DNA from: Sphingomonas panacis
Lineage (GTDB): Bacteria; Pseudomonadota; Alphaproteobacteria; Sphingomonadales; Sphingomonadaceae
Direction of reading: 5' to 3'
Assembly (NCBI RefSeq): GCF_001717955.1
Contig: NZ_CP014168.1
Coordinates: 62,001 to 126,000 of the forward strand
DNA length: 64,000 nt
The position numbers and the translations under genes were made by a program. The notes under the pieces are model-generated. The model ran no database searches. It was not told the DNA's origin and saw only the letters and a list, made by a program, of their open reading frames with translations. Shown piece after piece: positions 1 to 64,000 of this stretch (positions are counted from its first letter, which is position 1; each line of letters starts with the position of its first letter).

Positions 1-602
1 CGCAGGTTGGCGACGCCGAGGAAGCGGACGCGCTGGCCGACACGTAAAGTCCCGACTGCCGGCTTCACCCCGCGCAGCGCACTGGCGGTCAGCGCGCGAC
101 CGAGATCGGCGAAGGCGAGTTGGTCGGCGAAGTCATTGAAAGCCACGAAAGGCAGGGCATCGCGTACCGCCGCACCCGACACGACAGGGCCTATCTGAAC
201 CTGCGCGGTGCGGCCGAGCACATCGGCGAGCGCTATTTCCGCCGTGCCGCGCCGCGATCCCGCATCGACGCGCGACACCACGCCCTCTCCGCGCACGACG
301 AAGGTCCATGCGGAGCCCTCCCCGACGCGGCGCCCCAGCTTGGCACCGGCCAGTTCCATGCCACCGTCGACAGCTGTGAGCAGATCTCGCGCCGACACCG
401 CCTTGCGATCGAGTTCCGGCAGCACCTTGCGCGCCCAGATGGCATCGACATAGCGCGGGGCGTCGAAATCGGACCCGCGACGCGCACGGATCGCACGGTC
501 CTCTTCCACGCTAAGCACCTTGCAGCCGCCGAGCAGCGCTACACCCAGAGACAATGCGGGAAAAAGAAACCGCCCAAACCGGCGCGGAGCCACGAAAATC
601 AT
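1..602 (-). CDS. DUF2291 family periplasmic lipoprotein (partial, runs off left edge)
   Basis: The start is ATG at 600-602 read on the minus strand; an upstream ATG at 608-610 hits a stop after two codons. The reading frame stays open to the window edge, giving about 200 residues. The N-terminus is basic, then hydrophobic, and ends in a lipobox (LLGGC, Cys27), so export and lipidation are expected. The following stretch KVLSVEEDRAIRARRGSDFD and the motif around ARKVLPELDRKA are typical of DUF2291. From family knowledge, such genes usually accompany ribose/xylose-type ABC importers. The gene is divergent from the split transketolase operon, which suggests that the rest of a sugar transporter operon lies beyond the left edge. 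The molecular function is not known. Confidence 0.75.
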   Translation of the reverse strand, partial: MIFVAPRRFGRFLFPALSLGVALLGGCKVLSVEEDRAIRARRGSDFDAPRYVDAIWARKVLPELDRKAVSARDLLTAVDGGMELAGAKLGRRVGEGSAWTFVVRGEGVVSRVDAGSRRGTAEIALADVLGRTAQVQIGPVVSGAAVRDALPFVAFNDFADQLAFADLGRALTASALRGVKPAVGTLRVGQRVRFLGVANL

Positions 603-738
603 CAAGACATACCCCTCCGCGCCGTGATCCGAAGCCTGTTAGCCCCGGTCTTTTTACATTTCTCTTCGAAACCTGCCGCGCACGGCACACCTTGTCAAAC
701 AGTTTCACCACCGCAAATCGCCGATCTCTTACGAATCC

Positions 739-751
739 GGTATGCCATACC
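739..751. promoter_or_regulatory. Candidate operator palindrome between DUF2291 and transketolase genes
   Basis: GGTATGCCATACC is an inverted repeat with 5-bp arms and a 3-bp spacer, followed by an AT-rich stretch (aaaattaat). It lies in the 233-bp divergent region, about 85 bp before the transketolase start. TGGTAT/ATACC half-sites are reminiscent of GntR-family (UxuR/ExuR-like) operators. The regulator itself is not in the window, so the assignment is an inference. Confidence 0.4.
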
Positions 752-835
752 AAAATTAATGAAGATATTCGAAAGTTCCGCTTGCGCCCTCTCCGCCATG
801 ACGGTACGTCCGCAGCCCTGATTAGGAGAGCTTCA

Positions 836-1714
836 TTGCCAGAGTCGTTGGCTGCCCCGGCATCTATGGGCGAGACCCCGCCGGAAATGGACCCGCGCAT
901 CACGATCGTCCGTGGGCGCGCGAACTGGATGCGCCGCCGGATCATCCAGATGATCTATGAAGCGCGCCAGGGGCATCCCGGCGGAGATCTGTCCGCCACC
1001 GACGTGCTGGCGACACTCTATTACGCGGTGATGCGCTACGATGCCGCCAACCCTACCGATCCGAAGCGCGACCGCTTCGTGATGAGCAAGGGGCATTGCA
1101 CCGGTGCGCTTTACACAGCGCTCGCCGGAGCTGGCTTCTTCCCCGAGGAAGAGTTGTCGACCTATCTTCAGCCCAACTCGCGCCTCAACGGTCATCCCAA
1201 CCGCATGTATCTGCCCGGCGTCGAGACCAATACCGGTCCGCTCGGTCACGGGCTTCCGGTCGCTCTGGGCATCGCCATAGCCGGGCAAATCGACGGCGCC
1301 GACTATCGCACTTTTGTACTGACCGGCGACGGCGAGTTGCAGGAAGGCAGCATGTGGGAAGCGGCGATGCTCGCCGGGCACCGCAAGCTCGACACGCTGA
1401 CTGTCATTGTCGATCGCAACCGGCTCCAGCAGGGCGCGCGCACCGAGGACACCAACGCGCTTGAGCCGCTCGGCGACAAATGGGCCGCCTTCGGCTGGGA
1501 GGTCCACAGCATCGACGGCCACGATTACGCCGCGCTGCTGGAGGTGATCGAAGCTCCCGCCCACGGCAAGCCACGCGTCATCATCGCAAATACCCTCAAG
1601 GGGAACGGGATCTCCTTCATGCAGGATCAGGCAAGCTGGCACCACGGCGTTCCCAATGCCGAGCAGTACGCACTCGCGCTTCAGGAACTCACCTTGCCGG
1701 AGGACGCCGCGTGA
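836..1714 (+). CDS. Transketolase, N-terminal (thiamine diphosphate-binding) subunit
   Basis: This is one half of a split transketolase, about 292 residues; single-chain transketolases run to about 650. I chose the TTG start at 836 because AGGAG sits at 824-828, 7 nt upstream, in frame; an in-frame ATG follows at 866. Seen motifs are HPGGDLSATDVL, the GHGLPVALGIA segment, and the ThDP/Mg site GDGELQEGSMWEA with a downstream VDRN. It overlaps the next gene by 4 nt (GTGA), so the two subunits are probably made in equal amounts. It transfers two-carbon ketol units between sugar phosphates. The sugar kinase immediately downstream suggests that its donor or acceptor is the product of a dedicated sugar pathway rather than the housekeeping pentose-phosphate cycle. 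Confidence 0.88.
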   Translation: MPESLAAPASMGETPPEMDPRITIVRGRANWMRRRIIQMIYEARQGHPGGDLSATDVLATLYYAVMRYDAANPTDPKRDRFVMSKGHCTGALYTALAGAGFFPEEELSTYLQPNSRLNGHPNRMYLPGVETNTGPLGHGLPVALGIAIAGQIDGADYRTFVLTGDGELQEGSMWEAAMLAGHRKLDTLTVIVDRNRLQQGARTEDTNALEPLGDKWAAFGWEVHSIDGHDYAALLEVIEAPAHGKPRVIIANTLKGNGISFMQDQASWHHGVPNAEQYALALQELTLPEDAA

Positions 1715-2667
1715 GCGCCGCCGCACCGGCCGCACCCGGCCTGTTCGACTGCCGCGACGCATATGTTCGCACCGTCGAGGCGCTCGCCGCCGATGACGCG
1801 CGCATCGTCGCCGTCGTCAATGACAGTGTGGGATCGAGCAAGCTCGGCACGTTCCGTGACAGGTTTCCGGACCGGCTCGTCAACGTCGGTATCGCCGAGC
1901 AGAACATGGTCGGCGTCGGTGCCGGCCTCGCCAATGGCGGGAAGATCCCGTTCGTCAGCGGCGCGGCCTGCTTTTTGACCGCGCGTGCGCTGGAGCAGAT
2001 CAAGGTCGACGTGGCCTACAGCAATGCCAACGTGAAGCTGTGCGGCATCTCGAGCGGCGTCGCATACGGCGAACTCGGCGCGACTCACCATTCGATCGAA
2101 GATCTGGCCTGGCTGCGACCACTGCGCAACCTGACTGTCATCGTCCCTTCGGACCCTGCCGAGACTGCGGCGGCGATCCGTGCGGCAGCGGCCTTTGAGG
2201 GCCCGGTCTTCATCCGAATCAGCCGCATGCCCGTTCCGGAACTCGATCACCCGGCGACGTTTGAGATCGGCAAGGCGGAAGTGCTGCGCGACGGCAACGA
2301 CGTGACCCTCATCGCGACCGGCACCCTCGTCCACCGCGCGCTCGCCGCTGCCGACGCACTGGCCGCCGAAGGTATTTCCGCACGCGTCGTCAACATGGCG
2401 ACGATCACCCCGCTGGACGAGACGACCATCCTCGCCGCCGCGCGCGAAACCGGCGCGATCGTTACCGCTGAGGAGCATGTCGTGCGCGGCGGCCTTGGCG
2501 GCGCGGTTGCGGAAACGGTTGCGACGCGGCATCCCGTGCCGATGCGTATCATCGGCTTCGACGGATTCCAGCCCACCGGCTCGGCCGAATGGATGATGGA
2601 GCGCGCCGGCCTCACCGCCGAAGGCATCGCCGCCGCCGCGCGCGAACTGGTCGGCCTGAAGGCGTGA
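1711..2667 (+). CDS. Transketolase, C-terminal subunit
   Basis: This is the pyrimidine-binding plus C-terminal half of the split transketolase, 318 residues from a GTG start that overlaps the preceding stop (GTGA). Seen motifs are VNVGIAEQNMVGVGAGLA, which carries the conserved Glu that activates thiamine diphosphate, the segment GELGATHHSIEDLAWLR, and a C-terminal domain with TLIATGTLVHRAL and EEHVVRGGLGGAV. The gene is translationally coupled on both sides: its own stop overlaps the kinase start by 4 nt (GTGA at 2664-2667). From family knowledge, split transketolases paired with a kinase occur in specialised ketose routes, for example apulose-4-phosphate transketolase. The actual substrate here is not readable from sequence. 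Confidence 0.88.
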   Translation: MSAAAPAAPGLFDCRDAYVRTVEALAADDARIVAVVNDSVGSSKLGTFRDRFPDRLVNVGIAEQNMVGVGAGLANGGKIPFVSGAACFLTARALEQIKVDVAYSNANVKLCGISSGVAYGELGATHHSIEDLAWLRPLRNLTVIVPSDPAETAAAIRAAAAFEGPVFIRISRMPVPELDHPATFEIGKAEVLRDGNDVTLIATGTLVHRALAAADALAAEGISARVVNMATITPLDETTILAAARETGAIVTAEEHVVRGGLGGAVAETVATRHPVPMRIIGFDGFQPTGSAEWMMERAGLTAEGIAAAARELVGLKA

Positions 2668-4136
2668 CGCAAAGCGGCACGATCCTGGCGATCGATCAGG
2701 GGACGTCGAACACCAAGGCGCTGCTGATCGCGCCCGACGGAACCGTCATCGCCCGCGCGTCTCGGGCGATGACGCTGCAACACCCGCAACCCGGCTGGGC
2801 CGAACAATCCGCCGAGGCGATCTGGGCGAGCGTGCAGGCGGTCATCGCCGATCTGGTCGCACAAGCTCCCGACGACACGCCGGCCGCGTTGGCGATCAGC
2901 AACCAGCGCGAAACGATCGTGCTGTGGGATGCCGCGACAAGCAAGCCGCTCGCCCCCGCGATAAGCTGGCAATGCCGGCGCTCCTCGACGCGCTGCCATG
3001 CCTTGCGGGAGGCCGGGTACGAAGCACTGCTGCTGGCGCGAACCGGCCTCGGTATCGATCCACTTTTCCCCGCCGCCAAGCTGGCGTGGCTGCTCGATGC
3101 CGTACCGGACGCGCGCACGCGCGCGCAAGCGGGCGAACTGCGCGCGGGTACGATCGATGCGTGGCTGCTCTGGAACCTCACCGGCGGCGCGGTCCATGCG
3201 ACCGACCACGGCAACGCCTCGCGCACGCAATTGCTCGATCTGGAACGCGGCGCGTGGGACGCCGAGCTCGCCGCCTTGTTCGGCCTGCCGCTGTCGTTGC
3301 TCCCCGAGGTGCGCGCGTCGGACAGCCATTTCGGAACCGTTGTTGCGGGCGCGACCACGCTTTCCGCTGGCATCCCCGTACATGCGATGATGGGAGACTC
3401 CCACGCGGCCCTGTTCGGCCACGGCATCACCGCGCCGGGCGAGGCGAAGGTGACGATCGGCACGGGTTCGTCGATCATGACGCTCAGCGCGGCGCCGGTG
3501 CGGTCCGCCAACGGCCTGTCGGGCACGATCGCCTGGAGCCGGGCGGATGGCATCCGTTACGCCATCGAAGGCAACATCACCGTCTCGGGGCAAGCGGCGG
3601 CGTTCGCGACGCGGCTGCTGTCGGCCGCCGACGAAACCGCACTCTCGGCGCTTGCGCAGACAGTCGAGGACAGCGGCGGAGTGGTGTTCGTGCCCGCGCT
3701 CGCCGGGCTGGGCGCGCCGCATTGGCAGGATCGTGCACGCGGCCTCGTCACCGGCATGACGCTGGGGACCACCCCGGCGCATGTCGCGCGCGCCACCTTC
3801 GAGGCGATCGCGATGCAGATCGTCGACGTGTGCCGCGCGATGGAGGTCGATATCGGGGCGCCCCTGCCCGGCGTCTGCGTAGATGGCGGCGCGACCCGTG
3901 ACACCTTCCTGATGCAGTTGCTCGCCGACTTGCTCGATCGACCCGTAACGCGCCGCGCCAACGCCGAACTGAGCGCACTCGGCGCGGCGCGACTGGCGGC
4001 GGCGGCGATCGGCCTCGACCTCCCCGACGCGGCGGCGGACAGCACGGTTTTCCACCCGCTGATGAGGCCGGATCAGCGGAAAACAATTCACCGGACATGG
4101 CAAGCCGCCATCCGCCGGTCGTTGGTCGACGTCTGA
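2664..4136 (+). CDS. FGGY-family carbohydrate kinase (glycerol-kinase-like, altered substrate site)
   Basis: 490 residues from the GTG at 2664 that overlaps the transketolase stop. The N-terminal ATP-binding fold has DQGTSNTKAL. NQRET lies at residues 80-84, the catalytic base is Asp245 in MMGDSHAALFGHG, and GTGSS and GAPHWQDRARG follow. The overall layout matches glycerol kinase closely. However, the Tyr that packs on glycerol (in the family motif DPYF) is replaced by Leu (DPLF, residues 132-135). This argues for a different polyol or ketose substrate. Neighbouring split transketolase genes suggest a ketose kinase whose phosphorylated product is cleaved by the transketolase. Substrate candidates such as apulose are inference only, because no isomerase or dehydrogenase of such a pathway is visible. 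Confidence 0.82.
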   Translation: MTQSGTILAIDQGTSNTKALLIAPDGTVIARASRAMTLQHPQPGWAEQSAEAIWASVQAVIADLVAQAPDDTPAALAISNQRETIVLWDAATSKPLAPAISWQCRRSSTRCHALREAGYEALLLARTGLGIDPLFPAAKLAWLLDAVPDARTRAQAGELRAGTIDAWLLWNLTGGAVHATDHGNASRTQLLDLERGAWDAELAALFGLPLSLLPEVRASDSHFGTVVAGATTLSAGIPVHAMMGDSHAALFGHGITAPGEAKVTIGTGSSIMTLSAAPVRSANGLSGTIAWSRADGIRYAIEGNITVSGQAAAFATRLLSAADETALSALAQTVEDSGGVVFVPALAGLGAPHWQDRARGLVTGMTLGTTPAHVARATFEAIAMQIVDVCRAMEVDIGAPLPGVCVDGGATRDTFLMQLLADLLDRPVTRRANAELSALGAARLAAAAIGLDLPDAAADSTVFHPLMRPDQRKTIHRTWQAAIRRSLVDV

Positions 4137-4232
4137 CGCCGTGTCACGAACGCCAACGTCCACGGCCTGCGCGCATATTCGTAACTCCAAACGTTCGACA
4201 AAAACCCGTCACATCGGGACAATGGGGAGAGC

Positions 4233-5834
4233 ATGGCCATGAACAGGCATTTGACGATCACGCGGCGCGGCCTGATAGGATCGGTCGCGGCACTCGGCGC
4301 ACTGGCGACCTCGCGCGCTTTCGCCAGGGATTTCGGCGCGGCGACCGCGATCGTGGAAACGGCGAGCGGCCCGTTACGCGGCCGTTTCGAGGCGGGCGAT
4401 GTCCAGGCGTTCAAGGGCCTGCGCTACGCCGCGCCACCGGTCGGTCCGCTCCGCTTCCGCCCGCCCCAGCCGCTCGCCAAATGGACCGGAATCATCGACG
4501 CGGCGCAATTCGGCAACGCGGCCATCCAGTCGCCCCGCCAGCCCGATGCGCCTTTCGACGAGCGTCAGAGCGAGGACTGCCTGTTCCTCAACGTCTGGAC
4601 GCCGGACCTGGCAGGCAAGAAGCCGGTTATGGTCTGGCTGCACGGCGGCGCATTCTCGTCGGGCGCGGCTGGACGGCCGACCTATTGGGGACAGCAATTC
4701 GCGCGCGACGGCGTGGTTCTGGTCTCGGTCAACCATCGGTTGAACGTGTTCGGCTTCATGCAATTGCCCGACGCTTGGGGACCGGATTACGCCTCCTCCG
4801 GGATCGCCGGCATGCTCGACATCGTGCAGGCGCTGCAATGGGTCAAAGCCAATATCGCCAGGTTCGGCGGCGATCCCGACAACGTGACGATCTTCGGCGA
4901 AAGCGGTGGCGGCGCGAAGGTGTCGTTGCTGCTCGGCATGCCGCCCGCGCGCGGCCTGTACCACAAGGCGATCATCCAGAGCGGGGCCGCACTGGATGCC
5001 ACGCCGCGCGCCTACGCGCAGTCGCTGGGCAATGCGCTGACCGAGGTTCTGGGCGTCAAGCCGGGCGACGTGTCCGCGCTCGCGGCCGTTGACACGCAGA
5101 AGATCTTCGACAGCCAGCAGAGGGCTATCGACGCGGTGGCGAAGCTCGATCGCGGCGGCTTCCTGTCGGGCGGGTTCACCCCCAGCATCGACGGCAACGC
5201 CTTACCGCGCGGCCCCTTCACACCCGAGGCGCAGCCATGGATTGCGGACATCCCGCTCATCGTCGGCACCAACAAGGACGAAGGCACGATGTTCGCGCTC
5301 GGCAATGCCGCGCTGGCGGGCGCGACCGACGCGACCTTCGACGCGGAGGTGCGCAAGGCCTATCCCAAGCAGGCGGACAAGGTCGCGGCGGCCTTCCGCG
5401 CCGCCTATCCGGGGTATACGCCTGCCGACCTCATCACCGCGATGAACGGCAACCGGATGTTCTGGGTCGATTCCATCAAACTCGCCGAACGCAAGACCCG
5501 TCAGCCCGCACCGGTTTGGATGTACCGTATGGACCACGAACTGCCGACGATGGGCGGGCGCCTGAAGGCGGGCCACGCGACCGAATTGTCCTATGTCTTC
5601 GGCACCTACGACAACATTCCGAACTTTGTGGGCACGGGGCCGGAGCCCGCGCGCATGTCGGCGCAGATGCATCCGGCGTGGGTCGCCTTCGCCAAGGCCG
5701 GTAAGCCGGAGGCGCCGACCCTGCCCGCCTGGCCGCAATACGACCTCGCCAGGCGCCAGACGATGATCTTCAACCTGGAAAGCCACGTCGAGAGCGATCC
5801 CCATGGCGATCTGCGCAAGCTGATCGTGGCCTGA
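4233..5834 (+). CDS. Type-B carboxylesterase, Tat-exported
   Basis: 533 residues. GGGGAGAG lies just upstream of the ATG at 4233; a second ATG two codons later is also possible. A twin-arginine signal (TITRRGLIGSVAALGALA, residues 8-25) is followed by an Ala-rich cleavage region. The alpha/beta-hydrolase core shows the family signature EDCLFLNVW, the oxyanion-hole segment HGGAFSSG (about 137-144) and the nucleophile Ser224 in FGESGGGAKV. The acid is likely in NKDEGT and the histidine in GHATELSYVFG. It hydrolyses carboxylic esters in the periplasm or outside the cell. It is separated by 97 bp from the kinase, so it probably has its own promoter. Plant cell-wall acyl esters are plausible substrates given the other loci, but this is inference. 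Confidence 0.85.
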   Translation: MAMNRHLTITRRGLIGSVAALGALATSRAFARDFGAATAIVETASGPLRGRFEAGDVQAFKGLRYAAPPVGPLRFRPPQPLAKWTGIIDAAQFGNAAIQSPRQPDAPFDERQSEDCLFLNVWTPDLAGKKPVMVWLHGGAFSSGAAGRPTYWGQQFARDGVVLVSVNHRLNVFGFMQLPDAWGPDYASSGIAGMLDIVQALQWVKANIARFGGDPDNVTIFGESGGGAKVSLLLGMPPARGLYHKAIIQSGAALDATPRAYAQSLGNALTEVLGVKPGDVSALAAVDTQKIFDSQQRAIDAVAKLDRGGFLSGGFTPSIDGNALPRGPFTPEAQPWIADIPLIVGTNKDEGTMFALGNAALAGATDATFDAEVRKAYPKQADKVAAAFRAAYPGYTPADLITAMNGNRMFWVDSIKLAERKTRQPAPVWMYRMDHELPTMGGRLKAGHATELSYVFGTYDNIPNFVGTGPEPARMSAQMHPAWVAFAKAGKPEAPTLPAWPQYDLARRQTMIFNLESHVESDPHGDLRKLIVA

Positions 5835-5846
5835 ACCCGTCCTTTC

Positions 5847-5882
5847 AGCCGCCGCCCAATTTTCGCGGATCGGGCGGCGGCT
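5847..5882. terminator. Strong hairpin between convergent genes (candidate bidirectional terminator)
   Basis: AGCCGCCGCCC (5847-5857) and GGGCGGCGGCT (5872-5882) form a perfect 11-bp stem around a 14-nt loop. It lies exactly between the stop of the esterase (5834) and the stop of the convergent DUF1593 gene (5888). There is no clear U-tract on either side, so termination efficiency is uncertain. Confidence 0.6.
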
Positions 5883-5887
5883 TCACG

Positions 5888-7462
<1,575 letters not shown>

Positions 7463-7474
7463 TCAACACCTCTC

Positions 7475-7492
7475 TTCGATTTGTTTCGATTT
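7475..7492. promoter_or_regulatory. Tandem TTCGATTT repeat in a divergent promoter region
   Basis: Two copies of TTCGATTT start exactly 10 bp apart (7475 and 7485), just upstream of the DUF1593 start codon. The one-turn spacing recalls the DeoR-type repeats of the nearby aga locus, but the core differs (TTCGATT against TTCGTT). It could be a binding site for a related regulator. Confidence 0.3.
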
Positions 7493-7699
7493 ATTATGAT
7501 CAAAAGCTGCGGCGAGGATGCCGGCTTGTCAAGGTTCGACCGCAATCGCGACAAAAGAGATCGCAAAGCGGTGGATGGCGCGAACGGCATTTCAAAGTTA
7601 TACGAAGATTATCGGCGTTCTTGCTCGATTTCACGAGGTCGCGCGTTTCGGCATGGGCGACACCGCGCGATTGTGCGACACCCGCAATAGCGATATAGA

Positions 7700-7715
7700 T
7701 ATGTGTCATAACATA
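7700..7715. promoter_or_regulatory. Small inverted repeat just before the MFS gene
   Basis: TATGT and ACATA arms flank a 6-bp spacer (GTCATA), 16-32 bp before the GTG start of the permease. This is a possible operator. The arms are short, so chance is a real alternative. Confidence 0.25.
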
Positions 7716-7731
7716 ATTTGGAGAGGCGCTC

Positions 7732-9078
7732 GTGCCCACCGATCCCCGCGACCTGATCAATCACTCGCCAATGTCGCGCTTTCAATGGGGAATCGTCGGG
7801 GTCATGGTCGGCCTCAACGCGCTCGACGGGTTCGATGTGCTGTCGATCAGCTTCGCGTCGCCCGGCATCGCGCGCGCGTGGGGGATCGATCGCGGTGCGC
7901 TCGGCATCGTGCTGTCGATGGAATTGATCGGGATGGCGCTGGGCTCGATCCTGCTCGGCGGCGTGGCCGATCGGCTGGGGCGGAGGCGAACGATTCTCGG
8001 CTGTCTGCCGGTGATGGCGGTCGGAATGCTCGGCGCATCGAGTGCGCACACTGTGTTGGCTCTCTGTCTATGGCGCGTGCTGACCGGCATCGGCATCGGC
8101 GGGATGCTTGCCGTCACCAACGCCGCCGTATCGGAAGCCGCCAACGCAACTCAGCGCAGCCTGTGCGTGGTGCTAATGGCGGCAGGCTATCCGCTCGGCG
8201 CGGTGATCGGCGGATCGATCTCGGCGCTGTTGCTGCAACATGCTGACTGGCCGATCGTGTTCCAGTTCGGTGCGATCGTGACCCTGTGCTTCGTGCCGCT
8301 GGTGTGGTGGTGCGCGCCCGAATCGATCGCGTTCGGGATGCAACGCCGCACGCCCAGTACACTCGCCGGCATCAACGCGACGCTCGCGCGGATGGGGCAT
8401 CCGCCCGTCGATACGCTGCCGCCTCTTGCAGATTTCCCGCGCAAGGCGCCGCTCGCAACTCTGTTCTCGCCAGATCTGGCGCGACGGACGATCCTGATGA
8501 CGATCGCCTATTTCGCGCAGTTGATGAGCTTCTATTTCATTCTGAAATGGACGCCCAAGATCGTCGTGGACATGGGCTTCGCGCCCGCGTCTGCGGCGGG
8601 CGTGCTGGTGTGGACCAACATCGGCGGGACGATCGGTGCCGTACTGTTCGGCCTGTTGACGATCCGCCTGCCGCTCCGGCCGATGACGATCGCCGCAATG
8701 GCGATGTCGGTGGTGCTGATCGTCGCGTTTGGCCACGGCCAGGCCGGACTCGGCACGATGGCGGCCATGGCCGCTGCGACCGGCTTCTTCACCAACGCCG
8801 GCATCGTCGGCCTCTACGCGCTGATCGCGCGCGATTTCCCGACCTCGGTGCGTGCCGCCGCGACCGGTTTCGCCATCGGTGTCGGGCGTGGTGGCTCCGC
8901 TCTCGCTCCCGCGCTGGCCGGTTTCATGTTCGGGAGCGGCGTCGGTTTGCAGGCCGTGGCGATCGTGATGGCATCGGGATCACTGATCGCGCTTCTGGCA
9001 CTCGCGGCTTTGCCCATCAACGCGTCGCTGCCGACAAGCCGCAAAGCCGGAATCCGCGATACGCGCATGAACGGCTGA
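7732..9078 (+). CDS. MFS permease, aromatic acid:H+ symporter (AAHS)-like
   Basis: 448 residues from a GTG start with GGAGAGG about 6 nt upstream. The sequence shows twelve probable membrane segments. The first-helix signature LDGFDVLSISFASPGIARAW is characteristic of the AAHS family. The loop 2-3 motif GGVADRLGRRRTI is the general MFS motif, and a second copy is partly kept after helix 8. Such carriers import aromatic or small organic acids by proton symport. Its position beside an exported carboxylesterase allows the idea that it takes up the acid released by ester hydrolysis, but the DUF1593 gene lies between them on the other strand and no operon joins them. Confidence 0.8.
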   Translation: MPTDPRDLINHSPMSRFQWGIVGVMVGLNALDGFDVLSISFASPGIARAWGIDRGALGIVLSMELIGMALGSILLGGVADRLGRRRTILGCLPVMAVGMLGASSAHTVLALCLWRVLTGIGIGGMLAVTNAAVSEAANATQRSLCVVLMAAGYPLGAVIGGSISALLLQHADWPIVFQFGAIVTLCFVPLVWWCAPESIAFGMQRRTPSTLAGINATLARMGHPPVDTLPPLADFPRKAPLATLFSPDLARRTILMTIAYFAQLMSFYFILKWTPKIVVDMGFAPASAAGVLVWTNIGGTIGAVLFGLLTIRLPLRPMTIAAMAMSVVLIVAFGHGQAGLGTMAAMAAATGFFTNAGIVGLYALIARDFPTSVRAAATGFAIGVGRGGSALAPALAGFMFGSGVGLQAVAIVMASGSLIALLALAALPINASLPTSRKAGIRDTRMNG

Positions 9079-9095
9079 GCTAGAGCATTTTTCGA

Positions 9096-9272
9096 TCAAA
9101 AAGCATCATATCCGCAGTGAGCGAAGTAATTTTTGCACTCTGCCGGGGTGAATTCGTCGATAGATTAACCGATAATGCGCCAGAGGTCATCAACCGTTCT
9201 GGCAGCGGCTTTGCGTAGCAAGGTCTTGAGTTTCGAGAAGGCGTTCTCGATCGGATTGAAGGCGATTGTACC
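9096..9272 (-). pseudogene. IS630-family transposase remnant (C-terminus only)
   Basis: Read on the minus strand, 9272 to 9096 gives TIAFNPIENAFSKLKTLLRK, then AAARTVDDLWRIIG, an in-frame TAA, and IDEFTPAECKNYFAHCGYDAF. This is the DDE C-terminal end of IS630-type transposases, where NPIE carries the last catalytic Glu. The N-terminal two thirds are missing and a nonsense codon interrupts the rest, so it is a dead fragment. It sits between the MFS gene and the receptor gene, at the left end of the aga locus. Confidence 0.75.
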
Positions 9273-9295
9273 GACCGCACAAAGCCCGGTTGCTT

Positions 9296-9336
9296 TACAG
9301 TCCGCCTGCGCGACCATCGATCACAGGCGGACTGTA
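9296..9336. terminator. 13-bp stem hairpin downstream of the TonB receptor gene
   Basis: TACAGTCCGCCTG (9296-9308) pairs perfectly with CAGGCGGACTGTA (9324-9336) around a 15-nt loop, 13 nt beyond the receptor stop codon. No T-run follows on the minus strand. It may stop transcription or protect the 3' end of the receptor mRNA; it could also be a trace of the neighbouring IS remnant. Confidence 0.5.
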
Positions 9337-9348
9337 GAAGCGAAGCAA

Positions 9349-12213
9349 TCAGAGGCGTGCACGCACCCCGAAGAAGAACGCGCGCCCGGTATATTCGTAA
9401 AAAGCCGGCACGTTGCTGTAACCCGAATAGCGCTGCGTTGCCGAATCGAGCAGGTTTGAACCCTGAACATAGACAGTCAATTGCGGCAGGATATCATACG
9501 AGATGCTGCTGGCGAGTTCGTGATACGGCTTCTGCTTGATCGCGAGCGTATTGATGTAGCTGTATTGCGACGAGGTGAAGCTCGACTGATACTGGTACGA
9601 CACCGATGCGTTGATGCCGTGCTTTTCGTAGAAGATCTTGGCGTTTGCCGAGAACGGCACGGCATCGGCAAGATCGGTCGTCACCTTGCCTTCGGTAATG
9701 GCACGCGAATGGTTGTAGGTCGCGTTCGCCTGGAAACCGAGGCCGTTATCCAAGAAATACTGGGCACCTGCCTCGATACCGTACACCTTGGCACTGTCGC
9801 CGTTGACATAGGTCGACTCGCTGAACGCGAAACTCGCCGGTGCATCCGGAACTTGGTTGGTCGGCACCAGCGTGACCGCAACAGTCTTCGTGGTCACGAA
9901 ATTGGTGATGTGTTTGTAGAAGCCCGCCAGCGTCAGCGCGATACGGCGGTTCGGGTAATATTCGAGCGAGATGTCCGCCTGATCGGCCGATGTCGGCTTG
10001 AGGTTTGGATTGCCTGCGTCGTTGATGACCGGCGTATTGGACTGTGCCGCGGAATAGTCCTTGGCGGACGAAAGCTCCCCGAATGTCGGACGCGACAGCG
10101 CCTGCGAAGCCGCCAGGCGGACCCGCAAGCCCCGCGCGAGATCGTAGGAGAAGTTCGCCGAGGGCAGCAGCCGCTGGTAGCTGCCGCCGCCATTGACCGG
10201 CGCGATCGGGTTGAACACCACGTTGGCGGTACCCACGCCGATCACTTTATAGCTTCGAACCGTCGCAACGTAGCCCAGCGAATCAACCGTCGTGTTGATG
10301 TAGCGCAGGCCGAAATCGCCCTTCCACCTGTCGCCGCCAACGTTGATCTGCGCATAGGCGTTCCAGGTCCGCTCCTTGATCGCATAGGAGGCGAGCTGAT
10401 CCGGCACGACCTGCTGCGTGCCGTAGCCGGTGGGATAGACTTGCCCGGTGTTGGGGTTGATGACGTTCGGGTTATTCTCCGCCTTCTGTAGCGACGACAG
10501 ATAGGTATTGATGTCGAACGCCGGGATCGAGCGCGGGAAGTTGCCCGACAGATTGGGCAGGATGTTGGTAAATTCGGGCGCCTGCACGACGTTGGCGCCG
10601 ATCGCCGAGAACGCGAACGGATAGCCGCCGAAATTGTTGGCGGTGGTGTACTGGTTGTCGATCACGTCGACGGTTTTCTTGCGATCGCTGAACACGCCGC
10701 CGAATGCGATGGAGCGGAGCAGGCCGTTATCCGCCTCATACAGCAGGTCGAGCTTGGCGCTGGTGCTGCGGTCGGCGATGTTCTGGCCCTGGATGCCGAT
10801 ATAATGCACGCGCAGATCCTGGTTGCCAGCCTGATCGAGCGTGCGGTTGGTCACCGTGCCATCGGCATTGGGGATGGTCAGGATCAGATCGGGCAAGCCG
10901 CCGTCGCGCGTCGCAACCTGCGCGCGCGAGCCCGGAATACCCGCCACCACGAAGCGGTTCTGGCCGCCGGTATTGTCAGACGCCTTGCCGTAGGAGACGT
11001 CCGCAGCGACCTTCAGGTTGCTGAGCGGCTTCCAGTCGATATGGCCGCCCACCTGGTATGTCACAGAATTGCGCGGCTCGTCGGTCGACAGCACGTCGAT
11101 CGTCGCGTCGTTGACGGTATAGTTGGTGAGAACCTTGTTCTTGTCGATCTGGACGTTGTTGAGATCGTAGCGAACGTTGCCGTCATTATCGAAGGGCGTC
11201 AGGCCGACCGAAACGCGGTGGTTGTGCTCGGTATCGGTATAGTTGCTGTAGATGCCGTCGATGCGAAGCTCGAAACTGTCAGAGGGTTTCCACTGATAGG
11301 CGGTCGATCCGCCCCAACGCTGGCGTTCGCCCTGCACATATCCGACGCTGTAGAAATATGGCTCGATCACGCCGCCGCCGTCCGGCACATTGACGACGCT
11401 ACGCTGCCCGCCCGGGCCGGTGACGATATCGTAGATGTCGTTGCTGGAATATTCGCCGAGATTGTCGGTGCGGAACTTGTACTTGTTGTACGTGCCCGAG
11501 ATCAGGAAGCCCATCGTGTCGTTGGCGAAGGTGGTGCTGACGACGCCCGACGCCTTGATGCCGCCCTTCTCGGCGAACTGGTTGTACTGGCCTTCGAGCG
11601 AACCGGCGGCATGAAAGCCGCGGTGATCGAATGGTCGCGCAGTGCGCAGATCGATATTGCCGCCGATGCTGCCTTCGAGCTGCGATGCCTGCGCCGCCTT
11701 CTGGATCTCGGCGCCCGAGATCACTTCTGACGGCAAAACGTCGAAAGCGAACGATCGGTCCGGGCCGTCGGTCGGCAGAACGCGACCGTTGAGCGTGGTC
11801 AGAGCGAAATTCTCGCCAAGTCCGCGCACGGTGACGCTGCGGCCCTCGCCACGACCATCGCGGCCGACCGTCACGCCGGGAATGTTCGAAAGCGCTTCCG
11901 CCACGTTGCGGTTGGGAAACTTGCCGAGTTCTTCGGCCGAGATCGCATCGACGATGGTGGAGGCGTCGCGCTTGGTGTCGATCGAGCGCAGCAAGCTGCC
12001 GCGCACGCCGCGCACGACGATGTCGCCGCCGGCATCACCGGTCGTCGCGGTCGCGTCGCCGCTCTGACCGGGGCCGGACTGGATGGTGGAGCCGGGGTTC
12101 GGCTGCTCGGTCGGCGAAACGGCCGTCTGGGCGATTGCCTGTGATCCCGCGATCAGTGCGGTCGCGCTGATGCCCGTGCGTGCGACGTTGCGCCATGTCC
12201 TAGCGTCGATCAT
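9349..12213 (-). CDS. TonB-dependent receptor, Caulobacter/Xanthomonas oligosaccharide type
   Basis: 954 residues with ATG preceded by GGGAGG. The order is: signal peptide (about 1-29), a low-complexity linker, a TonB box region (GGDIVVRGVRGSLLRSI), the plug (TIVDAISAEELGKFPNRNVAEALSNIPGV and RGLGENFALTTLNGR), then a beta-barrel ending in aromatic FFFGVRARL. The plug motifs match the large family of sphingomonad/Caulobacter/Xanthomonas receptors used for oligosaccharides. It is divergent from the GH27 gene and shares a 276-bp control region that holds an AgaR-like half-site. The likely cargo is a galactosamine- or galactose-containing oligosaccharide, inferred from the neighbours. No Fur-like site was seen upstream. 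Confidence 0.88.
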   Translation of the reverse strand: MIDARTWRNVARTGISATALIAGSQAIAQTAVSPTEQPNPGSTIQSGPGQSGDATATTGDAGGDIVVRGVRGSLLRSIDTKRDASTIVDAISAEELGKFPNRNVAEALSNIPGVTVGRDGRGEGRSVTVRGLGENFALTTLNGRVLPTDGPDRSFAFDVLPSEVISGAEIQKAAQASQLEGSIGGNIDLRTARPFDHRGFHAAGSLEGQYNQFAEKGGIKASGVVSTTFANDTMGFLISGTYNKYKFRTDNLGEYSSNDIYDIVTGPGGQRSVVNVPDGGGVIEPYFYSVGYVQGERQRWGGSTAYQWKPSDSFELRIDGIYSNYTDTEHNHRVSVGLTPFDNDGNVRYDLNNVQIDKNKVLTNYTVNDATIDVLSTDEPRNSVTYQVGGHIDWKPLSNLKVAADVSYGKASDNTGGQNRFVVAGIPGSRAQVATRDGGLPDLILTIPNADGTVTNRTLDQAGNQDLRVHYIGIQGQNIADRSTSAKLDLLYEADNGLLRSIAFGGVFSDRKKTVDVIDNQYTTANNFGGYPFAFSAIGANVVQAPEFTNILPNLSGNFPRSIPAFDINTYLSSLQKAENNPNVINPNTGQVYPTGYGTQQVVPDQLASYAIKERTWNAYAQINVGGDRWKGDFGLRYINTTVDSLGYVATVRSYKVIGVGTANVVFNPIAPVNGGGSYQRLLPSANFSYDLARGLRVRLAASQALSRPTFGELSSAKDYSAAQSNTPVINDAGNPNLKPTSADQADISLEYYPNRRIALTLAGFYKHITNFVTTKTVAVTLVPTNQVPDAPASFAFSESTYVNGDSAKVYGIEAGAQYFLDNGLGFQANATYNHSRAITEGKVTTDLADAVPFSANAKIFYEKHGINASVSYQYQSSFTSSQYSYINTLAIKQKPYHELASSISYDILPQLTVYVQGSNLLDSATQRYSGYSNVPAFYEYTGRAFFFGVRARL

Positions 12214-12307
12214 CTTCCGTCCTCCCTTTGACGATGAAGCCGCCAGCGACGATACGCTTGACGAGCGATTTGTTGCGCTTTGCTACCTCGCGCGAAACAA
12301 AGTTGTC

Positions 12308-12325
12308 AAACGCTTTAAAACGAAA
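12308..12325 (-). promoter_or_regulatory. AgaR-like operator, degenerate (receptor/GH27 divergent region)
   Basis: On the minus strand the site reads TTTCGTTTTAAAGCGTTT. It keeps the first TTTCGTT unit of the locus consensus TTTCGTTAYGYTTCGTTT; the second unit, 10 bp on, is altered (AGCGTTT). A further GAAACAAAG lies at 12294-12302. It is placed to control both the receptor and the GH27 gene. Confidence 0.4.
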
Positions 12326-12489
12326 CTAAGGGATAGCGCATGGACGTGGCAAATACACCACTCGTGGGATCGACGGGCAGGACCGCAGGTTCGGCGGACC
12401 TGATATTATCGACGCCCAGAATTCAGCACCGCGTCGCCCCGAGGCGATGTGCCTAACATATGGTCTCGCGACGTTTCGGAGAAAGTTGC

Positions 12490-14343
12490 ATGAAAACAAC
12501 GAGAAAGTCGTCGGCACTGGTGTGGACGAGGGCGGCTTCGTTCGCCGTGCTTGCTGCCACCCTCGCCCAGCCGACGCATGCGCAAGTCGCGTCGCTTACG
12601 CCGTCCGGCGCATTCTCGGTCTATCAGACCAGCGCCGCCCAGACGCCGCCGATGGGCTGGAACCCGTGGAACGCATTTCACACCGATGTCGACGAAGCCA
12701 AGATTCGCGCCGTCGCCCGCACGATCGTCGACAGCGGGCTGGCGCGCAAAGGCTATCGCTTCATCAACATCGATGATGGCTGGGCTTTGCGGCGCCTCGC
12801 CGACGGGCGACTCCGCATTCGCGACAGTATGTTCCCATCAGCGAAAATCCCCGCAAGCGATACGGGGTCGTTCAAGCCGTTCACCGACTATATCCATAGC
12901 CTCGGCCTCAAGGCTGGCCTGTACACGGATATCGGCCGGAACACGTGCGCACAGGTTTGGGATGCCAACAGCCCCAATTTGCCGGTCGGCACGGTCGCCG
13001 AACGGCAAGTGGGCAGCTTCGGCCATGCCGCACAGGACATGCGGACGATGTTCGCGGATTGGCGGTTCGACTACGTCAAGATCGATGCGTGCGGAGTCGC
13101 GGATTACACGCGCGACGTCGCACCGGTGAAAGCCGGCGATTATCAGGCGTTTGCGCCGCTGATCGTGCGGGGCAATATCCCCGAGTCCGATCCGGCTTCG
13201 GTGGAGAAGCTCTATGCAACGCTGGGCGATGCGGTGCGCCGCTGGGGCGGCGAGGCGGCGGTGCTGTCGATTTGCGCCTGGGGTGAGGCGCTGTCGCCGC
13301 TCTGGGGCCATGTGCGCGGCAATCTGTGGCGGACCAGCCCCGACATCGAATTTACCTGGAAGAGCATGCTCGGCAACATCGACAGCATGGTCGACGGTGC
13401 ACTCTACGCCGGGCCGGGGCATTGGAATGACCCCGACATGCTCGCGATCGGTCACGGCGATTTCGATGCGACTCATCTCGTCGAGGCGCGGTCACATTTC
13501 ACGATGTGGGCGATCATGGCCTCCCCGCTGCTGCTCGGCTATGATGTGCGCAAGCCCGCGCCGGCGTTGCTCGACATCGTGGGCAACCCCGAGGTGATCG
13601 CGATCGATCAGGATGCGGCCGGCAACCAGGGTGTGCCGTATCGCGACGGCGACGCGATGGTCGTCGTTCGCACGCTGACCAGCCCCGGTGCGCGCGCGGT
13701 GGCGATGTTCAACCGCGGCACGGAGCCCGTCACGGCTCAAGTCCGTTGGGAGCAGCTCGGCTTCGCGCCAGGCAGCCGCGCGACCGTGCGCGATGTCTGG
13801 GCGCGGCGGAACCGCGCGACGGCCGCGGGCACGATCACGGCGGAACTGCCGGCACACGGCGCCGTATTGCTGCGCGTGGAGGGGACTCCCGCAGACCCGG
13901 ATACCGTCCCGCTCGACGAGATGCCCGCCCGCGTCAACATCGCCGTCGATGGACTTTCGCCCGCCACCGCATTGCCGATGGGCCAGTTTCCGGCACGGAT
14001 CAATACGGCGCCCGACGGGACGCCGCTGAGCGTGAACGGCAAGCACTTCGCCAAGGGGATCGGTCTGTTCGCCAATTCGCGAGTCGAGCTTCGCGCGAGC
14101 GGGCAGTTTCATCGTTTCGTCGCCACGCCGCTGGTGCTGAGCGGCGCGCAACCGGTTCGGTTCCGGGTCTATGCCGATCGCAAGCTTGTCGCAGAAACGT
14201 CGGTCACACCGTCGCTTGAACCGCATGCGATCGACGCCGACGTGACGGGCGCCAAGGTAGTCGAACTGGTCGCCGAGGGGCCGAATGATCCGCGTGTGCG
14301 ACCTGCGATGATCGCGTGGGGCGCCGCCGGGTTTAAGCGGTGA
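12490..14343 (+). CDS. GH27 alpha-galactosidase / alpha-N-acetylgalactosaminidase, secreted, with C-terminal NPCBM-like domain
   Basis: I chose the ATG at 12490 (GGAGAAAG 5 nt upstream) over an in-frame upstream start at 12460; this gives 617 residues. The signal peptide runs to about residue 32. The GH27 barrel shows PPMGWNPWNAF, FINIDDGW, nucleophile Asp199 in FDYVKIDACG and acid/base Asp285 in WRTSPDIEFTWKSM. At the substrate-specificity loop the sequence is SICAWGEAL. The position normally occupied by Glu or Asn in alpha-galactosidases is Ala263, a small residue as in N-acetylgalactosaminidases. The C-terminal 130 residues (from about 490) resemble an NPCBM module. It is divergent from the receptor and lies upstream of agaR. 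Cleavage of terminal alpha-GalNAc (or alpha-Gal) outside the cytoplasm is expected. Confidence 0.85.
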   Translation: MKTTRKSSALVWTRAASFAVLAATLAQPTHAQVASLTPSGAFSVYQTSAAQTPPMGWNPWNAFHTDVDEAKIRAVARTIVDSGLARKGYRFINIDDGWALRRLADGRLRIRDSMFPSAKIPASDTGSFKPFTDYIHSLGLKAGLYTDIGRNTCAQVWDANSPNLPVGTVAERQVGSFGHAAQDMRTMFADWRFDYVKIDACGVADYTRDVAPVKAGDYQAFAPLIVRGNIPESDPASVEKLYATLGDAVRRWGGEAAVLSICAWGEALSPLWGHVRGNLWRTSPDIEFTWKSMLGNIDSMVDGALYAGPGHWNDPDMLAIGHGDFDATHLVEARSHFTMWAIMASPLLLGYDVRKPAPALLDIVGNPEVIAIDQDAAGNQGVPYRDGDAMVVVRTLTSPGARAVAMFNRGTEPVTAQVRWEQLGFAPGSRATVRDVWARRNRATAAGTITAELPAHGAVLLRVEGTPADPDTVPLDEMPARVNIAVDGLSPATALPMGQFPARINTAPDGTPLSVNGKHFAKGIGLFANSRVELRASGQFHRFVATPLVLSGAQPVRFRVYADRKLVAETSVTPSLEPHAIDADVTGAKVVELVAEGPNDPRVRPAMIAWGAAGFKR

Positions 14344-14414
14344 CACCACTTTGAGCAGCGAGAGGGACGCGCTTTCCGCCGATGCAACGACATTGTTGCT
14401 TGCCGCGAACGGCG

Positions 14415-14431
14415 AGCGCGACATAACGAAA
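14415..14431 (-). promoter_or_regulatory. AgaR-like half operator upstream of agaR
   Basis: The minus strand reads TTTCGTTATGTCGCGCT. The first ten bases match the consensus TTTCGTTAYG exactly and the second unit is decayed. The site lies 25-41 bp before the regulator start, where autoregulation would act. Confidence 0.4.
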
Positions 14432-14455
14432 CGCATGTGATGACAGGCGGTGAGA

Positions 14456-15295
14456 ATGCCGATCATGAACGACGCAGTTGAGCAAGGAACGACAAGAATG
14501 ATCCGGGACACCAGCGAGCGACGGTTGTGGATCAGCACGCAGGTCCGCGAGCGCGGCAGCGTCCAGGTGGCGCCGCTTGCCGAGCGGTTCGGCGTCTCGA
14601 TGCAAACGATCCGCAAGGATCTGCGCTTCCTCGAACAGCGCGGTGTGATGGAGCGCTCCTATGGCGGCGCGATCAGCGCGGACGCAGTCAACGCCAGCAT
14701 GGAGAACGCCGTCAACGTCACCGCGGAACCCGCTGTCGAAGTCAAACGGTCGAGCCATGCCGATGAGAAGATGCGCATCGGCAAACGCGCCGCCGCGATG
14801 GTGTCGCCTGGTGAATCGATCGTGCTCGATTCGGGTACGACAACGCTCCAGATCGCGCGCTTCCTGCCCGATGACGAGGACATCACCGTCCTGACCAACG
14901 ATCTCGACATCCTTTCGGTGCTGGCCACGAAGGAGCGTCTCAACATCGTCATGCTCGGTGGCATGCTGCGCCGGAAGAACCGCGCGTTCTACGGTGCGCA
15001 AACCGTCGCGGCGCTGGAGGATCTGCGCGTCGACAAGCTATTTCTCGGCGTCGACGGGTTCGATATCGAATGCGGCATCACCACGCATTACGAGCCCGAG
15101 GCGATCCTCAACCGCAAGATGGTCGAAGCGGCGCGCGACGTGATCGCGGTGACCGACGTGTCCAAGTTCGGGCGAGTCTGCCTGCACCGGATCGTCTCGG
15201 TGGAGAACATCCATCACCTCGTCACCGAGGCCAAGGTGCCCGACGACATCCGCGCGGCATCCGCTCGGCTGGGGTTCCGTATCCACGAGGCCTGA
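14456..15295 (+). CDS. agaR: DeoR-family transcriptional regulator, AgaR-like
   Basis: 279 residues from the ATG at 14456, which AGGCGG precedes by about 5 nt; a GTG at 14450 and ATGs slightly downstream are alternatives. The N-terminal winged helix has VQVAPLAERFGVSMQTIRKDLRFLEQRG followed by the DeoR hallmark MERSYGGAI. The C-terminal sugar-phosphate-sensing domain has DSGTTTLQIARFLP, VLTNDLDIL, MLGGMLRRKNRAFYG, FLGVDGFD and the closing VTDVSKFGR. Its neighbours (agaZ, agaS, agaK, GH27, GH36) match the galactosamine regulon controlled by AgaR in other proteobacteria. It probably represses through the TTTCGTT repeats found before those genes, with galactosamine-6-phosphate or tagatose-6-phosphate as the likely inducer class (inference). 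Confidence 0.8.
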   Translation: MPIMNDAVEQGTTRMIRDTSERRLWISTQVRERGSVQVAPLAERFGVSMQTIRKDLRFLEQRGVMERSYGGAISADAVNASMENAVNVTAEPAVEVKRSSHADEKMRIGKRAAAMVSPGESIVLDSGTTTLQIARFLPDDEDITVLTNDLDILSVLATKERLNIVMLGGMLRRKNRAFYGAQTVAALEDLRVDKLFLGVDGFDIECGITTHYEPEAILNRKMVEAARDVIAVTDVSKFGRVCLHRIVSVENIHHLVTEAKVPDDIRAASARLGFRIHEA

Positions 15296-15336
15296 TCGTC
15301 GTACCGAGCGGGCGCGCGGCCCCCTCCGTACGACGA
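15296..15336. terminator. Hairpin immediately after agaR, between convergent genes
   Basis: TCGTCGTAC (15296-15304) pairs with GTACGACGA (15328-15336). It begins directly after the agaR stop codon and ends 8 bp before the end of the convergent amidohydrolase gene. No U-tract is evident. Confidence 0.5.
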
Positions 15337-15344
15337 CCCGTGCG

Positions 15345-16451
15345 TTACCCCTTCAGGTGGAAGAAGCGGCGCGCGTTGGAATAGTAGATCTTGTCGATGA
15401 CGCTGCGTGGCAGCGCGAGGCCGGGCGCGTCCGCTTTGATGGCGGCGATCGGCTGCGACAACGACGTGGCCAGATAGCGCCAGTCGGAACGCCAGTTATC
15501 GTCGGCTTCCTTGGCGAAATTGCCGGTGGCGGGCGGGTTCTGCGCGCGCGCCTTGGGATCGGGCGGGCTATCGGTCAGGTCGGTGCCGTACATCAGCCGG
15601 TCCTGGTATTTGAGGAAGAAGGCGCGGACCTTGGCGTGGTTGGCGTTCGACTGGACCTGAACCTGGCTCATCCGCGCCGCCAGATCGACGACGGCATTGG
15701 GATAGCGATCGAGGAAGCTCGCGAGTTCGTCCACGCTCCATTCGAGGCTCGCCATATGCGCGCCGTCGAAGGCGAGCTTGGGATGCCGCGCCACGAAGCG
15801 GTCGCGCGCGGCCATGAGTTGCTCGTACCGCGGCTCCTCGGGGTGCTTGTACATGTAATATTCGGGGTGTTCGCTGAAATAGGTGCGGTCGTTGTCCGTT
15901 GTCATCTGATCGAGCGGGAGCCAGCAATTCTTCGGCTCGCCCTGATGCGCGATCAGCGGCACGCCGCGCGCCTGGATATGCGCCATGATGGGATCGAAGC
16001 GCGGATCGTCGAGGAACACGCGCTTGCCCGCCGTGTCCTTCGCGATCATGCCGATGTTCTTCCACACCTTCACCGCGACCGCGCCGTGCGCGAAGCCGGC
16101 ATCGACCGCGCGGGTCGCCTGCGCGGTCCAGTCCTTGCCGCCGAAACCGTCCATCGAGAAGGTCGTCGCGAAGTGGAAGCGCTTGGGGTCGGCGGCGTGC
16201 ATCTTGTATGCGATCGTCGCCTGGGTCGCGAGCGGCGGGAAATCGGGATAATCGACGTTGATCGAGAGCAGTTCGAAGCCGTCCTTGCGCGCGACGCGCA
16301 GGAAATCGCGCGCGTCGCGGTTGGCGTGGACGTGCGCGTCGAGCTTGGGGACGCGGGCGAAGTCGGCTTCGCTGTAGACCGGCGCGGCCGGGGCGGCGGC
16401 GGTCAGCGCCACGGTGGAAGCCAAAGTGAGGAAGGTTGCCCATCGGCGCAT
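15345..16451 (-). CDS. Secreted amidohydrolase-family (PF04909-like) metal-dependent hydrolase
   Basis: 368 residues from the ATG at 16449-16451 with GGAG upstream. The minus frame stays open much further upstream, but that part is antisense to the GH36 gene. A Sec signal peptide (MRRWATFLTLASTVALTAAA) leads into VPKLDAHVHAN, the metal-binding HxH motif. LIAHQGEPKN, LAFDGAHMASLEW and LMYGTDLTDSPP supply the other barrel ligands. The fold is the TIM-barrel amidohydrolase_2 type, which includes lactonases and decarboxylases. It is not the NagA/AgaA deacetylase type. It shares the divergent control region, with a near-perfect AgaR-like operator, with the GH36 gene. A periplasmic step on a galactosamine derivative is possible but unproven. 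Confidence 0.75.
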   Translation of the reverse strand: MRRWATFLTLASTVALTAAAPAAPVYSEADFARVPKLDAHVHANRDARDFLRVARKDGFELLSINVDYPDFPPLATQATIAYKMHAADPKRFHFATTFSMDGFGGKDWTAQATRAVDAGFAHGAVAVKVWKNIGMIAKDTAGKRVFLDDPRFDPIMAHIQARGVPLIAHQGEPKNCWLPLDQMTTDNDRTYFSEHPEYYMYKHPEEPRYEQLMAARDRFVARHPKLAFDGAHMASLEWSVDELASFLDRYPNAVVDLAARMSQVQVQSNANHAKVRAFFLKYQDRLMYGTDLTDSPPDPKARAQNPPATGNFAKEADDNWRSDWRYLATSLSQPIAAIKADAPGLALPRSVIDKIYYSNARRFFHLKG

Positions 16452-16462
16452 CGGAATTCTCC

Positions 16463-16480
16463 AAACGAAACGTAACGAAA
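16463..16480 (-). promoter_or_regulatory. AgaR-like operator, two intact repeats (amidohydrolase/GH36 divergent region)
   Basis: The minus strand reads TTTCGTTACGTTTCGTTT, two TTCGTT units 10 bp apart. It differs from the agaZ site at only two of 18 positions. It lies about 12 bp before the amidohydrolase start and about 100 bp before the GH36 start. Confidence 0.6.
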
Positions 16481-16577
16481 TCGATCTTATGTTGCGTTTT
16501 GGTTTGCGCAAGCCTTGGTGATCGGGCACATCGACATTCAAGGCCGCTAAGCGGCTTGCTCCGTGGGAGGCTTGTTC

Positions 16578-18659
16578 GTGTCGCAGTTCCGCATATCCCG
16601 TCGTAGCGCGCTTACTGGCGCGGCGGCGATGTTCCTCTCCTCGCCGGGGTTCGCGCGGGTCGCGATCAAGGACGCGCCGATCACCAAGGTGAGCGACGGC
16701 GTTCTCACCATCGAATTCGATTCCGGGCTGCACTCGCGCATCTCGCGCGGCGGCACCGTGCTGACCGCGATGGAGCCGGGGGAGGCGATCCGGCTCGGCG
16801 ACCAGCGCGTTGTCGACCGTTTCCTGCTGCTCGACCAGACCCGCGAGGCGGTATCGGGCGCGCATGGCCCGGGCCATGTCCATCATCTGCGCGGCGGCGC
16901 CGATTGGCTTGAGAAGCGCATCTCCGTCACCTTTCTCGATCGCTATCCCGGTCTTGCCTTGCTCGACATCACCTATCGCAACACCGGCGCCGCGCCGCTC
17001 GAAATCCTCGGCTGGCAGGCGGCGACTCACGACCTGCTCGCGCACCCGGAGGGCGCGTGGAGCTTCTCGGGGGCATCCTATCCCGATCGTCGCGACTGGG
17101 TGCAAAAGGTCGCGCCGGGCTTCGGTCAGCGCAATTTCATGGGGATGAACGCGTCGGATTACGGCGGCGGCACCCCGGTCGCGGTGGTGTGGCGGCGCGA
17201 CGCCGGCATAGCCGTCGGCCATATCGATACGGTGCCGCGCCTCGTGTCGCTCCCGGTCGGTGGCCAGCCGACGGGCACGCGCATCGCCATCGCCAGCGAC
17301 ACCGCCACATTGCTTGCGCCCGGCGCGACACTGGCGCTGCCGCCGGTGTTCCTGATGGTGCAGCAGGGCGACCATTTCCGCCCGCTCGACGCCTATCGCC
17401 GGCTGATGGCCGAGCGCGGCATCGCCGCGCCGGCGATCCCCGAGCCGAGCTACGCGCCGGTGTGGTGCGCGTGGGGCTATGGCCGTGACTTCACCACCAC
17501 CGAAGTCCTCACCGCGATGGGCAAGGCCAAGGCGATCGGACTCGAATGGGCGGTGCTCGACGATGGCTGGCAGACCTCGGAGGGCGACTGGAAGCTCAAC
17601 CCGGCCAAATTCCCCCGCGGGGACGCCGACATGAAGGCGTTCGCCGGCGCGATCAAAGCCGGCGGCATGCGGCCACGACTGTGGCTCGCCCCGCTCGCGG
17701 CGGACCCCGGCACCGATCTGCTGCGCGACCATCCCGACATGCTTCTGCTCGACCAGAATGGCGCCGCGCAGAACGTCAGTTTCTGGGACGCCTTCACGCT
17801 CTGCCCGGCCTATCCGCCGGTGGTGGAGTATTTCCGCGGCCAGATCCGCCGCATCCTCGGCTGGGGCTTCGAGGGACTCAAGCTCGACGGCCAGCACCTC
17901 AACGGCGTCGCGCCCTGCTACAACCCGGCGCATAACCATGCCCGGCCCGAGGAATCCTACGAAAAGCTCCAGGATTTCTGGAAGGCGCTCTACGACGAGG
18001 CGATCTCGATCAACCCGCAAGCGGTGATGGAAATCTGCCCCTGCGGCGATTCCTTCGCGTTCCACAACATCCCCGGCATGAACCACACGCCGGCCTCGGA
18101 CCCGACCTCGTCGTGGCAGATCCGGCTCAAGGGCAAGAGCTTCAAGGCGATGATGGGGCCGTCGGCGCCGTTCGCCGGCGACCATGTCGAGCTGAGCGAC
18201 CGGCATAACGACTTCGCGACGCATTACGGGATCGGCGCGATCCTCTCGACCAAATTCACCTGGCCGAACGATCCGGTCAACACCACCGATCCATTGCCGC
18301 CGGGCGGCATCGCGCTCAACCCTGAAAAGGAAGCGTTGTGGCGCAAGTGGATCGCTTTGTACCACGCCAACATGCTGCCCAAGGGCGAGTATCTCGGCGC
18401 GCTGTACGACATCGGCTTCGACAAGCCCGAGGGGCACGCGATCCGCGCGGGTGGACAGATGCATTACGCTTTCTACGCCGATCGCTGGTCCGGCCCGGTC
18501 GCGTTGCGCGGACTGCCGCCGGGCCGCCATCGCCTCACCGATGGCTTCACCGGCCAGCCGCTCGGCACCGTGAGCGGCCCCGAAGCGACCATCCCCGCCC
18601 GCTTCGAGCATTTCCTGCTCGTCCAGGCCACGCCAATCGATGGAAAGACCGCCGCATGA
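16578..18659 (+). CDS. GH36-type alpha-galactosidase / alpha-N-acetylgalactosaminidase, Tat-exported
   Basis: The GTG at 16578 is the best start because GGGAGG sits 7 nt upstream at 16565-16570; an in-frame GTG at 16563 would leave no ribosome site. The protein has 693 residues with a twin-arginine signal (ISRRSALTGAAAMFL). An N-terminal beta-supersandwich precedes the clan-D barrel, which has PVWCAWGYGRDFT, WAVLDDGWQ and RPRLWLAPLAAD. The nucleophile is probably Asp437 in GLKLDGQHL. A Cys-rich loop (EICPCG) follows, and Asp508 in HTPASDPTSSWQIR is the probable acid/base. Its stop overlaps the DMT permease start (ATGA), so hydrolysis and import look coupled. It is expected to cleave alpha-linked Gal or GalNAc in the periplasm; specificity cannot be read with certainty. 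Confidence 0.82.
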   Translation: MSQFRISRRSALTGAAAMFLSSPGFARVAIKDAPITKVSDGVLTIEFDSGLHSRISRGGTVLTAMEPGEAIRLGDQRVVDRFLLLDQTREAVSGAHGPGHVHHLRGGADWLEKRISVTFLDRYPGLALLDITYRNTGAAPLEILGWQAATHDLLAHPEGAWSFSGASYPDRRDWVQKVAPGFGQRNFMGMNASDYGGGTPVAVVWRRDAGIAVGHIDTVPRLVSLPVGGQPTGTRIAIASDTATLLAPGATLALPPVFLMVQQGDHFRPLDAYRRLMAERGIAAPAIPEPSYAPVWCAWGYGRDFTTTEVLTAMGKAKAIGLEWAVLDDGWQTSEGDWKLNPAKFPRGDADMKAFAGAIKAGGMRPRLWLAPLAADPGTDLLRDHPDMLLLDQNGAAQNVSFWDAFTLCPAYPPVVEYFRGQIRRILGWGFEGLKLDGQHLNGVAPCYNPAHNHARPEESYEKLQDFWKALYDEAISINPQAVMEICPCGDSFAFHNIPGMNHTPASDPTSSWQIRLKGKSFKAMMGPSAPFAGDHVELSDRHNDFATHYGIGAILSTKFTWPNDPVNTTDPLPPGGIALNPEKEALWRKWIALYHANMLPKGEYLGALYDIGFDKPEGHAIRAGGQMHYAFYADRWSGPVALRGLPPGRHRLTDGFTGQPLGTVSGPEATIPARFEHFLLVQATPIDGKTAA

Positions 18660-19573
18660 GCACAAGCGCCTCCCCAAGCGGCCGCGCCTGGCTGCTCAAC
18701 GCCCTCGCCACCGTCGTGCTGTGGGGTATCTGGGGCGCGTTCTCCGGGCTGTCGCCGCAGCACGGTTTCCCTGAGACGCTGGTCTATTGCGTGTGGGCGC
18801 TGACGATGATCCCGCCCGCACTGATCGTGCTCGGGCTGGCGAAGTGGAAGCTCGACGTCAATCCGCGCGCGATCGCTTATGGTCTCGCGGTCGGCGTGCT
18901 CGGCGCGGGCGGGCAGATGGTGCTGTTCTACGCGGTCACGCGCGGGCCGGCCTATCTGATCTTCCCGGTGATTTCGCTGTCGCCGGTCGTCACCATCGCC
19001 TTGTCGTTCCTGTTCATGGGCGAGCGCACCGGACGGCTCGGCGCGGTCGGCATCGCGCTCGCGCTGCTCGCGCTGCCGACCTTCGATTTCGCGCCGGGTG
19101 GTGATGCGCATGGCGGCGGCTGGCTGGTGCTGGCGGTGATCGTGATGCTGTGCTGGGGGCTTCAGGCCTATTTCATGAAATCGGCCAATCACATCATGTC
19201 GGGCGAGAGCATCTTCTTCTACATGACGGTGACGGGGCTGGCCTTGGTGCCCGTCGCGCTGGCGCTGACCGACTTCAGCCGTCCGATCAATTATGGTCTC
19301 GATGGCCCTGCCCTCGCCGCCCTGATCCAGATGCTCAACGCGGTCGGCGCGCTGACTTTGGTGTTCGCGTTCCGATACGGCAAGGCGATCATCGTCGCGC
19401 CGCTGACCAACGCCGGCGCACCGCTCGCCACCGCGATCATCTCGCTCATCGCGCTGAGCGTGGTGCCGGGGCCGATCAAGCTGGTCGGTATCGGCCTCGC
19501 GCTGGCGGCATCGTTGATGCTCGCGATCGAGCCGGACGCGAAGGACGAGACGACCTTGGCCGCAGATGCCTAA
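18656..19573 (+). CDS. DMT/EamA-superfamily permease, candidate sugar importer
   Basis: 305 residues with ATG overlapping the GH36 stop by 4 nt. About ten hydrophobic segments are visible, beginning WLLNALATVVLWGIWGAFSG. The repeat halves have conserved Gly/Pro-rich ends (GPAYLIFPVISLSPVVTIALS and, in the second half, KAIIVAPLTNAGAPLATAI), as in EamA/DMT transporters. No PTS, ABC or GPH importer is encoded in the locus. Translational coupling to the GH36 enzyme therefore makes this the best candidate for bringing the released amino sugar through the inner membrane. In described galactosamine loci this step is done by a PTS or an AgaP/NagP-like permease, so the use of a DMT protein would be unusual. 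It could instead be an exporter. Confidence 0.75.
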   Translation: MSTSASPSGRAWLLNALATVVLWGIWGAFSGLSPQHGFPETLVYCVWALTMIPPALIVLGLAKWKLDVNPRAIAYGLAVGVLGAGGQMVLFYAVTRGPAYLIFPVISLSPVVTIALSFLFMGERTGRLGAVGIALALLALPTFDFAPGGDAHGGGWLVLAVIVMLCWGLQAYFMKSANHIMSGESIFFYMTVTGLALVPVALALTDFSRPINYGLDGPALAALIQMLNAVGALTLVFAFRYGKAIIVAPLTNAGAPLATAIISLIALSVVPGPIKLVGIGLALAASLMLAIEPDAKDETTLAADA

Positions 19574-19588
19574 ACGATCCCAGCAATG

Positions 19589-19606
19589 TTTCGTTATGCT
19601 TCGTTT
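19589..19606 (+). promoter_or_regulatory. AgaR-like operator, two intact repeats, upstream of agaZ
   Basis: The plus strand reads TTTCGTTATGCTTCGTTT, with two TTCGTT units 10 bp apart. It lies 51-68 bp before the agaZ start and directly after the permease gene. It marks a separate promoter for the agaZSK operon. Confidence 0.6.
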
Positions 19607-19656
19607 TCTTGCATTAAGTACGCTGCGGCCCTAAAGGTGGCGAAAGGAGGGATTCG

Positions 19657-20940
19657 ATGGAAATGATTCGAAATCTCGTCGCTGATCACAAAAGCGGCAA
19701 ACGTGTCGGCGTCACCTCGGTCTGTTCGGCGCACCCGCTCGTGATCGAGGCGACGTTCCGGCACGCGCTGCGCAACGCCGCGCCGTTCGTGCTGATCGAG
19801 GCGACGTCCAACCAGGTCAATCAGGACGGCGGCTATACGGGTATGGTGCCCGTCGCTTTCCGTGCGTTCGTCGAAGCGATCGCGACACGGCTCGATTTCC
19901 CGCTCGATCGGCTCGTGCTGGGCGGCGACCATCTCGGCCCCAACGCCTGGACCAGCCTGCCAGCCGACGCCGCGATGGCCAAGGCCGAGGTGATGATCGC
20001 CGATTATGTCCGCGCCGGTTTCGCCAAGATCCATCTCGATTGCTCGATGAGTTGCGCCGACGATCCCGCGCCGCTCCCCGAACGCACCATCGCCGAGCGC
20101 GCCGCGCGGCTGTGCCGAGTCGCCGAGGACGCCTATTCCGGCCATCCCGCCGAAGCGCCGGTCTATGTGATCGGCACCGAAGTGCCGGTGCCGGGCGGTG
20201 CCGCCGAGGATCTCGACACGCTCGCGGTGACCACGCCCGAAGCGGCGCTGGCCACGCTCGACATGCACCGCGCGCTGTTCCGCGAGCGGGGCTTGCAGGA
20301 CGCGTGGGAGCGGGTGATCGCGACCGTGGTCCAGCCGGGCGTCGAGTTCGACCATATGAAGGTGGTCGATTACCGCCCTGACGCCGCGACCGCGCTCAGT
20401 GCCGCGATCGTGCCGGTCGATCACGTCGTCTTCGAGGCGCATTCGACCGATTACCAGACGCCGGCAGCGCTGAGCGCTTTGGTGCGCGACCATTTCGCGA
20501 TTCTCAAGGTCGGGCCGGGCGTCACCTTCGCCTTGCGCGAGGCTTTATGGGCGCTCGACGCGATCGAGCGTGAAACCGTGGCGCCAGCCAGGCGCGCAAA
20601 TCTGCGTGACGTCGCGATCGCCCGGATGAAGGCCGAGCCGGGCCATTGGCGCAAATATTACCACGAGACCGGCGACGCGCTCGATCTACAACTGCAATAC
20701 AGTCTGAGCGACCGCATCCGCTATTACTGGCCCGACGCCGAGATCGCCGCGGCGCAGGGGCGGCTTTTCGACAATCTGCGTGGCGAAGTCCCGCCGCTGC
20801 CGCTGCTCAGCCAATATCTGCCCATCGCCTACGCGGCGGTGCGCGATGGCACCGCGACACTGGACCCGATCGATCTGATCGTCGCGCACATCGGCGCGAC
20901 GCTCGATGCTTATCATGGAGCCTGCAATCCCAATGTTTGA
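19657..20940 (+). CDS. agaZ: AgaZ/GatZ/KbaZ-family protein of tagatose-6-phosphate metabolism
   Basis: 427 residues, ATG with AAAGGAGG upstream. Conserved segments are GVTSVCSAHPLVIEATFRHA, LIEATSNQVNQDGGYTGM, LVLGGDHLGPNAW, KIHLDCSMSCADDP, VYVIGTEVPVPGGA and VFEAHSTDYQTPAAL; these are diagnostic for the GatZ/KbaZ/AgaZ family and full length for it. In enterobacteria the family stabilises the GatY/KbaY class II aldolase; it was earlier annotated as tagatose-6-phosphate kinase. No GatY/KbaY partner is encoded here, so either a distant aldolase or another activity must supply the step. It is the first gene of the agaZSK operon, preceded by its own AgaR-like operator. Confidence 0.9.
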   Translation: MEMIRNLVADHKSGKRVGVTSVCSAHPLVIEATFRHALRNAAPFVLIEATSNQVNQDGGYTGMVPVAFRAFVEAIATRLDFPLDRLVLGGDHLGPNAWTSLPADAAMAKAEVMIADYVRAGFAKIHLDCSMSCADDPAPLPERTIAERAARLCRVAEDAYSGHPAEAPVYVIGTEVPVPGGAAEDLDTLAVTTPEAALATLDMHRALFRERGLQDAWERVIATVVQPGVEFDHMKVVDYRPDAATALSAAIVPVDHVVFEAHSTDYQTPAALSALVRDHFAILKVGPGVTFALREALWALDAIERETVAPARRANLRDVAIARMKAEPGHWRKYYHETGDALDLQLQYSLSDRIRYYWPDAEIAAAQGRLFDNLRGEVPPLPLLSQYLPIAYAAVRDGTATLDPIDLIVAHIGATLDAYHGACNPNV

Positions 20941-22075
20941 AACCACCCTTGCGGCCGATCAGCCGGCCGCAGGCGCCGAAAGCTGGACGCGGCGCGAAAT
21001 CCTGCAACAGCCCGCGACCTTGCGCGCGACCCAGGCGGTGCTCGACGCGACTCGCGCCGACATCGAAGCTTTCGTGCAGCCGTTGCTCGACCTGCCCGAT
21101 CTGCGCATCATGCTGTGCGGTGCCGGCACCTCGGCCTTCATCGGCGAATGTCTGGCACCGTGGTTGACCGCGACGCTGCGCCGCCCGGTCGAGGCGGTGG
21201 CGACCACCGATATCGTCAGCGCGCCGCATTTGTATCTCGATGCCGCGCGGCCGACGCTGATGGTGTCGTTCGGCCGGTCAGGCAACAGCCCGGAGAGCAT
21301 CGCCGCGGTCGATCTCGCCGATGCGCGCGTCGCCGCGATCCATCACCTCGTCATCACCTGCAACGCGGAGGGCGCGCTGTCGCGGCGGGCTTCGGGCAAC
21401 AACCATGTCGTGCTGCTGCCCGAGGCGACGCATGACCGGGCGTTCGCGATGACCTCGAGCTTCAGCGCGATGATGCTCGCGGCGTTATCGATCTTCACCG
21501 GGCTCGGCGCGATGCCCGCGCGTGTCGAGGCGATCGCGCGCGCGGTCGACGCGATGCTTGCGCGATCGGAAGGCGAGGCAGCCGCGCTCGCCAGTGCCGA
21601 TTTCGAGCGGGTGGTGTATCTCGGCAGCGGCGTGTTCCAGGGGCTTGCCCGCGAGGCAGCGCTGAAACTGCTTGAGCTGACCGACGGCGCGATCCCGACC
21701 GCGTTCGATTCGTCGCTCGGCTTCCGGCACGGCCCCAAGACGATCGTGACGCCGCGCACGTTGGTGGTGGTGTTCGTCTCGAACGATCCGCTCACCCGGC
21801 TGTACGATCTCGACATGATCGCGGAGTTGCGCGGCGACGGGCGCTGCGGTGCGGTGATCGTTATCGCCGCGCAGGATACGGACGGCGAAACCCTGCAGGT
21901 GGAGGGCGCGGCCGGGTTCGCCGATGCCGATCTGCTGTTCCCCTACATCGTGTTTCCGCAACTCTACGGGCTGCATTGCTCGCTGCGCCTCGGTCGCACG
22001 CCCGACCAGCCCAATGCGAGCGGCACCGTCAACCGCGTCGTGCAGGGCGTCCGTATCCACACGCTGGCGGCATGA
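20933..22075 (+). CDS. agaS: AgaS, galactosamine-6-phosphate deaminase/isomerase (SIS domains)
   Basis: 380 residues if started at ATG 20933, overlapping the agaZ stop; ATG 20915 is an alternative. Two SIS domains carry the segments CGAGTSAFIGE, VSFGRSGNSPES, EATHDRAFAMTSSF, YLGSGVFQGLAREAALKLLE, GFRHGPK and the C-terminal ASGTVNRVVQGVRIH. All of these line up with E. coli AgaS from memory. The known reaction is deamination and isomerisation of D-galactosamine-6-phosphate to D-tagatose-6-phosphate in the cytoplasm. The strength of the match makes AgaS the anchor for naming the whole locus as galactosamine catabolism. Confidence 0.92.
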   Translation: MFETTLAADQPAAGAESWTRREILQQPATLRATQAVLDATRADIEAFVQPLLDLPDLRIMLCGAGTSAFIGECLAPWLTATLRRPVEAVATTDIVSAPHLYLDAARPTLMVSFGRSGNSPESIAAVDLADARVAAIHHLVITCNAEGALSRRASGNNHVVLLPEATHDRAFAMTSSFSAMMLAALSIFTGLGAMPARVEAIARAVDAMLARSEGEAAALASADFERVVYLGSGVFQGLAREAALKLLELTDGAIPTAFDSSLGFRHGPKTIVTPRTLVVVFVSNDPLTRLYDLDMIAELRGDGRCGAVIVIAAQDTDGETLQVEGAAGFADADLLFPYIVFPQLYGLHCSLRLGRTPDQPNASGTVNRVVQGVRIHTLAA

Positions 22076-22998
22076 CTATATTCCTCGGCGTCGATGGCGG
22101 CGGCACCAAGACCGAGTTCGTCTGCATCGACGAGAGCGGGCAGGTGGTGGCGCGCGCGCTGACCGGCACGACCTATCATCTTCAGGTGGGTTTCGATGAG
22201 GCGGTCAGGCGGCTCGCCGAGGGGATCGGCGCGGTGTGCGCGCAGCTAGCCATATCCGCCGCCGAAATTCGCTACGCGTTTTTCGGTCTGCCCGCGTTTG
22301 GTGAGGATGCTGCCGTCGATCCGCTGCTTGCCGCCGCGTGCGGACGGCTGCTCGGGCATGATCGCTATGCGTGCGACAACGACATGGTGTGCGGCTGGGC
22401 GGGTTCGCTCGCGTGTGCCGACGGCATCAACCTCGTCGCCGGCACCGGATCGATCGGCTATGGCGAGCGGCAGGGCCGCAAGGCGCGTGTCGGCGGCTGG
22501 GGCGAGATGTTCAGCGACGAGGGCTCTGCCTATTGGATCGCCATCCAGGGGCTCAACGCCTTCACGCGGATGAGCGACGGTCGGTTGCCGGTGGGGCCGC
22601 TGCACGACGGTTTCCGTGCGGCGCTCGGTCTGGCGAACGACCTCGACATCTGCGCGAAGGTGATGGGCGAACACGGCATGGCGCGCGATGCGATCGCCGG
22701 GCTCGCTCCGATCGTCTCGCAGGCGGCCGAGGCTGGCGACATGGCGGCGGCGGCGATTTTGGAGCAAGCGGGCGCGGAACTTGCGGGACTCGCACAGGCG
22801 CTGCGCAAGCGGTTGGGGTTCGCCGACGAGGAGACCGTGCTGCTGTCCTGGTCGGGCGGGGTGCTGACCAAATTGGATACGGTGCGGACGCCGTTCCTGC
22901 GCAGCCTGCAAGCGCAATCTCGCTACGAAATCGTCGAGCCGCGCCACACGCCGGGCGTCGGTGCCGCACTATACGCGGCGCTGATGGCGCAAGCCTGA
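22072..22998 (+). CDS. agaK: AgaK-like amino-sugar kinase (BadF/BadG/BcrA ATPase family)
   Basis: 308 residues with ATG overlapping the agaS stop by 4 nt. The N-terminal phosphate loop GVDGGGTKTEFVCID, the middle NLVAGTGSIGYG and RVGGWGEMFSDEGSAYWI, and the C-terminal WSGGVL and PGVGAALYAAL are typical of N-acetylhexosamine kinases of the BadF/BadG fold. In the Shewanella-type pathway AgaK phosphorylates N-acetylgalactosamine. Its presence instead of PTS components fits non-phosphorylating import of free sugar, consistent with the DMT permease. The hairpin just after the gene suggests that the operon ends here. GalNAc against GlcNAc preference cannot be read from sequence. Confidence 0.85.
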   Translation: MTIFLGVDGGGTKTEFVCIDESGQVVARALTGTTYHLQVGFDEAVRRLAEGIGAVCAQLAISAAEIRYAFFGLPAFGEDAAVDPLLAAACGRLLGHDRYACDNDMVCGWAGSLACADGINLVAGTGSIGYGERQGRKARVGGWGEMFSDEGSAYWIAIQGLNAFTRMSDGRLPVGPLHDGFRAALGLANDLDICAKVMGEHGMARDAIAGLAPIVSQAAEAGDMAAAAILEQAGAELAGLAQALRKRLGFADEETVLLSWSGGVLTKLDTVRTPFLRSLQAQSRYEIVEPRHTPGVGAALYAALMAQA

Positions 22999-23012
22999 AG
23001 TGGCTTTGGGTA

Positions 23013-23041
23013 CGGTCGGGCCTTGTGGCCGAAACCGACCG
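23013..23041. terminator. Hairpin after the agaZSK operon
   Basis: CGGTCGG (23013-23019) pairs with CCGACCG (23035-23041), with a possible nested GGCC/GGCC pairing inside. It starts 15 nt after the agaK stop. No clear T-run follows. Confidence 0.4.
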
Positions 23042-23107
23042 ATCGCCTTGCCTTCGTTTGCCGGCCAGCCCCGAAACAAGCGTGTTCTTTTTTGAAGCGG
23101 GTTTGCT

Positions 23108-23449
23108 ATGCTCGCCACGATGCATGGGGGGGCGTGTGGCGGTCGATACGCCGGAGTGGGTCAGCGCGCTGGCCGACGATACGAAGGCGGCGATGCCGAG
23201 GCTCTGCTGGATCGGCTGGCTCGGCTTGTCTTGTCGGGCGTCAATGTCATCGTCCTGCTGGCGCTGACCGATAGCGGACGGCCGTCCTACGATCCGCTGC
23301 TGTCGGCGAAAGTGGCCGCGCTCGGCATCCCGGTGTTTGCCTGCACGCCCGATCAGTTTCCCGATCTGATGGCGACTGCGCTGCGCCGCGAAGACGTTCA
23401 CAGCTGGGCAGCGGATCACGACATCAAGCTGATCCGCTCCGACGCATAG
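23108..23449 (+). pseudogene. Orphan C-terminal fragment of a VWA-domain (CoxE/MoxR-cluster type) protein
   Basis: From about 23190 the frame reads EALLDRLARLVLSGVNVIVL, then DSGRPSYDPLLSAKVAALGI and FACTPDQFPDLMATALRRED. This is the end of the von Willebrand A domain found in proteins of MoxR/SWIM/DUF5682 gene clusters. The first 25 or so codons of the open frame have no family resemblance, and the MIDAS-bearing N-terminal part is absent. I read it as the tail of a gene whose front was removed, perhaps when the aga locus was inserted. It could still be translated from the ATG at 23108 as a 113-residue protein, which is why confidence is moderate. Confidence 0.55.
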
Positions 23450-23546
23450 GAATGCCGAAGGGCGTGACTCACCACGCCGCTTAACCGCCGGCATCAGCCC
23501 ACGACTGGTCGCCGCGCGTGATCGCCTAGCTGGGGAGCCGAGAGAG

Positions 23547-26213
23547 CTAAGTGCCCAGGATCATCCGCTTGGTTCGCCCGGCATACTCCACCGCCACACC
23601 CGAGCTTAGCGACAGCGCAGAGTTCTCCGGGCGCATCAAATGTGCGCGGATCGCGCGGCTCTTCGCCATGCCGGGATACGTGCCCCGCCGCGCGCCCAGC
23701 GTGAGCACGCCCGCCGCCTGATCCCACTCCAGCGTCGTGCGCGCCGCCGCGCCTTGTTCGTAGCGATAGGTGAGCCCGTCATCCTCGTACAACGAGGCGA
23801 CGCCGTCCCGACCGGGATACACGACAAGATCGAGCGCGCCACCGAGCAGCCTCGCCGTCGATTGGCCGACCGGCCCCAGCGGCAAGATACTGCCCGCCCG
23901 CACGTGAAGCGGAATGCGGTCCAGCGCCACCGGAACGCTATGCGTCCGCCCGCCTTCACGATGCTCGTTTGTCCAGAAATCGTACCAGCCGCCCTCCAAA
24001 ACCGGCAAGTATACGTCCCATGTCGTCACGCCCGCGGCCAGCACCGGCGCGACATGGATGGCGCTGCCGAACATATACGCGTGAACTTGATCCAGCGCTT
24101 TTGGATCGTTTGGAAAGTCGAACACCAGCGGCCGGATCAGCGGCATTCCGGCCGCCGAAGCCTCGGCTGCCAGCGCATAGGTGTAGGGCAGCATGCGATA
24201 GCGGAGTTCGAGATAGAAGCGGGCGACGCGCTCCACCGTCTCACCGTAGCGCCAGAATTCGGTATCGGTCATATAGCCGTGGACGCGCGTCATCGGCAGG
24301 AAGGTCGCGAACTGGAACCAGCGCAGGAACCGTTCCTGATAGGCAGGGTCCGTATATTGGCCCTTTCCCGGCCGGAAGAATCCCCCTGCGTCAACGGTCC
24401 ACCACGCCTGACCCGCCGCAGCCATGTTGAGCCCGGCCGGGATCTGCCGTTTCAGCGTCTCCCAATCATGGCCGATGTCGCCCGACCATGTCGCCGCACC
24501 ATAGCGTTGCTGGCCCGGTGCGGCCGATCGGGTGAGGATCATCACCCGCTTGTCCGGATAGGCGCGCCGCTGTTCCTCATACACGGTTCGGCTGACTTGC
24601 AGCGGATAGAGGTTACGGCGGGTCTCGCCCGGCTGGGTGCGGCCCGGCGCCGCATAAATCGGCCGTCCGGCCAGATCGTCATTCTCGGGTTCGGTCGCGT
24701 CCTGCCACCAGGCGTCGATGCCGAAGGCGGCGAGCTTCTGGTTCTGCTGCCGGGCATAGAAGCGCGCGGCGACGGGATTGAAGAAATCGATCCATTCGGT
24801 GCCTGGAATGTAGAAGCCCTTGGCCGCGACGTCCTTGCCCAGCGCTGTTTCCTTGCCGACCTTCGACCAGACCGACAGCATCAGGCGCATGTCCATCGCA
24901 TGCAGGTCGCGAACCAGCCCTGCGGGATCGGGATAATGGTCCTCGTCGAAGCGCATGGCGTTCCAGCCGTACTTTCCCCAATATTGCCAATCCTGCACCA
25001 TCATGTCGCAGGGGAGCTTGCGCGCGCGGAACTCGCGTGCCGTCGCCAGGATCTCGTCCGACGAGTGAAACCGCTCGCGGCAGTGAATGTAGCCGAGCGC
25101 CCATAGCGGCATCATCGGCTGCGGCCCGAGCAAGGCGTGATAGCCGCTCATGACCTCCTCCGCCGTCGGCCCGGCGATCACGACATAATCGATCCCCTCG
25201 GATACGGGTGACGACCAAGTCGTGCGATTGTCGACGGGTGCGAAGTGGAGCACCGGCACATCCTCGTCGCCCGCCCGCACCAGCACGCTGTGCTCTCCCG
25301 CGGCAAGCTCGCCGATGAAGCTGGCGGTCGGAGGCAGCCAGAGATTGGCGTGATCCGTCAGTGGCTTGCCGTCGATCTCCACATAATGGCGCGAAGACAT
25401 CTTGCGGCCGAGATCGAGCAGGAACGCATAGCGCCCACCCTGCGGGACCGTGAACTTGCCGGTGAACTCGGCATCGCGGCGCTGGACGCGGGCATTGCCG
25501 GTGGAGGTGGTCACATCCGCCATGCGCGCCGCGCCCGCTGCCGCCTGCCGGGTCAACGCGATCGGCCGGTCCGGCCGGTTCAGCTCTGCCATGCCGGGAT
25601 TGTGCCACAACACACCATAGCCCTTGCTCGACAGCACGAACGGCTGGCTGATCTGCGTATTCACCTGCGTCAGGCGGCGTGGCAGGCCCCGAATATCAAG
25701 ATGGCCGTCCTGAAAGCAGCCCGTGCCGTAGAGGCGTTCGTCGGCGGGGCTGGCGAAGCCTTGCGTCACGGCAAGGGTCGGCGCGTTGCCGATCGTAGAT
25801 TGCGCGACGTGGCGCGATCCGGGTGCTTCGCTGAGCAGCAGGTTACCCGCGCCGTCATGGAACGACAGGCATCCTGTCGCCTCATCCCAAGTGCATTGTG
25901 CGTGCGGAAGCGTCAGCCGCGTTCGGCCGCCCTCCCGGGTCCGCTCGGGAATTGGCGGACTCGCGATGGGCGCCAGCATCTCGCTCGGCGTTGCGGGGGG
26001 CGCGCCAACGGGCGCGACGCGAACGCGGAACGCACGATCGCTCATTGCCGTAACGGCAATCGAGAGGTCGCCGGACCGGATCACAAGATCCGGGAAGACA
26101 ATCCGCGTCGCGGCTTGCACCACGCCGCTCGACAGGATCGCCGCGCCCGCACCGCTGCCGAGCAGCGCCCGCCGGGTGATGGCCCAGCTAAGCGGTACGT
26201 TCTTCTTGTTCAC
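23547..26213 (-). CDS. GH31 glycoside hydrolase with PA14 insertion, alpha-xylosidase-like, Tat-exported
   Basis: 888 residues from a GTG start preceded by GGGAGG. A twin-arginine signal (ITRRALLGSGAGAAIL) is followed by the GH31 N-terminal sandwich (RLYGTGCFQDG). A PA14-like insert at about 225-335 precedes the barrel. The nucleophile is Asp505 in WWQDATEPEND and the acid/base Asp579 in ATWSGDIGHDW; FLPMTRVHGY and PLIRPLVFDFP follow. GH31 enzymes with PA14 inserts include the xyloglucan alpha-xylosidase type. It is followed 36 bp downstream of the GH42 gene on the same strand, so the pair is probably one operon that trims alpha-xylosyl and galactosyl side chains. Alpha-glucosidase activity cannot be excluded. 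Confidence 0.85.
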   Translation of the reverse strand: MNKKNVPLSWAITRRALLGSGAGAAILSSGVVQAATRIVFPDLVIRSGDLSIAVTAMSDRAFRVRVAPVGAPPATPSEMLAPIASPPIPERTREGGRTRLTLPHAQCTWDEATGCLSFHDGAGNLLLSEAPGSRHVAQSTIGNAPTLAVTQGFASPADERLYGTGCFQDGHLDIRGLPRRLTQVNTQISQPFVLSSKGYGVLWHNPGMAELNRPDRPIALTRQAAAGAARMADVTTSTGNARVQRRDAEFTGKFTVPQGGRYAFLLDLGRKMSSRHYVEIDGKPLTDHANLWLPPTASFIGELAAGEHSVLVRAGDEDVPVLHFAPVDNRTTWSSPVSEGIDYVVIAGPTAEEVMSGYHALLGPQPMMPLWALGYIHCRERFHSSDEILATAREFRARKLPCDMMVQDWQYWGKYGWNAMRFDEDHYPDPAGLVRDLHAMDMRLMLSVWSKVGKETALGKDVAAKGFYIPGTEWIDFFNPVAARFYARQQNQKLAAFGIDAWWQDATEPENDDLAGRPIYAAPGRTQPGETRRNLYPLQVSRTVYEEQRRAYPDKRVMILTRSAAPGQQRYGAATWSGDIGHDWETLKRQIPAGLNMAAAGQAWWTVDAGGFFRPGKGQYTDPAYQERFLRWFQFATFLPMTRVHGYMTDTEFWRYGETVERVARFYLELRYRMLPYTYALAAEASAAGMPLIRPLVFDFPNDPKALDQVHAYMFGSAIHVAPVLAAGVTTWDVYLPVLEGGWYDFWTNEHREGGRTHSVPVALDRIPLHVRAGSILPLGPVGQSTARLLGGALDLVVYPGRDGVASLYEDDGLTYRYEQGAAARTTLEWDQAAGVLTLGARRGTYPGMAKSRAIRAHLMRPENSALSLSSGVAVEYAGRTKRMILGT

Positions 26214-26249
26214 GCAACCTCCCGTTCGCTTCGACCTATACAGCGGCCA

Positions 26250-28334
26250 TCAGTCGGATCGGCCATCTTCCTCGATGATGGCGACGTCCCACGCGGCAAG
26301 GTCGATCGATCCGCCGCGCTGCACCTTGCGCTCATGCAACAATTCCGTGCCGGAAGCGGGGGCGGCCAGATGCTGTGGCACAGCCGAATAATTGAGCACG
26401 TACCGGACCTTGTGGCCGTTCTTCAGCGTGCCGCCGCGCACGATCAGCGGGAATTGCACGCCGGCGACCGATGGCTCGACACCCGCACGCGCGACCTCCG
26501 CAGCGACGATCTTCTCGGCCAGCGCGTCGCTCGGCATGAAGCCGACATAGCTGACCTCGCCTTTGCCCCAGTGGTTGCGGGTCATCGCGGCGCCAGCCGG
26601 CCATGACGGATGCTGATAGCGCGCCACGACTTCGGCGGTGGTGGGCTTCAACATCTCCATCCACCAGCGCGGCGCGTTGTCGGCATCCGAAACCCCGAAC
26701 GGATTGCCCGCCAGCGTGACCCCGACGGGAATCGTGTACTCCTGATAGGTGACGCCCGCCGCCTCGGCGATCGCACCCGGCTGCGCAGCATAGCGGACCT
26801 TGGTGTTCTCGTCCGAAAAGCCGCTTTTGAACGTGTAGAGCAGGTGGCCGCCGCGCTTGGCATAGTCATTCAGCCGCGCGATCTCGGCGTCGCTCGCCGC
26901 GTAAAGCGCCGGCACGACGATGAGCTTGTAGTCATCGAGCTTCCGCGTGCTGTCGGGCGACAGGATGTCGGCCTCGACATTCATCCGGTAGAGCGCATCG
27001 TAAAAGGGGCGCATCACCTGGTTATATTCGATGCCCGCCGGCTTGAACGAATTGAACGCGGTCTGGGCGGTGTTGCTGACATAGACGGCGACCTGGTTGT
27101 GCTTCGTCATGCCAGCCAGCTTCGGGCCGAGGCGCGCGATCTCGGCGCCGATCTCTTTTGCCGCCGCATATTCCGCATTGGGCTTGTAGTCCTGCGACAG
27201 CAGCCCGCGCCAGTAGGTTTCGACCGCGTTGGCGGTGGTCGCCCAGTGCCAGTATTCAACCATCTGCGCACCCGAGGCGAGATGGCTGAACGCCTGCAGA
27301 CGAAGCTGGCCCGGATAGGGCGTCCATTGCGGAAAGCCCTGCGCCTCGGTTTCCAGCACCAGATAATTCTGTCCGTTGCGGATCGAGCGGGCCTCGTCGC
27401 CCCCAAAGGCGATCTCCGCGCCGGTCAGCTTGTCCTGCGTTGGATGATAGATGTCGATGCCGGCGATATCGAGCGACCGTGCCGCCTTCCAATGGTCGAC
27501 CTCCGGCTGGATGCCATAGGAGCCCTCGCGCCAGCCCAGATCGAAATTCTGCGTCATGAACTGGCCGGGCCGGGCATGGGCGCGCACCAGCTTGGCCTGC
27601 CACGCCAGGAAATCGGTGACGAGGCTGCGCTGGTAGGCGGCGAAGGCGTTGGACATGCTGGCGTTGATCGAGCCGTTGGTCGACGGGAAATCCTCCCACC
27701 GGTTGATCCGGTTCGACCAGTAATTCAGGCCCCACGCCTGGTTCAGGGCATCAAGGCTCGGCCATTTCGCTTTTATCGACTGGACAAACCCCGCCTGCAC
27801 CGCCGGGCCGCTGGTGCCATAGGGCTTGGTCTCGTTGTCGAGCTGGTAGCCGATCACCGCAGGATGATCCTTCACATGGTCGACCAGCGCGACAATCACC
27901 CGCTCGGCCGCAGCGCGGTAGTCGGGATCGGTGATGTCCATGTTCTGCCGGGTGCCATATTGCGCGCGGACACCGTCGCGGCCGACGACGAGCACATTGG
28001 GATGCTGGCGCGCGAGCCATGTCGGCACGGCATAGGTGGGCGTGCCGACGATCACCTTGATGCCCTGCTTATGCATCGCGGCGAGCATGCGGTCGACATG
28101 GCTGAAATCGAAGACGCCGGGCTGCGGCTCAAGCGTGCCCCAGGTCGACTCCGCGATGCGGACGACACTGATCCCTGCCGCCTTCATCATCCGCGCGTCC
28201 TCATCGACGCGGTCGACCGGCGTGTACTCGTCATAATAAGCGACGCCGTAAAGGATGGTATCCGGCACCTGCGCCTGCGCCGCCGCCGGCAGCGCCACAA
28301 TGGCCGATGCGAGTGCTTTCACGAACCGCTGCAT
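26250..28334 (-). CDS. GH42 beta-galactosidase, exported
   Basis: 694 residues from the ATG at 28332-28334; GGCAGGA lies just upstream, and the longer in-frame extension lacks a plausible signal. A Sec signal peptide (LASAIVALPAAAQAQ) is visible. The barrel has YGVAYYDEYTP, ISVVRIAESTWGTLEP, acid/base Glu168 in GYQLDNETKPYG, and the probable nucleophile Glu328 in YLVLETEAQG. A GATase-like trimerisation domain (KLIVVPALYAASDAEI) and a C-terminal beta domain complete the family layout. It removes terminal beta-galactose. Being upstream of and co-directional with the GH31 gene, it would expose xylose residues for that enzyme if the substrate is xyloglucan, which is an inference. No dedicated TonB receptor adjoins the pair. 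Confidence 0.88.
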   Translation of the reverse strand: MQRFVKALASAIVALPAAAQAQVPDTILYGVAYYDEYTPVDRVDEDARMMKAAGISVVRIAESTWGTLEPQPGVFDFSHVDRMLAAMHKQGIKVIVGTPTYAVPTWLARQHPNVLVVGRDGVRAQYGTRQNMDITDPDYRAAAERVIVALVDHVKDHPAVIGYQLDNETKPYGTSGPAVQAGFVQSIKAKWPSLDALNQAWGLNYWSNRINRWEDFPSTNGSINASMSNAFAAYQRSLVTDFLAWQAKLVRAHARPGQFMTQNFDLGWREGSYGIQPEVDHWKAARSLDIAGIDIYHPTQDKLTGAEIAFGGDEARSIRNGQNYLVLETEAQGFPQWTPYPGQLRLQAFSHLASGAQMVEYWHWATTANAVETYWRGLLSQDYKPNAEYAAAKEIGAEIARLGPKLAGMTKHNQVAVYVSNTAQTAFNSFKPAGIEYNQVMRPFYDALYRMNVEADILSPDSTRKLDDYKLIVVPALYAASDAEIARLNDYAKRGGHLLYTFKSGFSDENTKVRYAAQPGAIAEAAGVTYQEYTIPVGVTLAGNPFGVSDADNAPRWWMEMLKPTTAEVVARYQHPSWPAGAAMTRNHWGKGEVSYVGFMPSDALAEKIVAAEVARAGVEPSVAGVQFPLIVRGGTLKNGHKVRYVLNYSAVPQHLAAPASGTELLHERKVQRGGSIDLAAWDVAIIEEDGRSD

Positions 28335-29179
28335 GATCCTGCCTTCCATTACCAATTTCTTCCCCCGCCGTATCGCTTCCAAACTAACAGGCGCGTCGTG
28401 CGAGAAGCGTCTCGCCGCCCGGCCTGATCGCGAGCACCAGGTCACAGCACGAGTCTGTCAGATTGGCGGCGTCCCCCGTCAAGATGACGCTCTTCGTAAG
28501 AGATCTGTACGCCAGCATCACGTTTACCGTGGCCGCATTTGCGAATTCTGCAACACCCGTCCGGGTCTGCGGTGAGATCCGACAGCTATCGCGCCATATA
28601 TATACGCGGCGCGAAGCTGACCCTTTTCGTAGAACGCGACGGCGGCATCGGAATTCGCGCAACACCGCGAAATAGGCAAGCTTTCATACATCGTCTCCCG
28701 CGTTGCGCTGCGTGTTCGTTTCCGAGGGCGGCGCTGAAGCCCTTCCCCGGTTGCCGACGCCTATCGTGAACAAAGGTTTTCTACACGATGATGTCGTATA
28801 TGCAAATTCACTTTCATATATGCTTGCCGTTCAGAGTGGCGGTTGCTCTGGGGGCGCGGGCCAGATTCAGAGGCTGTCTGAAACCGAAGTGTGGGTGTCG
28901 GGGCGCCCTGGACGTCGGGCCGCCGCGTTCGCGGGGAAGCCGTAGCCGTGCAGTTACGTCATATCGAGGTCGTGCGATCCGCGACATGGGTCCAGTACAG
29001 GTCGATATCGTCGGTTCCCAGCCGCTGGAATGCCCCTCCCGGGCCGTCGCACATGTGTCGCGTCAGGCGCATTGGCAGTTTTGCAATATGATTTGGCGAG
29101 ATCGTCCTACGCCCCCTTCAGCCATCGAAGTATGACAGGATAATGCGAGGCATTCGCAAAATCTGGTCAAGGGGTTTCA
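28335..29179. other. 845-bp region without a convincing gene
   Basis: Several short open frames occur on both strands, but none shows a recognisable domain or a good ribosome site. The right end carries the promoter of the siderophore receptor, including a Fur-like box at 29144-29158. A stretch near 28866-28900 (gaggctgtctgaaa) recalls insertion-sequence ends, but no transposase is present. Confidence 0.5.
29144..29158. promoter_or_regulatory. Fur-like box upstream of the siderophore receptor
   Basis: TGCGAGGCATTCGCA has arms TGCGA and TCGCA around 5 bp and fits the alphaproteobacterial Fur-type pattern TGCnA-n5-TnGCA. It lies 22-36 bp before the receptor start, where a repressor would block transcription. 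Confidence 0.5.
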
Positions 29180-31537
29180 ATGTTCGGGGGAAAAGACGGC
29201 GTCCGAAATCGTGCGGGTCGGCTGGAAGACCATAATGGACGAGGCAAGCGCGCAATCGCCAAAGGCGTAAGCGGCCTCATCGCATGTGCGATCATCGCAG
29301 CACACAGCGCGGCCCAGGCGCAGTCCGACAATCGACGGGATGCGCAGCGAAACACGTCCCGCCATGATGATCCGGATGCGATCACCGACCCCGCCGACAT
29401 CATCGTCACCGGCATTCAGGAGGGTGAGACCACGGAACGCTCCGGCTCTTATACGACGCGTTCAACGGGCGCTGCGCTCGGCCTGCCGCTCAGGCTGAGG
29501 GCGATTCCACAGGCGGTTACCGTCATCACCAGCCAGAATATGGAAGACCAGAACCTCACAAATCTCGACTCGGTGCTGCAAAGCGCGGCCGGCGTGACAC
29601 GGAATTATATCGATTCTGAGCGGGTCAACTATTCCTCACGCGGCTTCAGTGTCGACAACATCATGTACGACGGTGTGGTGAGTTCACTCGATAACGGCAT
29701 CGGGTTCATCGACACCGCACTCTACGACCGCATCGAGGTCGTGAGGGGCGCAACCGGCCTGCTTACCGGCGCGGGCAATCCATCGGCGTCGATCAATCTG
29801 ATCCGCAAGCGACCGAAGAAGGACTTCGCCGTCGGTGCGTCGGCGCAGGCAGGATCGTGGGACAATTATCGCGGCACGCTCGACGTTTCCACGCCGCTGA
29901 CGGCGAATGGCATGATCCGCGCGCGGCTCATCGGCGTCTATCAGGATCAGAAATCTTATCTCGATTTCTACCAGCAGAAAAAGGCCATCGGCTATGGCGT
30001 GATCGAAGCCGATCTGACCGATCATACGATCCTGACCGCAGGCTTCGAATATCAGCACAATCTGCCGAAGGGTTCGACCTGGGGCGCCGCGCCGCTCTTC
30101 TACAGCGACGGCACGCTGACGACGGACCTGCGCCGTTCCGCGACCCTGTCGCCGCCATGGACCTTTTATACAGTCGAATCCCAGACGGCGTTCGTCAACC
30201 TGTCCCATGAATTCGCCAATGGCTGGAAGATCAAAAGCGCGCTCACCCATTCGCAACTGAACCATGACGCGGAATTGGCTGCGCTGGTGGGTATCGATCC
30301 CACCAATCCCAGGGCGACTATTGGCTTTTATCCTGATCGGCAGACGGGTTTCTCCGGTTTCCCGGTGGCCAACGCCGGCACGAAATTCAGCGGCAAGACG
30401 CGGCAGGATACGCTGGACCTGCAAACCAATGGGCCGGTCGAGCTTTTCGGCAGGCAGCACGAACTGGTTGTCGGCACCACCCTGTCCTGGACGAAGCAGG
30501 ATACGCCGGGCTCTCGCCTGACGATAAACCCGTATTTTCCCTTTTCGACGACGCCCGCGCCATCCCTCGATCAGGTGGGCACGATCCCTCGCATCGATTT
30601 CGAGAACAATTCGATGCCATGGGGCACGGCCTCGAACGTCAGGACCAGGAAATACGGGGTCTATGCGGCAGCCCGCGTGTCGCCCGCGGATGGCCTGAAG
30701 GTCATTCTTGGCGGTCGTTTCAATCGATTCGAGTTGGATGACGATGAAGCCGGTTCCGCCAGCGTTCGATATCGGCAGAACAGGTTCACACCCTATGTCG
30801 GCACGACCTATGATCTGACCAGGAATTTCACGCTGTTCGCGAGCTATACGGAGATATTCAAGCCACAGCCGGACCGGAGGGACCGTAACGGCAACATCCT
30901 GGCGCCGACCAAGGGCAATAGCCGGGAAGTCGGTGTCAAAGGCGAGTTCTTTGGAGGCGACCTCAACACCTCGCTGACCCTGTTCGACACGCGGCTGGAC
31001 AAATTGGCACAGCAGGATGTTGGGTTCTTCGACCCGAGCAACCCGCTGAACACTGCCTATGTTGCAGTCGACGGGACGAAGACCAGAGGGATCGAACTGG
31101 AAGCAAACGGCGAAGTTCTGCCGGGCTGGAATGTGTCCGGCGGCTTTACCTGGCTGAAAAGCCAAACCCCCGACGGCGCACGCCTCAATCCCCAGGAACC
31201 GCGCCGAACGGTCAAGCTCTTCACGAGCTATCGCCTGCCGGGATCGTTGGACAGGCTGACGATCGGCGGCGGTGTCCACTGGCAAAGCGACATTCAGTTC
31301 GCAGGGACCAATCGGCCGGACGGTCGGGGCGGAATCCAGCCGGGCACGACGGTCGTGCAAGCAAGCTACGCGCTGATCAATGCCCTGGCACGCTATGCGT
31401 TCAGCGATCGCCTGTCTGCGTCGGTCAACGTCAATAACCTTTCCGACAAGCGGTATTGGATGCGCGCCGGGTTCTTTGACACGGCGGCAGTGGGGGCGCC
31501 GCGAAACGCCATGCTGACCGTGAACTTGCGGTACTAA
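29180..31537 (+). CDS. TonB-dependent siderophore receptor (FhuE/FpvA type)
   Basis: 785 residues, ATG with AAGGGG upstream. The signal segment (KGVSGLIACAIIAAHSAAQAQ) lies unusually far in, after about 27 basic or polar residues, so the start could be further downstream. DPADIIVTGIQEGE is the TonB box region. The plug has RAIPQAVTVITSQNMEDQ and SSRGFSVDNIMYDGV, typical of ferric-siderophore receptors. The barrel ends MLTVNLRY. There is no N-terminal STN signalling domain, so it should not drive a cell-surface sigma cascade. It is followed by a membrane protein and a PepSY protein, as in ferric-siderophore uptake and reduction loci. A Fur-like box lies upstream. Confidence 0.88.
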   Translation: MFGGKDGVRNRAGRLEDHNGRGKRAIAKGVSGLIACAIIAAHSAAQAQSDNRRDAQRNTSRHDDPDAITDPADIIVTGIQEGETTERSGSYTTRSTGAALGLPLRLRAIPQAVTVITSQNMEDQNLTNLDSVLQSAAGVTRNYIDSERVNYSSRGFSVDNIMYDGVVSSLDNGIGFIDTALYDRIEVVRGATGLLTGAGNPSASINLIRKRPKKDFAVGASAQAGSWDNYRGTLDVSTPLTANGMIRARLIGVYQDQKSYLDFYQQKKAIGYGVIEADLTDHTILTAGFEYQHNLPKGSTWGAAPLFYSDGTLTTDLRRSATLSPPWTFYTVESQTAFVNLSHEFANGWKIKSALTHSQLNHDAELAALVGIDPTNPRATIGFYPDRQTGFSGFPVANAGTKFSGKTRQDTLDLQTNGPVELFGRQHELVVGTTLSWTKQDTPGSRLTINPYFPFSTTPAPSLDQVGTIPRIDFENNSMPWGTASNVRTRKYGVYAAARVSPADGLKVILGGRFNRFELDDDEAGSASVRYRQNRFTPYVGTTYDLTRNFTLFASYTEIFKPQPDRRDRNGNILAPTKGNSREVGVKGEFFGGDLNTSLTLFDTRLDKLAQQDVGFFDPSNPLNTAYVAVDGTKTRGIELEANGEVLPGWNVSGGFTWLKSQTPDGARLNPQEPRRTVKLFTSYRLPGSLDRLTIGGGVHWQSDIQFAGTNRPDGRGGIQPGTTVVQASYALINALARYAFSDRLSASVNVNNLSDKRYWMRAGFFDTAAVGAPRNAMLTVNLRY

Positions 31538-31784
31538 GGCACGCACCGGGTTGGCATATCCGTTGGAACATTCACGTGGATATGCCGGCCAGTTTGCTTT
31601 GCGATCCTAGCTCCTTGAGTCGCTGAGGTTCCAATCTCTTCCACCGGTGGACATCCTGGCGGGGCCTGCCGGCATTTCGGAACGCTTTGGCGGCGTTGAA
31701 CACGGCGTCCGCCGGAGAACCGCTCTATCGCCGTATCACGATCAATTCGCGTTTAAGCACCGGAGGCTCCGAAGTCCTTTGATC

Positions 31785-32354
31785 ATGCAGATAGTGGGAG
31801 CTTTCGGGATGGCGGCGTGCCTTGCGTCGGTCCTGATGCTGCGGACAGCATGGCGAGGCGCTGGAATGCGGCGCAAGCGTTGGGCGGCAGCGGGGTGGCT
31901 GATGCTGATCCCCGCCCTTCTTCTTTATGCCCTCTGGCTTGGGGTCGCCATCGGCCTGATGGCGGTTCTGCTTGCCTTCAGCCTCTGCGCGATGATCGTG
32001 GTCAAATTCGGCGAGGAGCGGCAGCCGGTCCGACGATCGGAGCCACGCGCCAAAGCACAAAAGGCGCCCGAGCCTGACGAACGGCCCGGGGGCCGCTGGC
32101 GTGGTTGGGCAAGGGGCGCGGCCGCACTTCTTCTCACCGCGATCACCGCAAACGCGGTCGGTGCAGCGGCCGCAGGCATCGCGCCGGGGGCGCGGCTTGA
32201 CCGTTTCGCTGCCGCCGTCGTCTTCGTGCCGCTGCTTTGGGCATGTCTCGTCATCTGGATGCTGAGTGACCGCGTCATGCTGCGCCCTGTGCTCGGCATG
32301 ATCGGGGCGTCCGCCATCGCCGGCTCCACCATTGCCTGGATACTGCTGGCATGA
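31785..32354 (+). CDS. Small membrane protein of the siderophore locus, function unknown
   Basis: 189 residues if started at ATG 31785; the frame is open further upstream to 31647 without a better start. About five hydrophobic stretches are visible (for example LMLIPALLLYALWLGVAIGLM and AAALLLTAITANAVGAAAAG), separated by a basic cytoplasmic loop around residues 80-100. The stop overlaps the start of the PepSY gene (ATGA), which indicates a joint function. Comparable genes (DUF3325/DUF3649-like membrane proteins) sit between receptor and PepSY genes in other ferric-siderophore loci. I cannot assign it to either family from sequence alone. Confidence 0.65.
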   Translation: MQIVGAFGMAACLASVLMLRTAWRGAGMRRKRWAAAGWLMLIPALLLYALWLGVAIGLMAVLLAFSLCAMIVVKFGEERQPVRRSEPRAKAQKAPEPDERPGGRWRGWARGAAALLLTAITANAVGAAAAGIAPGARLDRFAAAVVFVPLLWACLVIWMLSDRVMLRPVLGMIGASAIAGSTIAWILLA

Positions 32355-33871
32355 ACAATCCCCTCCGCCCCGCCGCGCGCAAATCGCTGTTTTCCAATAG
32401 CTGGATCAGCGCCATACTGGCGGGCCATTCCGCGCTGGGCCTCGCGTTCAGCGCGGCGATTTACCTGATTTGCCTGACGGGAAGCGTCGTGGTGTTCGTG
32501 CAGGAGCTGCAACGCTGGGAACAGCCCGCAGCCCCTCGGGTGCTCGCCGTTGCTCCCGGTGCGATTGATCTGGGCATTGCAGCGCTCCGCGAGAAAGGGC
32601 CCGAGGACGCGGCGCAATCGGTTTCCGTAACCCTCCCCTCGCCCCACAATCCGCATCTTCTGCTCTCGGCAAGAGGTCGCGAGGGTGCGGGGAGCGGGAG
32701 CTGGTTCGCCGACGCATCCGGCCACCCCGCGATGAAGGTGCGCCACGATGTCAGCGACTTTCTGGTGCGGCTGCATGTCGACCTCCATCTGCCGTTCGGC
32801 ATCGGCACGGTGATCGTTGCGTTGGCGGGGATGGCGTTGCTGGCGCTGGTGATTTCCGGGGTTCTTGCCCATCCGCGCATCCTCAAAGATGCTTTCCGGC
32901 TTCGCAGCGGCGGATCCGTGCGAGTGGGCCAGGCCGGCCTCCATAACCGCATGGGCACCTGGGGGCTGCCTTTCCACCTCATCATCGCGTTCACCGCCGC
33001 CTTCCTGGGCGTCTTCATCATCGTTTTCGGAAGTGTTGCTGCGACCACGTACAAGGGGGACATGTTCAAGGCCTTTGCCGATTTCGCGGGCCCGGTCGCG
33101 CGACCGGCGGCTCACGCGTCTCGTACGGGTCCGCTTCCTTCGGTCGGGCCCTTCATCGCCGCAGCGACCGCCGCCGCCCCCGGCCTTGCGCTCCAGTCCA
33201 TCGACATCCAGCAGCCGGGCGCCAAGGGGCAGCTGATCGGAATTGGCCTGCGCGATCCGCGAAGCCTCTTTCTCGAAGAGCGCGTCGTCTATGACAGCAA
33301 AGGCCGGAAGGTCTTTGCGTCCGACGTAACCAGACGGCCCTTCAGCCAGCAGATGATCTTTGCCATTCAGCCGATCCACTTTGGCTGGTTCGGCGGGATT
33401 TTCGTCAAGCTCGCTTACGGCCTCCTCGGCCTGTCGATGTGCGGCATCACTGCGAGCGGGTTCAAGATCTGGTTGACGCGCCGACGTGACAAGGGGCGCC
33501 CCATGCCGGCCATGGAGCGGCTGTGGACAGCCACAATCTGGGGGCAACCGCTGGCGCTCGCGCTTGCGGCGATCCCGTCGCTTGCAACGGACGCAAAGGC
33601 CGCGCCCCTGCTGGGTTGGGCCGCAGGCACCATAGCAGCCTATGCGCTGGCATGTTTCCCCACGACGCAGCTGCGCCTGGGCGACGGGTTGCGCGCGGCA
33701 ACGGCCGTGGCGCTGGCAGGGCTGGCGCTGGTCCATGCCACGCTCAGCGCAACGGGCGGTCTTTCCGGCATCGACCCGGCAAGCTGGGCGGTCGACGCCA
33801 CGCTGCTCCTGATCGCCTTCTTCGTCGCGCGGCCGACGCTGAAGCTCCGCCGACCTAACCGCGCGACCTAG
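32351..33871 (+). CDS. PepSY-associated membrane protein (ferric-siderophore reductase-like)
   Basis: 506 residues. An N-terminal membrane segment (GHSALGLAFSAAIYLICLTGSVVVFVQEL) with an invariant-type His is followed by a periplasmic domain. HVDLHLPFGIGTVIVALAGMALL, RMGTWGLPFHLIIAFTAAFLGVF and HFGWFGGIFVKLAYGLLGL supply further His-bearing helices, likely haem or iron ligands. The C-terminal part has three more segments. The arrangement fits PepSY_TM proteins such as FoxB/FsrB, which reduce ferric siderophores in the inner membrane. It is coupled to the upstream small membrane protein and sits in the receptor operon. Confidence 0.82.
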   Translation: MNNPLRPAARKSLFSNSWISAILAGHSALGLAFSAAIYLICLTGSVVVFVQELQRWEQPAAPRVLAVAPGAIDLGIAALREKGPEDAAQSVSVTLPSPHNPHLLLSARGREGAGSGSWFADASGHPAMKVRHDVSDFLVRLHVDLHLPFGIGTVIVALAGMALLALVISGVLAHPRILKDAFRLRSGGSVRVGQAGLHNRMGTWGLPFHLIIAFTAAFLGVFIIVFGSVAATTYKGDMFKAFADFAGPVARPAAHASRTGPLPSVGPFIAAATAAAPGLALQSIDIQQPGAKGQLIGIGLRDPRSLFLEERVVYDSKGRKVFASDVTRRPFSQQMIFAIQPIHFGWFGGIFVKLAYGLLGLSMCGITASGFKIWLTRRRDKGRPMPAMERLWTATIWGQPLALALAAIPSLATDAKAAPLLGWAAGTIAAYALACFPTTQLRLGDGLRAATAVALAGLALVHATLSATGGLSGIDPASWAVDATLLLIAFFVARPTLKLRRPNRAT

Positions 33872-33963
33872 CCAGGCCGCCCGTCCGGCGAAGCGCAACC
33901 CGGCGCGATGGCCTTGGCAGCTTGAGCGATATTGCCAAAATGTTGCGCAATACCGCCACTCAG

Positions 33964-33980
33964 TTGAGAATCGTTCGCAA
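33964..33980. promoter_or_regulatory. Fur-like box upstream of the AraC gene
   Basis: TTGAGAATCGTTCGCAA has inner arms GAA/TTC and outer TTG/CAA with one mismatched pair. It fits the same Fur-type pattern as the box before the receptor. It lies 51-67 bp before the AraC-family start. Confidence 0.4.
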
Positions 33981-34030
33981 TTTGGAGGTGTCGGTGGCAG
34001 ATTGAAGGCCGGCCCCAGCGGATCAGAACG

Positions 34031-34897
34031 ATGCAGAGCGACGATTACGAGGTTTTTGAGCCCGAGGAGATTCCCCGGCCGGTCTCAGCGGTCGGGATGG
34101 AACTTTTCACGGAAGGTTTCGAACAACCGCCGCATCGGCATCGCAAGGCGCAACTCATCCTCGCGGTCCGTGGCCTCATTACCTGCGAGGTGCCGCAGGG
34201 CCTGTGGATGGTTCCGCGGCAGTGCGCATTGTGGATCCCCGGCGATATGGAACATAGCGTGCGCTGCGCCGGTGACCTTGAGGTCTACACGCTCTTCATC
34301 GATCCCGAACTTGCCCGCAATCTGCCAGCGGAGTGCCGCACCTTCTCCACCGGGCCACTGTTGCGCGAACTGCTGATCGCCGTGACCCGCTTCCCCTCGC
34401 TTTACGATGTCGACGGCGCTGACGGCCGCCTTATCCAGACGATGCTCGACCAGCTTGAGCGCGCACCGATGGGGAGCCTCCATCTGCCGATGCCTGCCGA
34501 CCCGCGATTGCGCACCATAGCCAAGACCCTGTCGTCCGATCCCGCCAATCGGACGACGATCGGGGGTTGGGCCCGGATCGTCGCCATGAGCGAGCGCAGT
34601 CTGTTCAGGCTCATCATCAAGCAGACCGGCATGAGCTTCGGGCGGTGGCGCCAGCAGTTTCAGGTGATGTTCGCGATCGAGCGCCTGACCGAGGGAGCGT
34701 CCGTACAGACCGTCTCGTTCGATCTCGGATATGAAAGTGCGAGTGCTTTCATCACGATGTTCAAGAAGGTGATGGGACAGCCACCGGGGCAGTATCTGGC
34801 GGCGCGGCGGAGCGCAGCTCCCCCCGGGACACCGCAACAGCGCAAGCCTAAACTCATCTCCACAATAAGGGAGGCTCAGCGCGCGTTGGGGCTTTGA
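34031..34897 (+). CDS. AraC-family transcriptional regulator
   Basis: 288 residues. The N-terminal cupin-like sensor (PPHRHRKAQLILAVRG and CALWIPGDMEHSV) is followed by the C-terminal double helix-turn-helix (IGGWARIVAMSERSLFRLIIKQTGMSFGRWRQQFQVMFAIERL, then VSFDLGYESASAFITMFKKVMGQPPGQYL). The ribosome site is weak. It lies between the siderophore locus and the efflux operon, all in the same direction. The Fur-like box upstream favours a role in siderophore uptake, as with PchR-like regulators. Control of the efflux genes, 155 bp downstream, is an alternative. Confidence 0.82.
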   Translation: MQSDDYEVFEPEEIPRPVSAVGMELFTEGFEQPPHRHRKAQLILAVRGLITCEVPQGLWMVPRQCALWIPGDMEHSVRCAGDLEVYTLFIDPELARNLPAECRTFSTGPLLRELLIAVTRFPSLYDVDGADGRLIQTMLDQLERAPMGSLHLPMPADPRLRTIAKTLSSDPANRTTIGGWARIVAMSERSLFRLIIKQTGMSFGRWRQQFQVMFAIERLTEGASVQTVSFDLGYESASAFITMFKKVMGQPPGQYLAARRSAAPPGTPQQRKPKLISTIREAQRALGL

Positions 34898-35052
34898 TGC
34901 GCAACCCGCACAATCGTGCCGACACTCGTCAGCGGGCCGTTCGAACCCCGAAAATTGGCAGTTTCGATAAATCATCTGCCCAAGTCGCCAAATCCAAAGT
35001 TCCGTGAAGAGCCTATGAAGGTTCGGAATGATAAAACTATTGGACTCAGGCC

Positions 35053-35472
35053 ATGCTGGTTGATGACACGCAATTCCCGTTAGTGCGCATGCACTACAAC
35101 CGCGTCGACGATCGAGGTGACGAGGTCAGCTTCCAGATTTTCGAAGATCTTCTGGAGCGCAAGCGATCCTTCGTATTGATCGGCCTCGGCGCAGAAACTG
35201 AACATGTTCATTCGAACGAGGAACGAAAGCGGTTGACGCTGTGGATGAAGCGCAACCGTGAGGCACTCCATACGCATGTCCGGGCAATGGTCTATGTCGA
35301 GCCGAGTCCGGCAAAACGCTTCCTCGTCAAGACATCGGCGCCGGTCTTTCAGAAATTTTGGGGCTATCCGATCCTCGTCTCGGCTTCCGAAGCCGAAGCC
35401 GAAGGCATTGCCGCACGGCTGCTCGCAGGCGAGCAGCCCGCCCACATCGAGGCGGCGCAGCCCGATGCGTAG
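35053..35472 (+). CDS. Hypothetical 139-aa protein at the head of the efflux operon
   Basis: I do not recognise the family. The sequence looks soluble and mixed alpha/beta: VSFQIFEDLLERKRSFVLIG, then ERKRLTLWMKRNREALHTHV and FWGYPILVSASEAEAEGIAARLLAG. The layout (central strand, amphipathic helix, strand, C-terminal helix) resembles small STAS/SpoIIAA-like folds, but that is only an impression. The gene overlaps the NodT-like gene by 8 nt (ATG 35465, stop at 35470-35472), so it is co-translated with the exporter. A role in regulation or resistance linked to efflux is inferred from position only. Confidence 0.6.
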   Translation: MLVDDTQFPLVRMHYNRVDDRGDEVSFQIFEDLLERKRSFVLIGLGAETEHVHSNEERKRLTLWMKRNREALHTHVRAMVYVEPSPAKRFLVKTSAPVFQKFWGYPILVSASEAEAEGIAARLLAGEQPAHIEAAQPDA

Positions 35473-36880
35473 GAGAATGATCTGGACGTCGCTCGGTCTG
35501 GCAGTGCCCCTGCTCGCCGGCTGCGCGGCGCTGCCGAAACAAGGCGCGGTGCCGGCGATGCGATCGCCCAGCGCCTTTGCAAGCACCTCCAGCCTGGCAG
35601 CGCCCGAGACATCCTGGCCGTCAGATCGCTGGTGGGAAGTCTTTGGCGACCCGCAACTCACGGCGCTTATCGAAGAAGGTCTGTCGGCTGCGACCGATCT
35701 GCGCGTCGCGCAAGCACGGTTCGAACGGGCCGACGCGCTGGTGCGAGAAGCGCGGAGCCGATTGCTGCCGTCGCTGCAGGCAGATGGGGAGATTGGCGGC
35801 ACCAAGCAGAGCTACAACTATCTCATCCCGCGCACGATCGCACCCCAAGGCTGGAAAGACTATGGCCAGGCGACAGCGCGGCTTGATTGGGAGCTGGATT
35901 TCTGGGGGCGGAACCGGGCTGCCCTTGCTGCGGCGCGTTCCGATGCCGCGGCAGCCCAGGCTGAGGCGGCGGCGGCACGCCTGATCCTATCGTCCGGTAT
36001 TGCGGAAGCCTATGCCGATCTCGCCGATCTTTTCGCGCAGGCCGATGCAGCACGTCGCGCCGTCGCGGTACGGCGACGCACCGTCGAACTGATCGATGGG
36101 CGCCGAGCCCAGGGGCTTGAAAACACTGGTGCTGTCGAGCGGGCGCGCTCGGCGCTCGCCGCCTCGCAAGGAGAGCTTGCCGGTCTTGACGAGACCATCG
36201 CGCTCACGCGCCATCGTATCGCTGCGCTGCTCGGCGCGGGTCCCGACAGGGGCCTTTCCATCGAGCGGCCGACTGCGCACGCGACAGAGGACTTCGGCCT
36301 CCCCGCCAACGTGCCGGCCGACCTCATCGGGCGCCGTCCCGACGTGATCGCCGCGCGGCAGAGGGCGCAGGCGGCCGCAAGCCGGATCAAGGAAGCGCGC
36401 GCCGCTTTCTATCCGAACGTCAACCTTGCCGCGCTGATCGGACTTCAGCCCATCGGCATTGGCGATCTCGTCAAATCCGGCTCTACCTTCGGCACGGCCG
36501 GACCCGCCATCAGCCTGCCGATCTTCGACGGGGGACGGCTGACCGGCGCATATCGCGCCGCTGAAGCCGACTATCGCGCTGCGGTCGCGGATTATGACGG
36601 CGCGCTCGCCCAGGCTCTGGGCGAGGTTGCGGATGCAGCGACGAGCGAACGTGCGCTCACCGAACGCATCGGCAGGGCCGATGAAGCCGAGCGCGCCGCA
36701 ACAGCGGCCTGGACAGTGTCCAACAATCGCTACCGCGGCGGGCTTGCAACCTCTCTCGATGTACTCGTGGCCGAAGACGCCCTGATCGATGCGCGGCGCA
36801 ACCTCGCCACGCTCCGCAACCGCAGGTTCGTCCTCAATGTCGCCCTTGTCCGCGCGCTCGGCGGCGGCTTCCGTTCCTGA
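35465..36880 (+). CDS. Outer-membrane efflux lipoprotein, NodT/OprM type
   Basis: 471 residues from ATG 35465; an internal ATG at 35477 is too close to the AGGAG to be used. The lipobox is LLAGC (Cys near residue 19). Two TolC-like repeats are seen: SDRWWEVFGDPQLTALIEEGL, the coiled-coil stretches, GRRPDVIAARQRAQAA, FYPNVNLAALIGL and ISLPIFDGGRLTGAY. It forms the outer-membrane channel of a tripartite exporter and is followed 11 nt later by the EmrA-like adaptor. Confidence 0.9.
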   Translation: MRRRMIWTSLGLAVPLLAGCAALPKQGAVPAMRSPSAFASTSSLAAPETSWPSDRWWEVFGDPQLTALIEEGLSAATDLRVAQARFERADALVREARSRLLPSLQADGEIGGTKQSYNYLIPRTIAPQGWKDYGQATARLDWELDFWGRNRAALAAARSDAAAAQAEAAAARLILSSGIAEAYADLADLFAQADAARRAVAVRRRTVELIDGRRAQGLENTGAVERARSALAASQGELAGLDETIALTRHRIAALLGAGPDRGLSIERPTAHATEDFGLPANVPADLIGRRPDVIAARQRAQAAASRIKEARAAFYPNVNLAALIGLQPIGIGDLVKSGSTFGTAGPAISLPIFDGGRLTGAYRAAEADYRAAVADYDGALAQALGEVADAATSERALTERIGRADEAERAATAAWTVSNNRYRGGLATSLDVLVAEDALIDARRNLATLRNRRFVLNVALVRALGGGFRS

Positions 36881-36891
36881 AGGATCTCCCG

Positions 36892-38046
36892 ATGTCCACG
36901 CAAACCCTTACAGATCCCATGCCCTTGGCCCACGAAGAGCCAAAGAATGACGCTGCCCTGAAAGCCAAGCGCGGCAAATTGTTCGCGATTTTTGCGATGG
37001 CGGTGGTTGGCCTCGGCATTCTCTATTGGGCCTATGTCCATTTTATCGCGGCGCAGCACGTCTCGACCGATAATGCCTATGTCGGCGCCAATGTCGCCCA
37101 GGTGACGCCGCTGATCGGTGGCCCGGTGCGCGAGGTGCTGGTCGATGACGCACAGCGCGTGAAGCGCGGTGACATCCTCGTGCGACTGGACGATACGGAC
37201 GCCCGCCTGGCGCTCGCGCGTGCCGAAGCCGAGCTTGCGTTGACGGAACGCCGGGTTCGTGGGCTGCTCGCCACCGATAGCGGCCTCGGCGCCCAGGTAA
37301 CGGCGCGCGCTGCCGATCAGGCACGCGCCGAAGCACGGATGGTTGCGGCGCACGCCGATCTCGCCAAGGCGAAGATTGATCTCGACCGTCGCGAAGCGCT
37401 CGCGGCATCAGGCTCCGTCTCCGGCGATGAACTGACGATCGCGCGCAACGCTTACAGCACGGCCACGGCAAACCTGAAGGTGGCCCAGGCCGAGAATGCG
37501 CAGGCGCAGGCCAATCGGACCTCGGCAGTAGGAAGCCGCGACGCCAATCGCGCCCTGATCGCGGACGCCGCCCCCGAAGCAAACCCGGAAGTGCTGGCTG
37601 CGCGCGCGGCGCGCGATCAGGCGCGGGTGGACCTTGATCGCACGGTGGTGCGGGCGCCGGTCGACGGCATCGTTTCGCGTCGCCAGGTGCAGGTCGGACA
37701 GCGCGTCCAGGCGGGTGCAACGATGATGGTGGTGGTGCCCGTCCAGGCCGCATTCGTCGACGCCAACTTCAAGGAAGGGCAACTCGCCCGCGTTCAGCCG
37801 GGACAGCGCGTCACCCTCACCTCCGATCTCTACGGCGAGGATGTCGAATATCACGGCCGCGTGATCGGCTTCTCGGGCGGTACCGGCGCTGCCTTCGCCG
37901 TGGTTCCCGCCCAGAATGCCACGGGCAACTGGATCAAGGTGGTTCAGCGCCTGCCCGTGCGGATCACGCTCGATCCAAAGGAACTGGCCGAACATCCACT
38001 GCGGGTCGGGCTGTCGATGAACGCCACCGTGGATCTCTCGAACTAA
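36892..38046 (+). CDS. emrA: HlyD/EmrA-type membrane fusion protein
   Basis: 384 residues. A single N-terminal transmembrane helix (LFAIFAMAVVGLGILYWAYVHF) precedes the lipoyl half-motif around VSTDNAYVGANVAQVTPLIGG, a long Ala/Arg-rich coiled-coil hairpin (about 110-230) and the second half DRTVVRAPVDGIVSRRQVQVGQ. The TDNAYV and VRAPVDG motifs are EmrA hallmarks. It links the EmrB-like inner-membrane pump to the NodT-like channel and is cotranscribed with both. Confidence 0.88.
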   Translation: MSTQTLTDPMPLAHEEPKNDAALKAKRGKLFAIFAMAVVGLGILYWAYVHFIAAQHVSTDNAYVGANVAQVTPLIGGPVREVLVDDAQRVKRGDILVRLDDTDARLALARAEAELALTERRVRGLLATDSGLGAQVTARAADQARAEARMVAAHADLAKAKIDLDRREALAASGSVSGDELTIARNAYSTATANLKVAQAENAQAQANRTSAVGSRDANRALIADAAPEANPEVLAARAARDQARVDLDRTVVRAPVDGIVSRRQVQVGQRVQAGATMMVVVPVQAAFVDANFKEGQLARVQPGQRVTLTSDLYGEDVEYHGRVIGFSGGTGAAFAVVPAQNATGNWIKVVQRLPVRITLDPKELAEHPLRVGLSMNATVDLSN

Positions 38047-38059
38047 GCGGAACCAGCAT

Positions 38060-39601
38060 ATGACGGACACCGTCGTCGCGCCGATTTCGGCGAGGCCGCT
38101 CACCGGCGCGACCTTGATCCTTGCCGCACTGCTGATCGGGTTGGGCAATTTCCTAGTCGTTCTCGACACGACCATCGCCAACGTGTCCATCCCGCATATT
38201 GCCGGCTCGCTCGGCGTGTCGGTGACGGAGGCGACCTGGGTCATCACCTCCTATGCCGTCGCCGACGCCATCACGGTACCGCTGGCAGGCTTTCTGGCCC
38301 GGCGGTTCGGCGAGCAGAGGGTGTTCATCTCGGCCTTTATAGCGTTTGGCATTTTTTCATTGCTGTGCGGCCTGTCGCGCTCGCTCGAAATGCTGATCGC
38401 GGGTCGGGTTCTGCTGGGTCTTGCCGGCGGCATGATCATACCCCTGTCGCTGACGCTGCTGCTGCGCGTCTTTCCTGCCGAAAAGGCGACTCTCGCGACG
38501 ATCATCTGGGCGATGACCACCACAGTCGCGCCGATTGCCGGCCCCATTCTGGGGGGCATCATCTCCGACAACGCCGGCTGGGAGTGGATATTCTTCCTCA
38601 ACGTGCCTGTCGCAGCCGTCGGCGCCGCGGGCCTTTTCTATCTGCTGCGTGGACGGCGCGAGGCAACGGCCCGATCGCCGATCGACGTGGTCGGCCTCGT
38701 CCTCCTCGTCATCTGGGTCGCAGCGCTCCAGATCGTGCTCGACGAGGGGCGCAACCGCGACTGGTTCGCGGCGACCGAGATTCGCGTGCTGGCCGTTGTC
38801 GCGGCAATCGGCTTCATCGCGTTTCTGATCTGGGAACTGACCGAAAAGCACCCCATCGTGAACCTGCGCGTCTTTCGGCACCGCGGTTTCGTCGTGGCAT
38901 CCGTCACCTATGCCATGAGCTTCGGCGCCTATTTCGCGACCGTCGTTCTTATCCCCCTCTGGCTCCAGCAGAACATGGGCTACACCGCGACTTGGGCCGG
39001 TTACGCGACCGGCATCATGGGTATCTTCGCGGTGCTCGCCTCACCGGCCATCGGGGCAGCGGCCGCCAAAATGGATGTGCGGTTGCTCATCTCGACCGGG
39101 ATCGCCGGAATGGCGCTCATCTCGCTTTGGCGCACCGGCTTCACGCCTGACATGACCTTTCTGCAGATGGCTTGGCCGATGCTGCTGACAAGCCCTTTCC
39201 TCATGATGTTCTTCATTCCCGTCACGGGCTTGTGCATCGCCAGCGTCGATCCGCACGAACAGGCCGACGCCGCCGGCATTTCCAATTTTCTGCGCACGCT
39301 CACCTCCGCCTTCGCCGCGTCGCTGGTCCAGACGGGTTGGATCAACGCCGCGCGGGCCAACCGGGCCGAACTGGTCGGCGCCATGCAACAGGGGCCCTCC
39401 ACGATCGAGGCGATGGTGGCATCGGGCCTGTCGCGCGAAACGGCGACCACCGTGCTGGCCAATATCGTCGAAAGCCAGAGCGTGATGCTCGCCACACTCA
39501 ACATGTTCGCGGCGGTGGCGTTGTGCCTTGCCTTCACCGGGGCGCTGATCTGGCTGGCACCGAAGCCGAAAGGTCCGATCGATACGAGCGGTGGGCATTG
39601 A
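38060..39601 (+). CDS. emrB: DHA2-family MFS drug exporter, EmrB/QacA type
   Basis: 513 residues with about 14 hydrophobic segments. The first helix region has FLVVLDTTIANVSIPHIAGSLG, followed by ATWVITSYAVADAI, GFLARRFGEQRVF and the antiporter motif region WAMTTTVAPIAGPILGG. These are diagnostic for 14-helix H+-coupled exporters of the EmrB family. The gene ends the operon; no terminator hairpin is obvious. Its substrates are unknown; amphipathic toxins or phenolics would be typical for the family. Confidence 0.88.
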   Translation: MTDTVVAPISARPLTGATLILAALLIGLGNFLVVLDTTIANVSIPHIAGSLGVSVTEATWVITSYAVADAITVPLAGFLARRFGEQRVFISAFIAFGIFSLLCGLSRSLEMLIAGRVLLGLAGGMIIPLSLTLLLRVFPAEKATLATIIWAMTTTVAPIAGPILGGIISDNAGWEWIFFLNVPVAAVGAAGLFYLLRGRREATARSPIDVVGLVLLVIWVAALQIVLDEGRNRDWFAATEIRVLAVVAAIGFIAFLIWELTEKHPIVNLRVFRHRGFVVASVTYAMSFGAYFATVVLIPLWLQQNMGYTATWAGYATGIMGIFAVLASPAIGAAAAKMDVRLLISTGIAGMALISLWRTGFTPDMTFLQMAWPMLLTSPFLMMFFIPVTGLCIASVDPHEQADAAGISNFLRTLTSAFAASLVQTGWINAARANRAELVGAMQQGPSTIEAMVASGLSRETATTVLANIVESQSVMLATLNMFAAVALCLAFTGALIWLAPKPKGPIDTSGGH

Positions 39602-40006
39602 GGCGAGCGCGAGCCCTCTGGCGTCGGCGACAAGGTGCCGCAGCGCATGAACAATATACGTGATATCCGTATCGAACAGCGGGAGAGCACCGCGCTGTCG
39701 AGGGGAGCGGCCGATCGGCGCCTGGAAACCCCGGTGAACGACTTGGCACTCGATGCCGCGGCCACTATGAGGCCCCGGACGCATGGATATCCATCTTGGC
39801 CATGGGCTTGCCCATCAAACTGCATACGTTCACACAGACTGACCAGAACACCGTGTCCTACTTGTACACCGGCCGGGCCATACGTTCGTTCAGCCCAGTC
39901 GATGATCGAGCGCTGCATTTCGCATCCGAATGAAGAAAAGTCGGCGTGGCACCAATCGCTGCGCCTGTCGTTACCGCCATGAAAGACCTACCGTCGGAGG
40001 ATCTGG
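39602..40006. other. 405-bp spacer without a convincing gene
   Basis: The spacer separates the exporter operon from the aldehyde oxidoreductase operon. A short minus-strand frame (from 39918) has no recognisable domain and runs antisense into the exporter. The only clear signal is the GGAGG ribosome site at its right end for the next gene. Confidence 0.5.
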
Positions 40007-40513
40007 ATGTCGCTCATCGTGAATGGGGCGAAGGTGTCGGCACCCGCCGATCCTCGCACGTCGTTACTCGACTTGCTGCGGGAGGAACTGCACCTCACCG
40101 GCACCAAGAAGGGCTGTAACCAGGGCGCGTGCGGCGCCTGCACGGTGCTGGTGGATGGCGAACGCATCCTCGCGTGCCTGACGCTGGCGGTGCAGGTGCA
40201 GGGCGGCGAGGTCACGACGATCGAGGGATTGGCGGACGCGGACGCACTCCACCCGCTGCAGGCCGCGTTCATCGAACAGGACGGGTTCCAGTGCGGCTAT
40301 TGCACGCCGGGGCAGATATGTTCGGCGATCGGCATGGCTGCCGAGGCCGCGCGAGGCGTGCCGAGCCATGTGAGTAGCGACCTCTCCGCCGACGTGACGC
40401 TCACGCGCGAGGAAATCCAGGAACGCATGAGCGGCAACCTGTGCCGCTGCGGCGCGCATAACGGGATCATCGATGCTATCCGCGACACCCTCGCGGCGGA
40501 GGTTCCGGCATGA
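40007..40513 (+). CDS. paoA: Aldehyde oxidoreductase, 2Fe-2S subunit (PaoA-like)
   Basis: 168 residues, ATG with GGAGG 6-7 nt upstream. Two 2Fe-2S clusters are visible: the plant-type CNQGACGACTV with a later Cys in RILAC, and the helical cluster CGYCTPGQ plus CRCGAHN. No Tat signal precedes it, unlike periplasmic E. coli PaoA, so this enzyme is probably cytoplasmic. It passes electrons from the molybdenum subunit to FAD. Its stop overlaps the next start (ATGA). Confidence 0.9.
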   Translation: MSLIVNGAKVSAPADPRTSLLDLLREELHLTGTKKGCNQGACGACTVLVDGERILACLTLAVQVQGGEVTTIEGLADADALHPLQAAFIEQDGFQCGYCTPGQICSAIGMAAEAARGVPSHVSSDLSADVTLTREEIQERMSGNLCRCGAHNGIIDAIRDTLAAEVPA

Positions 40514-41499
40514 CGCCGTTCACCTATCTGCGCGCCGCCGATGCGGCCGAGGCGCTTCGCCTGGGCGCGGGGGCCGGCACCGCCTATCTCGGCGGCGGTA
40601 CCAACCTGGTAGATCTCCTGCGCGAGACGGTGGCCCGCCCCGAACGGCTGGTTGATGTGAGCGCGCTTCCCGCGACGATCGAGGAAACGGAAGACGGCGG
40701 TCTCCTGATCGGCGCGGCGGTGCGGAACACCGCGCTTGCCGAACATCGCGCGGTGCGGACACGCTATCCCATGCTGGCGCGGGCGATCCTGGCCGGCGCC
40801 TCGGCGCAGATCCGCAACATGGCGACGGTAGGCGGCAACCTGCTGCAGCGCACCCGTTGCACCTATTTCTACGACACCGATGGATCGCGCTGCAACAAGC
40901 GGGTGCCCGGATCGGGCTGCGACGCCCGCGAGGGCTTCAATCGTATCCACGCGGTGCTGGGCGCATCCGAGGCATGTGTTGCGACACACCCTTCGGACAT
41001 GTGCGTGGCGCTGGCGGCGCTGGATGCCATCGTGCACGTGACCGGGGCCGCAGGCGATCGTCGCATCGCGTTCGGCAATCTGCATCGTCTCCCCGGCGAC
41101 GCGCCTGACCGAGATACGACTCTGGCCCCGGGCGAACTGATCGCGGCGGTTGAACTGCCGCCGCTCGCGTTCGGCGCGACGTCTACCTACCGCAAGGTGC
41201 GGGACCGGGCGAGCTACGCCTTCGCGCTGGTCTCCGTCGCGGCAGCGCTGAAGCTGGAGGGCGATCGCATTGCGGACGTGCGGATCGCGTTCGGCGGCGT
41301 CGCCCACAAGCCGTGGCGCGCGGCAAAGGCCGAGGCGGCACTGCGTGGCGCGCTGGCTACGCACCAGGCCTTTCTGGACGCTGCGGCGCTGGAATTCGCG
41401 GCGGCCCAGCCGCTCCGCGACAATGCGTTCAAGCCGGCACTCGCCGGCCGCGCGCTCGCGGCCGTGCTACAGGCGCTCGCAACGGGAGAGACGGCGTGA
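40510..41499 (+). CDS. paoB: Aldehyde oxidoreductase, FAD subunit (PaoB-like)
   Basis: 329 residues. The FAD-binding fold has YLGGGTNLVDLLRE, the signature AQIRNMATVGGNLLQRTRC and the C-terminal CO-dehydrogenase flavoprotein domain (YRKVRDRASYAFALVS). The insertion RCTYFYDTDGSRCNKRVPGSGC supplies Cys residues for the extra 4Fe-4S cluster known in the PaoB/4-hydroxybenzoyl-CoA reductase branch. It is coupled to its neighbours by 4-nt overlaps on both sides (the next start is GTGA at 41496). Confidence 0.9.
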   Translation: MTPFTYLRAADAAEALRLGAGAGTAYLGGGTNLVDLLRETVARPERLVDVSALPATIEETEDGGLLIGAAVRNTALAEHRAVRTRYPMLARAILAGASAQIRNMATVGGNLLQRTRCTYFYDTDGSRCNKRVPGSGCDAREGFNRIHAVLGASEACVATHPSDMCVALAALDAIVHVTGAAGDRRIAFGNLHRLPGDAPDRDTTLAPGELIAAVELPPLAFGATSTYRKVRDRASYAFALVSVAAALKLEGDRIADVRIAFGGVAHKPWRAAKAEAALRGALATHQAFLDAAALEFAAAQPLRDNAFKPALAGRALAAVLQALATGETA

Positions 41500-43835
41500 G
41501 CATCATCGAGAACGCCAAGCAGGCGGCGCAAGGGCTGGTGCAGAGCGCGATGGAAAAGCTGGTACCGCTCGCGCCCGACAGCTGGATTCCGGGCGGCGTG
41601 CCCGACCCGCTGATCGCCCGCAAACACGGTCTGATCGGCACGCCCGTTTCGCGACTGGACGGTGCGCTCAAGGTGACGGGCACCGCCGCCTTCGCGGCCG
41701 AGTATCGCTTCGACGGCATGGTCTATGCCGCGCTGGCCTATGCCACGATCGCGCGCGGCCGCATCGCCGCGATCGACAGCACCGAGGCGGAGGCGGCCCC
41801 CGGCGTGGTGCTGGTGATGACCCACCGGAACGCGCCGCGCATGGCGACGCCGCCCATTTTCGGCTCGTCCCCCACGGGCGTGGGTCCGGCGGACCTGCCC
41901 GTGCTGCAGGATGATCGCGTCCATTGGAACGGTCAGCCGATCGCCTGCGTCCTCGCCGACACCCAGGAGCAAGCCGACCATGCCGTAACCTTGCTGCGGA
42001 TCACCTACGACGTGGAGGCATCGACGACCTCGCTGGCGGAAGCGAAGGCGAAGGGGATCGAACAAGGCCTCTTCATGGGCCATCCGCTGTTGAACGAGGT
42101 CGGCGACGCGGAGGCGGCCCTTGCGGCGGCGCCCCACATGGTCGACCAAGTCTATCGCACGCCGCGGCACAACCATAATGCGATCGAGCCGCACGCTGCC
42201 ACCATGGCGTGGATCGGGGACACGCTGACGATCCACGATGCCAGCCAGATGGTGTCGCAGCAGGCACAGACGCTGGCCGACGTCTTCGGGCTGAAGACGG
42301 AGCAGGTGCGGCTCACCTCGCCCTATGTCGGCGGCGGCTTCGGCAGCAAGGGCCTGTGGGACCACCAGATCATCGCGGCAGCGGCGGCGCGGCTTTCCGG
42401 CCGGCCGGTGCGCATCGCACTCTCGCGCGAGGGGGTGTACCGCATCGTCGGCGGACGGTCGCTGACCGAGCAGCGGGTGGCGATCGGCGCGCGTGCCGAC
42501 GGCAGCTTCGAAGCGCTCATCCACACCGGCCTGTCGGTCATGACGCCACACAACAACATGCCCGAGCCATTCATCCTCGGCAGCCAGGCGGCCTATGCCG
42601 CGCCCAACATCCTGCTCAAGGTGGAGGTGACGCGGATGCACACGCTCGCCAACACCTTCATGCGCGCGCCGGGCGAAGCCGTGGGGACGTTCGCACTCGA
42701 ATCTGCGATCGACGAACTCGCCGTGCAGCTCGGCATCGATCCGGTGGAGCTGCGCCTGCGCAACGAGCCGGAGAAGGACCCCGTCAACGGCCGTCCCTTC
42801 TCTTCCCGCCATATCGCCGAGGCATGGCGTAGTGGCGCGGAACGGTTCGGCTGGGCCGATCGCCCGGCACCCGGCACGCGCCAGGACGGCGAGTGGCGCA
42901 TCGGCGTGGGCTGCGCGACCGGCACCTATCCCTATTACCGGATGCCCGGCGCAGAAGCGCGCATCACGCTGTCGCGCGACGGCGAGGACGTGCGGGCCAA
43001 AGTGGAGGTTGCCGCCGCCGAAATGGGCATGGGAACGGCCACCACCACCGCGATCGTCGCCGCAGAGCGGCTTGGCCTCGCCATCGAGCAGGTCGAAGTC
43101 GTCTATGGCGATTCCGCCATTCCCGGCGCGATCATGGCGGGCGGGTCGCAACAGACCGCCGCAATCGGCGCGGCCGTCATCGCCGCGCACGGCGAACTGG
43201 TCGGCGCGCTGCTCAAGCTGGCCGGCAACGACTCGCCGCTCGCGGGCCTGTCGCCGAGCGAGGTCGGTTGCGATGACGGCAGTCTGGCGGCGCTCGCCGA
43301 TCCCACGCGCCGCGAGCGCTATGCCTCCATCCTGGCACGGGCACAGCGCGACAGCCTTTCCGTGACCAAGGCGGGGTCGATGCCGCTCGAGACGATGCAC
43401 TGGTCGATGCATTCGCACAGCGCGCTGTTTTGCGAGGTGGGCGTCAACATCGTCACCGGCGAGACGCGCATACGACGGTTCCTGGGGTCGTTCGATTGCG
43501 GCCGCATCCTCAACCCGAAGACCGCTGCCAGCCAGTTCCGCGGCGGCATCATCATGGGCCTCGGCATGGCGCTGATGGAGGAAACCCAGTTCGACGAGCG
43601 CAACGGGCGAATCATGAACCCCAGCCTGTCGGAATACCATGTGCCGGTGCATCTCGACGTGCCGGAAATCGACGTGATCTGGACCGACATCCCCGATCCG
43701 CACACCCCGATGGGCGCGCACGGCGTCGGCGAGATTGGCATCACCGGCGTCGCCGCGGCGGTGGCGAATGCCATCTACAATGCCACCGGCAAGCGGGTTC
43801 GGGAGCTGCCGATCACGCTCGACAAGCTGCTTTGA
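41496..43835 (+). CDS. paoC: Aldehyde oxidoreductase, molybdenum cofactor subunit (PaoC-like)
   Basis: 779 residues from the GTG at 41496. The sequence has GTPVSRLDGALKVTGTAAFAAEY, HNHNAIEPHAATMAW, YVGGGFGSKGLW, TFMRAPGEAVGTFALESAIDELA and the catalytic Glu in GAHGVGEIGITGVAAAVANAI; together these identify a xanthine-oxidase-family molybdo-hydroxylase. It oxidises aldehydes to acids, usually of aromatic or aliphatic aldehydes. A PaoD/XdhC-type maturation factor, needed to insert the sulfurated MCD cofactor, is not next to it. Confidence 0.9.
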   Translation: MSIIENAKQAAQGLVQSAMEKLVPLAPDSWIPGGVPDPLIARKHGLIGTPVSRLDGALKVTGTAAFAAEYRFDGMVYAALAYATIARGRIAAIDSTEAEAAPGVVLVMTHRNAPRMATPPIFGSSPTGVGPADLPVLQDDRVHWNGQPIACVLADTQEQADHAVTLLRITYDVEASTTSLAEAKAKGIEQGLFMGHPLLNEVGDAEAALAAAPHMVDQVYRTPRHNHNAIEPHAATMAWIGDTLTIHDASQMVSQQAQTLADVFGLKTEQVRLTSPYVGGGFGSKGLWDHQIIAAAAARLSGRPVRIALSREGVYRIVGGRSLTEQRVAIGARADGSFEALIHTGLSVMTPHNNMPEPFILGSQAAYAAPNILLKVEVTRMHTLANTFMRAPGEAVGTFALESAIDELAVQLGIDPVELRLRNEPEKDPVNGRPFSSRHIAEAWRSGAERFGWADRPAPGTRQDGEWRIGVGCATGTYPYYRMPGAEARITLSRDGEDVRAKVEVAAAEMGMGTATTTAIVAAERLGLAIEQVEVVYGDSAIPGAIMAGGSQQTAAIGAAVIAAHGELVGALLKLAGNDSPLAGLSPSEVGCDDGSLAALADPTRRERYASILARAQRDSLSVTKAGSMPLETMHWSMHSHSALFCEVGVNIVTGETRIRRFLGSFDCGRILNPKTAASQFRGGIIMGLGMALMEETQFDERNGRIMNPSLSEYHVPVHLDVPEIDVIWTDIPDPHTPMGAHGVGEIGITGVAAAVANAIYNATGKRVRELPITLDKLL

Positions 43836-44057
43836 TCCCAGAGCATAAGCCGACCTGATGGAATCGTGCGCGGTTCCCAAAGCGGTTTCGGTCTGATCCG
43901 GTGCCGCCTCGGAGCAGGGAGGCCTGGTGGCAGCGGAAACGCCGGTCAATCTTTCCGGATGGGCATTGTAGCGGTGAACTGGCCTTCATCTGAACGGGTG
44001 ACTCAGCGACTGGCCATGCACATATTCAAGGCTGAAAAATTCCAATCCATTCAAACT

Positions 44058-47000
44058 CTAAAATTTGAGCTGGAGGCCAGCGAATAGACGTCGCCCTGCA
44101 TAATAGACTTCGGACGTGCCGATCCCCTTCACATAGGAGCGCGAGTAAGCGTTGTTGATGTTCTGCATTTCGACAAACAGGCTGGTATGATATTTTGGGA
44201 AGCGCAGCGTGATCTTCCCGTCGAGATAGCCCTCGCCCTGGCGGTAGATCGGCAAATTGCCGTTGTTCGAATCCGCCGCCGTAACCAGCCAGTCGGAGCG
44301 ATAATTGTAGCTCAGCCGCGCGTTGAGGAAGCCCTTGTCGTAGAAAATGCTGGCATTGTACGTCCATTTGGACAGGCCGGGATATTCGAGCAGCGGCTGA
44401 CCGGTCGCGGCGTTGGTCAAATTGGTCCTGATCGCGCGCGCGAAGGTGACGTTGGCCGAGGCGCCGAAGCCATCGAATGGCTCGGGCAGGAAGGTGAACG
44501 CCGTCTGCGCGCTGCCTTCGATGCCGTCGAGCAACGCGCCGAACCCGTTGACCGGCTGGCGCACGGTATACAGGACGCCATCCTTGAACAGGTCGACGCC
44601 GGAGCGGGTGACGCCGGGAACGACGAAGCTGCTTTCGTACTTCTTATAATAATCGACGCTTATCAGCGTATCGCGGTTGGGATACCAGGCGAGGTTAACC
44701 TCCCACTGGTCGGCGCGGTACGGCACCAGCTCGGGGTTCCCCGCGGTGCAGGTATCGTCCGCTGCGGCGATGGTGGCGTCATCGGTGCAGGTGATCGTCG
44801 CCACCAGATCGGACGGCTTCGGACGCGCAAGATTCTTGGCCCAATTCGCGCGCATGACCAGGTTTGGCGTAAATTCGAGCGCGGCGTTGAACGCGGGCAG
44901 GACATCCGCATAGCTGTTCTTGAGAGTCGATTGCTGGGCGTTGAGCACCACCGTTTCGACCGAACCGGTCGAGGTAAAGCGCGTCACCCGGCTGATGTTG
45001 ACCCCCGTTCCGTTGTCGCGCGTATAGGTATAGCGCACCCCGGCGTTGCCGGTCAGGCGCATGCCCAGAACGCGCGTTTCGAAATCGGCTTTGACATAGC
45101 CGGCGGCGATCGTCTCCGTGATCGTATAGGCCGGGATTTGCGGCAGACCATTGGCATTGAGCGTCAAATCCTGATCGAAGCCGGACAGATCAAAATATTT
45201 GGCAATCTCGCTTGCGTTGAAATTGGCAAAGGCGATGCGGCTGGGAATCCCGCCGGGCGCGCCCTGCAGCCCGGTGAACAGCGGAGCGCCGGCGCTGGTA
45301 GCGCCAAGCGCGCTGATCAGCGACGCATATTCCGCTTGCGTCAATTGATTGGTGTAAGTGCCGTTGCCCGTCTTGGTGGTGCGCGCCGTCACCGCTGAGA
45401 CGATGTTGGTCGAATAGGACACGTTGGCGGTGTCCTGATAGACTTGCGGCACCACGCCGACGGCGCTCAGGAGACGTGCGCCGCCCCCGTTGTACGACAC
45501 ATAATCCTGATCGCGATATTGGCCGCCATATTCGATGGTTTTGAGCGGCCCCAAATCCACCTGCCAATCGACGTCGAGCTTTGCCTGCTTCTCGCTGTTC
45601 GAGGTTTGGGACGGGCGGTATTGGACCGTCGGCCCCGATTGCGCGACGTTGCCGGGGCGCGTCAGATCGGTGTAAAGGCCGGGATCAGCGGGGTCGACGC
45701 TGCTCGGATAGGTGAAGACCGGGATACCAAGCGCATTGGCTGTATCGACCTTCACGCCGGCGATGCCAGTGTTGATCGAAATGAGGTTGGTATCGCCTGT
45801 GGTTTTGCCCTTCGCGTAGGACACCATGCCCTTGATCTGGAAGCGATCGAGATTCCAGTCGAAGCCGCTTTGGAAATATTGTGATTTCTGATCGTATTGG
45901 AAGTCGCGCCGCTGCACGCCGAGGATATTGCTCGATCCGCTGGTGACGGTGCTGCTTACCACCACCGAATTGAGTGCCGTCGTATAGCTTGTGACGACAT
46001 GGTCCGCATTCACGGTGGCGGTGCCAAGCTTTACTTGCGGGGTCGAACTGGTGCCCAACGATGGATCGAGCTGGTAGCGCTGGTAGCGGCCCATATCGAG
46101 CGCGTAGTTGGTGTCGAAGAGGCGCTGGTCGCGATTGTTGATCTGCGCCTCGGCATAGGCGCGGAAATTGTGCGCGAATTCATATTGCACCGTGAAGTCG
46201 CCCGACAGGCGTTTGTCGCGGCGCACCAGGTTGCGATAGCGCGGCGCGGTCGGTGCCCAGTCGAAGAACTGGTTCTCGCACGCAGCCCGACGCGTCGCGA
46301 AGGTGGCGGTCGATGTGCTGCCGACGTTGGCGCAGCTCGCATAGGTGGGGAAGGCAGAATACGCAGCGTTGGCGACCGTCGGCTTGTCCGAATGATCGAA
46401 GTCGGCAAGGCGGCTGTAATTGGTGTTGCTGGCGTAATCCTGCCGCGTCGATTTGTCGTCATAGGTGACGTTGAGCTGGACGCCGAGACCGTCGAGCAGG
46501 AAATGCGGGGTGCCGAGCACGATCGTGCCGCGTGGACGCCAGTCCTGCGTCGTCTCGAGATACTGTTCGGACAAGACGACGCTGCCGAGCGCCTTCTTCA
46601 ATTCGAGCGGCTTGCGCGTTTCGACCAACACCGTGCCACCGATGCCGCCCTCGGTCAGGTCGGCGGCATAGCCCTTATAGACGTCGATCGACTTGACGAG
46701 TTCGGTGGCGAGCTCCCGGAAATCGCCGGCGCGGCTGCCGCTGGCTGAGACCTGGCTGACACCGTTGATCTCGACACGGTTGAGATCCGGCTCGACGCCG
46801 CGGATCGAGACTTGCGTGCCTTCACCGAAATCGCGGCTGAGCTGGACGCCGGTGATACGCGACAGCGAGTCCCCAACGTTCTTGTCGGGAAAGCTCGCAA
46901 TGTCGTCAGCGACGATCGAATCGACCACCGTGCCGGCGTTGCGTTTGCGGTTGATGGCCGACTGCAATGAGGCGCGGGTGCCGACCACGATGACGTCCTG

Positions 47001-47303
47001 AGCGGCCGCGATATCGGGGCTGGTCCGCCCGGCGTCCCGCGGATTGTCTTGGGCGGATTGGGTTTCGACCGGCGGCGACACGTCGCCCGAGGCGCGGTCA
47101 CGCGTCGCCGGCTCGACCGTGGCAGACGAGGGCGCGACGTTTTGGTCGTTGCGGGGCGCGGTCTTTGGTTGCGGCTGGATCGCGGGATTTGGCGTCGCGG
47201 TCTGCGCCGGGGCGATCGCGGGCAGCACACAGCCGAGCGTCAGCGCGACGATGGATGTGGTGCGGAAAAGCTGGGTACGCGGAGCCGAACGAGTGTTGGT
47301 CAT
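44058..47303 (-). CDS. TonB-dependent receptor, large Caulobacter type (rhamnogalacturonan locus)
   Basis: 1081 residues from the ATG at 47301-47303 with GGGGGGA upstream. A signal peptide is followed by a long Pro/Thr/Ala-rich linker (about 30-90), the TonB box region AAAQDVIVVGTRASLQSAI, and a plug with TVVDSIVADDIASFPDKNVGDSLSRITGVQ and SIRGVEPDLNRVEING. The barrel ends RRLFAGLQLKF. The family handles oligosaccharides. It is divergent from the PL11 rhamnogalacturonan lyase across a 298-bp region with two inverted repeats, so its cargo is probably pectic oligosaccharides (inference from context). Confidence 0.88.
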   Translation of the reverse strand: MTNTRSAPRTQLFRTTSIVALTLGCVLPAIAPAQTATPNPAIQPQPKTAPRNDQNVAPSSATVEPATRDRASGDVSPPVETQSAQDNPRDAGRTSPDIAAAQDVIVVGTRASLQSAINRKRNAGTVVDSIVADDIASFPDKNVGDSLSRITGVQLSRDFGEGTQVSIRGVEPDLNRVEINGVSQVSASGSRAGDFRELATELVKSIDVYKGYAADLTEGGIGGTVLVETRKPLELKKALGSVVLSEQYLETTQDWRPRGTIVLGTPHFLLDGLGVQLNVTYDDKSTRQDYASNTNYSRLADFDHSDKPTVANAAYSAFPTYASCANVGSTSTATFATRRAACENQFFDWAPTAPRYRNLVRRDKRLSGDFTVQYEFAHNFRAYAEAQINNRDQRLFDTNYALDMGRYQRYQLDPSLGTSSTPQVKLGTATVNADHVVTSYTTALNSVVVSSTVTSGSSNILGVQRRDFQYDQKSQYFQSGFDWNLDRFQIKGMVSYAKGKTTGDTNLISINTGIAGVKVDTANALGIPVFTYPSSVDPADPGLYTDLTRPGNVAQSGPTVQYRPSQTSNSEKQAKLDVDWQVDLGPLKTIEYGGQYRDQDYVSYNGGGARLLSAVGVVPQVYQDTANVSYSTNIVSAVTARTTKTGNGTYTNQLTQAEYASLISALGATSAGAPLFTGLQGAPGGIPSRIAFANFNASEIAKYFDLSGFDQDLTLNANGLPQIPAYTITETIAAGYVKADFETRVLGMRLTGNAGVRYTYTRDNGTGVNISRVTRFTSTGSVETVVLNAQQSTLKNSYADVLPAFNAALEFTPNLVMRANWAKNLARPKPSDLVATITCTDDATIAAADDTCTAGNPELVPYRADQWEVNLAWYPNRDTLISVDYYKKYESSFVVPGVTRSGVDLFKDGVLYTVRQPVNGFGALLDGIEGSAQTAFTFLPEPFDGFGASANVTFARAIRTNLTNAATGQPLLEYPGLSKWTYNASIFYDKGFLNARLSYNYRSDWLVTAADSNNGNLPIYRQGEGYLDGKITLRFPKYHTSLFVEMQNINNAYSRSYVKGIGTSEVYYAGRRLFAGLQLKF

Positions 47304-47500
47304 GATAATCCCCCCCTGAGGCGGCCTGGCTTTTCGAGCCATTGGGCCGTCTTGCTATGATCTGATGCTGCGTTGGGTACGCCGCGCGCTGCCGAGGGCG
47401 GCGCGTATCGGGCCGGCATTTATGCATGCGTTGGCGGTTTCAGGTTGTCCCCTCGTAGTGCAGCGCGGCTCTTGCCGTCACATCGACTTGTCGCTTATCA

Positions 47501-47513
47501 CCCACATTGTGGG
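47501..47513. promoter_or_regulatory. Perfect palindrome CCCACAtTGTGGG, candidate operator
   Basis: A 6-bp perfect inverted repeat with a single central base lies 89-101 bp before the PL11 start, in the divergent receptor/PL11 control region. No regulator gene adjoins, so the binding protein is unknown. Confidence 0.4.
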
Positions 47514-47531
47514 CTGCTGTTCCGTTATATG

Positions 47532-47552
47532 TTGCGAAATAGTGAAGCGCAA
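47532..47552. promoter_or_regulatory. Inverted repeat TTGCG-n11-CGCAA before PL11
   Basis: TTGCG (47532-47536) and CGCAA (47548-47552) flank an 11-bp AT-rich spacer, 50-70 bp before the PL11 start. This is a possible operator for a regulator binding two adjacent grooves. Confidence 0.3.
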
Positions 47553-47601
47553 TCATAATTGTTGAGATGTGACGACGCCGTCGTCGCCGGGGAGAGACAG
47601 G

Positions 47602-49515
47602 ATGATCGGGATGTGCAGCTATTTCTGGGTGACCGTGGCGCTCGGTGCCGTGGCGTTTCCATCGGCCTTCGCGGCATCACGTGAGTTCGAGAGGCTCGAC
47701 CGTGGAATGATCGCGACGCCGGCGAAGGGTGGCGGCTGGCTGGTCAGTTGGCGCCTACTGGCGAGCGATCCGCGCGGGATCGGGTTCGACGTCTATCGCG
47801 ACAATCGCAAGATCACGCCGCATCCGGTGACCGACGCCACCGCCTTCGTGGACCCGAAGGGGAGTGCCAAAGCGCGCTATACGCTTGCGATCGCGAACGG
47901 CGCTGCACGGGGAAAGCCGGCGCTGATGGCGCCTGACGGCTATCTGGCGATCCCGCTCACTCCCCCGCCGGGTGGTACGACACCCGATGGCGAGGCGTAC
48001 AGCTATACCGCCAACGATGCCGGGGCCGGAGATCTCGACGGCGACGGCCGCTATGAGATCGTACTGAAATGGGATCCGACCAACAGCCACGACAATAGCC
48101 AGGCGGGGTATACCGGTGATGTGTTCGTCGATGCCTATACGCTCGACGGCAAGCGGCTCTGGCGGATCGACCTGGGGAAGAACATTCGCGCCGGCGCGCA
48201 TTATACGCAGTTCCAGATCGCCGATTATGATGGCGATGGCCGCGCCGAGATCGCGATGAAGACCGCCGACGGCACGGTCGACGGTACGGGCACGGTGATT
48301 GGCGGTGCCAAGGCGGATTGGCGCGAGCATGGCGGCGAAGTGCCGCAGCCCGACCGCACCGGCGCCAAGCTGCTGCCCGACGGCACCAAGGTTGCGCCGC
48401 TGGTCGGCCGTATACTCAAGGGACCGGAATATCTCACCGTTTTCGATGGCCGCAGCGGCCGCGCGCTCGATACCAAGCCCTATGATCCGCCGCGTTATCC
48501 GGGTGGCAACCCGACGTTCGAGCAGCTCCGCGATACCTGGGGCGACGGCTATGCAAACCGCGCGGACCGGTTTCTTGCCGGAACCGCATATCTTGACGGG
48601 CAACATCCCAGCATGGTGTTCGGCCGCGGCTATTATGCGCGCACTGTGGTCGCGACTTGGGATTTCCGCGCCGGCAAGCTGGTCAAACGCTGGACGTTCG
48701 ATTCGGCCGCCCCCGGCAATGGCGATTATGCCGACCGCGGCAATCACCAGCTAAGTATTGCCGATGTCGACGGCGACGGGCGGGACGAGGTGCTCTACGG
48801 ATCGATGGCGCTCGACGACGACGGCAAGGGGCTGTGGACCGATCCGCTGTTTCATGGCGACGCGATGCACGTGGCCGATCTCGATCCGGCCCGGCCGGGT
48901 CTTGAGAAATGGGGCGTGCACGAGCAGGTGAAGACCAATGGCGGTATTGGCTCGGCGCTGCTCGACGCGCGGACCGGGCAGGTGCTGTGGACGAAGCCGG
49001 CCGACACCGATACCGGCCGTGGCCTCGCTGCCGATATCGATCCGCGGCATGTCGGCGCGGAATTCTGGGGCTCCAACAGCCGCGACCTGTTCGACGTGAA
49101 GGGCAACGCGATCGGGCCGGCGCCGCGCCAGACCAACTTTGCGCTCTATTGGGACGGGGATTTGTTACAGGAACTGCTCGACAAGACGACCATCAGCAAA
49201 TGGGACTGGAAGACCGCCACCGCCGTCCCGCTGCTCGCTCCTGCGGGGCTGATGTCGAACAACGGCACCAAGGCGAACCCGGCTTTGCAGGCTGATCTTT
49301 TGGGTGACTGGCGTGAGGAAGTGGTTTGGCGCACCGCCGACAATCGGGAATTGCGGATCTATGTGACGCCGTATCCAACCACGCATCGGTTGGTGACGCT
49401 GATGCAAGATCCGGCCTATCGCGCCGGCGTGAGCTGGCAAAACACGGCATATAACCAGCCGCCGCACCTCGGTTATTTCCCAGGCAGTCTGACCGCGTCC
49501 GGGACGGCGAAATAG
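47602..49515 (+). CDS. PL11 rhamnogalacturonan lyase, secreted
   Basis: 637 residues from the ATG at 47602 (GGAGAG close upstream). An upstream in-frame GTG at 47569 would bury the signal peptide (MIGMCSYFWVTVALGAVAFPSAFA). An N-terminal beta domain (EFERLDRGMIATPAKGGGWLVSWR) is followed by an eight-bladed propeller with repeated Ca-binding DxDGDGR motifs (AGDLDGDGRYEIVLKWDP, IADYDGDGRAEIAMKTADG, IADVDGDGRDEVLYGSM). The end has ADLLGDWREEVVWR and LYYFPG-like HLGYFPG. This is the YesW/YesX layout. It cleaves the rhamnogalacturonan-I backbone by beta-elimination outside the cytoplasm. Downstream DUF6250 and PL26-like genes continue the pathway. Confidence 0.9.
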   Translation: MIGMCSYFWVTVALGAVAFPSAFAASREFERLDRGMIATPAKGGGWLVSWRLLASDPRGIGFDVYRDNRKITPHPVTDATAFVDPKGSAKARYTLAIANGAARGKPALMAPDGYLAIPLTPPPGGTTPDGEAYSYTANDAGAGDLDGDGRYEIVLKWDPTNSHDNSQAGYTGDVFVDAYTLDGKRLWRIDLGKNIRAGAHYTQFQIADYDGDGRAEIAMKTADGTVDGTGTVIGGAKADWREHGGEVPQPDRTGAKLLPDGTKVAPLVGRILKGPEYLTVFDGRSGRALDTKPYDPPRYPGGNPTFEQLRDTWGDGYANRADRFLAGTAYLDGQHPSMVFGRGYYARTVVATWDFRAGKLVKRWTFDSAAPGNGDYADRGNHQLSIADVDGDGRDEVLYGSMALDDDGKGLWTDPLFHGDAMHVADLDPARPGLEKWGVHEQVKTNGGIGSALLDARTGQVLWTKPADTDTGRGLAADIDPRHVGAEFWGSNSRDLFDVKGNAIGPAPRQTNFALYWDGDLLQELLDKTTISKWDWKTATAVPLLAPAGLMSNNGTKANPALQADLLGDWREEVVWRTADNRELRIYVTPYPTTHRLVTLMQDPAYRAGVSWQNTAYNQPPHLGYFPGSLTASGTAK

Positions 49516-49659
49516 TCCGGCGCAGCACAACACTCGTCAGCCGCAGCCCCGCTGCTTACTACCCATAATATGGTATCACTTTATATATTGCGGGACTACC
49601 TTGGCAAAGCAGCGCGAGCCGTCCTATGCTGACGCGAACGCTAGAAGCGAGGAGAGGGC

Positions 49660-50310
49660 ATGAGCGTTGGAGTGGTTCTCGCCAGCATCGGCGCGCTGAC
49701 CATGTTCGGTATCGCGGCGCAGGCACCGCTCACCGATTGGCGGATCGAGGCCGAATCGCGCGATGCACAGGTCAGCGAACGTGGTGGTGTGATCGACATC
49801 GACACGCCCAAAGGGCTCACCTTGTGGTGGACGAAGCCGATCACCGCGCCGACGACGATCACCTTCGAGGCGATGGCAGTGTCCGCCGGCGGTGCCAATG
49901 ACACGGTGAGCGACCTCAACGCCTTTTGGATGGCAACCAACAGCGACGGATCGTCGGTGCTGTCCAAGCCGCGATCCGGTGTATTCGCCGCTTATGACGA
50001 TCTCCGAGCGTATTATGTCGGTATCGGGGGCAACCGGAACACGACGACCCGATTCCGTCGGTATATCGGCGTGCCGGGCAACCGCCCGATCCTGCCCGAG
50101 CATGACAAGGCCGCACCCGCCGACCTGCTGGTCCCCAATCGCTGGACGCGCATCGCGCTGATCGCCGACGGTCGCACGGTCGCGGTCGAACGCGACGGGC
50201 AACGGCTGTTCACGCTCGACGACACCCGCCCCTACACACGCGGCCATTGGGGACTGCGCACCACGTGGAGCCACCTGCGCATTCGGCGCGTGTCGGTGAC
50301 GCATCTTTGA
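49660..50310 (+). CDS. DUF6250 / YesU-like lectin-fold protein, exported
   Basis: 216 residues, ATG with GGAGAGGG upstream. A short signal (VVLASIGALTMFGIAAQA) precedes a single concanavalin-like jelly-roll: LTDWRIEAESRDAQVSERGG, LTLWWTKPI, TFEAMAV, DLNAFWMA, YYVGIGGNRNTTTRFRRY and WGLRTTWSHLRIRRVSV. The pattern fits DUF6250, related to YesU-type proteins found in rhamnogalacturonan clusters. It may bind or trim pectic oligosaccharides; no catalytic pair is certain. It lies 13 bp before the PL26-like gene and is probably cotranscribed with it. Confidence 0.75.
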   Translation: MSVGVVLASIGALTMFGIAAQAPLTDWRIEAESRDAQVSERGGVIDIDTPKGLTLWWTKPITAPTTITFEAMAVSAGGANDTVSDLNAFWMATNSDGSSVLSKPRSGVFAAYDDLRAYYVGIGGNRNTTTRFRRYIGVPGNRPILPEHDKAAPADLLVPNRWTRIALIADGRTVAVERDGQRLFTLDDTRPYTRGHWGLRTTWSHLRIRRVSVTHL

Positions 50311-50323
50311 TGGAGACCGAGAC

Positions 50324-53041
50324 ATGCTGAATCGCCGCGACACGCTGAAGGTGACGCTGGGGGCTGCCGCCACGGTGCTGCCGGTGCGGTTACGCGCGGC
50401 CCGGGGCGCGGCATTCCAGCCCGCGGCGGTGCGCTGGATCGATGGCGTGGCACCAGCGCTGCAGGCCGGGCAGACGTTCGGGGTTGCCTGGCCACGCGGT
50501 GCGATCAAGCGTGGCACCCTGTTGAGTGTAATGACTCGTGACGGCAAGCCGGTGCCCTCGCAGTGCTGGATCACTGCGAGTTGGCCCGATGGCTCGATCA
50601 AGTGGAGCGCGCACGCTATCCCCGCCGGCACCGCGCCCGATGGCCTGATCGTCACGCGCGGTCGCCCCGCACTGCCCGCCCGGCCCGTCCGCGTGACCGA
50701 AAGCGCCGATGCCGTGACGATCATGGTCGGCGATCTGCAATGGCGCATCGGCAAGTCGGGCGCGGCGCTGGTTCAGCAGGCGAGCATCGCCGGCAGGACC
50801 GTGCTCGGCCCGGTGACGCTGACCGGTGCCGCGCGAACCGAGCCGCTGCACGGCGCCGACATGCCGTTTGTGGGGCAGATCGAGCGGGTCACGATCGAAC
50901 AGACCGGGCCGGTGCGTGCAGTGGTGAAAATCGAAGGCGCGCATCACACCGGGGAGCGTCGCTGGTTGCCGTTCGTCGTGCGGCTCTATGCCTATTCGGA
51001 GTCTCCTGGGCTGCGGATGGTCCACAGCGTCGTATTCGATGGTAGCGCTTCGAAGGACTTCGTCTCGGCGCTGGGCGTACGGGCGAGCGTGCCGGTGAAG
51101 GACGCCGCGCTCCATGATCGCCACGTGCGCTTCGCCACCGACGCGCAATTCTTCGCCGAAGGCGTGCGCCCGCTGACGGGGCTGCGGCGCGATCCCGGAA
51201 TCGCGTTCAAGGCGGCGCAGGTTGCGGGTCGCGCGGTGCCGCCGCTCGACGCGATGGCCAAGGCGGTGCGCTCGACGCTCGAGCGTATCCCCGCCTGGGG
51301 CGACTTCCGGCTCGACCAGCCGACCGCCAATGGCTGGACCATCACCAAGCGAACCGCCCCCGATTACGGCTGGATCGATGCCGACGAAGGGCATCGCGCG
51401 CCGGGGCTTGCCTATGTCGGCTCACCCCAGGGCGGAGCGGCGCTGGGCGTACGCTATTTCTGGCAGCGGCATCCAACCGCGCTCCATATCGACGGCGCGA
51501 CCGGCGACGACGCCGCGCTGACGGCGTGGCTATGGTCGCCCGAGGCGGCGGCGATGGATATGCGACCCTATCACGGGACGATGGGCATGGAACGTTTCGA
51601 CGCGCAGAACGAAGGCCTGTCGGTCACCTATGAAGATTATGAGCCCGGCTGGGACGACGCGACCGGGATCGCGCGTACCAGCGAGCTCATGCTCTGGGCG
51701 TTCCCGGCGACCCCTGATACCGCGCTCCTTCAGGAGATGGCCAGGATGCAGGCCGAGCCGCCGCAACTGATGATCGCGCCCGAACACCTCCATGCCGCGC
51801 AGGTGTTCGGCGACTGGGGCCTGCCCGATCGTTCGACGCCCAACCGCGCTGCAATCGAGAACCAACTGAGCAACCTCGTCGATTTCTACGCCGGCGAAGT
51901 CGATCGCCGCGCGTGGTACGGTTTCTGGAACCATGGCGATGTGATGCACACCTATGACAGCGACCGGCATCGCTGGCGCTACGACATTGGCGGATTCGCG
52001 TGGGACAATAGTGAACTCTCGCCAGACCTGTGGCTGTGGTATCAGGTGCTGCGCACCGGTGACGCCAAGACGTGGCGTTTCGCCGAGGCGATGACGCGGC
52101 ACACTGGCGAGGTCGATGTTTATCACAGCGGCCGCTTCAAGGGGATGGGCACGCGCCACGGCGTGCAGCATTGGAGCGACAGTTCGAAACAGCCGCGCGT
52201 CAGCAACGCGAGCTATCGCCGGCCGTTCTACTATCTCACCGCCGACGAGCGAGTGGGCGACCTGCTCCATGACTTGATCACGTCGGACCAGACGCTCACC
52301 ACGGTCGAGATCGGGCGCAAGGTGCCCAACGCCGCGAAGAAGCTCGCGCTGCCGGCGGGAACGATCGAGATGACCTTCGGCACCACCTGGTGCCCGCTCG
52401 CGGCGGCATGGCTGACCGAATGGGAGCGGACCGGCGACGTGCGGTGGCGGGATCGCGTGGTCGCGGGGCTGGACAGCATTGGGCGTCTGCCCAAAGGCTG
52501 GATGACGGGGAGCGCGCCCTTCGACCTGGCAAGTGGGCGCTTCGTCGATCAGGGGCGTGGCGTCCAGGTGTCGCATCTCAACGCCGTGTTTGGCGCGGTG
52601 GAGGTGAGTGCGGAACTGATCCGCCTGTTGGACGTGCCGCGCTACCGCGCCGCGTGGCTGGACTATTGTCGGTGGTACAATGCCCCGCAGGTCGCCTATC
52701 TCGCAAGGTTCGGCCCGCCGTTCGGCCCGCGCAACCTGCGCGAGGGGCATTCGCGGCTCACCGCCTATGCCGCGTTCGAGGACAGGGACGCGGCACTTGC
52801 GACGCGCGCCGCGGACGAGTTTTTCTCTGGCGATGCCGGACTCGGGACGTGGCCTTCGGACCCCCGGCATCGCGTCGACGGGGTGCTCGAATGGCCGGGA
52901 GTCTCAACCAACGCCTCGGCGCAATGGGGTTTGGCGGCGATCCAGAACCTCGCGTTGATTCCCGAAGCGCTAGACCGCGCGACGATCGTCGCCCCGGACG
53001 CGCCGGGCCGGCGGCGGCAGGGCGACACCGGCCGGGATTAG
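50324..53041 (+). CDS. Exo-rhamnogalacturonan lyase family protein (PL26 / YetA-like), Tat-exported
   Basis: 905 residues. A twin-arginine signal (MLNRRDTLKVTLGAAATVLP) leads an N-terminal RIFT-barrel domain (VPSQCWITASWPDGSIKWSAHA). The middle sandwich contains WLPFVVRLYAYSESPGLRMVHSVVFDG. A long C-terminal alpha/alpha barrel has YGFWNHGDVMHTYD, RWRYDIGGFAWDNSELSPDLWLW and HWSDSSKQPRVSNASYRRPFYYLT. These segments and the size match the PcRGLX/YetA group. Exo-acting beta-elimination on rhamnogalacturonan-I oligosaccharides in the periplasm would complement the PL11 endo-lyase upstream. The Tat route suggests cytoplasmic folding before export. Confidence 0.82.
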   Translation: MLNRRDTLKVTLGAAATVLPVRLRAARGAAFQPAAVRWIDGVAPALQAGQTFGVAWPRGAIKRGTLLSVMTRDGKPVPSQCWITASWPDGSIKWSAHAIPAGTAPDGLIVTRGRPALPARPVRVTESADAVTIMVGDLQWRIGKSGAALVQQASIAGRTVLGPVTLTGAARTEPLHGADMPFVGQIERVTIEQTGPVRAVVKIEGAHHTGERRWLPFVVRLYAYSESPGLRMVHSVVFDGSASKDFVSALGVRASVPVKDAALHDRHVRFATDAQFFAEGVRPLTGLRRDPGIAFKAAQVAGRAVPPLDAMAKAVRSTLERIPAWGDFRLDQPTANGWTITKRTAPDYGWIDADEGHRAPGLAYVGSPQGGAALGVRYFWQRHPTALHIDGATGDDAALTAWLWSPEAAAMDMRPYHGTMGMERFDAQNEGLSVTYEDYEPGWDDATGIARTSELMLWAFPATPDTALLQEMARMQAEPPQLMIAPEHLHAAQVFGDWGLPDRSTPNRAAIENQLSNLVDFYAGEVDRRAWYGFWNHGDVMHTYDSDRHRWRYDIGGFAWDNSELSPDLWLWYQVLRTGDAKTWRFAEAMTRHTGEVDVYHSGRFKGMGTRHGVQHWSDSSKQPRVSNASYRRPFYYLTADERVGDLLHDLITSDQTLTTVEIGRKVPNAAKKLALPAGTIEMTFGTTWCPLAAAWLTEWERTGDVRWRDRVVAGLDSIGRLPKGWMTGSAPFDLASGRFVDQGRGVQVSHLNAVFGAVEVSAELIRLLDVPRYRAAWLDYCRWYNAPQVAYLARFGPPFGPRNLREGHSRLTAYAAFEDRDAALATRAADEFFSGDAGLGTWPSDPRHRVDGVLEWPGVSTNASAQWGLAAIQNLALIPEALDRATIVAPDAPGRRRQGDTGRD

Positions 53042-53327
53042 GTGAGCGTCCCGTCCGAATGGTCCATCGATCTTTATAAGCGTCGGATGGCAGCTCCTGT
53101 CCGATCCTGACATTCGGCGCGAACGGCATGAATGGCATACTCTGGTCGACCGTCGCCGGCCGTTCGTGGGATATTCCTGCCCTTCTGGCCGGCTGTGACG
53201 AACGGCAGCTCCGGCCGTGACCCGTCATTATTGAAAGCTCCCGTTGACACAGAAGTGATGGGGTGACGCCCCCCGACTGCATCGATGTGCATAGTGGAGG
53301 TGTTGAGCACCACTGGAGGAGGCGTCC

Positions 53328-54361
53328 GTGTCAGAGTTTACCACGATGGGGTTGGATATCGCCAAGCATGTTTTCCACACGCACGGTGCGGACAGCACCG
53401 GAAGGGCGGTGTTCAGCCGCAAGCTCACGCGCGGCAAGCTGCTCGACTTCTTCCAGGCTCACCCACGCTGCCTGGTCGCGCTGGAGGCATGCGGCGGTGC
53501 GCATCACTGGGCACGCGAGCTGCGGGCGGCAGGGCATGAGGTCCGGCTGATCCCGCCAGCGTACGTGAAGCCGTTTGTGAAGCGGCATAAGAACGATGCT
53601 GTTGATGCCGAGGCGATCTGCGAGGCGGCACAGAGGCCGAGCACGCGGTTCGTGGCGGTGAAGAGCGAGCAGCAGCAGGCAGCGGCGCTGCTGTTCCGCA
53701 CGCGCGACTTGGCAGCGAAGCAGCGTACTCAGCTCGCCAATGCCATCCGCGGGGATCTCGCGGAATATGGCTGGGTTGCGCCCAAGGGTGCGTTCCACCT
53801 GACAATGCTGGCTGACTTGTTGGAAGACGGCGAGATCGGTGAAACTCTGCCCGGAGCGGCGCAACCGATGTTCGCCATGATGGTCGACATGCTGGCGGAT
53901 CTCGACAAGCGGATCGCCGTGCTGGACAAGGAGATCACGCGTCGTGCCCGCGAGGATGAGGTTGCACGTCGCCTGATGACCATCCCCGGCATCGGTCCGA
54001 TCCCGCCACCGCAATCGCAGCGATCGCACCGCCAGCGGAAACGTTCGCAAAGGGGCGCGACTTTGCTGCCTGGCTCGGGCTGGTACCGAACCAGGCATCG
54101 ACAGGTGGCAAGCAGAAGCTCGGCGCGATCTCGCGAATGGGTGAGCGAACGCTCAGGCGGCTGCTCATCATCGGCAGCGGCGCGGTCGTGCTCCAGGCGA
54201 GCAAGCGTGGCACGCTGGCGGGCTCATGGTTAGAGGGCATGCTCGCCAGAAAGCCGCGCATGCTGGTCACGGTTGTACTCGCGAACAAGATGGCGCGGAC
54301 GGTCTGGGCGTTGCTGGTGAAGCAAAAGGATTACAGAGCTCCGGTCGCAGTCGCGGCATAA
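53328..54361 (+). pseudogene. IS110-family transposase with a 1-nt frameshift
   Basis: Starts at GTG 53328. The N-terminal RuvC-like DEDD domain is intact (Asp10 in MGLDIAKHVF, Glu53 in VALEACGG, Asp90 and Asp93 in KNDAVDAEAI). After PGIGPI, near 54001-54004, the frame is lost. Restoring one base (atc[a]ccgccaccgca) recovers the normal continuation TATAIAAIAPPAETFAKGRD and the Tnp_20 domain with the catalytic Ser region NQASTGGKQKLGAISRMG, which runs to the stop at 54359-54361. The frame switch from one frame to the next is therefore a single-base deletion. The upstream product lacks the Ser domain. Programmed frameshifting is not usual in this family. Confidence 0.85.
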
Positions 54362-54620
54362 GCCGAGGCGGGCCTGAGGCGCAGGAAGGGCGCAGTCGGT
54401 CGAAGGAGGGTATGGCACAACAGTCGGCGAGACGGGGCCGAAAGAACCAGACCGAGCCGGTGTGCGCACGAGCACGCAGAGGTGATTGTGGTTCCGGTCC
54501 GCGAACTCCCATACAGGCCAGCAGCTTACGCTGCATTACAGGCCGGACAGATGGCAGCATCCGACTACGTGTCAGAACCTGAAGAAAACCGCTTGCAACC
54601 GTTGGGGCGTCCACAGATGG
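54362..54620 (+). ncRNA. Candidate bridge-RNA region in the IS right end
   Basis: IS110-family elements encode a structured guide (bridge) RNA in a non-coding end; in the IS1111 group it lies downstream of the transposase. The roughly 260 bp here are non-coding, GC-rich and much longer than the left end, which fits. No secondary structure was computed. Confidence 0.25.
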
Positions 54621-54835
54621 CTTCATCGCTGGTACGGATCGCACCCAAACGACGCGTTGCCGCCGAGCAGGGACGATTGGATCGATGAGGAGAACCCGGT
54701 CCACATAACGGCGTGTTTGTCGATGCACCGGAGATCTCGAAGCTTGGGTTTGACGGCATGAAGCCTGCCGCGACGGGCGGCCATCAACCGCCGACGTGAT
54801 TCAAATGCGCGATCATGTTTCTCCGCACACGTGGA

Positions 54836-56344
54836 TCACATCCTCCGCGCCGCTGCGATTCCCGCCACGAAAGCGCGCAAGTCGGTGCTCAACGACGCCA
54901 ACCCTGCGTCATCCTCGCCGATCGAATGACCGGTCGGGTAGAAATGGCTGCTGCGGCGATCAACCGGCACGCCGGCCTGGTTCAACGCGAAGATGCCCGC
55001 CTCCACCGGCGTGGTAAGGTCGAAATAGCCGCCGCCGGTGAAAACCCGCATCGTCGGCTTGGCCGCCATCGCCGATGCGAGAAACGGTGCGAACGATCCC
55101 CCGGAATAGGCCCCGCCCCGCCCGGCTTCGTAATCCCACTTGAAATTGATGCCGAGATTCAGGCTGCGATACGGACTGGGCACGGCATAGCCGAGTTCGT
55201 CCTTGAGATAGCTCTCAATCGTCGCGGTCGTTCCGGAACCGAGCGACATCGAGGGATCATCGAACGGCGGGTGGAAGTTGGAATCGGCGATGGCCCGGGT
55301 CATGCGTGCATCGAGCTGGCCGGTACGCAGGCCCTTGGCGGCGAGCAGGCCGAGCATAAAACCGTCCTTGTCGATCGCGATTCCATCCTTGGCGATCGTC
55401 TCGGCGGGCAGACCGATCAGCGGCGCCATCCGTGCCGCCATCGCTTGGCGCTCAGCGTCGGGCAGCGCCGAACCTTGCACTGTCGCCGTGATATACGCGC
55501 TTTCGGCAAAGGCACGCGCCGCTTCGAACTGTTGCGCGACGGTGCGGCCACCCCGGTCGATCGTATTATGATACCAGGCGACCGCGGAGAGCGTCGGCAA
55601 TTGCACCATCGCATCGGTGGCGGGCGAGCCTCCGCCGCCAAGCGCCAGCGCGAGCAGCACGACGCCATCGGGAAGCGCCTGTTTCGCCTTCATCGCCTCA
55701 TTGAGCATCGCAAGCGCGCGCATCGTGCCGTAACTCTCGCCGACGACGATGGTCGGCGCGGTGGTGCGCCCGTTGGCTTTCTTCCAGCCGTCGATCACCT
55801 GCGCGGTCGCACGCGCGTCGCCACCGACGCTGAAGAAGGGCGTCGCGTCCTTGCCCGCGATCGGCATGCTCGCGCCGGTGCCGACCGGATCGATGAAAAC
55901 GAGATCGGCGACGTCGAGCAGGCTGTGCGGGTTGTCCTCGATACGCGTGCCATCGAGCCGGCGCGGGCCGATTCCCGTCATGTGCAGTGGCGAGGACGAA
56001 GCACCCGGGCCGCCGTTGAAGATGAACAACACCGGCCGGTTAGCCGGATTGGCCGGCGTCTCCGCGACATAGGCGTAGGTGACGACGACCGCAGCGGGCG
56101 TGCCGTCCGTCCCCGCCATCGGCGTTTCGGTGACGATCGCGCGATAGGCGATGCGCTTGCCGGCCAGCGTGATCGTGTGGCGGGTGGTCACCACTTTGGC
56201 GCTGGCCGCCGCGCGCGGCACCATCGGCTCCATCGCGCGCTGGAACGCGGGCGATACCTGCCACGCCGGCTCTTTATCCTGAGCCACGGCTGGCGACGCG
56301 AAGATCAGGCTGGCGGCGGCGAGCAGGCGAAAGCGGTGGCGCAT
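54836..56344 (-). CDS. S10-family serine carboxypeptidase-like protein, secreted
   Basis: 502 residues with a Sec signal peptide (RLLAAASLIFASPAVAQ). The peptidase S10 fold shows FIFNGGPGASSSPLHM, FIDPVGTGAS, nucleophile Ser204 in VVGESYGTMRA, Asp in GGGYFDLTTP and His in FYPTGHSIGED. It would remove C-terminal residues from peptides, or act on acyl or amide conjugates, in the periplasm. It is co-directional with the class V PLP gene (27 bp apart), which suggests an operon, and related to the S10 gene at 57788 in motif order though clearly divergent in sequence. Confidence 0.87.
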   Translation of the reverse strand: MRHRFRLLAAASLIFASPAVAQDKEPAWQVSPAFQRAMEPMVPRAAASAKVVTTRHTITLAGKRIAYRAIVTETPMAGTDGTPAAVVVTYAYVAETPANPANRPVLFIFNGGPGASSSPLHMTGIGPRRLDGTRIEDNPHSLLDVADLVFIDPVGTGASMPIAGKDATPFFSVGGDARATAQVIDGWKKANGRTTAPTIVVGESYGTMRALAMLNEAMKAKQALPDGVVLLALALGGGGSPATDAMVQLPTLSAVAWYHNTIDRGGRTVAQQFEAARAFAESAYITATVQGSALPDAERQAMAARMAPLIGLPAETIAKDGIAIDKDGFMLGLLAAKGLRTGQLDARMTRAIADSNFHPPFDDPSMSLGSGTTATIESYLKDELGYAVPSPYRSLNLGINFKWDYEAGRGGAYSGGSFAPFLASAMAAKPTMRVFTGGGYFDLTTPVEAGIFALNQAGVPVDRRSSHFYPTGHSIGEDDAGLASLSTDLRAFVAGIAAARRM

Positions 56345-56371
56345 GGCAGATCCTTGAATGCGGCAGACGGG

Positions 56372-57595
56372 TCAGGCGGCGGGCAGCGCGGCGAGCGCGC
56401 GGTCGATATCGTCCATGTCGTTGAACACCGACGGGCAAAAGCGGAAGCGGTTGCGCGACAATGTGATCTGCACGCCGGCCTTCGCGAGCGGTGCGGCAAG
56501 CTTGTCGTGCGCGCCTTCAAGGACGCAGGTGACGAGCGGCGTGCGGCTGTCTGGCGGCGTTACCACGCGGTAGCCCTTGCGCAGCAGTTCGGCCTGGAGC
56601 CGCCCCAGCATCGGGCGACGGTACGCGGTGATCCGCTCCACGCCGAGATCGAGCAGATGCGCCAGCGACCAGTCGAGCAGCGCGATGCCGGTATGCGCGC
56701 GCGTACCGGCCGCGAACAGACCCTCCACGTCGGAGCGCGGCGTCACATCGGCGATGGTGTCGCCGGGCGGATCGAACGGATAGACGTGCGGCTGGAAGCC
56801 GGCGAGCTGGTAATAGCCGTAGGTCGAGCGTTTGATGCGGTCATGCAGGTCGGCGCGGGCGTAGAGGAAGCCCAGTCCGAAATCGCCCATCAGCCATTTG
56901 TAGCTGGCGCAGGCGGCGAAATCGACGCCGCTGGCGCGCACGTCGATGGGGATCGTGCCGGCGGCGTGGATGATATCAGCATAGACCAACGCGCCCTTGG
57001 CATGGGCGATCTCACAGACGCGCGTCAGATCGTGTTCGAAGCCGTTGTACGTCGAGACCAGCGACAGCGCGACCAGCCGCGTGCCGGGCGTGATCGCGCG
57101 CTCGATATCGTCGATCGCGATTTTGCCGTCGCGCGGCCGTAGCCAGGCGACGTCGACGCCCTGTTTGGCAAGTTCCTCGTAGAGATAGAACGAACCGAAG
57201 AAATGCAGCGTATCGGTGACGACACGCCCGCCGCTACGCGGCAGATCAAGCCCGGCGATGACGAGTTGCTCGCCGGCGGTGGTGCTTTGCACGAAGGCGA
57301 GTTCGGCGGGATCGCAGTTGATGAGCCGGGCGAAATTGGCTTTGACGCGCGTCTCGGCGTCGTCGGTCGCGTAGTGGCCGCCGGTGCCGTCGCGGGTGCG
57401 CAGATAGGCATCGAGCGATTGCCGCGCGCCGGTCGCGATCGGGTGCATCGTACCCGAATCGAGATAGGTGTTGCGCATCGGCGCGAACGACACCGTATCG
57501 GGCAGTGCCGCAGGTGTCGGCATGGCGCGCGCACCGCTTACCGCCAGCGGCAAGGTGGCGCTTGCGCCGAGTATCGTGCGCCGTGTGACCTTCAT
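56372..57595 (-). CDS. Class V aminotransferase-fold PLP enzyme with Tat signal
   Basis: 407 residues. The N-terminus MKVTRRTILGASATLPLAV is a clear twin-arginine signal, so the enzyme should fold with its cofactor in the cytoplasm and be exported. PLP-site features are QSTTAGEQLVIAGLDL, VYADIIHAAGTIPIDV (Asp207) and the Schiff-base Lys233 in CASYKWLMGDFGLGFLY. The fold is that of isopenicillin-N-epimerase/cysteine-desulfurase-like class V enzymes. Periplasmic PLP enzymes of this class are rarely characterised. The likely operon partner is an exported S10 peptidase, so a reaction on amino acids or peptides outside the cytoplasm (epimerisation, lyase or transamination) is inferred. Confidence 0.82.
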   Translation of the reverse strand: MKVTRRTILGASATLPLAVSGARAMPTPAALPDTVSFAPMRNTYLDSGTMHPIATGARQSLDAYLRTRDGTGGHYATDDAETRVKANFARLINCDPAELAFVQSTTAGEQLVIAGLDLPRSGGRVVTDTLHFFGSFYLYEELAKQGVDVAWLRPRDGKIAIDDIERAITPGTRLVALSLVSTYNGFEHDLTRVCEIAHAKGALVYADIIHAAGTIPIDVRASGVDFAACASYKWLMGDFGLGFLYARADLHDRIKRSTYGYYQLAGFQPHVYPFDPPGDTIADVTPRSDVEGLFAAGTRAHTGIALLDWSLAHLLDLGVERITAYRRPMLGRLQAELLRKGYRVVTPPDSRTPLVTCVLEGAHDKLAAPLAKAGVQITLSRNRFRFCPSVFNDMDDIDRALAALPAA

Positions 57596-57787
57596 GCCCC
57601 ATCCGTTCCCATCGCGTCCTCCGCAGGGTAGCGGAGGATGACGGCATAGTTTTCGCGAAGATGCGCGTCGAGGCGGTGCGGTTCGCGCATGGAGGCCGGG
57701 GAAATGACGTCGCCGCGCCGATCAACGCATAAAAATCGTCGTGCACCCGGATTAGACCGATCGCGTGGCATGATACGGGAGGTGGCG

Positions 57788-59221
57788 ATGCGGGCGATCT
57801 TGAACTTCGGGGCGATCGTCCTGATCGCTGCGGGAGCATCGCCGGTCGCTGCCGCCCCGCGCGCGCCTGTCCGGGCCGGGTGCCCGGCCGATGCGGTTTC
57901 GCGCGCGCAAAGTGCGGTGATCCGCGGAATGACACGACACTATACGATCTGCGCTGGCACGCTGCCGATCCGCGATTCCGCCGGAACGGTGCGCGCGTCG
58001 ATCTTCTATACCGCGTACCTTCTCGACGGCGTGGCGCGGGCACGGCCGCTGAGCTTCGTCTGGAACGGCGGCCCCGGTGCGGATTCGCGGCTGCTTCAGT
58101 TCCACGCGCTCGCCCCCAGGACGCTCCAGAACGGCGTGCTCGTCGACAATGCCGACAGCGCGCTGTCGGCGAGCGATCTCGTCTTCGTCGATCCGGTCGG
58201 CACCGGCTTCAGTCGCGCTAAGACCCTTGCGGACGGTGCGGCCTTTTACCGCACCACCGGCGATATCGGCGCGACGGCGCAGTTCGTGCGCAACTTCCGC
58301 AGCGCGTACCATCGCAGCGGAGCGCCGACCTATCTGGTCGGCGAAAGCTTCGGCACGTGGCGCGCGGCGGGGGTGGCCGAGGCGCTGATCGATGCCGGCG
58401 AACCGCTGGCGGGCATCGCGCTGATCTCGGGCGGGATTCCGCTTGGAGACGCGGAGGACCGGTCGCTGATGCGCGCGCTGTCGCTGCCCAATCGCACCGC
58501 CACCGCACTCGCGCTCGGCAAGCTCGCGCCTGACGTGCAGGCCCACCCGCAAGCGGCGCTGGCCGAAGCTGAGCATTGGGCGCGCACCGTCTATCGTGGC
58601 GCGCTCGCCGATCCCGCCGCGCTCAGCGCCACCGCGCGGGCAGAAGTGGTGGCGCGGCTCGCCCGCTACCAGGGACTATCGCCGGCGACGATCGACGCGA
58701 AGACCTTGTGGGTCTCGCCGCGCCAGTTCCGCACCGGCCTGATCCCGGCGGAACCGCGCGACATCTTCGACATGCGCAAGCCGGTCGCGCACCTGGACAC
58801 CGCCGCCGACGACAAGGTGGTGCTGGCGTTCTACCGCGAGACGCTCGGCTATCGGGACGGGCGCTATGCCGGCATCGAGGAAAAAGGCCCCGATGTCGGC
58901 GGCCGGTGGGAATATGACCAGACGCCGGTGACGCCCGAGTCCCTCGCCCGCGCGATGGCGGGCGAGGGTCCGCCGAGCGCATCGCAACCCTGGACGCTCC
59001 GCGCGATGCAAAAGGCACCCCGGCTGCGCGCGTGGGTGGCGGCGGGCCGGTATGACTCGCTCAACAGTTGCCCGGGCAATGCGGCCACCGTCGCGGGGTT
59101 GCCGCGAAGCGTGGCGACGCGCTTCACGCTGCGCTGCTATGCGGGCGGGCACATGATGTATGAGGACGCGGCGGTCAAAACGCGCTTCGGGCGCGATCTC
59201 GCCGATTTTCTGGCGCGCTGA
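57788..59221 (+). CDS. S10-family serine carboxypeptidase-like protein, secreted (second copy)
   Basis: 477 residues; ATG 57788 is preferred because GGGAGG lies 5 nt upstream, inside a longer open frame. A signal peptide (ILNFGAIVLIAAGASPVAA) is followed by FVWNGGPGADSRLLQF, FVDPVGTGFSRAK, nucleophile Ser187 in LVGESFGTWRA, Asp in AGRYDSLNSCPG and His in CYAGGHMMYED. Cys pairs suggest a disulfide near the Asp loop. It is divergent from the PLP enzyme and upstream of the TonB receptor gene. With the first S10 gene it suggests two-step trimming of an imported substrate. Confidence 0.87.
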   Translation: MRAILNFGAIVLIAAGASPVAAAPRAPVRAGCPADAVSRAQSAVIRGMTRHYTICAGTLPIRDSAGTVRASIFYTAYLLDGVARARPLSFVWNGGPGADSRLLQFHALAPRTLQNGVLVDNADSALSASDLVFVDPVGTGFSRAKTLADGAAFYRTTGDIGATAQFVRNFRSAYHRSGAPTYLVGESFGTWRAAGVAEALIDAGEPLAGIALISGGIPLGDAEDRSLMRALSLPNRTATALALGKLAPDVQAHPQAALAEAEHWARTVYRGALADPAALSATARAEVVARLARYQGLSPATIDAKTLWVSPRQFRTGLIPAEPRDIFDMRKPVAHLDTAADDKVVLAFYRETLGYRDGRYAGIEEKGPDVGGRWEYDQTPVTPESLARAMAGEGPPSASQPWTLRAMQKAPRLRAWVAAGRYDSLNSCPGNAATVAGLPRSVATRFTLRCYAGGHMMYEDAAVKTRFGRDLADFLAR

Positions 59222-59451
59222 CGATCACCACAAGGGTCGGCACCCCGGCTAAATTGTTCGGACGACATTTCCAACGATTGGGCCGGTCGTGATGCGGAAG
59301 CTTGCCCGATACGCGCATAATTTATCCGTAAGGCGCGTCGGGTTGCTGAACTGCGACGAAGTTTTTGCGCAGCCTCGCGATATCCTGACAGGCATCGAAC
59401 ACGGCTAGTCCGGGGAATGGCCGAGCCACAAAAGCGGGCACAGGGGGAAAC

Positions 59452-62400
59452 ATGGGCAATCATCGGGGACCATCGGTCCGCAGGTATCTCGAAACCACCG
59501 CGCTGATCGCGGCGCTGGGTGCCGTCGCACCGGCCCATGCGCAGGTCGCGCCGGCCGCAGCCGAACTCGCGCCCTCCGCTGACGCGGCACCCGAAGACCC
59601 CGCCACCGACGTCGTGGTCACCGGGTCGCGCATCCGCCGTTCGGGTTCGGACCAGATGGCGCCGGTCGTCACGGTCGATCAACAGTGGATCATCGATCGC
59701 GGCTACACCAGCGCCGCCGATGCGCTCAACGACATCACCTCGATGACGCCGGCGATCAACCAGGCCGACGGCACCGGCAATTCGAGCGGCACCGGCCAGC
59801 AATACCCCAACCTGTTCGGCCTCGGCGCCGGGCGTACCCTGACGCTCGTCAATGGCCGCCGGATGGTCACGTCTTCCGCCGGACTGGGCGATGCGCAGGT
59901 CGATGCCAACATCATCCCGATCGGCCTGCTCGATCGGGTCGATGTCGTGCAGGCGGGCGGCGCCGCCGTGTACGGCTCGGATGCGATCGCCGGCGTCGTC
60001 AACTATGTACTCAAGAAGGACTTCACCGGTCTCGACGTCGATGCGCAGACCGGCATCTCCAGCCGGGGCGATTACCCCACCTACAGCGCGCGCGCGACCG
60101 CCGGGACCAACTTCGCCGACGGGCGCGGCAATGTCGCGGTCGATGTCAGTTGGGCGACCTCGCCGGTGCTGCGCTTCGGCGACCGGCCGCTGTCGAACCT
60201 CTCGCGCGTCGCCGTCACCAACACGGCCGATACCGGACCGAGCGACGGCGTGCCTTCGCTCAAGCAACTGCTCGACGCGCATTTCTGGGAATTCAACGGC
60301 AATGGCGTGCTGTTCAACACACCCGCCCCGCTTACGCGCTTCCTGACCGGCGGCGGCCTGCAATTCGCGCCCGACGGCAGCGTGACGCGCTACAATCCCG
60401 GCACCAGCGTCGGCATTCCCTTCTCGAGTGGCGGCGATGGCCTGCGCTATTCGGATCTCGCCGGACTGCGCACCGGCGTCGACCGGCTGACCGCGAATAT
60501 GATCGGCCATTACGATGTCTCCGATCATCTGACGATCTCTACCGAGTTGCTATATGCGCGCACCAAGGGCACCGAGATACCGCAGGGCAACAGCTATACG
60601 ATCCTGAACGCCGGCACCTATGCCGGGCCGATCGTGTTCACGATCGACAACCCCTATCTCACCGCCGCCAGCAAGGCGACGCTGAGCGCCGCGCGGCCGG
60701 GGTTCGCGCAGGGAGCACCGATCTTCCTGTCGAAATATTTCTATGACCTGGTGCCGAGCGACCAGCAGACCACGACCACAAACACCTATCGCGCGCTGCT
60801 TTCGGCGAACGGCGATTTCGATCTCGGCACGCGCAATTTCTACTGGTCGGTCTCGGGCAGCTATGCCCGTGTCGAAGGCCATCAGCGTAGCTGGCAAGTG
60901 GTCAACAGCAAGTTCCAGAACGCGATCGATGCCACGCTCAACGGCGCGGGCAAGATCGTCTGCGCGATCAACGCCGATAGCGATATCAGCAACGACGATC
61001 CCAATTGCGCGCCGATCAACCCGTTCGGGAACGGCAATGTCAGCGCCGCCGCGCGCAACTACGTCAGCACGCGCGCGGGCATGGATTACACCAACGAGCA
61101 GGTCGATATTCTCGCGACGCTCGGTGGCACCGTGGTCAGCCTGCCGACCGGCGACGTGAAGTTCATCCTCGCCTACGAACACCGCGACGAACGGGCGCGC
61201 TTCGATCCGCTCGCCGCCAACCAGGCCGGCAGCTTCGGCGGCGGGACATTGGAAGTGCCGCAATCGGGCCGCTACAACACCAACGAACTCTCGGCGGAAA
61301 TCGATATCCCGCTGGTCGGCAAGGATTTCACCTTGCCGCTGGTCAAGGAACTCGAAGCGACCGGCGCGTACCGCTATGTCGACAACTCGATCGCGGGCAG
61401 CGAAAGCGTATGGCAGGCCGGGCTGCGCTGGCTCGTCACCGACGGCGTCACCCTGCGCGGCACGCGCAGCCGCAACTTCCGCGCGCCGACGCTGACTCAG
61501 CTCTTCCAGCCGAGCAGCACCGCACTCGGCTCGATCGGGTTCGATCCCTGCGATGCCGATCGCATCAACTCCGGCCCGAATCCGTCCGTGCGCCGCACCA
61601 ATTGCCTCGCCGCCTTCGCGGCAAATCCGGGCTATGGCGTCGGCGCCGATGGTACGGGCGCGGGGCTGAGCGCCGCGCAACGGCTCGCGCTGTTCCAGGA
61701 CCCCGCCGAGAATTTCGAAGTGGCCTCGGTCACGACGGGCGGCAATGCGGGGCTGAAAAACGAGATTTCGAACACGCTGTCCTATGGCATCACGCTGCAG
61801 CCGAAATTCGCGCGCGGGCTGACGATCACGGTCGATCGCATCCAGGTCGATCTGCGCGATGGTCTGTCGGCCTTCACCACGGACGATTTCACCGCCGCCT
61901 GTTACGATAACGTCAATCCGAACCCGGCGGTGTGCAACGCCTTCAGCCGCCTCGCGGTGAGCGACGGCATCAACACCGGCGGCACGATCGTCAAAGGCAC
62001 CACCACCACCTTCAATGCGGGCGTGGTGAAGTATCGCGGCGAAACCTATGCGATCGATTATCGCTTCGCGCCGGGCGATCTGTTCGCGGGCGGGCGCGAT
62101 CTCGGCCGGCTCCAGCTCAACGCGTCGGCAACGCACAACGAACTGCTCACCCAGTCGGTGACCGGCGAGACGTTCGACCGTACCGACGACACGATCACCG
62201 AGCCGAGCTGGGTCGGGCGGTTCAACGCCACCTACGTGAAGGGTCCGGTGCGCCTGTCGTACCAGATGTTCTACCTGCCCGGCGCGCGGCGCACGTACAC
62301 CTCGACGATCGAGAACGACCCCAATCCCGAGGTCGCCAGCAACATGACCCACAGCCTGTCCGCACAGATCGACGCGGGTCGGCTCACCTACCGGCTCGGC

Positions 62401-62502
62401 GTGGAAAACCTCACCGACGAGCAGCCGTCCTATCCGAGCATCGCTTATGGCGACATTCTCGGCCGGCGTTTCTTTGCCGGCGTCAACGTGCGGTTGCCCT
62501 GA
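59452..62502 (+). CDS. TonB-dependent receptor of the peptidase/PLP locus
   Basis: 1016 residues, ATG with AGGGGGAAAC upstream. Signal peptide, then the TonB box region ATDVVVTGSRIRRSGSDQMA, a plug with TSAADALNDITSMTPAINQ, GAGRTLTLVNGRRMV and GAAAVYGSDAIAGVVNYVLKK, and a barrel with the C-terminal LGRRFFAGVNVRLP. The plug type is the sphingomonad CirA/IroN-like group often linked to peptides, polyphenols or other non-sugar cargo. The neighbours (exported peptidases, PLP enzymes) point to peptide-like cargo. The gene lies 230 bp after the S10 gene in the same direction. Confidence 0.87.
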   Translation: MGNHRGPSVRRYLETTALIAALGAVAPAHAQVAPAAAELAPSADAAPEDPATDVVVTGSRIRRSGSDQMAPVVTVDQQWIIDRGYTSAADALNDITSMTPAINQADGTGNSSGTGQQYPNLFGLGAGRTLTLVNGRRMVTSSAGLGDAQVDANIIPIGLLDRVDVVQAGGAAVYGSDAIAGVVNYVLKKDFTGLDVDAQTGISSRGDYPTYSARATAGTNFADGRGNVAVDVSWATSPVLRFGDRPLSNLSRVAVTNTADTGPSDGVPSLKQLLDAHFWEFNGNGVLFNTPAPLTRFLTGGGLQFAPDGSVTRYNPGTSVGIPFSSGGDGLRYSDLAGLRTGVDRLTANMIGHYDVSDHLTISTELLYARTKGTEIPQGNSYTILNAGTYAGPIVFTIDNPYLTAASKATLSAARPGFAQGAPIFLSKYFYDLVPSDQQTTTTNTYRALLSANGDFDLGTRNFYWSVSGSYARVEGHQRSWQVVNSKFQNAIDATLNGAGKIVCAINADSDISNDDPNCAPINPFGNGNVSAAARNYVSTRAGMDYTNEQVDILATLGGTVVSLPTGDVKFILAYEHRDERARFDPLAANQAGSFGGGTLEVPQSGRYNTNELSAEIDIPLVGKDFTLPLVKELEATGAYRYVDNSIAGSESVWQAGLRWLVTDGVTLRGTRSRNFRAPTLTQLFQPSSTALGSIGFDPCDADRINSGPNPSVRRTNCLAAFAANPGYGVGADGTGAGLSAAQRLALFQDPAENFEVASVTTGGNAGLKNEISNTLSYGITLQPKFARGLTITVDRIQVDLRDGLSAFTTDDFTAACYDNVNPNPAVCNAFSRLAVSDGINTGGTIVKGTTTTFNAGVVKYRGETYAIDYRFAPGDLFAGGRDLGRLQLNASATHNELLTQSVTGETFDRTDDTITEPSWVGRFNATYVKGPVRLSYQMFYLPGARRTYTSTIENDPNPEVASNMTHSLSAQIDAGRLTYRLGVENLTDEQPSYPSIAYGDILGRRFFAGVNVRLP

Positions 62503-62612
62503 CGGCGGCGGTTCGGCCCCCTTTCACCACATCGGGCACCGGCCACGCGAGGGCGTGGGCCGCGCCGGTGTCTCGACGGCGCGCGCCCGGTGGGCGTGAG
62601 GAGTAGGAAGCA

Positions 62613-63794
62613 ATGGCTCATCACGGCGAGACTTCGCCGCCACGATCCTACGCGCAGTGGATTCGCCGGACGCTCCGCCGTGTGCGGGCCGAACGCACGC
62701 TGCTGGTCAGCCTGTTCGAAAGCTCCGTGCCCGAACCGCGCGAGATGCTGCGCGCGCTGGTGGCGGAAGGCTTCGGGCAGACGATCACCTCGCGGTACGC
62801 CAGTGCGTTCGCGGGCGGCAACCCGTTCGTGGTCGAACAATTGATGAATCGCTACCGCGTCGATGCCGATCGGTTGCTCTGCACGACCGGCGCGACCGGC
62901 GCGCTGTCGTTGATCTACCGCGCGCTGCTCAAGCCCGGTGATCGCGTCCTGATCGAAACGCCCGCGTTCGACCTGTTCGATACGATCGCGCGCTCCTACG
63001 GCCATGAGGTCGATCATTTCAGACGCAGCGGCGCACGCTTCACGATCGATCCCGAAGAGGTCGCCGCGCGGATCGGGCCGGATACCAAGCTGATCGTGCT
63101 GTCGGACCTTCATAACCCGTCAGGGATGCGAACCGACCCAACCGTGATCGCCGAGATCGGCCGGATCGCCGCGGCGCGCGGCGTCACCGTGGTGGTCGAC
63201 GAAGTGTACCGCGATTATGCCGACGACGCGGCGGAGGCGACGCCTTCGGTCCATCTTTCGCCCAGCATCGTCACGATCAGCAGCCTGACCAAGATTTATG
63301 GCCTCAGCACCCTGCGCTGCGGCTGGATCGTCGCCGCGCCCGAGGTGATGCGGACGATCCGCGCGCTCAACGACGAGGTCGAGTTCGGCGTCTCCAATCT
63401 CGCGCATGCGGTGGCGGCGATGGTGCTGGAACGGCGCAACCGTTTCGACGCCTATTCCGCCGGCATCGTGCGGCGGGGCCGGCCCGTGATCGAGGCGTAT
63501 CACGCGCATTGGCGCGCGAACGGCCTGGTCGATGGCGAGCTTCCCGATTTCGGCTGCATCGCCTTTCCCCGCCTTATCGGCATCGACGATACCGATGCCT
63601 TTTCGGACTGGATCGCGGCGCGCGGCGCGGTCGTGGTGGCGCCCGGCAGCTATTTCGGCGCGCCCGGCCATGTGCGGATCGGTTTCGGGCTCGAACCAAC
63701 CGCGCTCGAATACGGCCTTCAGGCGCTGACCGACGGGATGAAGACCTATCGCGACCGTTCGGCGAGGCCGGCACCGGTCGCGGTACATGATTGA
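62613..63794 (+). CDS. Class I/II PLP-dependent aminotransferase, cytosolic
   Basis: 393 residues, no signal peptide, GGAG upstream of the ATG. The fold-type I features are CTTGATGALSLIYRALLKPGDRVLIETPAFD, LSDLHNPSGM, VVVDEVYRDYADD and the Schiff-base Lys in ISSLTKIYGLSTLRCGW, with the closing Arg in PGHVRIGFGLEP. It is a cytoplasmic aminotransferase or C-S/C-C lyase of unassigned specificity. Position after the receptor suggests that it processes the amino acid released from the imported substrate. Confidence 0.85.
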   Translation: MAHHGETSPPRSYAQWIRRTLRRVRAERTLLVSLFESSVPEPREMLRALVAEGFGQTITSRYASAFAGGNPFVVEQLMNRYRVDADRLLCTTGATGALSLIYRALLKPGDRVLIETPAFDLFDTIARSYGHEVDHFRRSGARFTIDPEEVAARIGPDTKLIVLSDLHNPSGMRTDPTVIAEIGRIAAARGVTVVVDEVYRDYADDAAEATPSVHLSPSIVTISSLTKIYGLSTLRCGWIVAAPEVMRTIRALNDEVEFGVSNLAHAVAAMVLERRNRFDAYSAGIVRRGRPVIEAYHAHWRANGLVDGELPDFGCIAFPRLIGIDDTDAFSDWIAARGAVVVAPGSYFGAPGHVRIGFGLEPTALEYGLQALTDGMKTYRDRSARPAPVAVHD

Positions 63795-63842
63795 TGTTTC
63801 GAGCGAACGGCAGATGCTAGGGCGATGACGAAAGGGGCTGGG

Positions 63843-64000
63843 ATGGCGTCGAAGACAATCGCAGGCTGGCTGCTGCTGGCGAGCGCGGTGGCATGCGCAC
63901 CCGCGACCGCGCAAACCGTCCTCGCGCGCAGCGAGCGCACCGTCACCATCGCTCGCCAGCCAGTGCGGATCGCCACCGAGATCGGCACGGTGCCCGTCGC
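63843..64000 (+). CDS. Secreted protein, N-terminal part only (cut by right edge)
   Basis: The start is ATG 63843 with AGGGG about 6 nt upstream; an in-frame ATG at 63825 is possible. The visible 52 residues comprise a signal peptide (TIAGWLLLASAVACAPATAQ) and the mature start TVLARSERTVTIARQPVRIA. The family cannot be identified from this much. It continues the peptidase/PLP locus in the same direction. Confidence 0.6.
   Translation, partial: MASKTIAGWLLLASAVACAPATAQTVLARSERTVTIARQPVRIATEIGTVPV

Follow-up and report, generated by a model that had tools for sequence, protein, structure and literature searches.

A predicted AgaR-controlled cassette for alpha-galactosaminide utilisation in Sphingomonas panacis

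Gene content of the locus

The window, a stretch of 64,000 nucleotides of Sphingomonas panacis DNA, contains at positions 9349-22998 one cluster of genes coding for a TonB-dependent receptor, a GH27 glycosidase, AgaR, an amidohydrolase, a GH36 glycosidase, an EamA permease, AgaZ, and AgaS-like and AgaK-like proteins, as recognised by Pfam and NCBIfam models. Start codons of the locus genes were chosen by us. The features are as follows:

9349..12213, minus strand: TonB-dependent receptor, TIGR01782 type (577.7 bits vs cut-off 310), divergent from the GH27 gene
12460..14343, plus strand: exported GH27 glycosidase with a C-terminal NPCBM domain (PF16499, PF08305, PF17801)
14450..15295, plus strand: AgaR, DeoR-family repressor (NF040755, 276.2 bits vs cut-off 260)
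15345..16451, minus strand: Amidohydro_2 metallohydrolase, probably exported (signal-like N-terminus), inside the cluster
16464..16480, plus strand: candidate AgaR operator AACGAAACGTAACGAAA, between the amidohydrolase and GH36 genes
16563..18659, plus strand: GH36 enzyme with a twin-arginine-type signal, predicted alpha-D-galactosaminidase (PF02065, 51.3 vs cut-off 27)
18656..19573, plus strand: EamA/DMT inner-membrane permease, presumed galactosamine (GalN) importer (PF00892, 79.7 vs 28.2)
19589..19605, minus strand: the other candidate AgaR operator, lying before agaZ
19657..20940, plus strand: AgaZ (GatZ/KbaZ family), predicted D-tagatose-6-phosphate 4-epimerase (TIGR02810, 623.6 vs 568.8; PF08013, 613 vs 26.7)
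20906..22075, plus strand: AgaS-like SIS protein, predicted galactosamine-6-phosphate deaminase/isomerase (TIGR02815, 468.9, below cut-off 529.2)
22072..22998, plus strand: AgaK-like sugar kinase of the BadF/BcrA family, presumably acting on GalN (PF01869, 177.0 vs 31.5)

These assignments bore out an earlier note on this DNA as regards agaR, agaZ, the TonB receptor, the exported GH27 and GH36 enzymes, the permease, and the kinase. The agaS and agaK homologues that it had named were also found, but neither could be given the full name. Since the SIS protein scored below the TIGR02815 cut-off, yet had as its best PDB match 3c3j, a "putative tagatose-6-phosphate ketose/aldose isomerase" (2.1e-98), it was called AgaS-like; the kinase had no AgaK model match, its only NCBIfam match being to NagK (NF046058, 86.1 vs cut-off 370). 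The amidohydrolase inside the cluster was absent from that note. Its reading of the genome as sphingomonad-like agreed with the closest named relative among the matches listed, Sphingomonas populi (95% on GH36). No AgaA deacetylase, PTS, or AgaY/KbaY gene was found by Pfam and NCBIfam among the locus genes at 9349-22998.

GH31 and GH42 genes (23547-28331) adjoin the cluster on the right. Since no counterpart of either above 120 bits was found in 80 related loci, the right-hand boundary at 22998 is correct.

Conservation of the cassette and its candidate operator

In order to assess conservation, 80 related loci were fetched, 66 of which were at least 18 kb in length (long loci). The full gene set was found again in 57 of these 66, which argues that the cluster is not due to chance. 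The EamA permease was present in 62/66 long loci, the amidohydrolase in 60/66, and a TonB receptor above 100 bits in 59/66. Since receptor identity spanned about 25-92%, the receptors look interchangeable among loci. The GH27 gene was found in only 18/66. Among 199 genomes of the family, AgaZ, GH36, and the amidohydrolase occurred in the same eight. Two Kribbella loci (L115 and L117) contained GH36, AgaS, and AgaK, with no AgaZ match.

A direct repeat with a 10-bp period lies before the GH36 and amidohydrolase genes and before agaZ, without mismatch at both promoters. The pattern ACGAA-N5-ACGAA occurred at 18 sites in the window locus and the 80 related loci, 14 of them upstream of cassette genes, regions that made up 12.6% of the bases searched. 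With 15 other spacers, the ACGAA repeat gave 0-9 sites each in the same loci. This repeat is our candidate for the AgaR operator.

Released sugar and its predicted route into metabolism

The top PDB matches of GH36 were 9awt, an alpha-D-galactosaminidase from Flavonifractor plautii (2.6e-70), and then its variant 9ayu; 8x1b, labelled alpha-galactosidase, was nearly tied (6.0e-70), and the next PDB match was at 4.3e-15. Nine active-site residues are given for the F. plautii enzyme, FpGalNase: W317, D346, D347, W387, K461, D463, Y464, C513, and D532 (PMC11762096). The window GH36 matches eight of them (W304, D333, D334, W374, K440, D442, C494, and D513), as read from the PDB-match alignment after a two-residue gap beside K440 had been re-set by hand. 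These eight columns were invariant in 81/81 cassette GH36 sequences. Since the position of FpGalNase Y464 is occupied by Gly, again in all 81, the two pockets as aligned are not identical. Because a galactosaminidase is the best PDB match and 8/9 active-site residues are kept, free GalN is the likely product of GH36. The window GH27 carries Cys-Ala-Trp-Gly where four of the five GH27 structures displayed (1uas, 6f4c, 4nzj, and 4ogz) have Cys-Glu-Trp-Gly, the Glu of which we take to be the 2-OH recognition site of alpha-galactosidases. This Glu is absent from 17/17 readable CxWG-type GH27 copies, and such an enzyme would also fit GalNAc as substrate. Its loss is not decisive, since 3a21, labelled putative secreted alpha-galactosidase, has Asn there. 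No GH114 endo-enzyme match was found in the genome.

GatZ and KbaZ of E. coli have been described as C4 epimerases, seven active-site residues of GatZ being discussed there (PMC11907403); a 2025 gut review still lists them as aldolase subunits (PMC12118421). AgaZ retains all seven residues (C23, E48, D91, H92, E175, H262, and K284), which were kept in 73/73 copies. Aldolase searches of the genome covered class II (PF01116) and the class I family. No PF01116 match was found (control positive in 11/14), nor any phosphofructokinase match (PF00365; control positive in 9/14), and none of four PfkB matches rose above the 1-phosphofructokinase, 6-phosphofructokinase II, or tagatose-kinase cut-offs. 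Since matches to a class II aldolase, a phosphofructokinase, and a curated tagatose-6-phosphate kinase are all missing from the genome, AgaZ is most likely an epimerase converting tagatose-6-phosphate to fructose-6-phosphate and not an aldolase chaperone. One class II aldolase was present in three of the eight AgaZ-bearing genomes (G138, G140, and G164), none near the cassette, and also in two of four AgaZ-less genomes tested.

From these sequence comparisons, we consider it probable that the locus is an AgaR-controlled alpha-galactosaminide utilisation cassette leading from GalN through tagatose-6-phosphate to fructose-6-phosphate. The earlier note's galactosamine catabolic unit, in which TonB-dependent uptake and exported alpha-glycosidases are combined with a DMT permease and a kinase in the cytosol, is supported by the gene content. 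The TonB receptor would admit alpha-galactosamine-bearing oligosaccharides to the periplasm, where the exported GH36, in this strain also GH27, would split off GalN, as their similarities and active-site residues suggest; the amidohydrolase might act on the substrate beforehand, for instance as a deacetylase. The EamA permease would bring GalN through the inner membrane for phosphorylation by the AgaK-like kinase; since this kinase lacks a curated AgaK match, its sugar is presumed from the neighbouring genes. By its similarity to the AgaS family, the AgaS-like protein would convert GalN-6-phosphate to tagatose-6-phosphate and ammonia, and AgaZ, given its GatZ/KbaZ homology and the absence of an aldolase route, would invert C4 to yield fructose-6-phosphate directly. 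AgaA, AgaY, and a tagatose-6-phosphate kinase would all be dispensable, and the route would be shorter than that of the textbooks. Fructose-6-phosphate would then enter central metabolism by the Entner-Doudoroff pathway, through which sphingomonads presumably use it.

A rather unlikely reading is a Shewanella-like route in which GH27 and GH36 release GalNAc in the periplasm, and GalNAc-6-phosphate formed after import is deacetylated by a chromosomal NagA before AgaS and AgaZ act. A NagA-type deacetylase gene does lie outside the locus (G000:C1:996858-997862), adjoining a NagB-II-like gene, and NagA can replace AgaA in E. coli (PMC3668189); a NagA-like gene stands beside the cassette in three Duganella loci, and the GH27 copies without Glu point the same way. 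However, 63/66 long loci had no NagA-like gene above 80 bits, GH27 has the limited distribution given above, and the closest structural match of GH36 acts on non-acetylated GalN, with most residues kept. The scavenging of alpha-GalNAc-bearing glycans proposed in the earlier note is therefore only partly upheld: nagA elsewhere and GH27 without Glu leave room for GalNAc, but GalN is better supported by the GH36 match and by a locus without agaA.

Compatible with either substrate, a textbook tagatose route would have AgaZ serving an aldolase, with tagatose-6-phosphate phosphorylated and cleaved to trioses. TIGR02810 indeed labels AgaZ as a non-catalytic aldolase subunit, and a single class I aldolase match in the genome exceeds its cut-off (31.1 vs 22.2 bits), spanning half of the model; yet the missing PF01116, phosphofructokinase, and curated kinase matches make this route very unlikely. 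Least credible is a plain alpha-galactoside locus, with GH27, GH36, GH31, and GH42 acting as galactosidases and the aga genes as coincidental neighbours. The adjoining GH31 and GH42 genes would suit it, as would the PDB matches of GH27 and GH36, mostly labelled alpha-galactosidase, 8x1b included. Against it stand the occurrence of GH36 and AgaZ in the same genomes, the lack of GH31 and GH42 in the related loci, and the repeat common to the upstream regions of GH36 and agaZ.

The conserved amidohydrolase is the most novel part of the cassette. It has invariant metal-ligand-like residues, and fold comparison matched it to Amidohydro_2-type TIM barrels; phmmer gave no relevant PDB match to solved deacetylases (E up to 10). 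It is perhaps an N-deacetylase, possibly for GalNAc. As a candidate, it offers a new enzyme activity that can be put to the test. More tentatively, and with considerable doubt on our part, the cassette could be a self-contained alpha-galactosaminide pathway common among Proteobacteria, in which a new periplasmic N-deacetylase family would turn alpha-GalNAc into alpha-GalN ends for GH36 and a stand-alone AgaZ would epimerise tagatose-6-phosphate to fructose-6-phosphate. It would then be the environmental equivalent, with an evolutionary origin of its own, of the deacetylase and galactosaminidase pair of F. plautii. If the proposed pathway is true, the usual role of AgaZ changes in genomes without an aldolase partner, non-acetylated alpha-galactosamine would be a regular nutrient for environmental Sphingomonas, Massilia, and Duganella, and relatives of the galactosaminidase used in converting group A blood could be obtained from the environment.

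Comparison with known systems

The Shewanella Aga pathway is one that Leyn et al. reportedly treated in 2012. The Shewanella GalNAc pathway comprises omp-Aga, AgaP, AgaK, AgaS, and AgaA-II (PMC2996990). A TonB receptor, a non-PTS permease, a cytosolic kinase, and AgaS are common to both systems, the AgaS-like protein here scoring below cut-off. Since this arrangement had already been described, the layout by itself is not new, and the earlier note needs amending on this point. Shewanella differs in having AgaA-II and AgaP, whereas the window locus has an EamA permease, a GalNase-like GH36, and the conserved amidohydrolase, and no AgaA. A search of the open-licence literature by titles and abstracts returned no description of the present cassette, which does not prove its absence in print.

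With the E. coli aga/gam cluster (PMC3668189), the locus shares AgaR, AgaS, and AgaZ/KbaZ, but it is without a PTS gene, AgaA, and AgaY/KbaY. AgaZ shares with the C4 epimerases GatZ and KbaZ (PMC11907403) its family and the seven active-site residues discussed, and differs from them in that no class II aldolase was found in the genome and in its predicted catabolic step from GalN. Compared with the GalNAc deacetylase and galactosaminidase pair of F. plautii (PMC11762096 and PMC12703440), the amidohydrolase lacks a sequence match to a solved deacetylase and Tyr464 of FpGalNase is replaced by Gly, whereas the likeness lies in GH36, with eight of nine residues shared, and possibly in deacetylation before hydrolysis.

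Gene content and spread of the cassette

The earlier note had claimed a galactosamine gene cluster at window positions 9349-22998, and this was borne out by the presence of a TonB receptor, GH27, GH36, AgaR, AgaZ, AgaS-like, AgaK-like and EamA proteins. The cassette and its surroundings are as follows.

923-4136 (+): transketolase as two genes (N half, C half), then a glycerol-kinase-like FGGY kinase
5888-7462 (-): Sde182-type nucleoside-hydrolase-like "cellulose-binding" protein, flanked by a carboxylesterase and an MFS transporter
9085-9260 (-): stretch between genes, left of the TonB receptor, translating with one stop to a transposase-like C-terminus
9349-22998: TonB receptor, GH27 (with NPCBM), AgaR, Amidohydro_2 protein, GH36, EamA, AgaZ, AgaS-like protein and AgaK-like BadF/BcrA kinase

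The genome comprises 5.32 Mb in two contigs, with a computed completeness estimate of 100%. With the start codons that we chose, GH36/EamA overlap by 4 bases, AgaZ/AgaS by up to 35 and AgaS/AgaK by 4, as expected for operons. The Amidohydro_2 protein has a signal-like N-terminus and is encoded on the opposite strand within the cluster. The transposase-like stretch resembles IS630, and the locus may thus border a decayed insertion element.

Among 199 sampled genomes of the family, AgaZ, GH36 and the amidohydrolase (E limits 1e-60, 1e-60 and 1e-40) were each found in eight, the identical eight for all three. In all of these (the window's genome and seven others) the genes for the TonB receptor, AgaR, amidohydrolase, GH36, EamA, AgaZ, AgaS and AgaK were clustered, the receptor being merely 32-34% like that of the window in three of the seven. 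Named genomes were scanned with an alignment of eight GH36 sequences, which gave 222 relatives; the best 80 were taken as loci, and gene counts rest on the 66 of at least 18 kb, with genes called by tblastn using the window proteins as queries and bit thresholds that we set. Many of these loci are closely related, so that the counts are not independent. AgaZ, AgaS and AgaK occurred together in 60 of the 66; EamA, amidohydrolase and AgaR accompanied all three in 57.

Gene counts in the 66 long loci (from the best 80 of 222)
AgaR, AgaS, AgaK: 63 each
EamA, AgaZ: 62 each
Amidohydrolase: 60
TonB receptor: 59
GH27: 18
NagA-like: 3

The six long loci lacking the full trio were L099 (GH36 and GH27 only), L119 (no AgaK), L127 (no AgaS or AgaK), L128 (no AgaZ or AgaS) and two from Kribbella, L115 and L117, in which a GalNase-like GH36 accompanies AgaR-, AgaS- and AgaK-like genes and tblastn gave no AgaZ match. 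By genus names, the cassette-bearing groups among the best 80 of 222 were Sphingomonadales, Caulobacterales, Oxalobacteraceae, Alteromonadales and actinobacteria. Identity to the window proteins ranged from about 25% to 92% for the receptor, against roughly 45-95% for the core enzymes. A fixed enzyme core thus seems to be coupled to swappable receptors and to varying accessory proteins, some loci having GH27 and others a TAT-type protein about 520 residues long. The latter adjoins the cassette in 10 of the 80 loci (L084:16335-17897, L066, L070, L076, L080-L083, L086 and L133), with 74-82% identity to the L084 copy. A Pfam scan of four copies matched no family save the TAT signal in one, and its AlphaFold model was of too poor quality; it is maybe an unrecognised glycosidase.

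The two glycosidases

The top PDB matches of GH36 were 9awt (2.6e-70) and 9ayu (5.2e-70), labelled A-type-blood alpha-D-galactosamine galactosaminidase (FpGalNase of Flavonifractor plautii and its variant), followed by 8x1b (6.0e-70), labelled alpha-galactosidase; later matches, also labelled alpha-galactosidase, begin at 4.3e-15. Among the matches listed, its top named relative was from Sphingomonas populi (95%). The account of the FpGalNase active site in PMC11762096 names nine residues, describes D463, C513 and D532 mutants as almost without activity, and places C513 and D532 outside the patch conserved with alpha-galactosidase. In the PDB-match alignment their GH36 counterparts are D442, C494 and D513; W304, D333, D334, W374 and K440 of the active-site set are also kept, and G443 replaces Y464. 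These nine columns, together with C492, are invariant in 81/81 sequences. By eye, the N-terminus of GH36 shows the twin-arginine-like motif SRRSAL along with a hydrophobic segment, so the enzyme is probably exported in a folded state.

In alpha-galactosidases, the Glu of a Cys-Glu-Trp-Gly motif recognises the 2-OH of the sugar. The motif is present in 1uas, 6f4c, 4nzj and 4ogz but not in the fifth GH27 structure displayed, 3a21, which has Cys-Asn-Trp-Gly; the window GH27 has Cys-Ala-Trp-Gly. Twenty GH27 rows were compared, of which L077 is incomplete at the site and L119 and L128 are of another type; in the remaining 17 the residue is Ala (8), Thr (6), Asn (2) or Leu (1), never Glu. This hints at a 2-substituted sugar without distinguishing galactosamine from GalNAc, and loss of the Glu can mean other things, as 3a21 shows.

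A candidate operator and the amidohydrolase

A candidate AgaR operator, AACGAARCRTAACGAAA, was derived from the two promoter sites that it matches without mismatch:

16464-16480: candidate operator, first promoter
19589-19605: candidate operator, second promoter

It also matches a site before agaR with three mismatches. Shuffles gave a mean of 0.17 sites at up to three mismatches and none of 100 reached three sites, the pattern having been taken from the tested sites themselves. As a check, ACGAA-N5-ACGAA was counted over 1.63 Mb, made up of the 80 loci and the 15-kb locus region of the window. Eighteen sites occurred in 12/81 sequences, 14 of them upstream of cassette genes, in regions making up 12.6% of the bases; with the window excluded, 12/16 were upstream (binomial 2e-8 under site independence, an assumption that related loci violate). 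With each of the remaining 15 spacers (0-4, 6-15), 0-9 sites were found, and spacers 0 (3/4), 1 (4/5) and 10 (5/9) were likewise biased to upstream regions, a pattern that a repeated 5-bp unit could give. The putative operator is credible for a subset of loci; because 69/81 sequences lack the exact site, the operator in most must have diverged or be a different one.

No agaA (deacetylase) was found within the locus. The genome has one nagA over its cut-off, located at about 0.997 Mb on contig C1 beside a NagB-II-like gene. The HxH, Lys, His, His and Asp columns of the amidohydrolase, which resemble the ligand set of binuclear metallohydrolases, are invariant in 70/70 sequences. Its predicted-structure model was confident; fold searches indicated no function, and no sequence relative was found in the PDB. 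Its presence in 60/66 long loci and beside the shared repeat argues for action on the same substrate as the rest of the cassette. N-deacetylation would be our favoured guess, and a doubtful one.

The proposed route to fructose-6-phosphate

According to PMC11907403, GatZ and KbaZ convert fructose-6-phosphate into tagatose-6-phosphate in E. coli cells, and seven active-site residues are discussed there on the basis of models. All seven are kept in the window AgaZ and in 73/73 cassette copies. Profile searches of the genome found neither a PF01116 class II aldolase, the family of the partner AgaY, nor a PF00365 phosphofructokinase. Of the four PfkB-type proteins matched, one scored above its own cut-off as ThiD, one was KDG-kinase-like and two lacked a family assignment; none exceeded the 1-phosphofructokinase, 6-PFK II or tagatose kinase cut-off. 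A class I aldolase profile gave one match (31.1 bits, cut-off 22.2) spanning model positions 10-186 of 349, and none in 14 control genomes. PF01116 was absent from five of the eight AgaZ-bearing family genomes, present as one copy distant from the cassette in the other three, and likewise present as one copy in two of four AgaZ-less genomes compared. As judged from gene content, AgaZ must work without AgaY in at least those five genomes, because no PF01116 was found there, and its predicted epimerisation to fructose-6-phosphate would complete the pathway most simply.

From the sequence we infer the substrate of the cassette, the specificity of its kinase and the step of its amidohydrolase. The cassette is best read as a predicted variant of the known Aga pathway in which alpha-linked galactosamine is consumed by way of an AgaK-like kinase, AgaS and an AgaZ epimerase.
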